46,464 nucleotides of DNA from positions 71,133 to 117,596 of the forward strand of contig CALHZT010000202.1 in the NCBI GenBank assembly GCA_938040995.1, written 5' to 3'. Both the position numbers and the translations under genes were made by a program. Positions 1 through 46,464 of the stretch are shown piece after piece. The first letter of the stretch is position 1; each line of letters begins with the position of its first letter. Below the pieces are notes generated by a model that saw nothing but the letters and a program-made list of their open reading frames with translations, was not told where the DNA came from and searched no databases. The stretch is from an uncultured Pirellulaceae bacterium. Its GTDB lineage: Bacteria; Planctomycetota; Planctomycetia; Pirellulales; Pirellulaceae.

Positions 1-349
1 CTCGATAGGCTCCCTTGATCGACGCGGCTGCGGAAAATTTACCGGAATGAGCGATCTTTTCGGTTGCGGTCGCCGAGACCTCGGCCCCGCCAGTGTTGAG
101 GATGCCACCGCCCGGGTATTTGTGCGCTGGTGATTGCCACTGGTGCAGATTGCCCTGCTCGTGATCGGCAGACCAGACGATTGAGTCGCGAATATCACGA
201 GGCAATGACTCGATCCACTGCGCCGAAGCAGTCGATGTAAGGGCAAACAGAGCGACACCGACCGAAAGAGCTATGGAGCGGCAATGCGTAAGCCGCCGGC
301 GCCTGCGCATCGCAATCAGGTTTCGGTCATCTGAGCTGGGCAAGGTCAT
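1..349 (-). CDS. Secreted protein, N-terminal part only (possibly polysaccharide-lyase-like), cut by window edge
   Basis: The minus-strand frame opens with ATG at 349-347 and stays open to base 1, about 116 residues. An arginine-rich start (MRRRRRLTHCR) is followed by a hydrophobic stretch (ALSVGVALFALTSTASA), a convincing signal peptide, so the mature protein should be exported. The mature part starts QWIESLPRD and has IVWSADHEQGNLHQW and HSGKFSA, a pattern I associate with jelly-roll polysaccharide lyases of the heparin-lyase-I type; this is weak because only the N-terminus is present. Its ATG overlaps the TGA of the amidotransferase gene by four bases (ATGA), so it is probably co-translated as the last visible gene of the exopolysaccharide operon. 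A lyase here could trim or release the polymer, which is inference. Confidence 0.6.
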   Translation of the reverse strand, partial: MTLPSSDDRNLIAMRRRRRLTHCRSIALSVGVALFALTSTASAQWIESLPRDIRDSIVWSADHEQGNLHQWQSPAHKYPGGGILNTGGAEVSATATEKIAHSGKFSAAASIKGAYR

Positions 350-2316
350 TCCGAACTCCCGACCAGAGACTCGTCCTCGGTTGACTCCGCGTGATTGTCC
401 TGAATCTGATTCCATGCTGCCAGGCTCAGTAGCAGCCAGATCTTGCGCCCGTGATCTGCCTGTCCGGATTGATGCTCCTTCACGACTCGCTCGACTTCGG
501 ACGGCACCATGACGCCCTCGGGCAGACGGCCGCCGTTGTACAACAGGAAATCGCCTACCAGATCGCTCAAGCCATCCCGGAACCAGTCGCGAAGCGGAAC
601 AGCAAACCCCTGCTTTTTCTTTCGCATGGTTTGTCGAGGCAGTCGACGTCGCAACACTTCCTTCAGAATCGCCTTGCCATTCCAGCCCAAGCCGCTGCTT
701 CGCAACTTGATATCCGTTGGCATTTTCGCGGCCAACTCGGCAACATGGTGATCAAGCAATGGCGAACGAACTTCGAGCGAATTCGCCATGCTCATGCGAT
801 CAACCTTCATCAGGATATCGTCACGCATATACGAATGAATGTCGATTTCCGTCAGGCGACTGACGACATCCCGCGACGAATCGCCCATAATTTCCCACAA
901 CCGCGGCGGCAAATATTTCTCACCCATCAGGTCGCATCCAGCGACCACCTCGGGCTGAACCAGTCGGCGTATCTCCTCACGATTCCAGATCGACGTCTTG
1001 TCCAGCATGGCCTGCAGGATCGGCTTGGAACTGTCACGGAACACCTTGGCGATTCGCTGCATCTTGTAGCGAAATTTTCCAGGCAGCACGGACGCTGCCA
1101 GACTGGCACACGAAGGAGCCAGCGATGTTCCGACAGGGCCGGGTAACCAGCGTCGATACCGATCGGCGAACAGCGCGCCCTTATAAGCCGAATAGCCTGC
1201 AAACAACTCATCGCCCCCATCGCCGCTGAGAATCACCGTTACGTGTTCCCGCGCCAGTTTGGAAACAAAATGCGTCGGCAAGGCCGAGTCATCACCAAAC
1301 GGTTCGTCGAAATGATGTGTCAATTCGACCAGCATGTCATGCAGGCCGTTGCGCATTTCGGGTTCCGTCAGCTGCAACTCGTGATGCTGCGTGTTAAAGT
1401 GATCGGCGACACGTCGCGCGTCCGCCGACTCGTCCCATTCGGGGCGGTCAAATGCGATCGTGAACGTCTTGAGTGGATCCAGTCCAGCCGCGTGTGCATA
1501 GGCAACGATCGCGCTCGAGTCGATACCGCCCGACAGAAAAACGCCCAGCGGAACTTCGCTTTCCAGACGGACTTTGACCGAGTCGATCAGAGTCGCATCC
1601 AGCTCTTCCGCCCACTCTTCCCAGCTGCGCGAGTGATCCGGTTCGAACTTCAGATCCCAATACGACTGCATCCGCAGCTGACCGTTTTCGTAAACCGCAA
1701 AATGGCCAGCAGGCAATTTCCTGATGCGACGGTAAAACGTATTCGGCTCGCAGAGAAAGCCAAACTGCAGATACTCCGCCAGCCGCGAATAGTCTGGCTC
1801 GCGAAGCGCCGGCTCGGCCGCCAAAAGCGACTTGATCTCGGACCCGAACAGCAGCTGGTCACCGACCTGCGCGTAGTACAGAGGTTTTTTGCCCAGACGA
1901 TCACGGCCCAGCACCAGTCGTTGCCGCTCACTATCCCAGATAGCGGTGCCAAACATTCCGCGCATATCCCGAAAACAGTCGACTCCCATTTCTTCGTACA
2001 GATGCACGATGGCTTCGGTGTCGGAATGGCAGCGAAATTGATGTCGTGTTTCCAGGCGGCGACGCAAGTTGCGATGGTTGTAGATTTCGCCATTGTTAAC
2101 GACATGAACCGTGCCTGTCTCATTGCTGATCGGTTGCTGCCCGCCGGCCACGTCGATAATACTCAACCGACGCATGCCGATGCCAACGCCATCGTGGGCG
2201 AACTGGCCTTCGTCATCGGGGCCGCGATGCACAATCGCACGATTCATGCGACTTAAGCGGCGCGCGATTTCCGCTTTCTCAACGCCCGGTGCGTGGATTC
2301 CTGCGATGCCGCACAT
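346..2316 (-). CDS. asnB: Asparagine synthase-like glutamine amidotransferase (AsnB family)
   Basis: This is a class II glutamine amidotransferase fused to an ATP-pyrophosphatase domain, 656 aa. Cys2 of MCGIAG is the glutaminase nucleophile, and RGPDDEG and NNGEIYN are typical of the N-terminal domain. The synthetase P-loop LSGGIDSS is at residues 261-268, followed by SGDGGDELFAGY. The family normally amidates aspartate, but homologues in surface-polysaccharide clusters (WbpS type) are thought to amidate uronic-acid carboxylates. The neighbouring diacetamido-uronate genes make that role more likely here than asparagine supply. The ATG directly follows the TAG of the upstream glycosyltransferase (TAGATG), and the TGA overlaps the next ATG, so translation is coupled on both sides. 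The family call is firm; the sugar substrate is inferred. Confidence 0.93.
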   Translation of the reverse strand: MCGIAGIHAPGVEKAEIARRLSRMNRAIVHRGPDDEGQFAHDGVGIGMRRLSIIDVAGGQQPISNETGTVHVVNNGEIYNHRNLRRRLETRHQFRCHSDTEAIVHLYEEMGVDCFRDMRGMFGTAIWDSERQRLVLGRDRLGKKPLYYAQVGDQLLFGSEIKSLLAAEPALREPDYSRLAEYLQFGFLCEPNTFYRRIRKLPAGHFAVYENGQLRMQSYWDLKFEPDHSRSWEEWAEELDATLIDSVKVRLESEVPLGVFLSGGIDSSAIVAYAHAAGLDPLKTFTIAFDRPEWDESADARRVADHFNTQHHELQLTEPEMRNGLHDMLVELTHHFDEPFGDDSALPTHFVSKLAREHVTVILSGDGGDELFAGYSAYKGALFADRYRRWLPGPVGTSLAPSCASLAASVLPGKFRYKMQRIAKVFRDSSKPILQAMLDKTSIWNREEIRRLVQPEVVAGCDLMGEKYLPPRLWEIMGDSSRDVVSRLTEIDIHSYMRDDILMKVDRMSMANSLEVRSPLLDHHVAELAAKMPTDIKLRSSGLGWNGKAILKEVLRRRLPRQTMRKKKQGFAVPLRDWFRDGLSDLVGDFLLYNGGRLPEGVMVPSEVERVVKEHQSGQADHGRKIWLLLSLAAWNQIQDNHAESTEDESLVGSSE

Positions 2317-3363
2317 CTAGTGACTCTCCGCAAGCGCGTCGTCGGCGGAAGAAGGTTCAGCATCGGAAATGCCAAGCAAGTCGAAATAGACGGACTCGAC
2401 CTTTTCAGCCACCGAAGCCAGGTCCAGCCGGTGTCGCTCAAGCGTCGAGCGACCTTCACACGCGACTCCACTGGACAACAGCTTGGCCATCGCTTCGCCC
2501 AGTTGTTTCGGATCGCGCGGGCGGACTTCGCAACCCTGCACTTCGGTAAGAAGTTCCACGGTATCACCGACAGGAACGGCAGCGATCGGCAAGTTGCAGG
2601 CAAGCGCTTCCTTGACCACGTTCGGCGAGCCCTCAATCATCGACGTCATCCACATGGCGTCGCAGGCGTTCATATACAACGGAACTTCGTTCGGCTTGAC
2701 GCCCCACATGGGTTGCAGCCGGATATCATCGTTCAGCAGTTGCTCGGCGTGCTTCGTTGAATAGACTGCCAGCGCGTGACCCTTGCGAGGATTCTCGGGA
2801 TTGCCGGGGAACAGGACGACTCGTTGATTCAGGTTCCAGCCCAGACGTTCCCGCGCGACGCGTTTATCGATTGGGTAAAAGAGCTCCGTGTCGACTCCGT
2901 TCGCGACGACTTGGCTTGGCGCGGGGGCAATCACACGACTCATTTCGGCACTCTTGACGATGACTCGCTGGGCCAGTGGTGCCAGTCGTTTGTTGGCCTG
3001 AACCATAAGGCGACTGAAACGCGTCAATCCGCCGGATTCCGTAGGTTCGCCGAGAAGATCGTCGCCCATGAAGGAAACGACCAGCGGCTTGGAAAACTGC
3101 AATCGGCCCAGCCATCCGCAAAATCCAAAGTGACCGTGGACGATATCAACGTGTCGCAGAAGATTGTACATCCTGGGAATCGCCAGGAGATATTTGAGCA
3201 TCGGGATGCCAGCCATGTCGATGATGTCGACTTCGATACCACGCTCGCGCAACGATTCGATCTGGCGAAGCAGCGGCGCGTTGCTGCCCGGCTCGCGATC
3301 CTTGGGAAGCTTTGGCGTGATTGCGAGGACACGCAGTTTTGGTGGTGAGTTTTTGCGAGTCAT
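2317..3363 (-). CDS. Glycosyltransferase, GT4-like (GT-B fold)
   Basis: A 348-aa cytosolic glycosyltransferase that probably adds one sugar to the lipid-linked repeat unit. The N-terminal Rossmann half starts RVLAITPKLPKDREPGS and has HGHFGFCGW. The C-terminal donor-binding half has VVLFPGNPENPRKGH and the GT4 signature EGSPNVVKEAL, with the two acidic residues expected to contact the nucleotide sugar. The missing long N-terminal extension and the length fit family GT4. It lies in the exopolysaccharide operon, immediately before the amidotransferase gene and about 215 bases after the upstream epimerase gene, the widest gap within the operon. Donor and acceptor cannot be read from sequence. 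Confidence 0.88.
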   Translation of the reverse strand: MTRKNSPPKLRVLAITPKLPKDREPGSNAPLLRQIESLRERGIEVDIIDMAGIPMLKYLLAIPRMYNLLRHVDIVHGHFGFCGWLGRLQFSKPLVVSFMGDDLLGEPTESGGLTRFSRLMVQANKRLAPLAQRVIVKSAEMSRVIAPAPSQVVANGVDTELFYPIDKRVARERLGWNLNQRVVLFPGNPENPRKGHALAVYSTKHAEQLLNDDIRLQPMWGVKPNEVPLYMNACDAMWMTSMIEGSPNVVKEALACNLPIAAVPVGDTVELLTEVQGCEVRPRDPKQLGEAMAKLLSSGVACEGRSTLERHRLDLASVAEKVESVYFDLLGISDAEPSSADDALAESH

Positions 3364-3578
3364 ATCGTTAGATGTTTTGTTTGCTGTCTGTAATCGTTTG
3401 CCTGTCGCATCGCCTACGGCGGAATTTCGCAGTCCCGGAACTTTTTACGAAGGCCAGTGCTACGAATCCAATCTCTCGCGGCGGGAGAGTGGAAGTCTGA
3501 ACGTCCGACGGTATCGCGTTGCCGTTCCTCGTGCTGCGTGTTTTCGGTAGCAGTGTCGTCTGGTCGGCAAAGAATCCA

Positions 3579-4580
3579 TCATACTTGCTCTGCTGCCGGT
3601 ATGGTCTCTTCATCAAAGCGAAAATACTCACGGTGCCACTCGTACGTGCGGCGCAAGCCCTCGTCGAAACTCACTTCGGGTTGCCAGTCCAGAAATTTGG
3701 TGGCTTTTTCAGTCGCAGCCCAAGTCGCCTTCATATCCGTCGGATGGGTGGGGAGGAACTCAATGACGGCTTTTTTGCCGGTGAGTTTTTCAATTCGTCC
3801 AATCATGTCGAGAATCGAATACGGTTTGCTGCCGCCAAGATTGAAGACTTCGTATCCGACCGGCTTGAGCGCCGCAATCGTCCCGCTGGCAATGTCCGAG
3901 ACGTACGTGAAATCACGTCGCTGCTCGCCATCGCCGAACAGCTGAATCGGCTGCTCCTTCGCGACCCAGTTAATAAAGCGATAAGGTGACATGTCGGGCC
4001 GGCCCGCCGGGCCATAGACAGTGAAGTAGCGAACGATCGAGACATCGATGTCGAACAAATGGTGGTAGGTGTACGCCATCACCTCGGCTGCCTTTTTCGA
4101 GGCAGCATAGGGCGATATCGGCTGGTTGACCGGTGACGTTTCTTCGAACGGCATGGGCTGGCCCGCATACAACGACGAAGTCGATGCGAGCACGAGTTTT
4201 TTGATTTTGTGCTGGCGAATTAGCTGCAGCAAATTCAGGCTGCCAGTCGCATTGGTCGCCATATAGACATCGGGCCGTTCAATGCTGGCCCGCACACCGG
4301 CTCGCGCGGCAAGGTTGATCACGGCGGAAAACGGATAGTCATCGAACAGCCTGGCGAGCGACACGGTATCTTCGACGTCGATCGGGAAGAACTCGAACCC
4401 CGTGCGGCCCTCCAGTTGCGTCAGGCGATACTCTTTCAGCTCGACCGGGTAATAGTCGTTGAGATTGTCGATACCGATGACACAATGACCGGCGTCGAGC
4501 AATTGACGTGCGACTTCTGATCCGATGAACCCGGCAGCTCCAGTGACCAGAATCGTCTGTTGTGATTTCAAGTCGCTCAT
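3579..4580 (-). CDS. NAD-dependent sugar-nucleotide epimerase, UDP-glucuronate 4-epimerase-like
   Basis: An extended short-chain dehydrogenase/reductase of 333 aa. The NAD-binding motif TGAAGFIG is at about residues 14-21, followed by GIDNLNDYYPVELK, a sequence typical of UDP-glucuronate 4-epimerases. Catalytic residues are visible as STSSLYAG (Ser) and YAASK (Tyr-x3-Lys), with RYFTVYGP further on. The likely reaction is inversion at C4 of a UDP-hexuronate, for example UDP-GlcA to UDP-GalA, to supply an acidic sugar. Its ATG overlaps the TGA of the upstream glycosyltransferase by four bases. A UDP-glucose or UDP-GlcNAc-uronate 4-epimerase is the main alternative. Confidence 0.88.
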   Translation of the reverse strand: MSDLKSQQTILVTGAAGFIGSEVARQLLDAGHCVIGIDNLNDYYPVELKEYRLTQLEGRTGFEFFPIDVEDTVSLARLFDDYPFSAVINLAARAGVRASIERPDVYMATNATGSLNLLQLIRQHKIKKLVLASTSSLYAGQPMPFEETSPVNQPISPYAASKKAAEVMAYTYHHLFDIDVSIVRYFTVYGPAGRPDMSPYRFINWVAKEQPIQLFGDGEQRRDFTYVSDIASGTIAALKPVGYEVFNLGGSKPYSILDMIGRIEKLTGKKAVIEFLPTHPTDMKATWAATEKATKFLDWQPEVSFDEGLRRTYEWHREYFRFDEETIPAAEQV

Positions 4581-5728
4581 ACCATCGCCTCCACCGGCTG
4601 GTTGTTTTTCGCTGTCGTGGGGGACGGGACGCTTCCGCCAAAGTCGCGTATTGCCTGTTCATAAACGGCCGCATGCTGAGCCGCGACAACATTCGGCGCC
4701 AGCTCCTGCTGCAGCTTCTCACGGGCAGCAGCACCCATCGTCTGTCGTAACGAGTCGTCGGTGAGTAGGCGGATCATCGCGTCGGCCAATGCATCTGCAT
4801 CGCGCGGGGGCACTAGCAAACCGGTCTTTTCGTGATCCACACATTCGGACAACGCACCGACATCCGTTGCTACCACTGGCCGGCCGTAGTTGTAAGCCAC
4901 CGGGACGACTCCGCTTTGCGTCGCTTCGATATAGGGCAGTACGACGATTGAAGCCTGCCGGAACATTTCGGCTCGCTCTTCATCCGACAACCAGCGATTG
5001 TGGACTTCGAACCGGTTACGGTCATCCATCATGGCTTCGTATCGACCGAAATCATCGCCGCGCCCGCCGATGACAAACTTCGCATTGGGCACCGCCGCAT
5101 TGACCTGCGGTTGGGAACGAATCAGATATTCGAGTCCCTTGTATTCGTAGATTCGACCGAAGAAAAGAATCGACTTGCCTTCGTTGGTCTCGGCTGACTT
5201 CGACTGGCCATCAAAACCACAGCCCATCGCAACGTGCGGGATCACATGGATCCGCTCCTCAGGCACGCCAAACAGATCGTGAACCTGTGGGGCAAGAGCG
5301 CCACCATGAACAATCGCATGGTGCGCCTGACGGAAACCGTGGTCCATTACCCATTGCGGAGTCTTTTTCGACACTGTGTCGCCCGCATGATGACGCGGGT
5401 CATGGACCGTGATGACGAGGGGATACTTTTTTCGCAATTGCTTCAAGACAAAGTTGAACCAAAGATGTCCCTGTTGGAAATGGACAACGTCCGGTTGGAA
5501 CGCATCAATCCGTCGCAGAAGCTCGCGGACCGAAGCCAGTTGGCGAAGCGGTTGACGTAGCCGCGGTTTGTCAAACGCGAAGTGTTCAACTTCCGGGCGA
5601 ACCGGATACTTTGCGCCACCTTCTTCTGGCCGCGGAATCACCAACAGCACTTCGTGCTCGTCTGCCAGCGCGTTCACGTGCAGCGAGGAGTACTCTTCGA
5701 AATCGTAGGTGACCCAGGCAATTCTCAT
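4577..5728 (-). CDS. Glycosyltransferase, GT4 family
   Basis: A 383-aa glycosyltransferase starting MRIAWVTYDFEEYSSLHV. The start at 5728 is chosen because the first strand of the GT-B Rossmann fold begins there and because its ATG forms a four-base ATGA overlap with the preceding epimerase stop; a longer open frame to 5800 adds 24 unlikely residues. The acceptor half has FQPDVVHFQQGHLW and TVHDPRHHAGD. The donor half has SILFFGRIYEYKGLEYLI, VIGGRGDDFGRYE and the C-terminal EATQSGVVPVAYNYGRPVV region with the usual Glu. Probably transfers a hexose or uronic acid in repeat-unit assembly. Translationally coupled on both sides. Confidence 0.9.
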   Translation of the reverse strand: MRIAWVTYDFEEYSSLHVNALADEHEVLLVIPRPEEGGAKYPVRPEVEHFAFDKPRLRQPLRQLASVRELLRRIDAFQPDVVHFQQGHLWFNFVLKQLRKKYPLVITVHDPRHHAGDTVSKKTPQWVMDHGFRQAHHAIVHGGALAPQVHDLFGVPEERIHVIPHVAMGCGFDGQSKSAETNEGKSILFFGRIYEYKGLEYLIRSQPQVNAAVPNAKFVIGGRGDDFGRYEAMMDDRNRFEVHNRWLSDEERAEMFRQASIVVLPYIEATQSGVVPVAYNYGRPVVATDVGALSECVDHEKTGLLVPPRDADALADAMIRLLTDDSLRQTMGAAAREKLQQELAPNVVAAQHAAVYEQAIRDFGGSVPSPTTAKNNQPVEAMV

Positions 5729-6879
5729 CGCGATACCAGCTCCTGAGACGAAGACGGGCTGGAATCTGGACCACCGTTGACGTGCATCGGCAAAGGGCAC
5801 GTCAGCTTTTCATGCAGCTCCAGCCATTTCGCCGTGTGCTGCATGCCGGTCTGCAAATCGACTCGAGATGCAAAACCCAGCTTTTCGGAAATCTTGTCGG
5901 TGGAAAGGAAAAACTGACGCTGATAAAGATCGTTGAGCTCCGTAGCCGATGGAGTCGCGTTCAGCTCGCCCTTGACCTTCTTCATGATTTTGCTGGCCAG
6001 TCCGCCCTTTAGATAAATCTCCATCAACTGGTCTTCAAAGCGATCGACCAGTCCATATGCCATCGCACCGACAGCGTCCATGATCTTCGTACGCAACCCG
6101 GATTTCGTCGCCGAAATGGTCGTCAGTGGCGGTAAGCCAAGTACGTCGTTGAACTGCTCGAAGTAGTCGTTCCACGTGACCCGGTCGGGGCCATTCAAAT
6201 TGAAGGTTTCGCCCGCCGCCGCAGGATTCGACAGGCAAGCCAGAATGGCGCCGACGACATCGTCTACATAGACCAGATTGGCAAGCCCGTTCCGGTCGGC
6301 GAACAGGCCCCACTTTCCGGACTGTAACCGCTCAGCCACGTCAATCGACCATGACTTGCCGAAGGGCCCATAGATCAACGACGGTCGGAGAATCGTGACG
6401 GGCAAGCCACGCTCACGAAATTCACAGCAGACCTGCTCGGCTTCGATCTTGCAGTTCTTGTAGAGACAGTTTTCCTTCGTGTCCGTCGGACTGTCTTCAG
6501 CAATCTCGCCGGCGGTTGCTGTATCGTAAACTTCGGCCGAGCTGAGAAAAACGAACTGTTCGATGCCTTCGTCGACGGCGGCTTGAAGCAGGTTGCGCGT
6601 GCCACCCACAATCGAATCGCGATCGTCCGTATACGCACAGTGCACGATTGCTTCGACGTCCTTGACTGCGGCTCGGACATCATCCTCGTTGCAAATGTCG
6701 CAAACAACGACTTCTGTTGCCTTGCGACCCGGTCGTGCTGCTCGCGTCCAGCCGCGAATCGTGCCAATCGCAGTCGCAAATCCGGATAATTGCATGGCTT
6801 CGACGACGCGACCGCCTACAAAGCCGGAAGCACCGGTGACCAGAATACGTCGGGAGTTGTTTTTCATCTCAGGCACCAT
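5725..6879 (-). CDS. NAD-dependent epimerase/dehydratase (extended SDR)
   Basis: A 384-aa extended SDR enzyme. The NAD motif VTGASGFVGGR is near the N-terminus, SSAEVYD supplies the Ser and YKNCK the Tyr-x3-Lys pair; RPSLIYGP and YVDDVV are typical of epimerases and dehydratases acting on nucleotide sugars. I place the start at 6879 because GGAAGGA sits 8 bases upstream; ATGs at 6903 and 6867 are alternatives. The start overlaps the stop of the flippase-oxidoreductase fusion gene by about 11 bases, and its own stop overlaps the next gene. A C-terminal extension of roughly 80 residues beyond the SDR core is unassigned. The substrate is unknown. Confidence 0.85.
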   Translation of the reverse strand: MVPEMKNNSRRILVTGASGFVGGRVVEAMQLSGFATAIGTIRGWTRAARPGRKATEVVVCDICNEDDVRAAVKDVEAIVHCAYTDDRDSIVGGTRNLLQAAVDEGIEQFVFLSSAEVYDTATAGEIAEDSPTDTKENCLYKNCKIEAEQVCCEFRERGLPVTILRPSLIYGPFGKSWSIDVAERLQSGKWGLFADRNGLANLVYVDDVVGAILACLSNPAAAGETFNLNGPDRVTWNDYFEQFNDVLGLPPLTTISATKSGLRTKIMDAVGAMAYGLVDRFEDQLMEIYLKGGLASKIMKKVKGELNATPSATELNDLYQRQFFLSTDKISEKLGFASRVDLQTGMQHTAKWLELHEKLTCPLPMHVNGGPDSSPSSSQELVSR

Positions 6880-9409
6880 GAACTGGTTCCTTCCAAATTG
6901 CATTCCAGCTCATATCGTAGAGCCGGGCTTTTTCGTAAGCCGCTTCAAGTAACTCAATCGTGGCCAGCGTACTTTCGCCAGAAACGAAGGGCACGCCACT
7001 TCCACTGACGGAAGCGACCAGATTGTCGATCAGCGGATGGGCAAAGTCGGTGTACTTCTGAAAGGCACCGGCAGGGCAGTTGTATTTCTTGCGGCGGCCA
7101 TTCTTGAATTGCACCACCACGCTGGACCAGTTCTCTGCGCCCGATTCGATCACGCCCTTGGTGCCTTCGATGCGGAAACCATTCATCAAACGTCCCAGTC
7201 GGCTGACCTTGATCGTGATGTCACACGACTGATGTTTGAGTTTCACCGTGGCCAGCGCTTCGGGCCCACCGTCCGCATCGTTTTCGGATGAGACGAGCTC
7301 GGGCCTGGCGTCAATCCAGTACAGCACCGAGTCCAAAAGGTGCACGCCCGTATCGGACCATGCGCCTCGGGCATCTGGGCGGAAGTGGTGCGGGGAAGCC
7401 GCGGGCCAGTCGAATTCCACACCATCCTGATAGTCGATGGACACGAGATCGCCGAGGACTCCCTCCGCAATCAGCTCGCGAATCTTCTGATACGCCGGGA
7501 AGAAACGCCGTGTCTGGTTCACCAGCAGGTAGGCGTTGTTGGCTCGGGCACAGTTGATCAGATCCCGCGCGTCCGCGATTTCTTCAGTCAACGGCTTTTC
7601 GCACAGCACGTGGATGCCGCGTTCCAGGAACCATCGCGAAATCGAATGGTGGCTGGTAGGAGGCGTCGCAACTATCACCGCATCGACTTTGCCTTCCAGT
7701 TGCTTAAAGTCACCGCACACTTCGCTGGCGTTGAACTTGTCTGCGAGGACCTGAGCACGCTCGGTGTTCAGGTCAGCCAGCACAATACCGTCGCGCGTGT
7801 GCTTGTTGCATGCCAGTGCGGGCAAATGGTAGCACTCGGCGATGGCCCCGCAGCCAATCACGCCGACTCGGATATTTTTCATATCAGTTTTGACTCCATC
7901 GCCTTTCATGAGAAGTTTGAGTAATTCCTTGTCGCTCCGGTGAATGCTGCCGGTGATCCACAGCAGCGGTACATACACCGCAACACTGGTGCCGACCAGC
8001 AAAGGCCACGAAGCGTCGCGAAGAAGGTAAGCCGTGGCGCCGACGCCCGTCGCTGCCAGCGCCAGTCGGGCAAAGACAATTCCCATCTTGGCGATTTGCG
8101 CCGGGGGCAGCAGGTAGGCGAAGTAACAGACCATCGCTACCAGTCCGCTGAGCACTGTTCCGGCTGCCGCACCCACCGCGCCGTAGCGACTGACTAACAT
8201 GTAAGTCGCGATCACGTTAATGAACAGGCTCACCGCGGCAACATTCATCGACTTGCGCTGCTTGCCCTGGGCAAACAGGGCATGACTGAGGAACGGGTTC
8301 ACAAATTCTGCAAACAACGTCCAGATCAACACTCGCAGGATCGGCACGGCTTCAGCGTACTCCGCGGTGAACAGCATCTGCACCAGTCGATCCGCGAGAA
8401 TCACGATGGCGATCGCCGCCGGGATCGTGACGAGCGCCATTGCACGAATCGTCTCACGACAGAGGATGTGGAACTGATCGCGTGATTTGCTATAAAGCCG
8501 CGACATCACTGGAAAAACAGCCGTCGTGTAGCTCTTTGCGAACACACTGCCCAGCCGAACAAGCTTCCACGCCGCACTGTACAGTCCAACGGCGACTTCA
8601 CCGGAAATAAACGACAACACCAGCACGTCGAGATTCGTGTAAATCGTGGCCATCCAGTTTTCGGCTGCGAAGGTTCGCCAACGTTTGAAAAATCCCCATG
8701 CCGACTGGAACGAAAAACCAAACTGGAACGGCGTGACGCGCTGCAGGCCCTTCCAGTAGGCCACGAGCAATACCGATCGGGCGATCGCGAGCGCCCAGAT
8801 CAATTCGACGAACCCAAACCCGGCCATTAACAGGCCAAAGCTCAGGACGAGACGCACAGCCGCTTCCAGGGTCGCACCGCCGGTGACGAACTCGGCGCGC
8901 TCCTTCGTGACAAAGAAGGCTTCGAGGATGACACACCATGCTGCCGGAAAGAGAGCCAGGCATGCGATTCCCATCGCCTGAATCGTGTCAGGAGAGTAAT
9001 TGAACAGTTTGCCGAACGGCAACACGGCCAACGGTGCCAGGCAGCATAGCAGCGTTCCCATTACCAGAGCCGAGCTAAGCAGCTGCTTCAGGCGGTCGGG
9101 ACGTCTGGCCAAGTCGCGAGTCAGCAGGATGCCAATGGCTGTGGCCGACAAACTGAGAAACAACTCGAAGTAAAACAGGGCAATGGAGTACTTGCCGAAG
9201 CCTTCCACACCGAGCAGCGCCGCACAATACAACGCAAACAGAAAACTGCCGACCATTCGGACGACCATTCCGGCCACGAGCATCATGGTATTCTTGGACG
9301 TGCGCAGCGCCGAACCAGAATCCGAATGCGACTCGACAGCCGCCGCGTCATTCTGGTTAACGCCGTTGGTCGCGTCGCCGTTGGTCGCGTTGTCTTTTCT
9401 ATCGTCCAT
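6869..9409 (-). CDS. Wzx-like polysaccharide flippase fused in frame to a Gfo/Idh/MocA oxidoreductase
   Basis: A single 846-codon frame carries two complete proteins. Residues 1 to about 500 are a MOP/Wzx flippase: a polar N-terminus, then about a dozen hydrophobic segments beginning MMLVAGMVVRMVGSFLFAL, expected to flip the lipid-linked repeat unit across the inner membrane. Residues 510-846 are a full-length MocA-type oxidoreductase with NAD motif VGVIGCGAIAE, the EKPL motif, and a C-terminal domain with DTGVHLLDSVLYW. The linker is LLKLLMKGDGVKTD. Internal in-frame ATGs at 7909 and 7882 could start the enzyme separately; GGAG lies 11 bases before the second. These functions are normally separate genes. 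The fusion could be real, an internally initiated second product, or the result of a lost stop. Confidence 0.85.
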   Translation of the reverse strand: MDDRKDNATNGDATNGVNQNDAAAVESHSDSGSALRTSKNTMMLVAGMVVRMVGSFLFALYCAALLGVEGFGKYSIALFYFELFLSLSATAIGILLTRDLARRPDRLKQLLSSALVMGTLLCCLAPLAVLPFGKLFNYSPDTIQAMGIACLALFPAAWCVILEAFFVTKERAEFVTGGATLEAAVRLVLSFGLLMAGFGFVELIWALAIARSVLLVAYWKGLQRVTPFQFGFSFQSAWGFFKRWRTFAAENWMATIYTNLDVLVLSFISGEVAVGLYSAAWKLVRLGSVFAKSYTTAVFPVMSRLYSKSRDQFHILCRETIRAMALVTIPAAIAIVILADRLVQMLFTAEYAEAVPILRVLIWTLFAEFVNPFLSHALFAQGKQRKSMNVAAVSLFINVIATYMLVSRYGAVGAAAGTVLSGLVAMVCYFAYLLPPAQIAKMGIVFARLALAATGVGATAYLLRDASWPLLVGTSVAVYVPLLWITGSIHRSDKELLKLLMKGDGVKTDMKNIRVGVIGCGAIAECYHLPALACNKHTRDGIVLADLNTERAQVLADKFNASEVCGDFKQLEGKVDAVIVATPPTSHHSISRWFLERGIHVLCEKPLTEEIADARDLINCARANNAYLLVNQTRRFFPAYQKIRELIAEGVLGDLVSIDYQDGVEFDWPAASPHHFRPDARGAWSDTGVHLLDSVLYWIDARPELVSSENDADGGPEALATVKLKHQSCDITIKVSRLGRLMNGFRIEGTKGVIESGAENWSSVVVQFKNGRRKKYNCPAGAFQKYTDFAHPLIDNLVASVSGSGVPFVSGESTLATIELLEAAYEKARLYDMSWNAIWKEPVHGA

Positions 9410-10784
9410 AGTTCACCCCCCCAAGGCGACGGTCAGCGGAGGGCTGGTGACTGATTCGGTAGATCGCCGCGGTGATGCCGAGCAATACCCATAGCAATTG
9501 CACCTGCGTTCGGGAATTGAAAACATCAACCAGCAAGTGGGTCATGTGCCCGAGCAAGGCGGCGGTGAATCCCAGTCCCAGCGTCGCGAGGACAGGTGAC
9601 GACTGGTTCCTCCACGCTGAGAGGCCGTGTCGAATGCCGTTTCCAAGGATCGCCAGAAAGCCAAGGAGTCCGATGATTCCGGTTTCGATCCAGACAAGCA
9701 GGTACTTGCAGTGAACCGTATAGTACCACTCGGAGCGAAATGCCGCCTGGTTCGCATTGTCTTCACAGGCAAGGTGACAATTGCCTGATCCGTGGCCGAA
9801 CAGAGGCGCTTCCTTAATGGTATCCATGGCAATCATGGCCAGGTGGGCTCGAGCCGAAGCGGATCCGCCATCGCCATTCGCGACGCGGCCGACAATTACA
9901 AGAAACAATGGATAAACAGCCAACAAGGCAAATGCCGCTGCTGCCATGATCGACCATCTCGGCAACCACCCCCGTCGCCCCAGCATCCAGCCAATCATCA
10001 TCGCACCGAAAAAGGCGGTAATAATTGCGCCTCGGGTTTGAGTACAGAGGATCCCCAGCATCCCGAATGCAGTGCAAAAGAGCCCCAGCCTGGTCAATAA
10101 CCTGTTTCGTTGGCACATCGTGAGCGCGAGGACGGGAACCCACATGATCGCCATGGCGCTGCCTGCCAACACCGGCGAGTGCATGGTGCCGCCGGGGCGG
10201 CCATCTTCCCAAACATTCACCATGATCGGCCCAAAATAGTAATCCGTACCAGGCTCACCGAGCGCTTTCGCCACAAAAACGATCAACGCCTGAATGCACA
10301 TCGCCGATGCCAGAATCCATGTGCAGCGCATCACATCCGGAACAGTTTTGATCCGGTTGGCCAGGTAGAAGAAGATCGCGAAGGCTTGTACAAGCACGGC
10401 CACATCGAACACAGTCAACATGGGAACAGAGGCTGCGAGCATACTGGATGCCACGATCGCGATGTAAATAAGCATTGGCGGATTCCAGAGAAATCCTGGT
10501 TTCCGCACAACACCCTTGAGCATGGAGTGACCAATCCACGCTGCGTAGAGGTAGCCGAGACAAATCGTGAAGACCGAAATGTTGATTCCTGCGACTGCGC
10601 CAAATTCCGCATCCCGCTCATGGAACATCAGGTATGAGTCGATCTGCAGGTTGATTTCATTCACGCCGACAGCCAGCGCCGCCCATTCGTGCCAACGCAA
10701 ACCGGAAGCATTCGCGGCGGATCGCGTACGCGTGGGAAATGCGGAGCTGCCCGCAGCAGAAAATGTCGTCGAAGTCGCGCTCAT
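9399..10784 (-). CDS. O-antigen ligase/polymerase family membrane protein (Wzy-like)
   Basis: A polytopic membrane protein of 461 aa. After a polar N-terminus of about 35 residues, about ten to twelve hydrophobic segments follow, with one large polar loop containing LFGHGSGNCHLACED. That loop matches the Wzy_C/WaaL pattern, in which a His/Gly-rich periplasmic loop is functional. The probable role is polymerisation of flipped repeat units at the periplasmic face, or their ligation to an acceptor. It lies between the chain-length protein and the flippase, the classical Wzx/Wzy/Wzz arrangement. Its stop overlaps the flippase start by 11 bases. A ligase role cannot be separated from a polymerase role by sequence. 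Confidence 0.85.
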   Translation of the reverse strand: MSATSTTFSAAGSSAFPTRTRSAANASGLRWHEWAALAVGVNEINLQIDSYLMFHERDAEFGAVAGINISVFTICLGYLYAAWIGHSMLKGVVRKPGFLWNPPMLIYIAIVASSMLAASVPMLTVFDVAVLVQAFAIFFYLANRIKTVPDVMRCTWILASAMCIQALIVFVAKALGEPGTDYYFGPIMVNVWEDGRPGGTMHSPVLAGSAMAIMWVPVLALTMCQRNRLLTRLGLFCTAFGMLGILCTQTRGAIITAFFGAMMIGWMLGRRGWLPRWSIMAAAAFALLAVYPLFLVIVGRVANGDGGSASARAHLAMIAMDTIKEAPLFGHGSGNCHLACEDNANQAAFRSEWYYTVHCKYLLVWIETGIIGLLGFLAILGNGIRHGLSAWRNQSSPVLATLGLGFTAALLGHMTHLLVDVFNSRTQVQLLWVLLGITAAIYRISHQPSADRRLGGVNYGR

Positions 10785-10793
10785 GTGTAGTTT

Positions 10794-12974
10794 CTACGAG
10801 ACCAGACGCTCGATCCACTTTGGGATGGCGCGGTGCGTCTTGTTGAGAACCACGGCAGCGACAGGGACACCGCGCGAGTCCAGTCGACGCAACGTACGAC
10901 CGAGATCCACCGAGGATGACTTTTCAGCCTCTGCAACCACAACCACACAATCCAGAAGATGTACATCCAGGCTGCTATTCCGCCCGGCTTGTCGGGACAA
11001 ATCGACAACGGTTAACTCATTCTCCACCCGCATCCAATGACGCAATTCTTCGCGATGCTCGTGCAAGTCATAACTCACACAATCTTCTGGCAGCAGTTGC
11101 TTCAGTGAGCCATTATTCAGGTAACTCACGTGGCTATCGATGCTCTTTCTTGTATCAGTGAGCAATTGCCCCGCTGGATTTTCCTTATTGGGACGCTCAT
11201 TCGAATGATCGCCTGCTTTTGGACGACTTCCCACCGAAGCATCGGTTCCAGTCGTAGGGCCGGGCGAAACCAGAAGCGTCTCTATTCCTTCTGCATCGGC
11301 ATGTACTGCCAAAGCCGCTGCGATAGAAGTAACGCCGACTCCGTTCGTCAGTCCCGTAACGCCTACCACGAGTCCGTCTCTTGATAATTGACGCATCGAG
11401 ACGATCTCGTGCAGTACTTCCGCCAATGGACGTCGCATTACCGGTGCTCGCCATCGGCCACCCTTGTTTGAGTGGAATCGTCTGAACGTACCGGGGCGAG
11501 AAGGCATATCGACAACAAGCGTATCTTGCCCCAGGTCGCCAAGTTGATGCGTCGACCGAATCGTCTTCGAGTTCATTTCCCGCAGAACAATTAAGCCCAC
11601 TCCCACCATGAATCCCATTCCTGCGAAACCTGCCGCAAGAATTTTTTTGTTCGGGGACGCAGCCCGTTCGACGAACGATGCTGGCTGAACAACACTCAAG
11701 TTGGATATCCGCCTTGCCTGCAATTCGTCGATCAGTCGTGCTTCTTCCTGCTTTGAGCGAAGGTTGTAAAGCCGATCCTGAGTGACGCCAATGCTACGCT
11801 CGACATCGTCAAGTCTCAGCTGAAAGTCCATCAACTCACGAAGTTCCGACTGAATCCGTCGCTTCTGGTTCAGGAGCTGTTTCGCTTTTGCTCCACCTTT
11901 GGCAATTGACCGGCTGGCTGGAATCGACAGCGACGCTTGACGTACTTGGGAATCCTTTTCAGGGTTTTGCTCAAATTGCATCGCTCTGACTGCCTGGCGT
12001 GTCTCCTCCAGTTCACGGCGAAGTCGCTGAAAATCAGGATGCCTCTCGGTAACCGTCGAACCGAGCTCGACTTCCTGTAATTCAAGGTCGTTCAATCGAC
12101 CTCGAACGGAGGTTTCGAGATTCCCCAAAGTCGACAGTAAAGCGTCTCGCTTCGAGTCGATCGATTCGATATCGCGTTCTTTTAGCATCTCCGTGCGGCG
12201 ATCAAGCAGCTTGTTCAACTGCTCTTCCGATTCGGCAGCCTGCGACGCAAAGAATTCCTGCGAACCTTCGGTTCGTCCAGTACGCAAGTGCACGCTCAGG
12301 TAGTTGTCCACAACCGCTTGCGCGGTCGCCTGTGCCATTTCGGGAGATCGGGAAGACGCCTTTACGATCACGACCGTTGATTTTTTACGCGCGTAGATGC
12401 CGATCGAATCTTTCAGTTTCATGATCGACAATTCTCTGTCGCTCAGTTCGTCTTTCAGTCTTGCGGCAACGAGAAAATGATAGACGCCATCGGAGATCGA
12501 GTTTTTGACCAAGCCGACGAGCTTCTCGAGGTAGGAAGGATCGCTTTCTTGTTTGGAAAGATAGCCGTCAAGGATCGGGCCCGTTCCCAGTTGCTCCACC
12601 ACTTTCCCCATTAAGGTACGGCTGCCCATCACCTCCAACACAGAATTGACTTCTTCCTCCTGTGTTTTCTGCAGCAACATGGTTTCGCTCGTCGTTGCTG
12701 TCGGATCAAGCGATACACTCTCTCGACCAACTTTGATGAGCAGTCGGGCTTCTGATTCATAACTGCGAGGCCATATCAGAAGCGCCACCCAGCTGAGTGC
12801 CATTCCGCCCAGAACACCGAGTACAAGCGATCTCTTGTTGGCGAAAAACGGCTCAACGAGAGCAAGAAGCGAGAAGGAAACCGCTCGGTCCATCGCAGCA
12901 CCAGACGACCGGTCGTCCTCCAGTGACTGGAGTCCGATTCGACCGGTCCGTTCAACTAATTGGGAATCATCCAC
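10794..12974 (-). CDS. Wzz-type polysaccharide co-polymerase with degenerate C-terminal BY-kinase domain
   Basis: A 726-aa inner-membrane protein. It has a polar N-terminus, a first transmembrane segment (LGVLGGMALSWVALLIWP), a large periplasmic Wzz/GNVR region rich in predicted coiled coil (about residues 70-430), a second transmembrane segment (AAGFAGMGFMVGVGLIVL), and a cytoplasmic domain from about residue 520 with the layout of a bacterial tyrosine kinase. The Walker A position reads TGLTNGVGVTS, with Val where the essential Lys should be; the Walker A-prime position reads LLVSPGP without its Asp; and no C-terminal tyrosine cluster is present. The chain-length role is therefore likely but kinase activity is not. 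The next gene starts 9 bases downstream. Confidence 0.88.
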   Translation of the reverse strand: MDDSQLVERTGRIGLQSLEDDRSSGAAMDRAVSFSLLALVEPFFANKRSLVLGVLGGMALSWVALLIWPRSYESEARLLIKVGRESVSLDPTATTSETMLLQKTQEEEVNSVLEVMGSRTLMGKVVEQLGTGPILDGYLSKQESDPSYLEKLVGLVKNSISDGVYHFLVAARLKDELSDRELSIMKLKDSIGIYARKKSTVVIVKASSRSPEMAQATAQAVVDNYLSVHLRTGRTEGSQEFFASQAAESEEQLNKLLDRRTEMLKERDIESIDSKRDALLSTLGNLETSVRGRLNDLELQEVELGSTVTERHPDFQRLRRELEETRQAVRAMQFEQNPEKDSQVRQASLSIPASRSIAKGGAKAKQLLNQKRRIQSELRELMDFQLRLDDVERSIGVTQDRLYNLRSKQEEARLIDELQARRISNLSVVQPASFVERAASPNKKILAAGFAGMGFMVGVGLIVLREMNSKTIRSTHQLGDLGQDTLVVDMPSRPGTFRRFHSNKGGRWRAPVMRRPLAEVLHEIVSMRQLSRDGLVVGVTGLTNGVGVTSIAAALAVHADAEGIETLLVSPGPTTGTDASVGSRPKAGDHSNERPNKENPAGQLLTDTRKSIDSHVSYLNNGSLKQLLPEDCVSYDLHEHREELRHWMRVENELTVVDLSRQAGRNSSLDVHLLDCVVVVAEAEKSSSVDLGRTLRRLDSRGVPVAAVVLNKTHRAIPKWIERLVS

Positions 12975-13017
12975 GATACTCGCCTCGAAAAAGTTCTATC
13001 CGACAACGTCCGGAATA

Positions 13018-14154
13018 CTATTTACTGCCTTCGAAAAACGACTTGATGACTTCGGCAACACGTTGGACTTTGGCGTGCGTCATTTCTGGGCACATCGGCA
13101 ACGAGACGATCTCATCAGCCAGTTGACTGGTCACAGGCAACCCGGCTGGATGGCACGTCGCATTGACCATCGGCGAAGCTGTACTCAAAGGCCGTGGATA
13201 GTGGATCCCCGACTGGACACCATGGTTGGCGAGATGCTCTCGCAAATCGTCTCGACGTAAATGCCTTGCAACAAAGAGGTGATAGACGTGACGCACATCT
13301 TCCCGCTCTGCTGGCAGAATCAGTTCGGTATCGGCAAGTGCTTCGCGGTACCACCCGGCGACTTGACGTCGTTTCTCAGTCCAGGCTTCGATGTACTTCA
13401 TTTTGGTTAGCAAGACAGCGGCTTGAACGGTATCAAGGCGACAGTTGAATCCAAGCAGGTCGTGACGGTTCTTTACCTTCTGTCCATAGTTTCGCAGCAG
13501 CTGAAGCCGCTCTGCCAATTCCGGATCGTTTGTCGTTGCACAGCCACCATCCCCGAATGCACCAAGGTTCTTTCCCGGGTAAAAGCTGAAGCAACCGATG
13601 TCGCCCATCGAACCGCACCGTCGCCCCCGATACTCGGCGCCGTGCGCCTGAGCTGAATCTTCAATGACGCGAAGGTTGTGTCGCTTGGCAATATCAAGAA
13701 TTTCATCCATCGGTGCCGGTTGGCCGTACAGATGGACTGGAATGATCGCCTTGGTACGACTGGTGATCGCCGCTTCGATCAGGGCGGGGTCGATATTAAA
13801 ATCAGCCGGGTTGATGTCAACGAAAACTGCCTCGGCGCCGGTGTAGCCGACTGCGAACGCGGTTGCCGCGAATGAATTACCAGCCGTAATGACTTCGTCG
13901 CCGGGGCCTACGTCGATGGCCCGTAACGCCATGTGCAAGGCATCGGTGCCGTTCGAGAGACCCACGGCAAAATCTGCGGAGCAATAGTCCGCGAACTCCT
14001 TTTCGAACAGGTGAACTTCTTCGCCAAGGATATAGCGGGCGCCTGAAATTACATCGGCGATGCGCGCGAGGACTTCTTCCTGAATGGATCGTGACTGAGC
14101 CACCAGATCCATGAAAGGGATGGTGTCGATTACTTGTTGACTAGCTTCTGCCAT
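13018..14154 (-). CDS. wbpE: DegT/DnrJ/EryC1/StrS sugar aminotransferase (WbpE-like)
   Basis: A PLP-dependent sugar aminotransferase of 378 aa, starting [17 protein letters not shown]. The start at 14154 is preferred over an open frame reaching 14247, because family members begin just before the IPFMDL motif and a GAAAG/AGAAG stretch precedes it. The Schiff-base Lys is in [13 protein letters not shown] (about residue 195); EDSAQAHGA holds the Asp that contacts the pyridine nitrogen; GTDALHMAL is the substrate/PLP loop. With the WbpB- and WbpD-like neighbours it should aminate the 3-keto group of UDP-2-acetamido-3-keto-glucuronate using glutamate. The paralogue could instead act on another keto sugar, but the three-gene grouping argues for this pathway. 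Confidence 0.9.
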
Positions 14155-14250
14155 TGGTGCTTCTTTCTTCTCCCAAACTGAAAAAACCGGGTGCATGCGG
14201 TTTGTTGATATACCGGAAATACTTTCAAAGGCCGTGAAGGGCCACATAAA

Positions 14251-14862
14251 CTACGCGGGTACGGATGTTTTGGATTGCGTCCAGGTTGCGACAATTGCGG
14301 CACGATCTTCCGGTGTTTGGCCACAATGAGAACAAGTCGATTTCGTATATTTTTCCGCCAACTTTTGACCGCATTGGCAGACGTCACTGACATGTCGGGC
14401 TGGAACACCGACAACCAGAGCGAACGGTGCAACATTTCGGCTTACCAGCGCGGCTGCCCCGATCATTGAAAAAGGGCCGAGGCTGACGCCCGCGCGAATG
14501 GTGGCAGCGGCTCCGATCGAGCAACCATGGCCGACGCGCGTTGTCGCCAACCAGTTCTCTTTACGGGAGTATCGCTCCTGTGCTGACGGCATGCGTGGTG
14601 AACGTGGGTGCAAGTCGTTGGTAAAAGTGGCTCGAGGTCCGATAAAAGCTCCGTCCTCGATTACTACTCCATCCCAAATGCAGACTTGATTCTTTATCGT
14701 TACGTTATCGCCGACGATCGCACCGCCTTCGACGAACGAATGGTCCCCGACCTGCACATTCCTTCCCAGTCGCGCACCGGACATCACGTGAGCAAACGCC
14801 CACACGCGGGTGCCTTCTCCAATTTCGTCGCTTTCGACTAGTGCTGTGGGATGCCCGCACAT
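14251..14862 (-). CDS. wbpD: Left-handed beta-helix N-acetyltransferase (WbpD/WlbB-like) with a C-terminal zinc-ribbon-like tail
   Basis: A 203-aa hexapeptide-repeat acyltransferase, expected to acetylate the 3-amino group of UDP-2-acetamido-3-amino-glucuronate with acetyl-CoA. Repeats such as IGEGTRVWAF, LGRNVQVGDH, VGDNVTIKNQ and IGAAATIRAG form the beta-helix, and FTNDLHPRS is the loop typical of the WbpD/WlbB group. After the helix ends (VVGVPARHVSD) come C162-x-C164 and C177-x2-C180, a small four-cysteine knuckle that resembles a zinc ribbon, followed by a short polar tail. The gene lies two bases after the WbpB-like stop, which fits one operon. The enzyme assignment is strong by family and context; zinc binding is inferred. 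Confidence 0.9.
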   Translation of the reverse strand: MCGHPTALVESDEIGEGTRVWAFAHVMSGARLGRNVQVGDHSFVEGGAIVGDNVTIKNQVCIWDGVVIEDGAFIGPRATFTNDLHPRSPRMPSAQERYSRKENWLATTRVGHGCSIGAAATIRAGVSLGPFSMIGAAALVSRNVAPFALVVGVPARHVSDVCQCGQKLAEKYTKSTCSHCGQTPEDRAAIVATWTQSKTSVPA

Positions 14863-14864
14863 GG

Positions 14865-15902
14865 TTAGACCTTTTCAGCCAGCAAGGATTTCGCGGACTG
14901 CACAGCCTTCGGTGCGCCGTTGTCCCAAATCGATTCGTTGGCAGCTTCGAGTACCTGAACCACTTCAAGGCCATTCACACCACTCGTGGTCGGTTTCACG
15001 TTTTCCACGATGCATCGAATGAAGTCGCTACACTCGGCTTTTAATGGTTCGCGTTCCTGAACGAATGGGCTGTAGCTGCCACCGTAGCGACATGCAATCT
15101 GGAATTCCGCGAAACTGCCGGTCGTCGGCGGAGCCGTAATTCCCTTGTCGTAGATCTTGATCTTTTCCTGAGCCAGGTCGTCGTAGATCGCCATCTTGCG
15201 GTCACCGACAATAGTCAACGTCCGCTCTTTTCTGGGATCCAGCCAACTGCAGTGGACCATTCCCATACGATTTCCCGGGAATTGCATGCTGAGATTGCAA
15301 ACGTCGTGAATCTTCTCGTTCAGATGAGCCAGGCCACACGCTGTGACACGCTCTGGTTGCTCACCCATGAGGTAGTTGATCATCGAGATGTCATGAGGCG
15401 CGAGATCATAAAGCGAGCTCACATCGTGGCGGATCGGTCCAAGATTCAGCCGGCGACTGCTTATATAGCTAATTCGCCCCAATTCGCCGCTCACGACGAT
15501 TTCACGCAGTTTCTTGACCGGATCGGAATGCAGGAATACGTGACCGACGAACAGCGTCAGGTCTTTGCTGTCCGCGAGAGCGATCAGCTCCCGGCACTGT
15601 ACCGAAGTTTCGGCAAGCGGCTTTTCAACGAACGTGTGAATGCCCCGTTCCAGCGCCTTGCTGGCGAACTCGAAGTGTGTCGACGTTGGAGTCGCAATTA
15701 CCAACGCATCGACGATATTTCGCTCAAGCATGGCGTCGAAATTTTCGAACGGAAACACACTTGGAAACCTGTCCTTGATACGGATCAGGCTGTCATAGCT
15801 CTGATCACATACGGCTGTCACTTTGCAGTCGTTCAATTCGGAAAAACAGCGTACGAGATTCGGACCCCAATATCCCAGTCCAAGGATGCCAACATTAATC
15901 AT
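14865..15902 (-). CDS. wbpB: Gfo/Idh/MocA oxidoreductase, WbpB/WlbA-like UDP-GlcNAc-uronate 3-dehydrogenase
   Basis: A 345-aa NAD-dependent oxidoreductase. The N-terminus MINVGILGLGYWGPNL contains the glycine-rich NAD motif in the form usual for WbpB/WlbA, followed by ATPTSTHFEFA and the EKPLAE motif (catalytic Lys). The C-terminal domain has LAPHDISMINYLMGE with the conserved His. In the established pathway this enzyme oxidises C3 of UDP-2-acetamido-2-deoxy-D-glucuronate, before the aminotransferase and acetyltransferase encoded just downstream. The pathway also needs a UDP-GlcNAc 6-dehydrogenase (WbpA), which is not in this window. Confidence 0.9.
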   Translation of the reverse strand: MINVGILGLGYWGPNLVRCFSELNDCKVTAVCDQSYDSLIRIKDRFPSVFPFENFDAMLERNIVDALVIATPTSTHFEFASKALERGIHTFVEKPLAETSVQCRELIALADSKDLTLFVGHVFLHSDPVKKLREIVVSGELGRISYISSRRLNLGPIRHDVSSLYDLAPHDISMINYLMGEQPERVTACGLAHLNEKIHDVCNLSMQFPGNRMGMVHCSWLDPRKERTLTIVGDRKMAIYDDLAQEKIKIYDKGITAPPTTGSFAEFQIACRYGGSYSPFVQEREPLKAECSDFIRCIVENVKPTTSGVNGLEVVQVLEAANESIWDNGAPKAVQSAKSLLAEKV

Positions 15903-15980
15903 GATGCGTTCTCTTTGTGCAAAACTGCCCCACTCAGATGATTGGTAGGCAGCAATATGAAATAAAAACCTGAATGCGCT

Positions 15981-16697
15981 CTATTCGCCCGAGTCGAGCA
16001 CAACCCAAACTGTGCGGGCAAGAATGCAGAGATCGAGCCACACGGATCGTTCCCTGATATATTTTAGATCCAGACCGACCATCTCCGTGAATGACAGATC
16101 GTTCTTGCCGCTCACTTGCCAAAGTCCTGTCATACCAGGTGCGACTTCGAATCGTCGACGCTGGGCAGGTTCGTAGTCGTTCCAGTCGAGAACGTCGGGA
16201 CGAGGTCCAACGAGGCTCATCGAACCAAACAGCACATTGAAAAGTTGAGGCAGCTCGTCAATTGCATGCCCTCGCAGGAACGCTCCACCGGTAATGACTG
16301 AGTCGCCAAAGTCCGGCTTTTCCATTGCCGAGTCGGAACCTTTGAGGCCTGCCACATACTGCCGGTGGTTCGCCGCGCTATGCGAAGTAGCGATCGTTCG
16401 AAACTTATAAATGGTGAAGTACTCACCCATCTTTCCTAAACGGTTTTGTTGGTAGATCGGTGACTCACCACTAACAACCCGAATGAAGATCGCCACGAAA
16501 GCGAGAACTGGCGAGAGCAAACCAATGAGAAACATCGAACCAACGATGTCGAAGCTGCGCTTCCACATCGGCATTGGACGTTTTATCAAATGAGATTTGG
16601 ATACAGGCTGTGAATCGACACTGTTGTCGAAACTCTCGAACGAATCGCTTCGTTCCAACTGCACTGTATCTGTCGATTTGTAGTCTAGCTTCGTCAA
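15981..16697 (-). CDS. Undecaprenyl-phosphate sugar phosphotransferase (bacterial sugar transferase family)
   Basis: A 238-aa monotopic phosphoglycosyltransferase that should start each repeat unit by moving a sugar-1-phosphate from a UDP-sugar to undecaprenyl phosphate. After a 45-residue polar leader comes the KRSFDIVGS motif and one membrane segment (FLIGLLSPVLAFVAIFI), then YQQNRLG, YKFRT, the catalytic DELPQL pair, SLVGPRPD and PGMTGLWQVSG. It lacks the multi-span N-terminus of WcaJ and so is the short PglC/PssY-like type. It is the first gene of the minus-strand locus, with a 0.5-kb AT-richer region upstream, so its start probably marks the operon promoter. The sugar is unknown. Confidence 0.92.
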   Translation of the reverse strand: MTKLDYKSTDTVQLERSDSFESFDNSVDSQPVSKSHLIKRPMPMWKRSFDIVGSMFLIGLLSPVLAFVAIFIRVVSGESPIYQQNRLGKMGEYFTIYKFRTIATSHSAANHRQYVAGLKGSDSAMEKPDFGDSVITGGAFLRGHAIDELPQLFNVLFGSMSLVGPRPDVLDWNDYEPAQRRRFEVAPGMTGLWQVSGKNDLSFTEMVGLDLKYIRERSVWLDLCILARTVWVVLDSGE

Positions 16698-17207
16698 CGC
16701 TCAACCTCTGTGCCTGAATGTCAATAGTGGTTGCGATGCCTCTATGAACAGGAATATGTTAACTCAAACAACGCCAACGATATACACCCGCAACAGTTTT
16801 TATTTCAATATTCGACTCGACGACTTCATTGAAAACTCCCCACTAATGGTCGATCGCGAAAGTGGATCTTCACTGGCAATTTACTGAAGGCCGTTTCGCA
16901 GTCCGTCGAGAAGGCCTTTTGGTCGCGGTTAACGTCGTTGGTTCTTTCGCCGTTTGAGCGGTATTGATGTCTTCCACGACTCGCTGCATCGATTTCCTAA
17001 AAGGGTGCGGGTGATTTTGCTAACACTTGAATATTGCTGCGACTCAATTTTGATACCAAAGTTATCAGTTTCTTGCGAGGAAATACCTCAACAAGGGTTC
17101 GAGGAATTCGATAAAGGAACTACTAATTCTCAAGACCTTGCGGCGATGAAGATCCGGCCAATTTTTCGTGTTCACAAAGAAGTGACGAGGCTTGCAATGA
17201 CGCAAGG
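16698..17207. promoter_or_regulatory. Upstream region of the exopolysaccharide operon
   Basis: About 510 bases without a convincing gene, richer in A/T than its surroundings, ahead of the first gene of the minus-strand polysaccharide operon. An inverted AGGCC/GGCCT pair followed by TTTT is seen near 16888-16920 (plus-strand sense) and could be a weak terminator or operator. An open frame at 16954-17289 (plus) has no recognisable domain and runs into the IS remnant, so I do not call it. No promoter consensus can be asserted. Confidence 0.4.
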
Positions 17208-18119
17208 TGATCTGCTCCCCCTAAACTGGGCCAGTTTGTATGCGAGATTCCATTCGGGCGAAGAAAGCCCGGAAAGGATTCACGTTTAACTGGAAAAAAG
17301 CGTCATACGACAGACGAGTTTGTGTCGGCGCTTCGTCGAGCGGATGTTGAGCTTGGCCATGGCAAGGTCGTTGCTGAAGCTTGCAAGGTGTTGGAGATTA
17401 CCGAACAGATCCGAGCCCCGAGCGTCGTCGACGAACAGTACGCGAAGCTCGTTGACGCCCGGCGGCAGACAAAGTCTCGTAACGTCATACATGTAAAATT
17501 CGTGGTCATTCGCGCACTACGCCTCGGGCAAGGGGCTGGCTCAATTTTTTGGCGGCAAACTGACCTGTTTCGCCTTGCGTGCAAACGCCAAGAATTTGTG
17601 CCCGACACTCTTGAACCTGCGTTGTGCTGTTGATGAAGCTTGACTCTTAGCCGAGATGTGAGCAATTGCCAGGAATGGACGGCGTTTTGGTGCGGATCAT
17701 GCCATTGACGAATGCACCCGGGGCTCTCGTTGGAGGTTGGATGGAGTTGCACGTTCAATGATGTGCCCAGAGTTCGTCAATCTCTATTTGTTGTTCGAGG
17801 GACTTCAAAGCACCTCCGCAGCGACAACGGTCCAGAGTTCGTTTTGAAGGCCATTCGGAAATGGAATCAACAAGCGATTCAGCAAGCATTAGTTGGTCGG
17901 CTGTAAATTGCCTGGCGAATCCCTTGGGGAAATGGCCATGTCGATTCGTTCCACGGAAAGCTTCGTGACGAACTATTGAATCGCGAAATACTTTTGAGCA
18001 AGGCAGAGGCCTGCTGGGTGATTGACCGCAGGAGGCTGGACCGCAACCACCATCGGATCCATAGCAGCGAGAACTACCAAAACCCCCGCCAAGTATGCGG
18101 CCGCAGGGTTCTAACATGA
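17208..18119 (+). pseudogene. Decayed IS3-family insertion sequence (OrfA/OrfB remnants with internal deletion)
   Basis: From 17295 one frame reads KKRHTTDEFVSALRRADVEL and then GKVVAEACKVLEITEQ, the OrfA helix-turn-helix of IS3-family elements. It then joins APSVVDEQYAKL..., which looks like the middle of OrfB, implying loss of the OrfA C-terminus and OrfB N-terminus. From about 17790 the frame reads RGTSKHLRSDNGPEF and, after a frameshift near 17900, PWGNGHVDSFHGKLRDELLN to a stop at 18119. These include the second catalytic Asp region (RSDNGPE) and the final Glu-containing helix of the DDE transposase. GATCTGCTCCCCCTAAACTGG near 17209 resembles an IS3 terminus. There is no intact transposase; the copy is dead. 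A 58-base dispersed repeat sits inside it (17563-17620). Confidence 0.8.
17563..17620 (+). repeat. Dispersed intergenic repeat, copy A
   Basis: This stretch is, by eye, about 83 percent identical to the reverse complement of 33964-34023. Shared blocks include CAAACGCC, AATTTGTGCC and CTCTTGAACCTG. It lies inside the decayed IS3 element, between the two recognisable transposase remnants, so it may have inserted there. It codes for nothing recognisable. Confidence 0.6.
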
Positions 18120-18466
18120 AGATTGGAATACCGGGGGTGGTTGCAGAGTCGGGGCACGTATTTCGTCGTTAATTCGTTTGCCGCGCCATCGCAAGAAATT
18201 TTCGGCTGGATTGCATCTGTATTTCGCGACTACAGCCCTTCTTGCAGATTGTTGTAGCGTCAAAGTCGTTGGATGAGCCGGCGTGCGCCGACGAGCCCCG
18301 TGGATTTTTCATGACACTGGATCGGAATTCCATGCTTCGGGATTGCGAAAAATGCTCGAAAGCCGGTGTTTCAGCGACTTTGCCTGCCGTCGTCCGTTGC
18401 CGCGTGGCGATTTATAATGGAGATACCCCCGTCGGTCGTTTTGGGGTGAGTTTCGAAAATCCCCGA
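18120..18466. promoter_or_regulatory. Gap between IS3 remnant and ECF sigma factor gene
   Basis: About 350 bases with no supported gene. The first part may hold the decayed right end of the IS3 element (a GGGGCA run near 18150-18158). The rest is probably the promoter and leader of the sigma-factor/kinase block. An open frame continuous with the sigma factor extends up to 18242 but lacks any family similarity, so it is treated as leader. Confidence 0.35.
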
Positions 18467-19084
18467 ATGCAAGCCATGACCCAAAGCGAAGATCAACCGT
18501 CCGAAGAGGACAAGAATCGCGTAACGCAGATTCTCAATCGTGGGCCAGACGATGAGCAGGCTGCCGGTGACTTGTTGCCGATCGTGTATGACCAGCTCAA
18601 GGCGATCGCCCGTCATCGCATGGCTGGAGAACGAGCCGGCCATACGCTGCAGGCGACGGCACTGGTTCACGAAGTATTTTGCAAGCTCGTCGGTCCACGC
18701 GAGAAACCGTGGCAGGGGGCTGGGCACTTCTATGCGGCAGCGGCCGAGGCGATGCGACGGGTTCTACTGGATCATGCCAAGGCGAAGGGGCGGAAGAAAC
18801 GCGGTGGTGGACGCCGTCGTGAGCTCGTAAATGTGCTTGATTTGGCGGATGAGAACAACGCGGATGATGTGATGGCGCTGGACGAGGCGTTATGTCGCTT
18901 AGAGAAGGAGAATGCGGAGGCGGCGTCTGTAGTGCGGTTGCGGTTCTATGCCGGACTAAGCGTTGATGAGACGGCGGAAGCGTTGGACATGTCTCCCAGG
19001 ACGGTTGACCGACGTTGGAAGTTTGCGCGAGCCTGGTTGTATCGGGAGCTCGACGAAACAGGGGAGGAAGACGTTAGCGAATAG
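18467..19084 (+). CDS. ECF-type RNA polymerase sigma factor (planctomycete TIGR02999-like)
   Basis: About 205 aa, starting MQAMTQSEDQ or, three codons later, MTQSEDQ; GGGGTGAG lies about 20 bases upstream. Region 2 is seen in DLLPIVYDQLKAIARHRM and LQATALVHEVFCKLV, and region 4 in DETAEALDMSPRTVDRRWK, a helix-turn-helix for -35 recognition. The LVHE and HFYAAAAEAMRRVLLDHA stretches are characteristic of the planctomycete ECF group that sits next to Ser/Thr kinase genes. A kinase gene follows after 96 bases, suggesting that the kinase controls this sigma factor or its regulon. No anti-sigma factor is visible. A longer frame to 18242 is rejected because family members begin close to the VTQIL motif. 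Confidence 0.88.
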   Translation: MQAMTQSEDQPSEEDKNRVTQILNRGPDDEQAAGDLLPIVYDQLKAIARHRMAGERAGHTLQATALVHEVFCKLVGPREKPWQGAGHFYAAAAEAMRRVLLDHAKAKGRKKRGGGRRRELVNVLDLADENNADDVMALDEALCRLEKENAEAASVVRLRFYAGLSVDETAEALDMSPRTVDRRWKFARAWLYRELDETGEEDVSE

Positions 19085-19180
19085 TGGCAAGTGGTTCGGC
19101 GATACGATGTTTGCCGTGGTTGAGCAGCGCGGATAGCGGCTCACCGGGAATTACTCATTGGTGCAACGCGCGGGGATTTG

Positions 19181-21232
19181 ATGACTGACAGGGTTCAGGA
19201 AGTATTCGAATACGTTTGCGATTTGCCGCTGAAAGAGCGCGAAGCGTATCTGGATTCAGAGGTGGGAGAGAATCCGGCGGTGCGGCGTGAGGTCGAGTCG
19301 TTATTGGCGGCTCATGATGGCGCTGGCAGATTTCTGGGGGCTCCTACGTCGGAGTTCGTTGATCCGCATGCGGCTCCACTTGCTGTCGAAATTGGCGATG
19401 TGATTGGTCGCTACAAATTGCTGGAACGAATTGGCGAAGGCGGGTTCGGCGTTGTCTATATGGCCCAGCAGTTGGCTCCCATCAAGCGCAAGGTTGCGTT
19501 GAAGATCATCAAGCTGGGGATGGATACAAGGCAAGTGGTTGCCAGGTTCGAGGCGGAACGGCAAGCGCTCGGGTTGATGGAGCATCCCAATATCGCGAAC
19601 GTTTTCGATGGTGGCGCTACCAAGACAGGGCGTCCCTATTTCGTGATGGAACTGGTGCGTGGCGATCCCATCACGGAATTCTGCGACAATCGAAAACTCT
19701 CAACGAACGATCGATTGAATCTCTTTCTTCAGGTCTGTGATGCGGTTCAGCACGCGCATCATAAAGGGATTATTCATCGTGATATCAAACCAAACAATGT
19801 GTTGGTGACGGTTGCGAATGACAAGCCGGTAGCAAAGGTGATCGACTTTGGCATTGCGAAAGCGACCAACTCGGAGTTGACCGAAAAAACCCTGTTTACG
19901 GAGTTTCGGCAGTTGATTGGGACGCCGGAGTATATGAGCCCGGAGCAGGCGGAAAGATCGGGTGTTGACGTCGATACGCGGACAGATATTTATTCGCTTG
20001 GTGTACTGCTCTATGAGATTCTGACCGGGACGACTCCGTTTGATGCCCGGCGGTTGCGGTCGGCTGCCTGGGGGACGTTGCAGGACATTATTCGGGACGA
20101 AGATCCTCCGGTCCCGTCGACTCGTGTCAGTACGTTGAAGGATGCGTTAAGTACCACCGAGAGCAACAGGGCAGTTTCTGCCGGGAAGTTGTCGAACGAA
20201 TTGCGCGGTGAGCTTGACTGGATCGTGATGATGGCGATGGCGAAGGATCGAACGCAGCGCTACTCCACGACGGCGGCTTTGGGGGAAGATGTCCAGCGAT
20301 ATCTGGAAGATCAGCCGGTTGTCGCTGGCCCGGTCAGTGCGACATATCGACTGAAGAAGACGTACAAACGCCATAAAGGGGCGATTTTTGCGGCTGGTAC
20401 TGCAATCGCGGCGCTGTTGATTGGTTTGATTGCCGCGGTGTGGATGATGTTCTGGGCGTTGGAAGAACGCGATCATGCGCGGGAAGCCGAAATGCATGCC
20501 CGGGCGGCGGAGCGAAAAGCCCGAAGAGCTTCGCAGCTTGCAGAGACGATGGCAGATATCGCGGGCAATTTTGCGGCAGGCGATACTCCAAACGCGAACG
20601 AGTGGCGTTCGCAAATTGAAGAATTTAAACGAACGATGCCGCCGGACAACGTCGAGCGTATCCAGCAAGAGTGTAATTATGCTTCGTGGTTGTGTACGCA
20701 TGGATTGTTTAACAATATCGAATCGTGCTGGGACGAAGCGGAGACGATTCTGGAGGAACTTTATCCAAGAGCGGAAAAGCACCTCAAGCCGGCTGATCCG
20801 CACTACTTCAGTGTGACAAACGCGTGGTTACTTCTGAAGGTTGTTCACCACAAGGTCGATCCAAAAGAGGTGGTGGGAGCGTACGGCAAGCTGATTGACA
20901 GCACGTTATTGATTCATGGCGATACCAGTGAGCAATTCCACGAGTTGACTTTGGAGTATGCCACGCTTCTGCTGCGGGCGAATATGATGGAAGACGCTGT
21001 GAAGCAAATGGAGACCTATCTGGCGTATGAGGGCAAGCCCAATTACACGATGTCTCACAAGTATCGCTTGCAGATGATCAAAGCCGCGATCGACTCGATG
21101 GACTCGCATTCGGAATCGCCCGATGTGTTCAAACAAGTCATCGCGGTACACGACGAGCACGCCGATGAGAATACGGTTCCCGGTTTTTGGGGCGACGATG
21201 ATGACAAGGAAGAAGAGTCGGGTAAGTCTTGA
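19181..21232 (+). CDS. Membrane Ser/Thr protein kinase with helical, TPR-like C-terminus
   Basis: A 683-aa Hanks-type kinase. An N-terminal helical segment (about 1-70) precedes the kinase domain (about 75-370): GEGGFGVVY glycine loop, VALKI (Lys near 108), HRDIKPNN catalytic loop, DFGIAK metal loop and GTPEYMSPEQ activation segment, all intact, so it should be active. One membrane segment (FAAGTAIAALLIGLIAAVWMM, about 405-428) is followed by a charged coiled-coil stretch and a helical region resembling TPR repeats, ending in an acidic tail. The start is the ATG at 19181; a TTG sits one codon upstream. It follows the ECF sigma gene, a typical planctomycete pairing. Confidence 0.92.
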   Translation: MTDRVQEVFEYVCDLPLKEREAYLDSEVGENPAVRREVESLLAAHDGAGRFLGAPTSEFVDPHAAPLAVEIGDVIGRYKLLERIGEGGFGVVYMAQQLAPIKRKVALKIIKLGMDTRQVVARFEAERQALGLMEHPNIANVFDGGATKTGRPYFVMELVRGDPITEFCDNRKLSTNDRLNLFLQVCDAVQHAHHKGIIHRDIKPNNVLVTVANDKPVAKVIDFGIAKATNSELTEKTLFTEFRQLIGTPEYMSPEQAERSGVDVDTRTDIYSLGVLLYEILTGTTPFDARRLRSAAWGTLQDIIRDEDPPVPSTRVSTLKDALSTTESNRAVSAGKLSNELRGELDWIVMMAMAKDRTQRYSTTAALGEDVQRYLEDQPVVAGPVSATYRLKKTYKRHKGAIFAAGTAIAALLIGLIAAVWMMFWALEERDHAREAEMHARAAERKARRASQLAETMADIAGNFAAGDTPNANEWRSQIEEFKRTMPPDNVERIQQECNYASWLCTHGLFNNIESCWDEAETILEELYPRAEKHLKPADPHYFSVTNAWLLLKVVHHKVDPKEVVGAYGKLIDSTLLIHGDTSEQFHELTLEYATLLLRANMMEDAVKQMETYLAYEGKPNYTMSHKYRLQMIKAAIDSMDSHSESPDVFKQVIAVHDEHADENTVPGFWGDDDDKEEESGKS

Positions 21233-21442
21233 AGTATATCCTTTCGGATGATTAGGGCGCATCGACTGAACCGCAACCCTCAACCGCAACCTCCAACCTG
21301 GTCCATGTCCCGGAGGCTGGTTGTCTGGTTCAATGTTGCCAATTGTGGTGATGCCGTGGCACTGGAATGTGGGTAGAATGTCAGTCGATGGAATGGCCCG
21401 CATGAGCGGTCATTCGCTTCTGTTCTACAGCGGGCTCGGTTC

Positions 21443-24367
21443 GTGAATTCTCATTCTTCCAGCGACGATTCTTCCAGCGACGATTCTTCCAGCCCAGATG
21501 CGGATGCCCGCATTCGTGAGATCGCGGCCGCGTTCGAAGTCGCCTGTCAGGCAGGGATTTCGCCGTCGATCGACTCTGTCGCGGAACGGCATCCAGAGCT
21601 GGCTGCAAGTCTACGTCCGCTGCTTGAAGAAATTGAACAACGCTCCAGTAGTCCCGGAGAATCGCCTGGTCCGGCAAGCGAATCGGACATTCAGTTCGCG
21701 CCGCCGGGCGTTGATGACTCGACGGAACTTCCGGCGGATGCAACGATTGCCCACCGAGGCAGCGGTTCAAGCGGCGGTACCGAACCGGGAATGATGCGCG
21801 GTGCGTCTTTGTTGGGCCGCACTGTCGGCGGCTATCGCCTGTTGAGGCTACTTGGCCAGGGCGGCATGGGCGAGGTTTACGAAGCTCAGGAGGTGAAGAC
21901 ACGGCGTCACTTCGCGGTAAAAATGTTGTCCACGCGACTTCCGCGAAATGATGAAACGGTAGAGCGGTTTCTGAACGAAGCCAGTCTCGCGGCATCGTTG
22001 GCTCATCCCCGCACTACGTTCGTTTATGGCGCGGGCGAAGATGACGGCAAGTTTTTTATCGTGATGGAGTTGATGCCTGGCGATACGCTCAAGGATACGG
22101 TTGAGCAGCGTGGCCGCTTTTCTGTCAACGAAGCCGTCGATCACGTGATTGACATTCTTGACGGGCTCGAAGCGGCTCATCAAAAAGGTATTATTCATCG
22201 CGATCTCAAGCCGTCGAACTGCTTTATTGATGAAGAGGGACGCGCAAAGGTTGGAGATTTTGGGCTCGCCAAGTCGCTGATCTCCGATGCGGAGATTACG
22301 CAGACGGGAACGTTTCTTGGGACTCCGCAGTTTGCGGCGCCCGAGCAGGTGAGGCGTGGAGACGTTGACCAGCGGACGGATCTCTTTGCTGTTGGATCCA
22401 CGTTGTTCTATCTTTTGACGGCGCAGGCACCGTTTCAGGGAGATGCGGCTGCCGTTATCGCACAGATTGTGACGGACAATCCGCCAAAAATTCGCTCGCT
22501 GCGGCCTGATGTGCCCAAGAGTCTGGAGCGAATGATTGGACGTTGCATGGCGAAGCGACCGAAGCGGCGGTTCCAGTCCGCGGCATTGCTGAAGCGGGCG
22601 TTGCTTCCATTCTCGAGCGGCGGCGTCTCGATGGCGGACGTGGGCCGACGGCTTGCTGCTTATTTCCTGGACATGCTGCTTGTGTCGGTCCTCGCTGTGT
22701 TTTCCATGGCGGTAATCGCGTTGACAAATATTGCCCTCGAGCAGCTTGGTTCGAATCTCAAAATCGAACGGATGATACCGTCGTTTGCGGCGACCGTCGC
22801 GGTATTTGCGATTCCCTACTTCGCGATCTGTGAATCGATCTGGGGTGCCGCGTTTGGGAAACGCTGGTTGGGCATCCGGATTGTCAATTCGTATGGGGAG
22901 TCTCCATCGATTTGGAGATCGACATTGCGGGCACTGATTCTGCCGGGGATCTTCGTAGCGCTCGCGGAATTGCTTGAATATTTCCTTCTGAAGAATGAAG
23001 CGTTCGAGGGATTTACGACTTCGCTGATTTCTGATGAAGCGCTTCGGTCGTGGGTGGTGCCACACTTCTTCAACGTTGCCAAGCTGGCGATTGTCGCCGT
23101 TTGTTGTTCGACGATGACAAGGAACAACGGGTTTCGCGGACTCCATGAGTTAATCAGCGGCACTCGCGCGGTTCGTTCGTTGCGTGGAACGCGCAAGAGT
23201 GTGTTTCGCTGGCTGGAACTTTATCGTCAACCCGCTGAAGCAAAGGAAGATCTGCCGCAGACGTTAGGGACTTATCGTGTGCTGGGCGAGATTGGCAAGC
23301 ATGCCAATGTCCGCATTCTGCTCGCGGATGATACGGATTTGAAACGTCAGGTGTGGATGTATTTGTCGCCGCGAGATCTCGGGCGGTGGTGGAAACGACG
23401 CGCGGCCGTTCAAAGATCGACTCGCCAGCGTTATCTCCAGGAAGGCACGCATGAGGGCATGCACTGGTATGCGATCGAAGCAATCGATGGCGGGCCGCTT
23501 CGAGCCCTGATTACGCAGGAGGGGACGATTCCCTGGGAGGCGGGCAGGGAAGTGTTGCCGGATTTGGCTGCAGAGATTGATGCGAGCATGGCAGATGATA
23601 CGCTACCGGCCAGTCTCGGCCTCGATCAATTATGGCTGGACAAGAACGGCGATTTGTTCGTGCTTGATTTTCCGTTGCTGTCACCGGAGCAGCCGTTGGC
23701 TGTGATCGCGGATCCCGTCGCTCGTGCCTGGAATCTTTTTCAGGAGCTGGTCGGGCGTTGTCGCTGGAACAATGAAACGCCGGGCGAAGTGGCGGACTAT
23801 CTGGCCGAGTTGGAGCAGCAGCCGCCAACGCGGAAGTCGTTTGGGAATATTTGCGCCCGTTTGAAGGAAGCGGTCAAGTCGCCATTTCGGCTGGATTGGG
23901 ACCGGCGACTGGGTCTACTTGCGATCTCTGCCGGCGTGGAGTTTTTCTTCTTCTCAACGGTATGTTTTGGGTTCGCTTATGGCGCGATTCGCCTGTTCGA
24001 AAATATCTTTCTGGCTGCGGCCGTTGCGACATTGCTGAGCGTGACCATTCCCGCGATTGCTGGCTATTTCTTTGAGGGCGGGTTGGCATTCTGGATTTCC
24101 GGTTTCCACGTTCGGGATGTCACGAAACGGGTCGTCTCCCGCGTTCGTGCTGGCTTGCGTGCGATGGTCTCGTGGTTGCCGCTGACGGTGCCGATGACGC
24201 TCCATGCGGCTTGTACCTTCAAGGAAGATTACGTGTTCTACATTTTTGCGGCGATTCCAGGTGCTGCGCTGATCGGAGTCGGGCTGATTGGGGTGGTGTG
24301 CGCTATTGCTCAACCGAAACGTGGTTTGCAGGATCAACTGCTTGGCACGTATATCGTTCACAAGTAG
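21443..24367 (+). CDS. Ser/Thr kinase with two RDD membrane domains and a degenerate second kinase-like domain
   Basis: A 974-aa protein. Residues 1-120 are a Ser/Asp-rich and helical N-terminus. Residues 130-390 are an intact Hanks kinase: GQGGMGEVY, Lys160 in FAVKML, HRDLKPSN (252-), DFGLAK (272-) and GTPQFAAPEQ. Residues about 397-575 are an RDD membrane domain (GRRLAAYFLDMLLVSVLAVF; FGKRWLGIRIV). Residues about 608-800 look like a decayed kinase: YRVLGEIGKHANVRILLA, then DLFVLDFPLL at the DFG position, with no HRD. Residues about 815-974 are a second RDD domain. The start is GTG at 21443; no ATG is available in frame nearby. It is 210 bases after the previous kinase gene and probably in the same signalling block. 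Confidence 0.9.
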   Translation: MNSHSSSDDSSSDDSSSPDADARIREIAAAFEVACQAGISPSIDSVAERHPELAASLRPLLEEIEQRSSSPGESPGPASESDIQFAPPGVDDSTELPADATIAHRGSGSSGGTEPGMMRGASLLGRTVGGYRLLRLLGQGGMGEVYEAQEVKTRRHFAVKMLSTRLPRNDETVERFLNEASLAASLAHPRTTFVYGAGEDDGKFFIVMELMPGDTLKDTVEQRGRFSVNEAVDHVIDILDGLEAAHQKGIIHRDLKPSNCFIDEEGRAKVGDFGLAKSLISDAEITQTGTFLGTPQFAAPEQVRRGDVDQRTDLFAVGSTLFYLLTAQAPFQGDAAAVIAQIVTDNPPKIRSLRPDVPKSLERMIGRCMAKRPKRRFQSAALLKRALLPFSSGGVSMADVGRRLAAYFLDMLLVSVLAVFSMAVIALTNIALEQLGSNLKIERMIPSFAATVAVFAIPYFAICESIWGAAFGKRWLGIRIVNSYGESPSIWRSTLRALILPGIFVALAELLEYFLLKNEAFEGFTTSLISDEALRSWVVPHFFNVAKLAIVAVCCSTMTRNNGFRGLHELISGTRAVRSLRGTRKSVFRWLELYRQPAEAKEDLPQTLGTYRVLGEIGKHANVRILLADDTDLKRQVWMYLSPRDLGRWWKRRAAVQRSTRQRYLQEGTHEGMHWYAIEAIDGGPLRALITQEGTIPWEAGREVLPDLAAEIDASMADDTLPASLGLDQLWLDKNGDLFVLDFPLLSPEQPLAVIADPVARAWNLFQELVGRCRWNNETPGEVADYLAELEQQPPTRKSFGNICARLKEAVKSPFRLDWDRRLGLLAISAGVEFFFFSTVCFGFAYGAIRLFENIFLAAAVATLLSVTIPAIAGYFFEGGLAFWISGFHVRDVTKRVVSRVRAGLRAMVSWLPLTVPMTLHAACTFKEDYVFYIFAAIPGAALIGVGLIGVVCAIAQPKRGLQDQLLGTYIVHK
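21453..21493 (+). repeat. 15-bp tandem repeat inside a kinase gene
   Basis: ATTCTTCCAGCGACG occurs twice in full (21453-21467, 21468-21482) and a third time for 11 bases. Being a multiple of three, it encodes repeated Ser-Ser-Asp-Asp-Ser units at the kinase N-terminus and could vary in copy number without breaking the frame. Confidence 0.8.
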
Positions 24368-24390
24368 CACTTCAAACTGGCGGATCGTTC

Positions 24391-24702
24391 ATGGCGAAGA
24401 AAGACACCCGCAAGATCTCGGAGATGCGAAATCTGGGGCCGGCTTGTGAGGGGGATCTCAACGCGGTAGGAATCCACACCGCGGAAGACCTCAAGCGAAT
24501 CGGCGCGGAAGCGGCGTTCGTGCAGATGCTGGAAGGGCGGCTGAAGCTTGGCCGCAGTGCAAAATGTTGCAACGCGGCTTATCTCTACGCGCTTTATGGC
24601 GCGATCCATGATGTCGACTGGCGGGAGTTGCCAGAGTCACAAAAAGACAAATTCAAGGCGTTGGCGGCCGAGATGCGCGAGTCGGGACGATTCTCAGGTT
24701 AG
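24391..24702 (+). CDS. TfoX C-terminal domain protein
   Basis: A 103-aa protein starting MAKKDTRKISEMRNLGPACE. It corresponds to the TfoX_C domain (a helix-hairpin-helix-like fold): SEMRNLGPACEGDLNAVGI, TAEDLKRIGAEAAF and NAAYLYALYGAIHD are characteristic. TfoX itself regulates competence in gammaproteobacteria, but standalone TfoX_C proteins are common elsewhere and their job is not known. The ATG lies 23 bases after the kinase stop, so it may be co-transcribed. A longer upstream frame overlaps the kinase gene and is not supported. Confidence 0.85.
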   Translation: MAKKDTRKISEMRNLGPACEGDLNAVGIHTAEDLKRIGAEAAFVQMLEGRLKLGRSAKCCNAAYLYALYGAIHDVDWRELPESQKDKFKALAAEMRESGRFSG

Positions 24703-24718
24703 AGTGCATTCAACTTTG

Positions 24719-24772
24719 GTGTAGCGCCATTTCGTCTGCCTCGGTCGGGATTCACGCCGCCCGAGACTACAC
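24719..24772. terminator. Candidate bidirectional hairpin between convergent genes
   Basis: GTGTAG at 24719-24724 pairs with CTACAC at 24767-24772, enclosing CTCGG (24740-24744) and CCGAG (24761-24765). It lies between the convergent TfoX-like and msrB genes, where a shared terminator is expected. There is no clear T-run, so this is tentative. Confidence 0.3.
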
Positions 24773-24788
24773 GTCCGTCGCACACCGA

Positions 24789-25382
24789 CTAGTCAGCTGC
24801 TTTCGGATTTTTGTCTTCCGTCGCCCTGGCTTTCGCTGCTTGAAGATCTTCACGTTTGACAAAGTTCAAAGCGGCTGAGTTCATGCAATAGCGAAGGCCA
24901 GTCGGTTTTGGACCGTCTTCGAATACGTGACCGAGGTGCGCGTCGCAACGTGGGCATAGTACTTCGGTGCGGACGGAGAAGAGTGACCTGTCCTCTTTGG
25001 TGGCCACGTTCTTCTGATCGACCGGTTGAAAGAAGCTTGGCCACCCGGTGCCGGATTTGTATTTTGCTTTGGCGTCGAACAGTGGCAGGTCGCAACAGAT
25101 GCAGTTGTATTGTCCGTCGGCTTTGTTGTCCCAGTACTTTCCGGTGCGGGCTCGCTCGGTACCGGCTTTGCGAGTGACTTGGTACTGTATGTCCGTGAGT
25201 TTGGCGCGCCATTCCTGATCTGTTTTTACAACCTTCGTGATTTTCCCGTTCATCGTTTTTTTCTTTTTGGTGTGGGCAGGATATTTCTGTACGGTGGCTC
25301 TTGTTTGTTGTGCAGTGGCATCGGACGATTGCGATAGCCCAATCAGTATGGCAAAAAGAAGCGAAGGAATGATCCTGGACAT
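24789..25382 (-). CDS. msrB: Peptide-methionine (R)-S-oxide reductase MsrB, secreted form
   Basis: A 197-aa methionine sulfoxide reductase B. A hydrophobic signal peptide (IIPSLLFAILIGLSQSSDATA) indicates export, so it should repair oxidised methionines in the periplasm. The structural zinc site is two CxxC pairs (C94-x2-C97, C143-x2-C146), GTGWPSFF is the substrate loop, and RYCMNSAAL carries the catalytic Cys (C166). After the signal peptide a lysine-rich stretch (HTKKKKTMNGK) precedes the domain, and internal initiation at MNGK could give a cytosolic form. A short polar tail follows the core. The gene is convergent with the TfoX-like gene and has a 290-base upstream gap. Confidence 0.95.
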   Translation of the reverse strand: MSRIIPSLLFAILIGLSQSSDATAQQTRATVQKYPAHTKKKKTMNGKITKVVKTDQEWRAKLTDIQYQVTRKAGTERARTGKYWDNKADGQYNCICCDLPLFDAKAKYKSGTGWPSFFQPVDQKNVATKEDRSLFSVRTEVLCPRCDAHLGHVFEDGPKPTGLRYCMNSAALNFVKREDLQAAKARATEDKNPKAAD

Positions 25383-25576
25383 GAAAATACTCCAATAGCG
25401 ACTTTGCTTTAACGAAACCTTGCAGCAGCTTTCATTCTAGGAACTGAGCCGTTTTGCGGCCACGCCGAATGTCAGCCCAATCGTATGTTGGGCCACATGC
25501 AGGAGATTCAGCGATGCAGGGTAGTAGGTCTTCTCAAGGCTCCCTTAGTCTTCCGCGAAAAACGCTATTGCTGCAA

Positions 25577-25594
25577 GGATCTTTGACAAGATCC
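25577..25594. terminator. Perfect 7-bp hairpin downstream of the GT2 gene
   Basis: GGATCTT-TGAC-AAGATCC is a perfect 7-base-pair stem with a 4-base loop, about 80 bases downstream of the glycosyltransferase stop and 195 bases upstream of msrB. A TTTTT run occurs about 12 bases beyond it in the minus-strand direction, too far for a classical intrinsic terminator. Confidence 0.35.
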
Positions 25595-25672
25595 ACTACG
25601 AACTATCCGGCCGGCATCCCGTGGGTTCTTGAACGTCGTTACGGCGTCCGCTTCGCGCAGCAGACTCGTCCT

Positions 25673-26407
25673 TTAGCGGGACGCGTTGGACGGGGCAGTT
25701 TCGGTTGGCGGGAGATGATGGTCTGACGTTTTGCAGTGCGTTTCGTAGTATTTTGCCAGGCGATCCGGGTGGATGCCTATTCTCCATGCGAACGAAAGAA
25801 GCAGGTTGCGGATGGTCTGCTGGACGACTCCGTGTCGTTCCCAGCGTCTTGCGTCAACACGAATCGGTCCCTGCAGTATGACGGCACTCGTTCGTTGTCG
25901 AAGTTCGTTTGAGATAATCGCGTCTTCCATCAGACGAAATTCGGCAAAGCCACCAATTTCGTCGAAGAGATCTCTTCGAATGAAGATGCCCTGATCACCA
26001 TACGGCAGTCGCAGGATTCTTGCCCTGAGATCATTTCCCAGTTCGAGCGCACGGTATTTTATGCCTTTCGCAGTGATCCGTTGTCGGAAACAGCCATAGC
26101 CGAATTCTGTCGACTTCATTGCTTGGCGAATTTGCGAAATACAGTTTCTGCCCAGCGTGCAGTCGGCATGAACAAAAAGAAGTATATCGCCCGTTGCCAG
26201 CGTGGCTCCGGCGTTTTGTTGAGTCGCTCTACCTTGCGCGGCGGTCATCACACGAGCGCCGGCTTGCTCGGCAAGCTGTCGGGTCGCGTCGCTGCTCGCG
26301 CCGTCTACTACGATGACTTCGTCGGCTCCGGCCCGGAGAGCCTTCTTTACGCAATCCGCGATCATGGACGCTTCATTGAGCGCAGGTATGACAACAGATA
26401 CTCTCAT
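25673..26407 (-). CDS. Family 2 glycosyltransferase (TIGR04283-like)
   Basis: A 244-aa GT-A glycosyltransferase. It begins MRVSVVIPALNEASMI, then VVDGASSDAT and ILLFVHADC, the last being the metal-binding DxD equivalent, and YGDQGIFIRRDLFDEIGGF. These match the small GT2 group called TIGR04283, named for arsenosugar biosynthesis in some genomes, although many members lack that context. The start at 26407 is chosen because the fold begins there and GAAGGA lies about 10 bases upstream; an open frame to 26479 adds 24 residues. The TIGR04282 partner that often accompanies it is not beside it here. It probably makes a glycolipid or small glycoside, not necessarily an arsenosugar. Confidence 0.85.
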   Translation of the reverse strand: MRVSVVIPALNEASMIADCVKKALRAGADEVIVVDGASSDATRQLAEQAGARVMTAAQGRATQQNAGATLATGDILLFVHADCTLGRNCISQIRQAMKSTEFGYGCFRQRITAKGIKYRALELGNDLRARILRLPYGDQGIFIRRDLFDEIGGFAEFRLMEDAIISNELRQRTSAVILQGPIRVDARRWERHGVVQQTIRNLLLSFAWRIGIHPDRLAKYYETHCKTSDHHLPPTETAPSNASR

Positions 26408-26630
26408 CTTCCGGCGGCATCCTTCTCTTTGGTAGGCAGCTGCCCGGTCGGAAGGCACTGCTTTTACTAAGCTTTCCATTCTAGCCGGTTTTTGGCCGCT
26501 TTGAGGGCTAACGCAATCTTCCTTGGCGATTTCCTCGGCAAAAAAATCAATCGGCTTGACCCTACCCGGATTCCCGGCAAAGCTGAAAGCGTAATTTCTT
26601 CAATGGCCAGATTCTTGCAGGGATTCAAAA

Positions 26631-27647
26631 TTGATAATTCAAACTCGTAGATGGTATGGAAACAGGCGTCGTGCTTTCACGCTCGTCGAGCTCTTGGTGG
26701 TGATCGCCATCATCGGCATTTTGGTTGCCATGTTGCTTCCGGCGGTGAACTCGGCCAGGGCGGCTGCGCGTCGGACCCAGTGTCTGAACAAGCTCCGGCA
26801 GATCTCTCTGGCAATCATCAATTACGAGTCGCAATTTCAGGTGTTTCCGCCTGCAGTCACAAACAATGAGCAGAGTAAGTACAGCATGTACGCATACATT
26901 CTGCCGTTTCTTGAAGAAGCCGCCATCTACAACCAGATTGAGCTGGGACAGGACTGGGATGCGACTTCACAAACGGAAGAGTTCTTTAACGGCACCAATC
27001 TTGGTTCGGCCCTGATTTGTCCCGCCGCGCCGACGCTTCGCAATCGATATCGTCAAAATGCCGTGGTCGAGTCGATTGACGCTGGCACGTCGACACTCGT
27101 CGATTACGTACCGATTCACTCAGTGAACCTTGATTCGACCGCCGGAACCGGAAGTTTCAATGGAGTCGAGGTTAGCAAGCTACGCACGCTTGTATCCAGC
27201 GGTGCGATCGTCGATTCACCGTCCGGTCCTCGAGGACGGTATTCGTCAGACAATACGAAGTGGTGGGGAATTCTGCGCCAGCAAAGAACATTGCAGGATG
27301 CGCGCATCAAGGTAGCCCACGTACGAGATGGGTTGTCGAAGACAATACTGATGACGGAAACGGCTGGAAGGCCTCAAGGTTATGTTGGCTCTTCCATGAC
27401 TACCCAGCAGATTACTTCGCACAAATGGTTCTTCGGGAATCTTTCGATTAGCGTCAACGCACATTGCTCTGGCAGTGTTGTGAACTGTACGAACACGTCT
27501 GAGGTCTATTCGTTTCACAAAGGCGTTGCCGCGATGTCGCACGCTGACGGGTCAGTTCATTTTCGTAACGAAGCCATCGACCCGGAAGTATTCGTGTCGC
27601 TTTACACAATGGCCGGAGGAGATATCGCTGATACGTCTGGCTTGTAG
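26631..27647 (+). CDS. DUF1559 family protein with prepilin-type leader
   Basis: A 338-aa planctomycete-specific protein type. The leader has a basic start and AFTLVELLVVIAIIGILVAM, a type IV pilin-like cleavage and methylation site with Glu at mature position 5. It is followed by SARAAARRTQCLNKLRQI, the hallmark of DUF1559. Near the C-terminus HKGVAAMSHADG fits the H-x9-DG signature. Pseudopilin-like assembly at the cell surface is the usual suggestion; the function is not established. The start is TTG at 26631 with AGGGA about 8 bases upstream; a nearby ATG at 26604 reads into a stop. It is transcribed toward the sulfotransferase fusion gene, with which it is convergent. Confidence 0.93.
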   Translation: MIIQTRRWYGNRRRAFTLVELLVVIAIIGILVAMLLPAVNSARAAARRTQCLNKLRQISLAIINYESQFQVFPPAVTNNEQSKYSMYAYILPFLEEAAIYNQIELGQDWDATSQTEEFFNGTNLGSALICPAAPTLRNRYRQNAVVESIDAGTSTLVDYVPIHSVNLDSTAGTGSFNGVEVSKLRTLVSSGAIVDSPSGPRGRYSSDNTKWWGILRQQRTLQDARIKVAHVRDGLSKTILMTETAGRPQGYVGSSMTTQQITSHKWFFGNLSISVNAHCSGSVVNCTNTSEVYSFHKGVAAMSHADGSVHFRNEAIDPEVFVSLYTMAGGDIADTSGL

Positions 27648-27784
27648 TGTTTTTGATGCACTGACTGTGCCTGCGAGCCTGCTTTGTGCGATTTCATGAC
27701 GCCATCGTGCTGCCTCGATATCTCGCCCAACAGAAATACCGGCGAAACACGACATTCGAAGCGGACATTGGCGGCTTCCACTAA

Positions 27785-27820
27785 CACTCTGTTTCGCCAC
27801 TTCACTCCGTTTCGCCACTT
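27785..27820. repeat. 18-bp tandem duplication spanning a stop codon
   Basis: CACTCTGTTTCGCCACTT (27785-27802) is followed at once by CACTCCGTTTCGCCACTT (27803-27820), one mismatch apart. On the minus strand the upstream unit encodes the last residues of the sulfotransferase fusion and its TGA; the downstream unit repeats this after the stop. Confidence 0.85.
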
Positions 27821-30507
27821 TTCTGCCGGTGCAACTCTGGCTTGACGGCGGCAATCATGCGGTCGTGATTGGGCAACCGGTCAACCCCGAGGAATTGTAC
27901 GATCCGGGCAATGTGGTCCTCTGGAGCGCTAACGAGGTTGCCAAATTCCACCGTGATGAAATCGATATTCTCCTGACGTTCGAGCTGATGAAGAATATTC
28001 TGTCGGTGCTTGTCAAGCAACTCAGCCGTTTCTTCGTTGGAACGTTCGGCACCTTCGGTGCCCAGTCGTTCCATCATCTTTTCCTGTGAAACGACGATTT
28101 CTTCGACAGGCCGCAACATGAAGATGATTTTGTATTGGTGCCTTAGGGGCAAATGAGGAAGCAGCATCGAAATGACTTTTGCAACATGATCATCCAGCAA
28201 TGGATCGTCGAGAACGCCTGGATCGGTCGGCAGCTTCTTGATCTTCTCCCATTCCAGATAGCCTTCCGGATTATCGATGTCCGCCTTTCGTTCCTCGTCG
28301 GTTACTGGATGCAATCCTCCCAGCTTCAACATTTGCATCATCAGGGAAGTGCCCGACCTTGGCAGGCCAGAGACAAACACGAGAGTCCGCCCGGATTTGT
28401 CTTTTTTGCCTTGCTTCGGGCGCTCGCGCATCAGGGTTTCGCGTCGTGTCTTCATATCCGGGATGTCCGGAATTGGAAAAAGTTGACGCGCGCGATCCTT
28501 CGATTTTTGCTTCTCTTGTTTGGAGATCCCCAGCGATGCGTCGAACTCGACGCGATGCTTTTCAGCTTTTTCGGGATTATTGAGGAACCGGGAATTCAGA
28601 CGACTTAGCCAGCGATGGGCATTATGGGAGTTTGGATGAATGTGAAGGCAAGTTTCGAACGCCTGGGCCGCTCGCTCATGATTTCCCAATTGGGCAAGGG
28701 CTATCCCGAGCGAATAGTGGGCACTTGGCAAATGATGAATCAGGCGGACCGCATCCAGGGCTGAATTCGCGGCCGCTTCGAAATTCCTGGCCCTCAGGAA
28801 TGCACGTGCCAAACCCTGGTGTGCAAAAGCATTCTCAGGAGTGCACTCCAGGCACTTGTTGAACGCTTCGATTGCATTTTCTGTTTGACGCATGGACATG
28901 TAGACACGCCCTAACTGGAGTTGCAACTGAGGTTGATTTGAATTCCGTTTCAGGACATTCCTGAATGCTTCAGCCGCCTCGTCGCGGTTCCCCAGTTGCA
29001 GCAGGCATCGACCCTGAAACTGCTCAAGATTGAGAGGCATACCTCGTCCTCCCGGAAATGCTTTGTCGATCAGGTTCAGGCATTGCTGGTAGTACCCACA
29101 CAGAAAGTAGCAGTGAGCAAGCCGCACGATGAAACGTAATTCCCAGGGGTCGCCTGCGAGAAGTTCTTCAAAGATCGGTTTTGCCAAATCAGCCCGATCT
29201 GTCGCCGCATAGACCCGAGCCAGATTGTATTGCAGTTCAATTCCTGCGCTTCGGTTGGCTTTTATCAGATCATCGCCGTGGTCATCAACATAACCAAGCG
29301 CGACAAACTGCTTTCGCAAATCGTCGGACTGTTCCTCTTCAAGCTCTGTGCCAGGAGGGTGCATTCCTGCATCGCCCGGTCGATCTTCCCAACTGGGGAT
29401 CGTCTCAACATGGACAGTATCCTCAAACGCAGAGATGAGCGGATTGCCCTTCATGTCTCTACCGATCGGCAGACCCAGGTAAGCAAGAATTGTTGGCGTA
29501 ATATCAATCAGGTTTGCGCCATAAATGCGCTCGTCTTTTTTGATGCCTGGTCCTGCCATCGCAATCATGCCAAACTCGCGATGCCAGTCGGCCGGACCCG
29601 CCGGCTCATTGGAAACGGCAATCGGTCGAGCGTCCCCAGAAAGAAAGCCATGGTCGGAGCAGACGATGACCAAAGCATCTTCCCCCGCCAACTTCCACAG
29701 CACCTCAAGGATCATGTCATGAAAACGATAAACTCCCGCGATGACTTCTTTGTAATTCTCAAAGTCCTCATCCGACACCCTTGGCATCTTGGGGGCCTGA
29801 TATTGCATGAATGAATGACAAAAGTGATCGATTGAATCGAAATAGATCGCACTGAAGTCCCAATCGGCAGTTTTCATCGTTTCGACAGCTGCCGCTTGAA
29901 TCGTCGCACATTCCGAAAGCAGTTTGACGAAGGTACCGAGGCGGTTGTTCTTTGAGAGATCGATGTCGGAGATATTCGGTATGAAAGGCCCGATGTCATT
30001 CGCGCCGAGTTCGTCTGCGAACACACGGCATTTGGATATCTGATCTGCAAACGATTCCGGATGGACCACCCCTGGTGGAACGACGACGGTTCCGTCGACC
30101 TGCCTTTTCAGATGTTTGACATTGGGAGTGACAATGCGCCCGTTGACGGGTTCAGCTGGGTGACCGGCCCACCATCCGACGACATTGGATCGATATCCTT
30201 CCTGATTCAGGATATTCCATATCGCCTTTGTTTTGCGAGAAAGACTCGTAACGGGGCGCATCCCTTTTCCGGATGGCATTGGTTCCATAAAGCCCAGAAT
30301 GCCGTGCTCATCCGGTAGCTTTCCGGTCCCGATCGTATTCCAGAGCATGGGTGAAAAAATTGGCTCCATCGTCGCCAAATTCCCCATGACGCCGTTGTTG
30401 ATTAACCTCTCAAGCGTGGGCATCATCCCCTGTTCGAGCAACGGATTGATATGCTGCCAATCGGCCGCATCCCAACCCAGTAACAAGACTCGTTTCTTTT
30501 TCGACAT
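27802..30507 (-). CDS. Three-part protein: alkaline-phosphatase-superfamily phosphodiesterase, TPR repeats, sulfotransferase
   Basis: A 901-aa protein without a signal peptide. Residues 1-375 are a nucleotide-pyrophosphatase/phosphodiesterase domain: GWDAADW (Asp13), FSPMLWNTIGTGK with Ser52 at the nucleophile position, DSIDHFCH (Asp224, His228), SDHGF (Asp285, His286) and WHREFG (His309) give a plausible two-metal site. Residues about 425-650 are TPR repeats. Residues about 705-890 are a sulfotransferase with SGLPRSGTS (713-721), the loop that binds the 5'-phosphosulfate of PAPS. Combining a phosphate/sulfate ester hydrolase with a sulfotransferase is unusual; it could act on sulfated glycans or on the PAPS cycle. 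The substrate is unknown. It is a single gene with gaps on both sides. Confidence 0.9.
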   Translation of the reverse strand: MSKKKRVLLLGWDAADWQHINPLLEQGMMPTLERLINNGVMGNLATMEPIFSPMLWNTIGTGKLPDEHGILGFMEPMPSGKGMRPVTSLSRKTKAIWNILNQEGYRSNVVGWWAGHPAEPVNGRIVTPNVKHLKRQVDGTVVVPPGVVHPESFADQISKCRVFADELGANDIGPFIPNISDIDLSKNNRLGTFVKLLSECATIQAAAVETMKTADWDFSAIYFDSIDHFCHSFMQYQAPKMPRVSDEDFENYKEVIAGVYRFHDMILEVLWKLAGEDALVIVCSDHGFLSGDARPIAVSNEPAGPADWHREFGMIAMAGPGIKKDERIYGANLIDITPTILAYLGLPIGRDMKGNPLISAFEDTVHVETIPSWEDRPGDAGMHPPGTELEEEQSDDLRKQFVALGYVDDHGDDLIKANRSAGIELQYNLARVYAATDRADLAKPIFEELLAGDPWELRFIVRLAHCYFLCGYYQQCLNLIDKAFPGGRGMPLNLEQFQGRCLLQLGNRDEAAEAFRNVLKRNSNQPQLQLQLGRVYMSMRQTENAIEAFNKCLECTPENAFAHQGLARAFLRARNFEAAANSALDAVRLIHHLPSAHYSLGIALAQLGNHERAAQAFETCLHIHPNSHNAHRWLSRLNSRFLNNPEKAEKHRVEFDASLGISKQEKQKSKDRARQLFPIPDIPDMKTRRETLMRERPKQGKKDKSGRTLVFVSGLPRSGTSLMMQMLKLGGLHPVTDEERKADIDNPEGYLEWEKIKKLPTDPGVLDDPLLDDHVAKVISMLLPHLPLRHQYKIIFMLRPVEEIVVSQEKMMERLGTEGAERSNEETAELLDKHRQNILHQLERQENIDFITVEFGNLVSAPEDHIARIVQFLGVDRLPNHDRMIAAVKPELHRQKSGETE

Positions 30508-30634
30508 ATCTGATTCCGCGTTGGCAGCAAAATGCTCGCTTTATTCGAAGCCGATCACGATCCAATTGGACCCATTCCTATCGGCTGTATCGGCCAAAGC
30601 AGCGCGCAACCACTACGTTTGGCAAAAAAAAAGA

Positions 30635-30658
30635 GTTGCCTTATCGGAATAAGACAAC
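30635..30658 (-). terminator. Rho-independent terminator of the PEP-CTERM gene
   Basis: A 10-base stem with one mismatch and a CGGA-type loop (GTTGCCTTAT against ATAAGACAAC) is followed on the minus strand by TCTTTTTTTTT (30634-30624). The hairpin starts about 45 bases past the PEP-CTERM stop codon. Confidence 0.8.
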
Positions 30659-30667
30659 CCAATGAAA

Positions 30668-30687
30668 AGCCTGACGCTTGCCAGGCT
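30668..30687 (-). terminator. Second hairpin, tandem with the terminator above
   Basis: AGCCTG (30668-30673) and CAGGCT (30682-30687) form a 6-base stem followed on the minus strand by TTTTC. It lies between the PEP-CTERM stop and the stronger terminator and may act in tandem with it. Confidence 0.5.
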
Positions 30688-30703
30688 CATGTTTTGGTTT
30701 TAA

Positions 30704-31363
30704 CTAGCTTTTGCGTCGTCGCCGAGCAGCCAGACCAACTCCACCCAGTGCTAGCAGGGCGAGCGAGGAGGGCTCGGGAATGACGGCCCCGAATGCAACG
30801 CCGGGAGTTTTTTCCCATTGGAAGGACAACGTCATCGAGCCGCCTTGTCCCGGGACAAGGTCGTCAAGGAAGATGGCGCCGAAGTGCGTCATGCCACCAA
30901 TGTCAAACTGAAGGCCACCTTGGTTTGGTGCAAGATTAGGAAACGTCCCGAATGTGGTCGGGCCATAGGTGACGCCCAATGCGGCGGAACCCAAAGCGCT
31001 GGTTCCTGCGAACGAGTTCGAGAATACGCCGAGGTACTGTCGATTGCCGAGGTAGGTAGCGTCCGCAGCGTCCGGGCCGACAAGATTTCCACCGAGTCCC
31101 GAAATGAGGAACGCTTCACTCACGCTTGTTGAGTTGTCGACCACGCTCAAGTTGAAATCGAGAACGCCGTCACCGTCGATATCGACGTCTACCGAGTTCG
31201 ATGCGGTTGCGTCCAAAGTCACAGTTGTCGTGGAGTCGCAAATCTGTGCTTCCGCCATGTTGACGCCACCAGTCGTTACTGCAACGCCCGTCAATGCGTA
31301 AGTCGCGATTTTCTTACTGAGGGTGCTATTCTTTTGGATTTTACGGGTTTTCTTCAGTTTCAT
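30704..31363 (-). CDS. PEP-CTERM sorting-domain protein
   Basis: A 219-aa exported protein. The start is the ATG at 31363 with AAGGAG about 10 bases upstream; a GTG three codons earlier is too close to that site. It has a basic N-terminus, a hydrophobic export segment (IATYALTGVAVTTGGVNMAEA), a beta-rich body with DVDIDGDGVLDF, an Asp-rich possible calcium loop, and a C-terminal VIPEPSSLALLALGG-type hydrophobic stretch ending in ARRRRKS. That is the tripartite PEP-CTERM signal processed by exosortase, often linked to exopolysaccharide loci. No exosortase gene is in the window. The body has no recognised domain; two hairpins follow the stop. Confidence 0.9.
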   Translation of the reverse strand: MKLKKTRKIQKNSTLSKKIATYALTGVAVTTGGVNMAEAQICDSTTTVTLDATASNSVDVDIDGDGVLDFNLSVVDNSTSVSEAFLISGLGGNLVGPDAADATYLGNRQYLGVFSNSFAGTSALGSAALGVTYGPTTFGTFPNLAPNQGGLQFDIGGMTHFGAIFLDDLVPGQGGSMTLSFQWEKTPGVAFGAVIPEPSSLALLALGGVGLAARRRRKS

Positions 31364-31683
31364 TAGACTCACTCTCCTTATATGGATTCAATTTCAGATG
31401 GGGCAAAAAAAATGCCAACACTTCCGGGGTTTGCGGCCGAATCAACGGCTAAACCACGAAAGTCTTGGCATGGGAATTTTCGAAGGTGTTTCAACAGTCA
31501 TTGGCGTTATCTTCTCGTCTCGTTCGAAAAAGGCGGCAGCATCCGCATCCGCATCCGGATTCCACGTAACCATTACAATAACTTGATAATTCCACATTGC
31601 AATCAATACGGGAAAAAAATTGCAAATAGTTCAGAAATCACCGGAAACTGGGGGGTGTTGCAAAAGACTTCTACTGACGCGCC
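31364..31683. promoter_or_regulatory. Gap upstream of the PEP-CTERM gene
   Basis: About 320 bases with no supported gene. It should contain the promoter and leader of the PEP-CTERM gene (minus strand). A GCATCC unit is repeated three times in tandem at 31539-31556. Several poly-A/T runs occur; no clear terminator for the acyl-CoA synthetase gene was found. Confidence 0.4.
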
Positions 31684-33615
31684 CTACTGAAGCGACTCAC
31701 GAAGTTTACGACGCATGACCTTATTCGATGCTGTGCGCGGCATCGAGTCGACGAGAATAACTCTGGCGATCTTGAAGAGTGGATTCAGTCGGCTTTTGAT
31801 CTGCGAATTCAGTGCCTGCTTAAGAGCTTCCTCGTCAGGATTGTCGCTTACAACTGCGAACACGATCAGTTGCGTTGGACCTCCCTCGCTGGATGCGTCG
31901 GGTTCTCCATCGACTGGCGCGGAACGCGACGAGGCGACTGCAGCCGTCTCGACGATCCCCTCCACCTGATTCAGCACGCGCTCGATCTCGGAAGAACTGA
32001 CTTTGATCCCGCCAAGGTTCATCGTGTCGTCAATTCTTCCGCCAGCCACAAAATACTCGCCATGCTCCGTCGAGTGTTTACGAAACTGATCTCCATGCCG
32101 CCGCAATGGCGGAAGGCCAGCAACGGTCGGTACACCTGCAAAATAAGTTTCGTAATGGTCCCGATTGAGCAGCCGGCTCGAAAGTCCAATGGACGGCGGG
32201 ATCAGATGAACCTCGCCTTGGTCGCCGGGTGTCCCGTTTTCGTCAAGCAGGACAAACTGGTGTCCGATGGCCGGTGTATTAAAGGCGGACGGAATACCAG
32301 GGAGCACGGGAACCGAACTGACATAGCCGCCACCAATTTCAGTGCCGCCGCAATATTCGATTACCGGCTTGTTGCCAGCAAGCGACGACAAAAAACGCAT
32401 GTCGTCGGGCTGGGAACTCTCCCCCGTAGAACTGAATGCCCGAATGGCGGACCAGTCGCAGGGGTGCATGTCGCCAGTCCGCCGCCAATTCTTCACCAAC
32501 GTTGGCACAACCCCAAGCATGGTGACTGATGCCTTTTCCACAAAAGTCCCAAACGCGGTGCCGACTGGGGCATCTTCGAAAAGTGCGATCGTGCCGCGAT
32601 TAATGAGTGAGGCGAATATGAGCCACGGTCCCATCATCCAGCCGAGATTGGTTGGCCACGCGACGACGTCACCAGACCGGATGTCGTGATGAACGTGGCC
32701 GTCGACGGCGCATCGAATCGGTGTCAGGTGATTCCACGGAATCGCTTTGGGCTCTCCCGTGGTGCCTGACGAGAAGAGAATGTTGATGGTGTCGTTGGCG
32801 TCGCAAACGACTGGTGTGAATGTGTCGTCTTCGACAAGGAAGTCGTTCCACGCGACATCGCGATCCTTCCTCAGTGCTGGTGGAATCGGCCTGGCTTCCG
32901 CGTTCGCCTTCGCAGCAGGAATGACAATGATTGATGGTGTGTTGGGTTGAAGGTTCTCAACCGCCTCGGCGACTCGTGCATAAAGTGGGTGCAACTTGCC
33001 GGCGCGTGGCTGCAAGTCGTAAGTGATGACGCATTGGACCTCGGCGATTTTCAAACGAGTCGCGATTTGGGGCGGTGCGAAGCTGTCAGCGATGGAAACG
33101 ACGATACAGCCGGCTTGGACAATTCCGAGATAGATCGCGACGGACAGCTCGGTCATGGGAAGCACGACCGCAATTGCATCGCCCTTCCCGTAACCCTGCC
33201 TGGCGAGGCTGTTGGAGATGCGGTTCGCCAACGAGCGTAGCTGGGCGACGGTGGTGCGGCGTAGTTCGCCACCTGGCGACTGAGCCACAATTGCAGTTTC
33301 GTTATCGTCAGCCTGGAAACAGCTTTCGACGACGTTCAAATGGGCACCATCGCACCACGCGGCGTGCTCGACGCCTTTATCCGTGTTCAGGATCCTCGAT
33401 GGAGGCTGCGCAAAGTGAATGCCCAGTCGTGAGATGGTGGCTTGCCAGAAATCCTCGCGCGAATCGACAGACCAGCGGTAAAAGCTCTCGTAATCTTCGA
33501 GCCCCCGTTCACGCATCCAGCTTGCAACATTTGTTGCATGGATCTGTTCCTTCGTCGGAATCCAGTTTGGTGTCCAACGATCGGGGGCCGTGTTTTTCGT
33601 TGGTGGGAGGTCCAT
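31684..33615 (-). CDS. Acyl-CoA synthetase (AMP-forming), resembling the plant AAE17/18 group
   Basis: A 643-aa adenylate-forming enzyme that should activate a carboxylic acid to its CoA thioester through an acyl-AMP. The ATP loop is LFSSGTTGEPKAIPW, followed by WPTNLGWMMGPWLIFASL; EYCGGTEIGGG is the A5 motif; HGEYFVAGGRIDDTMNLGG carries the hinge; and RTASNKVMRRKLRE carries the C-terminal catalytic Lys. The N-terminal part (WTPNWIPTKEQI, FWQATISRLGIHF) resembles acetyl-CoA synthetase. The motif around PKAIPW...NLGWMMGPW recalls the peroxisomal AAE17/18 enzymes of plants, whose substrate is uncertain. It is monocistronic, with a 0.4-kb gap upstream. Confidence 0.9.
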   Translation of the reverse strand: MDLPPTKNTAPDRWTPNWIPTKEQIHATNVASWMRERGLEDYESFYRWSVDSREDFWQATISRLGIHFAQPPSRILNTDKGVEHAAWCDGAHLNVVESCFQADDNETAIVAQSPGGELRRTTVAQLRSLANRISNSLARQGYGKGDAIAVVLPMTELSVAIYLGIVQAGCIVVSIADSFAPPQIATRLKIAEVQCVITYDLQPRAGKLHPLYARVAEAVENLQPNTPSIIVIPAAKANAEARPIPPALRKDRDVAWNDFLVEDDTFTPVVCDANDTINILFSSGTTGEPKAIPWNHLTPIRCAVDGHVHHDIRSGDVVAWPTNLGWMMGPWLIFASLINRGTIALFEDAPVGTAFGTFVEKASVTMLGVVPTLVKNWRRTGDMHPCDWSAIRAFSSTGESSQPDDMRFLSSLAGNKPVIEYCGGTEIGGGYVSSVPVLPGIPSAFNTPAIGHQFVLLDENGTPGDQGEVHLIPPSIGLSSRLLNRDHYETYFAGVPTVAGLPPLRRHGDQFRKHSTEHGEYFVAGGRIDDTMNLGGIKVSSSEIERVLNQVEGIVETAAVASSRSAPVDGEPDASSEGGPTQLIVFAVVSDNPDEEALKQALNSQIKSRLNPLFKIARVILVDSMPRTASNKVMRRKLRESLQ

Positions 33616-34018
33616 GGAATGTTGTTGGCGAGATTTGGCGGCGTTGCGGCGAAGCGTTCATTCCTGAATAAGAACACCGTCGTCGCGAGAAGTCATACTT
33701 TGGAAAGTGAATTAGTCGATTTCATAGGGGAGCAGCTCGACATGACCGTGCGACCGTAAACAGGAACGATGGCAAAGCGGAGAGAACTGTCGATCTCAAA
33801 AGAAGTTGAAGGTGCTGTCCATGGCGACATCGTACTATGAACGCAGATTTACGCACAGCGCGGCAAGCAATCGGTGACTCGAGAGCATTTTTTCACAATC
33901 CCGAATGAGATTCCGATCTTGTGTCATGAAAAGTCCAGTAACCGTTCACGGATATTTACGTTTCCCCAGGTTCAAGAGGGTCAGGCACAAATTTTCGGCG
34001 TTTGTCCGCAAAGCGAAA
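33616..34018. other. Non-coding gap with dispersed repeat copy B
   Basis: Upstream region of the acyl-CoA synthetase gene with no supported gene. Its right part (33964-34023, minus sense) is the partner of the 58-base repeat at 17563-17620. GTAACCGTTCACG at 33938-33950 recurs inverted at 40547-40559, in the flank of the second MITE copy, so the repeated unit may be larger than the MITE itself. Confidence 0.5.
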
Positions 34019-34232
34019 TAAGGATCGTTCGATCAATTAGTGTCAAATCTCAACTCATGACGACTCAATTGACGGCCTATGGCCGTCTTCCCCGCGAACG
34101 CGGGGGCCCACTCGAAGCGTATTGACGCTCAACGTCTTTCCCTGCATCAAAAAGCCAATCCGATTCAATGGATTCCCGCCTGCGCGGGAAAGACGGAGGA
34201 AGATCAGGCAGTAATTTCTCGAACGATCCTTA
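34019..34232 (+). mobile_element. MITE-like element, copy 1 (perfect terminal inverted repeats)
   Basis: A 0.2-kb non-coding element. TAAGGATCGTTCGA at 34019-34032 is exactly inverted at 34219-34232. Bounding TA dinucleotides fit a Tc1/mariner or IS630-type target site, though that family link is inferred. Two internal palindromic blocks (CCGCGAACGCGGG and CCCGCCTGCGCGGG) would fold into hairpins. No transposase is encoded. A near-identical inverted copy lies at 40282-40498. Confidence 0.8.
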
Positions 34233-34235
34233 AGT

Positions 34236-35006
34236 TTAAGGCTTCAGATTAATCGTCACCGGCGCATGGTCGGACACTTCTATGCCGCCCGGTCGATGAA
34301 TGGAGGCGTCGATGAAGCGCTCTTTTGCCGCCTTGTTGCCGAGCAGGTAGTCAATACGCCACCCGCGATCCAGCTCACGGGCTTTTCCGCGGTTGGACCA
34401 CCATGAGTAAGGTCCCTTCATCTCTCCGAAGTGAACCCGCACGAAATCCGTCCAGCCTTTGTCGAGTGTCTTGCCGAACCACTCGCGTTCATGGGGCAAA
34501 AAGCCGGATGTCTTTTTGTTTCCGCTTACATAAAAGATGTCATTTTCGGTGTGGGCAACATTCAGATCACCGCCGACAATCACCGGCTGTTTCGATTTGG
34601 AAAGCTTCGTCAGCCACGGCTGAAACTTCGCCATCCACTTTTCCTTGATGGCTTGACGTTCTTCACCCGACGATCCAGAGGGCAAATAGGCGCAAACGAA
34701 CTGCACGCCTTCAATCCTGGCATGGACAATTCGGCCTTCCGGGTCACGCCCACCGTCAATTCCGGTACCAATGATCTCCATTGGGGATCTCGAAAGGATC
34801 GCTGTCCCTGAGTAGCCCTTCTTTTTGGCGGGATGCCAGTGAACATGCCAGCCCGGTGGATCGCGCCATGCGTCAGGTATCTGTTCGGGTAAGGAGCGAA
34901 TCTCCTGCAGCATGATCACGTCCGGTGCGACTTGCGCCAGATGATCTCCAAATCCTTTTCGGATCGCGGCGCGAAGGCCATTGACGTTCCATGTCGTAAT
35001 GCGCAT
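34236..35006 (-). CDS. xthA: Exodeoxyribonuclease III
   Basis: A 256-aa EEP-fold nuclease acting as AP endonuclease and 3'-5' exonuclease in base-excision repair. It starts MRITTWNVNGLRAAI at 35006; an open frame to 35054 adds 16 residues before this conserved start and is rejected. Metal and catalytic motifs are visible: LQEIRS (Glu), GGDLNVAHTENDI (Asp/Asn), RVHFGEMKGPYSWWSNR (substrate loop), RIDYLLG and the final SDHAPV (Asp-His). Length and motifs are normal for the family. The stop lies four bases from the end of the MITE copy, so the element sits right behind the gene. Confidence 0.95.
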   Translation of the reverse strand: MRITTWNVNGLRAAIRKGFGDHLAQVAPDVIMLQEIRSLPEQIPDAWRDPPGWHVHWHPAKKKGYSGTAILSRSPMEIIGTGIDGGRDPEGRIVHARIEGVQFVCAYLPSGSSGEERQAIKEKWMAKFQPWLTKLSKSKQPVIVGGDLNVAHTENDIFYVSGNKKTSGFLPHEREWFGKTLDKGWTDFVRVHFGEMKGPYSWWSNRGKARELDRGWRIDYLLGNKAAKERFIDASIHRPGGIEVSDHAPVTINLKP

Positions 35007-35088
35007 TGAGAAGTTGTCGAAGCAAATGAATGGCGGCTGTGGGGAAATCAACAAGCCGAAGTATAGTCTGATTCGTAACTCAAGACAG

Positions 35089-36960
35089 TCACCGCGATAA
35101 CACGGCAGTTGGCCTCGTCATCTGTCTCGTTCGTCGTCCTGTTGCGAACAATGACAGGCCACCAAGCAAGCCAAGCAGCCAGCCTGCAGGTTCGGGCACG
35201 ACGGAACAGGACGGATGGCTGTTGCCAAAGTTGTCCTGCCAGATCGTAAAATCAGCCGCATCGACGATCCCATTGCCGTTCCCGTCGGCAGCGAGATTGA
35301 CGGTCGATCCGAAATCACTTTGGAAAATCGTCAAGTCGTCATTGTCCACGTCGCCGTCCATGTCAAAGTCGCCGTCGAGCGGGGCACCCACGACGCTGCC
35401 GGTAAAAGTCAACGATAGCGGCTGGGCGAGCGCTCCAATCAAATCTTCATCGGAAACGTTAAGTAAGTAGCTGGCGGTGTACTGACCTGCACAATTCGTC
35501 GACAGCGAAACTGAGAACGGCGCGTTCGATCCACCGGCGATGGCATTGTCACCTGTCAATTCTGCGAGATCAGTCGCGAAGCGAGTGACGTCTCCAAAAC
35601 CGCTAAAGCTGTCGAGTTCGAGATCTGCTGTCAACGTGGGATCCGCACCGAGATTGAACAAGCTGAAATCCAGGGTAGAAGAGGCTTCGCCAAGCATGAC
35701 CGCACCAAAATCCAGAGTCAGCGCGTTCTCAAAGCTGCCTGCTGTCCATGATGGAGTCGCATGATCGATGACCTGGAGTTCAAGATTGATGACGTCGTTC
35801 CCGTCGTTGGCGCCGCGTCCTGTTCCACCCGAAGTCGTCACGTCAAGATTGTCGATGGTCACGGTGCCTGGATAAAGACCGCGAACGGTCGTTGACGCGT
35901 CCAGCCCCACGTTGATTGTTGTCGAATCCGTGCCGCCTGTTCGAAAGTTGAGGTGACTGCCAGTCAACGAGCTTGTTGCGGCACCGGTGGTTGTGATCTC
36001 GTAGTAGGTTCCGTCATTGCCTGATTTGTTCAGTGTGACTGCCTGAGAGAGCGACGCGGTTTCTCCAACGAAAACTCGCTGGGTGAAATTCAGACTCGAC
36101 GCGCCATCGTTTGCGACTGTCGTGCCCGCCAGGCCAATGCGACTGTCATTGTTCTGGTCAACGAAGACGCTCCAGACATACTCCGGGCGATCGACGAACG
36201 GATTGCGGTTACCCTGAAAGCTGTCATGAACGACATCGTTGCGTCGAAGCTCAAAATTGTCTGGCGCGGTTTGATAGTGCCATTCGATCATTCGATCGAG
36301 GCTGCCAAGTCGCGGAGAGCCCGGCGTACCGTTTGCCAGCTCCAGGTTGCTGGTCGCGCTATCGGATCCGTCGTATCGCACCGCAGCGTAAAACATCTGT
36401 CGGGCGACCATCCCGGCATCCGCGTCGCCGGGGTACCAGACAGTGGGTCCACCGTCTGAAACAGTACCGAACGGTTGGCCAAACGCGCCGCCAAAATGTA
36501 AGTTGCCGCGGTCCGAATTCACCCCCGGATCGGACGGGCGAAGCATGTGTAAATCAGAATTGTCCGGCCCGGATGCGTTGACACCCAACGCCCTCGGCCA
36601 GGTGTGTTCGCGATTCCACGAGTTCCCATTGTCCCAACCCGGAACGCTTCCGTTCAGATTTGAGACGTCCAGCGAGACGCGATCGTAAATCAGGATAATA
36701 TTGTCAGCGTCATTCGGATCCCGATCGGTAATCTGCAGATTGCTGCGGGCGGCGTCGTAAGACAGGACCGTGTGGTTATCGATGATGTTGTGCAGTTGCT
36801 GCTTGAGGGTGGATCCCGACCCGGTGGCCGAGTTGTAATATCCGGGGGGAGGATCATATTGCGCGTTCGCCGAATGCGGAAGAACCACGACGAACAATAC
36901 TAGCGCAGCCAGCCACGACGATGCGAAGGTCTCGCGATTGGAAAGGTGACTCGACCTCAT
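35089..36960 (-). CDS. Secreted endonuclease I with dockerin-like repeats and PEP-CTERM signal
   Basis: A 623-aa secreted nuclease. Signal peptide: WLAALVLFVVVLPHSANA. Residues about 38-265 are an endonuclease I domain of the Vvn/EndA type, with the metal and catalytic motif NREHTWP (116-122), DLHMLRPSDPGVNSDRGNLH and VWYPGD. A middle beta-sandwich region (about 290-520) follows. Then two EF-hand-like calcium loops, DFDMDGDVDNDDL and DGNGNGIVDAADF, form a dockerin-type module. The C-terminus VVPEPAGWLLGLLGGLSLFA plus an Arg-rich tail is a PEP-CTERM sorting signal. It probably digests extracellular DNA at the cell surface. AGGTGG lies just before the ATG. Confidence 0.92.
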   Translation of the reverse strand: MRSSHLSNRETFASSWLAALVLFVVVLPHSANAQYDPPPGYYNSATGSGSTLKQQLHNIIDNHTVLSYDAARSNLQITDRDPNDADNIILIYDRVSLDVSNLNGSVPGWDNGNSWNREHTWPRALGVNASGPDNSDLHMLRPSDPGVNSDRGNLHFGGAFGQPFGTVSDGGPTVWYPGDADAGMVARQMFYAAVRYDGSDSATSNLELANGTPGSPRLGSLDRMIEWHYQTAPDNFELRRNDVVHDSFQGNRNPFVDRPEYVWSVFVDQNNDSRIGLAGTTVANDGASSLNFTQRVFVGETASLSQAVTLNKSGNDGTYYEITTTGAATSSLTGSHLNFRTGGTDSTTINVGLDASTTVRGLYPGTVTIDNLDVTTSGGTGRGANDGNDVINLELQVIDHATPSWTAGSFENALTLDFGAVMLGEASSTLDFSLFNLGADPTLTADLELDSFSGFGDVTRFATDLAELTGDNAIAGGSNAPFSVSLSTNCAGQYTASYLLNVSDEDLIGALAQPLSLTFTGSVVGAPLDGDFDMDGDVDNDDLTIFQSDFGSTVNLAADGNGNGIVDAADFTIWQDNFGNSHPSCSVVPEPAGWLLGLLGGLSLFATGRRTRQMTRPTAVLSR

Positions 36961-37205
36961 TCATTCCACCTGGAAAACTATCAGCACGACTTTCATATAG
37001 CCGCCGGTTTCTTGCCTCGATTGCCTTCACACAGCTTAAACCAATTTTCCGAATTAGTAATCGCTCTATTGGTGCGAGTTCGGAGCGAGATAGCACACAT
37101 TCCGCCGCAATTGCTGTTTTGGCCTGTACGGCTGGCTTAAACATGGGAATCGCGCGCAGTCGGCAGAAAAAGTTCTGGCGCCAATCGCGCGGATCTATTC
37201 GCCAA

Positions 37206-37979
37206 TCATGCGCAGCGTCGCGGCGGAGCATCCGTACGCGGCGCGATCTCGGGTGGTGCAATCTCCGGTCGTGGAGTCAATTCCTCGCAAGAAATCATGC
37301 CCGATTCAGACCGAATCCAAATCGTCGCCAAAGTCCATTCGCACGCCATAATACTTGCAACCACAAATGCGATTCCGGCGCCGGCGATGACATCGCTTGT
37401 GTAATGAGCATAGCTATCCAGCCGCTGGACGGCTCCCAAAATGGCGCAAAAGAAGAAAATGAATCTTCCGCGCGGATATAGCCGCGTAAGACCGATCGCC
37501 AATCCAAACGCAGTTGCAGCATGAGCCGACGGAAATGAAGAAGTCGGTTGATCGAGCGGCACTCCATTGATCCAGGGAAGCCACGCGATAAAGGTATCGG
37601 CGAGGCTGCCTTCAAAGTCCACGCCGTGATACGGTCGGTGGCGGGCGACGATAAACTTCACCGCGTCACAGAGCAGCCCCGCTCCATAGGCATAGGTGGC
37701 GAGCGTCACGGCTTTCTTCCAGGAATTCGCAAGAACGGCCACTGTCAGAATGATCAGGCCAACACCCAAGCCGTGCCCAAAGCCTTCCGAAAAATCAACC
37801 AGCCGCTGGATGTCACCAGGCGGATCGGTATCACGCATCACTCGCAGCATCGGCATGTCGATCATGAGGCAACCCGCAGCTGTCGCGAGAAAAACAATCG
37901 CAATCAGCAGCAACGTCCGAGGCGCGTGCGGCCACGACGATTCGGTACCACTGAATAATTGCGTGTTGGGGGCGAGCAT
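37206..37979 (-). CDS. PAP2-family membrane phosphatase
   Basis: A 257-aa integral membrane phosphatase with about six hydrophobic segments. The three acid-phosphatase motifs are present: KFIVARHRPY, SFPSAHAA (PSAH in place of the usual PSGH) and the third motif in SYAHYTSDVIAG, with its His. Likely substrates are undecaprenyl pyrophosphate, phosphatidic acid or lipid A phosphates at the outer face of the membrane. Recycling of undecaprenyl pyrophosphate would suit a species with a large Wzy locus, but that link is inference. The C-terminus ends in a Pro-rich tail with a repeated PEIAP unit. It lies between two secreted hydrolases, all on the minus strand with separate gaps. Confidence 0.88.
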   Translation of the reverse strand: MLAPNTQLFSGTESSWPHAPRTLLLIAIVFLATAAGCLMIDMPMLRVMRDTDPPGDIQRLVDFSEGFGHGLGVGLIILTVAVLANSWKKAVTLATYAYGAGLLCDAVKFIVARHRPYHGVDFEGSLADTFIAWLPWINGVPLDQPTSSFPSAHAATAFGLAIGLTRLYPRGRFIFFFCAILGAVQRLDSYAHYTSDVIAGAGIAFVVASIMACEWTLATIWIRSESGMISCEELTPRPEIAPPEIAPRTDAPPRRCA

Positions 37980-38226
37980 GGCGGCGAAGATTAGTCGAGG
38001 CTTCGAGTTACGCCGTCAATTTAGTGTTTCCGGCGAAATGAGAGAACACGAATCGGGACAGCGGGAGTCCGGCCCGAGTTGGCGAGGAAATGCGCCTCTC
38101 CATGATTCGGGTGACAGGATCGAACACTGCGATTTCTGCTGCAATACAGGTGCTTCGCGGGTGAAGTGATCCACCACCCGCGAAGAAGTTGTTGTCGGCC
38201 AGAGAATCAGACGATCAGAAAATCGT

Positions 38227-39633
38227 TCACCTTGGCAGGAAAAGGAATCCAGCCGCGAAGATTCCAACGATCGCAAAGAATCCGAACGGCGACGAGCCAA
38301 AATTGCGATTCGGGTAATTCAGGAATTCGGGGTTTGCTCCTTGTTGGATATTTGGGTATCCCATCGACTGCCCTTGCCAACTTTGATTCGTCTGATTCGC
38401 AGCCAGTGCATCCGCCGGACTATAACCCAGCGGATTCCGAGCCATCGGTATGTTCCGCAATGCTGCAATGGAGTTGCGTTTCATGTCTTCCGGAGTCATA
38501 CGCTGTTCCGACGGAGGCGCCGGTTCGACCGGCAGCGCAGCGAGCGCCGGGTTACCTGGCAATCCGGACGGGTCCATGATGCTACCTGGCGGATTTTGTA
38601 TTGCGACGGAGGGTTGATCGAGGGGCGGACCATTCGCGATCGATTGGTCGGCAGGAAACGGCTCGTGAAGTGCCGTTTGTTCCGTGGGTTGCCGCGCGGG
38701 TTCGTGATAGCCGTTCATTGCCAGTTGTTGATTCGGATCGTAGGGAGGCGGTCCGACGTCTGGATTGTTCTGTGGAGGCGGCGGAGCGCCGAACGCGGAA
38801 TCCAGAAACTGCTTCAGTCGATCGACGTGCGTACCTGTTGTACGACCGCCTCCTGATCCGAAGAGTACGGCGGCAAGTTCACCGTTCTGATTGATCATTG
38901 GACCACCAGAGTCGCCCTGCCGTGCCATCGCCTCAATCTCAATCATCTCGAACGGAGCCGTCTCGTTGGGCGCCACAAAGTCGGTCATTTGTCCCAGTTC
39001 CGTTCGAAACGGGCCCTGACCATACCCGGCGATGGTCAGTTGCTCGCCCTTCTGTGGGATTTTCGGCGCAAGCGGCATCGGTTCTGCGTTTGGTTTCCAG
39101 ATTAGCAACAGGGCAAGATCCCATTGATCATCCGTCTTCATGATTGTTGCGCCTGAACGAAACCCGTCGGGAAAATCAACAAAGCAGTTTTCTGCATCAG
39201 CATGTTCCACAACGTGCCAGTTCGTCACGACGAATCCGTGTTCCTCGTTGACTCCGACAAGAGTCCCCGTGCCTAGCGAGAGCTCGTTGCCGTCTTCGAC
39301 AACGACCCTGACAACGTTGGATATCTTCGCCGATTTGGCCGGCGCGCCCGCCATGTTGTCTGTGCGATGGTCCAGGGACGGCTTGTCTGGCGAATCGGAC
39401 AGGAATGGATCCTCGACAACATCGTTCGATTCGCCGCTGGAATCTACCCGGTTGAAAGGGCCAAACCCAAAGATGGACGGTATCTTGTCGCGACTCTGCC
39501 CAGGGAATGAGGACGTGGCAAAGTCGCCGAAGGAAGTGCCAACGGTAGCGACCGCTGCCAGGCAGAAGAAGAAAAACTTGTAGCGCGCGGCAGAAATCCG
39601 CCGGGAGCGGTGAATAAACGCGTAATGTTGCAT
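38227..39633 (-). CDS. Secreted trypsin-like serine protease with C-terminal membrane anchor
   Basis: A 468-aa S1C-type protease without a PDZ domain. An N-terminal hydrophobic segment (YKFFFFCLAAVATVGTSFG) should direct export. The protease domain (about 105-275) has GTGTLVG, the His of NWHVVEH, the Asp of WDLALL and the Ser of QGDSGGPM, a complete triad. It is followed by a Pro/Gln/Asn-rich low-complexity region (about 280-440) and a final hydrophobic helix (FFAIVGIFAAGFLFLP) at the extreme C-terminus, which probably anchors it. Without PDZ domains it is not a classical DegP/HtrA. The substrate is unknown. Confidence 0.88.
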   Translation of the reverse strand: MQHYAFIHRSRRISAARYKFFFFCLAAVATVGTSFGDFATSSFPGQSRDKIPSIFGFGPFNRVDSSGESNDVVEDPFLSDSPDKPSLDHRTDNMAGAPAKSAKISNVVRVVVEDGNELSLGTGTLVGVNEEHGFVVTNWHVVEHADAENCFVDFPDGFRSGATIMKTDDQWDLALLLIWKPNAEPMPLAPKIPQKGEQLTIAGYGQGPFRTELGQMTDFVAPNETAPFEMIEIEAMARQGDSGGPMINQNGELAAVLFGSGGGRTTGTHVDRLKQFLDSAFGAPPPPQNNPDVGPPPYDPNQQLAMNGYHEPARQPTEQTALHEPFPADQSIANGPPLDQPSVAIQNPPGSIMDPSGLPGNPALAALPVEPAPPSEQRMTPEDMKRNSIAALRNIPMARNPLGYSPADALAANQTNQSWQGQSMGYPNIQQGANPEFLNYPNRNFGSSPFGFFAIVGIFAAGFLFLPR

Positions 39634-39793
39634 CGGTTTTGTTTCGATTGAATTTCGATGTGCTCGATTCCAGGAATCGAAGAAGGTGGGAACGAATATG
39701 GGTTACGTGTGTGTCACGTTTTAAGTTCGGAATCCCTACGCCTCACATGGCACGTCCGATGTGCGCCGCTTCACTCTCTCGTGTTTCAGTAAT

Positions 39794-40024
39794 TTATGCG
39801 GCCAGTGGTCGGCCGCCCTTTAAAGGGGCGGACCGGGCTGGAAAGTTGCAATCGTCGTTGTGCAGTTGCTTCAATCTTTCCAGCTCAGTCCGCAAAGCGT
39901 TCTCAGCCAGCTTGGTCAACGAAAGATAAGCGGGATAGCCGGCCAGATACGCTGCTGCGTCGCGTGCCTCGTCCAATACTTCTTCGGGCAAGTACAAAGT
40001 TGCGCGGACTTTTGGTTTACTCAT
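39794..40024 (-). CDS. Small ribbon-helix-helix DNA-binding protein
   Basis: A 76-aa protein with VRATLYLPEEVLDEARDAA, a beta strand followed by a helix, then LTKLAENALRTELERLKQ, the second helix: the layout of MetJ/Arc (CopG/ParD-like) repressors that bind DNA as dimers. The C-terminal 20 residues are polar and probably disordered. Such proteins are often antitoxins, but no toxin-sized gene lies directly upstream or downstream, so it appears to be an orphan. It is the last gene before the second MITE copy. Confidence 0.7.
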   Translation of the reverse strand: MSKPKVRATLYLPEEVLDEARDAAAYLAGYPAYLSLTKLAENALRTELERLKQLHNDDCNFPARSAPLKGGRPLAA

Positions 40025-40281
40025 GATGCGAACTCAATGAAGGCATGCGTCGCATAAACTTGCGATCACAGGGGTATGTATCGGCAGCCGTTGAACGATA
40101 CATAAAACGTCTGACGTTTGGGCACATTACCGTCGCGCGAGAGAATACCGACAATAGCCGCCATGTTTCCACAACCGGCAAGGCTTAGCAGTGGCAGTCG
40201 CGTTATTCGCGTCGTGTGAAATGGGAGCCGGACGCGTAAGCGAGGGATGAGTTGAAAAGAAGTTCGTCCCTCGCTTAGCTT

Positions 40282-40498
40282 AGGATCGTTCGAGAAATGA
40301 CTGCCTGATCATCCTCCGTCTTTCCCGCGCAGGCGGGAATCCATTGAATCGGATTGGTTTTTTGATGCAGGGAAAGACGTTGAGCGTTAACACGCTTCGA
40401 GTGGGTCCCCGCGTTCGCGGGGAAGACGGCCATAGGCGCCATAGGCCGTCAATTGAGTCGTCATGAGCGGAGATTTGACACTAATTGACCGAACGATC
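40282..40498 (-). mobile_element. MITE-like element, copy 2 (inverted relative to copy 1)
   Basis: The reverse complement of this stretch matches 34020-34232 at well over 90 percent by eye. AGGATCGTTCGA at 40282-40293 is the intact outer end; the other end has drifted (CCGAACGATCTC near 40489-40500). An extra 9 bases duplicate the CCATAGGCG block near 40430-40445. The region from 40025 to the element (257 bases) holds no supported gene. Confidence 0.8.
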
Positions 40499-40580
40499 TC
40501 CGCTGCAAGGCCAACTTTACAACACCCCCAGCCAGACCCTTGCACGCGTGAACGGTTACAGTTTTTATCCGCCGCTTGCC

Positions 40581-42968
40581 CTATTGCCCGGAGTCGTCCA
40601 GCCACGGAGCATCGAAAACGATGGGTAGATTCTCTTGTGGACTCGAGTCGATCGCCGACAACTGCACGTCGAAATCAAGCGGAGACAGGCGTTCGTCGAT
40701 CCAGGCAAGATCCCAGAAGTAGAGAAGTCCATTGTTGGTCGTGGCGAGGAATTTCGTGCCATCTGGCGAGAACTTCATATTCGAAACGGTTTCGTCTTCG
40801 CGAACAGCGATGACGGCGACTGCGTCGGTTTGGCCGGCCTGCACCATCGTCAGCTCATCCGGACCTGTCGCAGTCGCCATCAGACGACTATCCGCTGAAA
40901 AAGAGACTCGCGAAATATGTTGACTGGGACCCGGCATGGAATCTCCATCCCACTCCGGTCGTTTTCGTATCACACAGGCTTTACCGTTGGAACTAGCGAG
41001 CAAATTTGAGTCGGGAGAAAACTCTACGTAGGTCGGAACAGGCGTTTTGATGACAGCGATGACCTGGTCGACCAGTGTGCTAATGACATCGATGCTGTTT
41101 TGGTCGGGTAGGGCGGCTGCCAGTAATCGACCGTTGGCCGACAATGACAATGAGGAAATCGGAGTGTCAAAGTCACGCGACAGGCGACGACCAGTTTCGA
41201 GGTCCAGAATGGTTGCGACGCCCGGAGCCGACTGGAAGGCAAACGTATCTTTTCCCGGCTGGACGCTCAGGAGAAGTTCGTGGCGGTTGAATGGGCCGTC
41301 GTCGATTGCTGCCGGCGGTGACAGTGCGATCTTTACTTCGTTGACGCCGACGACTGTTGATATCCGGTTCATCATCAGTCGGTTGTCTTCCGACGCATAG
41401 ATGATTCCCGTTCCATCACCAAGGAATGCAGCGGCGTCACCGCGCGCCGGCAATTTCGCAAGCTGTTGTGCGTTCGCGATATCCCAAAGATGAATGTATC
41501 CTCCCTTGGCGACGATCACGAGGCGACCGTCTGCGCTGATGTCGAGTTGTTCGAACTGGACCCTGCCTATGCGCCCCGGCGTGTCGGGGATTTGCACCGG
41601 TTCTGTCGGCGAGCCAAGCACGCGATGACCAATGTCGAAGGTTCGTCGAATCTTCATGGACTTCAACTGTCGTTCCAGTTGCGCGTCGAACTGGCTTTGA
41701 GTCTGATAAAGACTGTACGCGGAAAGAACTGCGCCCATCGCGAGGGCGGCCAACAATGTAAGCGCAAAAAGTAGGGAAGCAACAACCGAGTTTCTACGAC
41801 TCCATTTGATGATCTTTTCAAAGTTGTTGGCGCGACGTGCGGAAATTGGCTTTCCAGACAGATGATTGCGCAAATCGGAAGCCATCGCAGCTGCTGACTG
41901 GTAGCGTTCCTCTGGATTCCGCTCGAGCGCTTTCAGGCAGATCGCGTCGAGATCCCGTGGAATCTCGCTGACATGGCGACTGGGCGGAATCGCATCGGTC
42001 TTCTGAGCCGCCAGGAGCGTCTCGAACTTCGTGTCTCGCTGGTGAGGCGGCGCACCGGTGAGCGTGTGATACAACGTTGCGCCCAGTGAATAGATATCTG
42101 CCGTGGGGCCAACATCTGTTTTCTCGAGGACAAGCTCCGGAGCCGTATACGCTGGGGTGCCGAGCATGATTCCACTGCGCGTCTCATCGTCGGCTGATTC
42201 GATATTCTTGGCGAGCCCAAAATCGACAAGCTTCGCAACGGTTCCAAGTTTTTCGGGATTCGATTCGAGTTGGTCAACTTCTTCTGGGGCGATATCGAGA
42301 AGGATGTTCGTTGGCTTGATATCACGATGAAGAATTCCACGACTGTGGGCGTGGTCGACGGCTTCGGCGAGAGACGCCATGACCTCCACTGCGACACGGA
42401 TTGGCAAACGCCCTCCGGCCTTTTCGAGGTAGTCTTCAATCGATCCGCCTGGGCAGTACTGCGATGCGATATAGAGCGCCGGGCCAATCGCACCTGCTTC
42501 ATAGACGGTAGCAATATTGGGGTGATCGAATTGCGCGGCCGTCTTGGATTCCCTGACAAATCGACGCCGCGTCTGTGGGTGAATCAAAGTTTCGACTCGT
42601 GGCACTTTCAGCGCTACCAACCGGTCCAGCTCAGGGTCACGAGCCAGAAAAACAACACCGAAGCCGCCGGCACCAAGGCGACGGATGATCTCGTGCCTGC
42701 CAATCTTTGCCGGATGGTCCCCGTCCATCTCGAACCACGTCGGCATGTTGGCTTCGATGGCCAGATCGTCGACGACATGCGGGTTCGATTCGCGAACTTG
42801 ATTGAGGAAATCAAGTCCCCGTTTGGCTCGTTTCAGATCGGGGTTGGCGATTTCCGTTGTGTCGGAATTTGACAGACCGTCGTCGGACTGGTTTCGGTCT
42901 AACTCGACCAGACGTTGAAGATCCGCATCAGACAGATCGTCGGTATCATGTGGTCTTGTCACTATCAA
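40581..42968 (-). CDS. Membrane Ser/Thr protein kinase with WD40-like C-terminus
   Basis: A 795-aa Hanks-type kinase. A 90-residue acidic N-terminus is followed by the kinase domain: GAGGFGVVF, VALKVP (Lys), HRDIKPTN, DFGLAK and GTPAYTAPE, all intact. A juxtamembrane basic stretch and one membrane segment (VASLLFALTLLAALAMGAVL, about 395-416) follow. Then comes a beta-propeller-like region with repeats such as LDISADGRLVIVAKGG, VEFSPDSNLLASS, VSFSADSRLMATA and MKFSPDGTKFLATT, a likely extracytoplasmic sensor. The frame opens with TTG at 42968, 23 bases inside the sigma-factor gene; GTG at 42962 is an alternative. Co-translation with the sigma factor is likely. Confidence 0.9.
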   Translation of the reverse strand: MIVTRPHDTDDLSDADLQRLVELDRNQSDDGLSNSDTTEIANPDLKRAKRGLDFLNQVRESNPHVVDDLAIEANMPTWFEMDGDHPAKIGRHEIIRRLGAGGFGVVFLARDPELDRLVALKVPRVETLIHPQTRRRFVRESKTAAQFDHPNIATVYEAGAIGPALYIASQYCPGGSIEDYLEKAGGRLPIRVAVEVMASLAEAVDHAHSRGILHRDIKPTNILLDIAPEEVDQLESNPEKLGTVAKLVDFGLAKNIESADDETRSGIMLGTPAYTAPELVLEKTDVGPTADIYSLGATLYHTLTGAPPHQRDTKFETLLAAQKTDAIPPSRHVSEIPRDLDAICLKALERNPEERYQSAAAMASDLRNHLSGKPISARRANNFEKIIKWSRRNSVVASLLFALTLLAALAMGAVLSAYSLYQTQSQFDAQLERQLKSMKIRRTFDIGHRVLGSPTEPVQIPDTPGRIGRVQFEQLDISADGRLVIVAKGGYIHLWDIANAQQLAKLPARGDAAAFLGDGTGIIYASEDNRLMMNRISTVVGVNEVKIALSPPAAIDDGPFNRHELLLSVQPGKDTFAFQSAPGVATILDLETGRRLSRDFDTPISSLSLSANGRLLAAALPDQNSIDVISTLVDQVIAVIKTPVPTYVEFSPDSNLLASSNGKACVIRKRPEWDGDSMPGPSQHISRVSFSADSRLMATATGPDELTMVQAGQTDAVAVIAVREDETVSNMKFSPDGTKFLATTNNGLLYFWDLAWIDERLSPLDFDVQLSAIDSSPQENLPIVFDAPWLDDSGQ

Positions 42969-43569
42969 ACAACTCGGATTCTAGTCGCGTAAGAGCACGA
43001 GCCCAGAGTTTCTTGACAGCGTTTTCGCTGCGGTCGAATCTCGCCGCGATCTGCTGGAAGGAAAGCCGATCCCAGTTCCTGAGAATCAGCACGTTCCGAT
43101 AATCTTCGGGCATCCGTGTCATTGCGGCCCGGAGTTCAGCTGCGTCCTCGGCGATGATGGCTTCACTGGATGGCGTTGCCACCGTGTCCGAAATTTGACG
43201 CTGCACACGCCAAAACTGCGATTCCGTTTTTGTAATTTGTTCACGCCGAACGTTTCGCTTCGCGGTGCCGAGATACTTTCGCGACGCCGTCGCCAACTCA
43301 TTGCGAAGGATCTCGTTCAGCCAGGCGTGTAGGGCGTTGCTGGTGTCACCCCGAAAGCTCTCAAACGCGCCTGCCGCGTTCATGAGCGTATTCTGGACAA
43401 TGTCGCTCGGCCCGCACTTGCCGCGGACGCGACGGTCAAGATTTTGGGACGCGACGTACAGTAGGTAGTCGCGGCATTCGGTGAAGATCGTGTCGCGCGC
43501 TTCCTCATCGCCGGCTCGAGCCCGGTCGACGAGCGCGTTGAACGAGTTGTTTGCGTTAACTGAAGACAT
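42946..43569 (-). CDS. ECF-type RNA polymerase sigma factor
   Basis: A 207-aa sigma-70 family protein of ECF type. Region 2: FTECRDYLLYVASQNL, KCGPSDIVQNTLMNAAGAF. Region 4: MPEDYRNVLILRNWDRLSF and QQIAARFDRSENAVKKLWAR, a helix-turn-helix. The SDIVQ motif and the linked kinase place it among planctomycete ECF groups controlled by membrane Ser/Thr kinases rather than anti-sigma factors. Its stop overlaps the start of the kinase gene by 23 bases. The start at 43569 gives MSSVNANNSF; a 0.4-kb divergent promoter region lies upstream. Confidence 0.9.
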   Translation of the reverse strand: MSSVNANNSFNALVDRARAGDEEARDTIFTECRDYLLYVASQNLDRRVRGKCGPSDIVQNTLMNAAGAFESFRGDTSNALHAWLNEILRNELATASRKYLGTAKRNVRREQITKTESQFWRVQRQISDTVATPSSEAIIAEDAAELRAAMTRMPEDYRNVLILRNWDRLSFQQIAARFDRSENAVKKLWARALTRLESELFDSDKTT

Positions 43570-43985
43570 AGGATCCTTACCGGAATATTAGGTGCTTCCA
43601 TTCTGTGCATAACTTCATATTGAGGCAAACCCGGCATCCCACTCGGGGAAAGATTCGCGAGAAAATAGGGTCATTTCCTTCATTGATGCAGAATCTGCGA
43701 CGGAATTGTCAAGAATTTGCCCGCCGAATTTTCCAGCTTGCGGACGTTGGGAAGCGCGACAGCCGCGATGCCATTGCGATTTGTCCGCACAGTTTGCCCA
43801 TACAGTTTGCCAGAACAGCAAAGCTTCGCCAAAAACGATTCCCGCGCAAATGCGACTAACCCGAGGCAAGCGCAATCGGATTCAGCCGCAAAGTTACCGA
43901 TTCGATACTAAAGGGTATCATCAGGTCATAGCGCTCATCAGGAAGGTGACGCAACTGACGTCATTGGAATGCCAAAGGACTGGGT
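43570..43985. promoter_or_regulatory. Divergent promoter region between ECF sigma gene and membrane protein gene
   Basis: About 416 bases between two outward-facing genes. ACAGTTTGCC occurs twice (43789-43798 and 43802-43811, 13 bases apart), and GATAC/GTATC form a short inverted pair near 43903-43918. Either could be a binding site for a regulator. No firm promoter boxes can be assigned. Confidence 0.4.
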
Positions 43986-44870
43986 ATGATTCGCACGGAC
44001 ACCTCTCATCGTCAACGGATGCGTAAACGACGGAATCGGTTGAACGAAGTTCGTAAGAACTATCGGGCAAAGCCGTTGCCGAAGGTTCGAGAAGAGTACG
44101 CGAGTCAGCCGATGCCGGGTTTGCTTCCGGCGGGGATGTTCTTCATGTTCATTTTGATGGCGGTCAGCAGCGCGGTGCGCAAGCACGCCGAGCCGGTGGT
44201 TCAGCCTGTCGTAACGACGGAAGCGTTTGGCGAAGAACTGGCAGTCGCTGGTTCTGGAATCGTAGCAGAAGGGCAAGTCCCACCGCCCAGGCATCGGACT
44301 GCTTCCAGCACGAATCCCTATCTGGTTGCCATGCCCGATCAAAATGACATAGCCGCCGATCTCGGAGCGCCAGCGCTCGCTGCGGAGAAGCGAGAAATTG
44401 TAATGTCGACCAGTCCATGGTCTGTCGGCGAAACACCGTCGGGGAGCGAGCTGCTACAAGAGCCCGTGAGCACGGCGACGCCAACGCCGGCTGACAAAAA
44501 AGTGGCGAGAAAACCAGTGCGGCTACCGAAGGTTACGCCGGAAGCTGCCTCGCCGACGATGGTGCAGTCGGACGAGGAAGTGTTGAATCTTGAGCCAATG
44601 ATTTCGAGGGTGTCGCCGAAGGAGCTTGAGTCGCTGGAGCCTTTGCCCGCGACTTCTCTTGAGCCAATTGCGGTGAAGGATGGAGCGGTCGCCGAATCGA
44701 AGATCGACATGCTGAAAGAACTCAGTCGGTCAGATGCAGCGGCAAAAATGAATGCATCGGCGAGTGGATTGCCGACGAGTATCGAGGACGTCGATACTGG
44801 CGAGAAGAAAGTGCTTGGTGCCGGCGAATTACCGATGCTGGATTTGACACGCCGTCTACTCGGCGAGTAG
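43986..44870 (+). CDS. Single-span membrane protein, unrecognised
   Basis: A 294-aa protein not matching a family I know. It has a strongly basic N-terminus (RQRMRKRRNRLNEVRK) and then one membrane segment (LLPAGMFFMFILMAVSSAV, about 46-64), so by the positive-inside rule the rest is probably outside the cytoplasm. The remainder is a low-complexity region rich in Pro, Ser, Thr, Glu and Ala with no cysteines (PVSTATPTPADKKV, LESLEPLPATSLEP) and looks disordered. The sequence is colinear with normal codon structure and an ATG start, so I take it as a real gene. It precedes the M41-like gene by about 35 bases in a different frame and may be co-transcribed. Confidence 0.65.
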   Translation: MIRTDTSHRQRMRKRRNRLNEVRKNYRAKPLPKVREEYASQPMPGLLPAGMFFMFILMAVSSAVRKHAEPVVQPVVTTEAFGEELAVAGSGIVAEGQVPPPRHRTASSTNPYLVAMPDQNDIAADLGAPALAAEKREIVMSTSPWSVGETPSGSELLQEPVSTATPTPADKKVARKPVRLPKVTPEAASPTMVQSDEEVLNLEPMISRVSPKELESLEPLPATSLEPIAVKDGAVAESKIDMLKELSRSDAAAKMNASASGLPTSIEDVDTGEKKVLGAGELPMLDLTRRLLGE

Positions 44871-44904
44871 GGCCAACAATCACATCCGCTCAACGTCTGG
44901 ATAG

Positions 44905-45405
44905 GCGATCGACGACGAACTGGAACTAACGGCTTATCACGAAGCTGGGCACGTCGTCATGGGCATCGTGCTGGGCGCTCTGGTTCGAAGCGCGACTATC
45001 GTGGCGGACTATGAGTCTGACGATTCCATTCGGTACGGTGCATGCGAGCTCGCATGGCCGATGAAGGGCGTGGGTGCCCGGGCGCATGCCGAGCGAGAAA
45101 TTCGTACGGCCCTTGCCGGTCCGGTGGCTGAGCAAATCTACAGGGGCGAGTCAGAGATCCGCATCCAGCGCGAATCGTCAGTCGACTGGATCTATGCGTC
45201 TACGTATGCCGAGACGTTTCTTGCCAACAAGTCGAAAAGGACGGAATTTCTGTTTAGTGTTGCCGAAGAAATTCGCGACTTGTTCCACAAGGATGAAGTG
45301 TGGGCCGCTGTCGCCTCAACGGCCGATGAGTTACTGGCGCATGACGAACTGGATGGCGAAACGCTGTCCGAGAGCGTTCAGTTCTGGCTGAGGCGATTGA
45401 ATTGA
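44905..45405 (+). CDS. Standalone M41 (FtsH-type) peptidase-domain protein, start codon unresolved
   Basis: The frame opens after a TAG at 44902-44904 and reads AIDDELELTAYHEAGHVVMG. HEAGH is the zinc site of M41 peptidases; SSVDWIYASTYAE resembles the downstream region carrying the third ligand (Asp), and IRTALAGPVAEQIYRG matches the conserved helix after it. The first standard start, ATG at 44959, lies after HEAGH and would give a 148-aa protein without its catalytic motif. The codon at the natural start position is ATC (44908-44910). So either an unusual start codon is used, the start has mutated, or the gene is decaying. There is no AAA+ domain. Small M41 proteins of this type are common in planctomycetes. 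Confidence 0.7.
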   Translation, partial: AIDDELELTAYHEAGHVVMGIVLGALVRSATIVADYESDDSIRYGACELAWPMKGVGARAHAEREIRTALAGPVAEQIYRGESEIRIQRESSVDWIYASTYAETFLANKSKRTEFLFSVAEEIRDLFHKDEVWAAVASTADELLAHDELDGETLSESVQFWLRRLN

Positions 45406-45448
45406 CCGACCCTCATGCGCCCCGCGGTGACGAGGCGCTTACGCCGGT

Positions 45449-46123
45449 TTACCCATGATCGTCTTGCGGCGTGACGCCAAGAGTGATGTCGAACTTCGCT
45501 CGAAGTTCTCCGGCTTTGGATCCTTCAAGCGGCTTAAAGTCGACCAGGAGCGACTTGCGGCCTTCTGCGTTGGCATTACGGAAAAGACCGTCCCGCTCAA
45601 TTCGTTTGTCGCCCTTGACGAAGAGTTGCGTGGTAAAGTCACGCCCGTTTTTGTACTTTTGTCCGCCCTTCAATTTGACTTTGAAGTGGATATGAGGCGG
45701 ACGGCCGGGATAGGCGACAGGCTTGAGCGTACGAAAATAGTATTCGCCTTTCATGCCTGTCAGGAAACGGCCGAAGCCCTGGAAGTTGCCATCGAGCTTG
45801 TTTCGGTCACCACCCTGGGTATGAATATAGACGCCATGATTGTCGACTTGCCAAATTTCAACCACGGCATTTCGAATGGGGTTGCCGTTGATGTCCTGCA
45901 ATTTGCCGGTGAGATGTGTGACTTCTCCAACGGCGGGCGTGATCGCATCGTTGATCCGAATCAGATCGTTGTCCGTGTCGAGCGGCAGCTTGTTGGGGTA
46001 GAAGGGCCCTTCGCCGACAGTGGGAGTTTCCTGAAGCAGTTCGGCAAACACTCCTTTTGTCGAGAATGCCGCGACTGTTAAAGCGGATGCACCGAGAAAT
46101 TTTCGCCGATGAAATGCAGTCAT
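45449..46123 (-). CDS. Intradiol ring-cleavage dioxygenase-like protein, Tat-exported
   Basis: A 224-aa member of the intradiol dioxygenase family (catechol 1,2-/protocatechuate 3,4-dioxygenase fold). The N-terminus has RRKFLGASALTVAAFSTKG, a twin-arginine signal, so it is probably exported folded. The core has GEGPFYP, the NPIRNAVVEIWQVD beta-sandwich segment, YYFRTLKPVAYPGRPPHIHF with the Tyr and two His that bind non-haem Fe(III), and TTQLFVKGD. Tat-exported members of this group exist in many bacteria, with substrates rarely known; a role on plant- or algal-derived aromatics is possible. It is convergent with the M41-like gene. Confidence 0.9.
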   Translation of the reverse strand: MTAFHRRKFLGASALTVAAFSTKGVFAELLQETPTVGEGPFYPNKLPLDTDNDLIRINDAITPAVGEVTHLTGKLQDINGNPIRNAVVEIWQVDNHGVYIHTQGGDRNKLDGNFQGFGRFLTGMKGEYYFRTLKPVAYPGRPPHIHFKVKLKGGQKYKNGRDFTTQLFVKGDKRIERDGLFRNANAEGRKSLLVDFKPLEGSKAGELRAKFDITLGVTPQDDHG

Positions 46124-46464
46124 GATTCAGTCCTTTCGGGATCAGGGGGCCGCCCAATTGTTGTGCGTTGCGCTGGTTGCGCTTGGTTGTTCGTTTGGCC
46201 GAGGCCAAGGATTATTTGCAAGCGACAACTGCCGCCAAGAGACGACATCTGTTTCCTTATTCTATCGCGGTAAAGCGACATTATGCGAATTTCTGGTTAA
46301 TGGTGTGGAAGCCTCGGCGAGTCGCGATCGTGGCCCCATGTTCCTGAATCCCGGAAGTTGGGCGATCGAGCATTGTGTTTGCAATTTTTGAGATGATCCG
46401 AGATCGCAAGCAATGAGGTTGGCCACCTCCATTTCGGTCTCGGTTGCGATGACGACGTGTTGGG
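46124..46464. other. Right-edge region without a supported gene
   Basis: About 340 bases upstream of the dioxygenase, which should hold its promoter. A plus-strand frame (46122-46391) has no recognisable domain. A minus-strand frame is open from the right edge to a TAG at 46262-46264 (about 67 codons, including VVIATETEMEVANLIACDLG) and could be the end of a gene lying outside the window, but nothing in it confirms this. Confidence 0.3.

Follow-up and report, generated by a model that had tools for sequence, protein, structure and literature searches.

A phosphodiesterase-TPR-sulfotransferase fusion of many bacterial phyla and its link to a family of secreted, leader-bearing proteins

The window (the whole stretch of DNA that was analyzed, 46,464 nucleotides) carries on its minus strand a gene in which a domain of the alkaline phosphatase (AP) superfamily, a TPR superhelix, and a PAPS-type sulfotransferase are encoded in a single frame, as a first-pass annotation of the sequence had proposed. 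Its immediate neighbor, 196 bp upstream and in the same direction, codes for a small secreted protein, hereafter the partner. The features discussed are the following:

27802..30507, minus strand: AP-superfamily phosphodiesterase-TPR-sulfotransferase fusion (ATG start, 901 aa, no internal stop)
29338..30507, minus strand: AP-superfamily/type I phosphodiesterase domain, residues 1-390 (PF01663, invariance of the site, NPP/ENPP1 fold matches)
28489..29268, minus strand: TPR superhelix, residues ~414-673 (Pfam TPR models, helices in the AlphaFold2 model, fold matches to OGT, SPINDLY, and MamA TPRs)
27814..28392, minus strand: PAPS-type sulfotransferase domain, residues ~706-898 (PF13469/PF00685, profile matches)
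28345..28374, minus strand: predicted 5'-phosphosulfate-binding loop VSGLPRSGTS, residues 712-721 (conserved P-loop)
28087..28113, minus strand: predicted 3'-phosphate-binding motif R799...S807 (invariant in 74 sequences, aligned to SULTs)
30704..31372, minus strand: partner, a secreted PEP-CTERM protein of 222 aa (core profile, TIGR02595)
31247..31363, minus strand: conserved N-terminal leader of the partner, SKKIATYALTG...AEA, with leader Tyr25 (a leader Tyr occurs in 34 of 40 family members)
30710..30781, minus strand: PEP-CTERM sorting tail of the partner (PF07589; TIGR02595 at 28.7 bits, cut-off 16)
346-16697: exopolysaccharide locus (asparagine synthase, glycosyltransferases, epimerases, O-antigen ligase, aminotransferase, hexapeptide transferase, sugar transferase)
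6869-9409: flippase fused to a GFO/IDH/MocA oxidoreductase, within the exopolysaccharide locus
10794-12974: 726 aa protein without Pfam match, within the exopolysaccharide locus
35089-36960: protein with an Endonuclease I domain (PF04231) and a long extension at the C-terminus; a matrixin-like protein profile also matches it, more weakly

Pfam places PF01663 (Phosphodiest) at residues 7-292 of the fusion (E = 5.5e-22; 79.2 bits against a cut-off of 23), TPR repeats at approximately residues 430-640, and PF13469 (Sulfotransfer_3; E = 4.1e-11) together with PF00685 at residues ~710-876. The AlphaFold2 model, computed from 74 aligned homologues, has a mean pLDDT of 92.4 and a pTM of 0.78. Searched with Foldseek, it retrieved NPP/ENPP1 and sulfamidase, and its TPR part resembles the TPRs of O-GlcNAc transferase (OGT)/SPINDLY and of MamA; despite this likeness, no GT41 domain is among the Pfam matches of the fusion. 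The profile of the sulfotransferase domain matched solved SULT and tyrosylprotein sulfotransferases. Neither a signal peptide nor a transmembrane segment is predicted, and since no membrane helix stands out in a simple hydropathy scan, the fusion is probably cytosolic.

The active sites are strongly conserved. The AP domain possesses the two-metal ligands (D, D, H, D, H, H) and the Ser/Thr nucleophile of NPP-type phosphodiesterases (PF01663), here D13, S52, D227, H231, D285, H286, and H309. Across 74 full-length homologues all are invariant except D13, whose single exception is a gap in a row with a truncated start. The nucleophile lies in the context S52-P-M-L-W in all six sequences compared, with S52, P53, and W56 invariant in the 74, and a by-eye comparison of spacing with the NPP motif leads us to assume that S52 corresponds to the NPP nucleophile. 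A phosphodiesterase-like activity of this domain is likely. In the sulfotransferase domain, residues G714, P716, R717, and G719-S721 of the P-loop G714-x-P-R-x-G-T-S721 are invariant in the same alignment, as are R799 and S807, which align with the 3'-phosphate motif of SULTs; from these motifs, binding of PAPS and transfer of sulfate are predicted. The domain also has an invariant set of its own (D737, R740, D743, N746, G749, E752, and K777), and the alignment contains no invariant His that could represent the catalytic His of SULTs. Such a His is not a requirement in all PAPS sulfotransferases, and D743 and E752 are candidate catalytic acids in its place. The intact metal site and the PAPS-type sulfotransferase of the first-pass annotation are thereby both borne out, and inactivity of the domains, which it had named as a possible refutation, is ruled out at the sequence level by the catalytic residues kept throughout the homologues.

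The same annotation had asked whether the architecture exists beyond this assembly. We scanned 84,980 species genomes and found full-length homologues in many genera and at least eight phyla; among the matches listed are Planctomycetota, Verrucomicrobiota, Bacteroidota, Chlorobiota, Acidobacteriota, Pseudomonadota, Myxococcota, Nitrospirota, and one cyanobacterium. The source genome itself holds a second full-length copy, with 47% identity, and the genomes of relatives hold one or two. Thus, the fusion is due neither to chance nor to misassembly, and both an assembly chimera and a restriction to the source assembly are ruled out. Literature searches, within the library used, returned no paper on the AP-TPR-sulfotransferase architecture, in line with the earlier suggestion of an undescribed enzyme: the fusion is a real, widely conserved, and hitherto undescribed bacterial enzyme. 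As a separate observation, another sulfotransferase domain is encoded in the source genome at C397:25858-26535, in an open frame of 1116 residues, possibly a different multidomain sulfotransferase.

The two halves of the enzyme are not always fused. In four regions (L057, L076, L091, and L094) and several others, the sulfotransferase is encoded separately, next to an AP-TPR gene. Several regions of one family, f7, show the order PEP-CTERM matrixin-like protease, two partners, AP-TPR gene, DUF1559 gene, and a sulfotransferase gene lies nearby, on one side or the other. In a quick tree, at least two switches between the fusion and separate genes have to be assumed. The adjacency of the separate sulfotransferase gene to the AP-TPR gene in some lineages indicates that the two act together.

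Clustering of the genes neighboring the fusion yielded one recurrent family, the partner family. Its members are secreted proteins, mostly of 200-300 aa, that consist of an N-terminal leader, a core, and a C-terminal sorting tail. The leader has the form [KR]-x-[LWI]-x-x-Y, a pattern present in 58 of 87 partners and in 31 of 11790 other reading frames, and the core is marked by "YGW...DYAY...AG". Leader and core are common to the partners and the tail varies between members: NCBIfam models identify PEP-CTERM, IPTL-CTERM, and type IX tails in test members, and the tails of the remaining partners were assigned by eye and pattern. The gene at 30704-31372 matches the core profile with E ~1e-25 locally and 1.6e-31 in the whole-genome search; it is a divergent member, with FGA instead of YGW and no DYAY. 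Searches with the core gave nothing above cut-off in Pfam and no match among NCBIfam families or PDB sequences, and the structural model of the partner, itself weak, matched no known fold in the PDB. A likeness to the flocculation protein PepA (NF033554) disappeared once the tails were removed. No residue is invariant across all partners. Apart from the leader Tyr, a Tyr near the mature N-terminus occurs in 29 of 40 partners, in many next to an Asp, and these two tyrosines, neither of them universal, are candidate modification sites.

Several further observations concern the surroundings of the partners. The source genome has PEP-CTERM proteins, yet its assembly, 86.5% complete, gave no match to the exosortase family PF09721; a divergent exosortase or a missing contig could account for this. 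In regions of f7 (L042, L051, L163-L167, and L172-L174), the partner pair and the AP-TPR gene are immediately preceded by the gene of a ~500 aa matrixin-like protein (PF00413) that ends in a PEP-CTERM-like tail, a candidate processing protease. Most of seven other regions of relatives (L037-L041, L048, and L050) contain an ASST-like protein (PF05935) with two AP-superfamily proteins of ~700 aa, a multi-TM protein of ~280 aa without Pfam match, and, finally, a sulfotransferase of the type found in the fusion (~195 aa); the partner family is absent from these clusters.

The link between enzyme and partner is well supported. At 60 of 78 loci the fusion has a partner no more than 2.5 kb away, with a median gap of 61 bp, and an adjacent partner is absent at the other 18. 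Of the 60 adjacent partners, 56 are co-directional with the fusion; 30 lie upstream and 30 downstream, a change of side that speaks against synteny alone as the reason. Among 297 genomes from the order of the source bacterium, AP-TPR occurs in 47 and the partner in 54, with 42 genomes holding both, five AP-TPR alone, and 12 the partner alone (Fisher p ~1e-34, for genomes that are relatives rather than independent samples, and with a partner profile derived from neighbors of fusions). The source genome has exactly two partners, one next to each of its two fusions. Among 20 further genomes with the fusion, drawn from many phyla, 18 hold one to four partners each, some without an adjacent one, and a nineteenth (L071) holds one by the local profile; by hand count, 18 of the 34 partners in these 20 genomes adjoin a fusion. 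Moreover, the partner is found in none of the 14 genomes of the order-wide set that hold just the sulfotransferase relative, and it accompanies AP-TPR at three loci (L171, L173, and L174) where the fetched region shows no sulfotransferase. Because the partner tracks AP-TPR more tightly than it does the sulfotransferase, the AP domain may provide the primary step. Co-occurrence with PAPS synthesis is uninformative as a test, since APS kinase, which supplies PAPS, is near-universal in the order (288 of 297 genomes, and the source genome).

We therefore suggest, with a probability of roughly 0.45, that the fusion is a dedicated cytosolic protein-modifying enzyme, the TPR superhelix holding the partner precursor while the sulfotransferase domain sulfates it. 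The suggestion draws on the linkage, the intact active sites, the OGT-like TPR arm, and the presence of one to four partners in tandem for each enzyme gene, a ratio to be expected of substrates. Weighing against it are the lack of any residue invariant across partners, the divergence of the partner in the window, the 18 loci with no partner adjacent, the closer tracking of AP-TPR than of the sulfotransferase, the weak partner model with no known fold, and the occurrence of this sulfotransferase type in partner-free clusters together with membrane AP enzymes and an ASST-like protein. O-GlcNAc transferase and SPINDLY select their protein substrates through TPRs; similarly, the superhelix here would bind the precursor via its conserved leader, its core, or both. 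The C-terminal domain would then move sulfate from PAPS onto the precursor, and the NPP-like N-terminal domain would carry out a second phospho- or sulfo-ester reaction, either on the same substrate or on a nucleotide. Finally, the modified partner would be exported and anchored through whichever type of sorting tail its host uses. A broader proposal, which we put forward tentatively, is that these components make up an unrecognized protein-maturation system of at least eight phyla, in which a bifunctional cytosolic enzyme serves leader-marked surface proteins that follow three sorting routes (exosortase-type PEP-CTERM, IPTL-CTERM, and type IX), possibly by both phospho- and sulfo-transfer. 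If the partner is the substrate, bacteria would have a general route to sulfate or otherwise modify surface proteins, recognized by leader and not by tail. This would give a function to test for surface proteins without Pfam match in Planctomycetota, Verrucomicrobiota, Bacteroidota, and Proteobacteria, and a first biological context for a cytosolic family of the AP superfamily.

Sugars are frequent acceptors of PAPS sulfotransferases, and the enzyme could instead act on a precursor, a sulfated glycan or lipid, that would afterwards be joined to the partner or the cell surface, with the partner as carrier or co-regulated surface protein. The exopolysaccharide locus at 0.3-16.7 kb of the window, with its flippase, O-antigen ligase, glycosyltransferases, and sugar transferase, and a glycosyltransferase at 25673 fit such a role. 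However, it is the partner, and no glycosyltransferase family, that recurs beside the fusion across loci and phyla; leader and core of the partner persist while its tail changes, and OGT-like TPR arms favor protein substrates. We consider this explanation doubtful, and the remodeling of glycans envisaged by the first-pass annotation gives way to protein modification, to which the partner family adjoining the fusion, overlooked by that annotation, points.

Coupling to PAP removal, also considered by the first-pass annotation, is conceivable. It is unlikely, in our judgment, that the AP domain has no role on a protein substrate and is a housekeeping activity directed at PAPS or PAP, clearing or limiting the nucleotide by-product near the sulfotransferase. 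Nucleotide pyrophosphatases are its closest fold in Foldseek, AP-TPR is recurrently fused or adjacent to the sulfotransferase, and the PAPS-synthesis cluster of Pyrococcus includes a type I phosphodiesterase gene, but the PAP phosphatases described belong to the CysQ, DHH, and amidohydrolase superfamilies (PMC8268124). Moreover, the three loci where the partner follows AP-TPR with no sulfotransferase in the fetched region run against such a role. Lastly, a sulfatase opposing the sulfotransferase, which would give the sulfate exchange first imagined for this protein, is highly improbable: the AP superfamily has sulfatases among its members and both sulfamidase and glucosamine sulfatase are among the Foldseek matches, but the formylglycine motif C/S-x-P-x-R of type I sulfatases (PF00884) is absent from the AP domain, which has S52-P-M-L-W, and PF00884 itself scores below cut-off (23.1 versus 25 bits). 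As to co-occurring sulfatase genes, Pfam scans of window genes gave no sulfatase domain above cut-off.

A dedicated partner-modifying enzyme would have a close parallel in the tyrosine sulfation system of Xanthomonas, where, as far as the cited accounts describe it, the sulfotransferase RaxST acts on a 60-residue precursor, RaxX, encoded in the raxX-raxSTAB cluster (PMC6637879, PMC4216712). In both cases a PAPS sulfotransferase gene lies beside a gene for a secreted protein, which here would be the substrate. In contrast to what those accounts describe, the present system combines an AP-TPR-sulfotransferase with partners of 200-300 aa bearing PEP-CTERM, IPTL-CTERM, or type IX tails, and tyrosine sulfation in it is hypothetical. 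With the NPPs (Xac NPP, ENPP1) the AP domain shares the fold, the di-metal ligands, and the position of the nucleophile; it differs in having Ser rather than Thr as nucleophile, in an identity of ~14% to solved structures, and in being a probably cytosolic domain joined to a TPR-sulfotransferase. The P-loop and the 3'-phosphate motif are shared with the SULT and TPST enzymes, whereas the core of the fusion's sulfotransferase is short (~195 aa), shows no invariant His, and carries an invariant set different from theirs. Finally, O-GlcNAc transferase and SPINDLY share with the fusion, by fold matches, the linkage of a cytosolic transferase to a TPR superhelix; in the fusion this transferase is of the PAPS type instead of GT41, and an additional hydrolase of the AP superfamily is joined to it.
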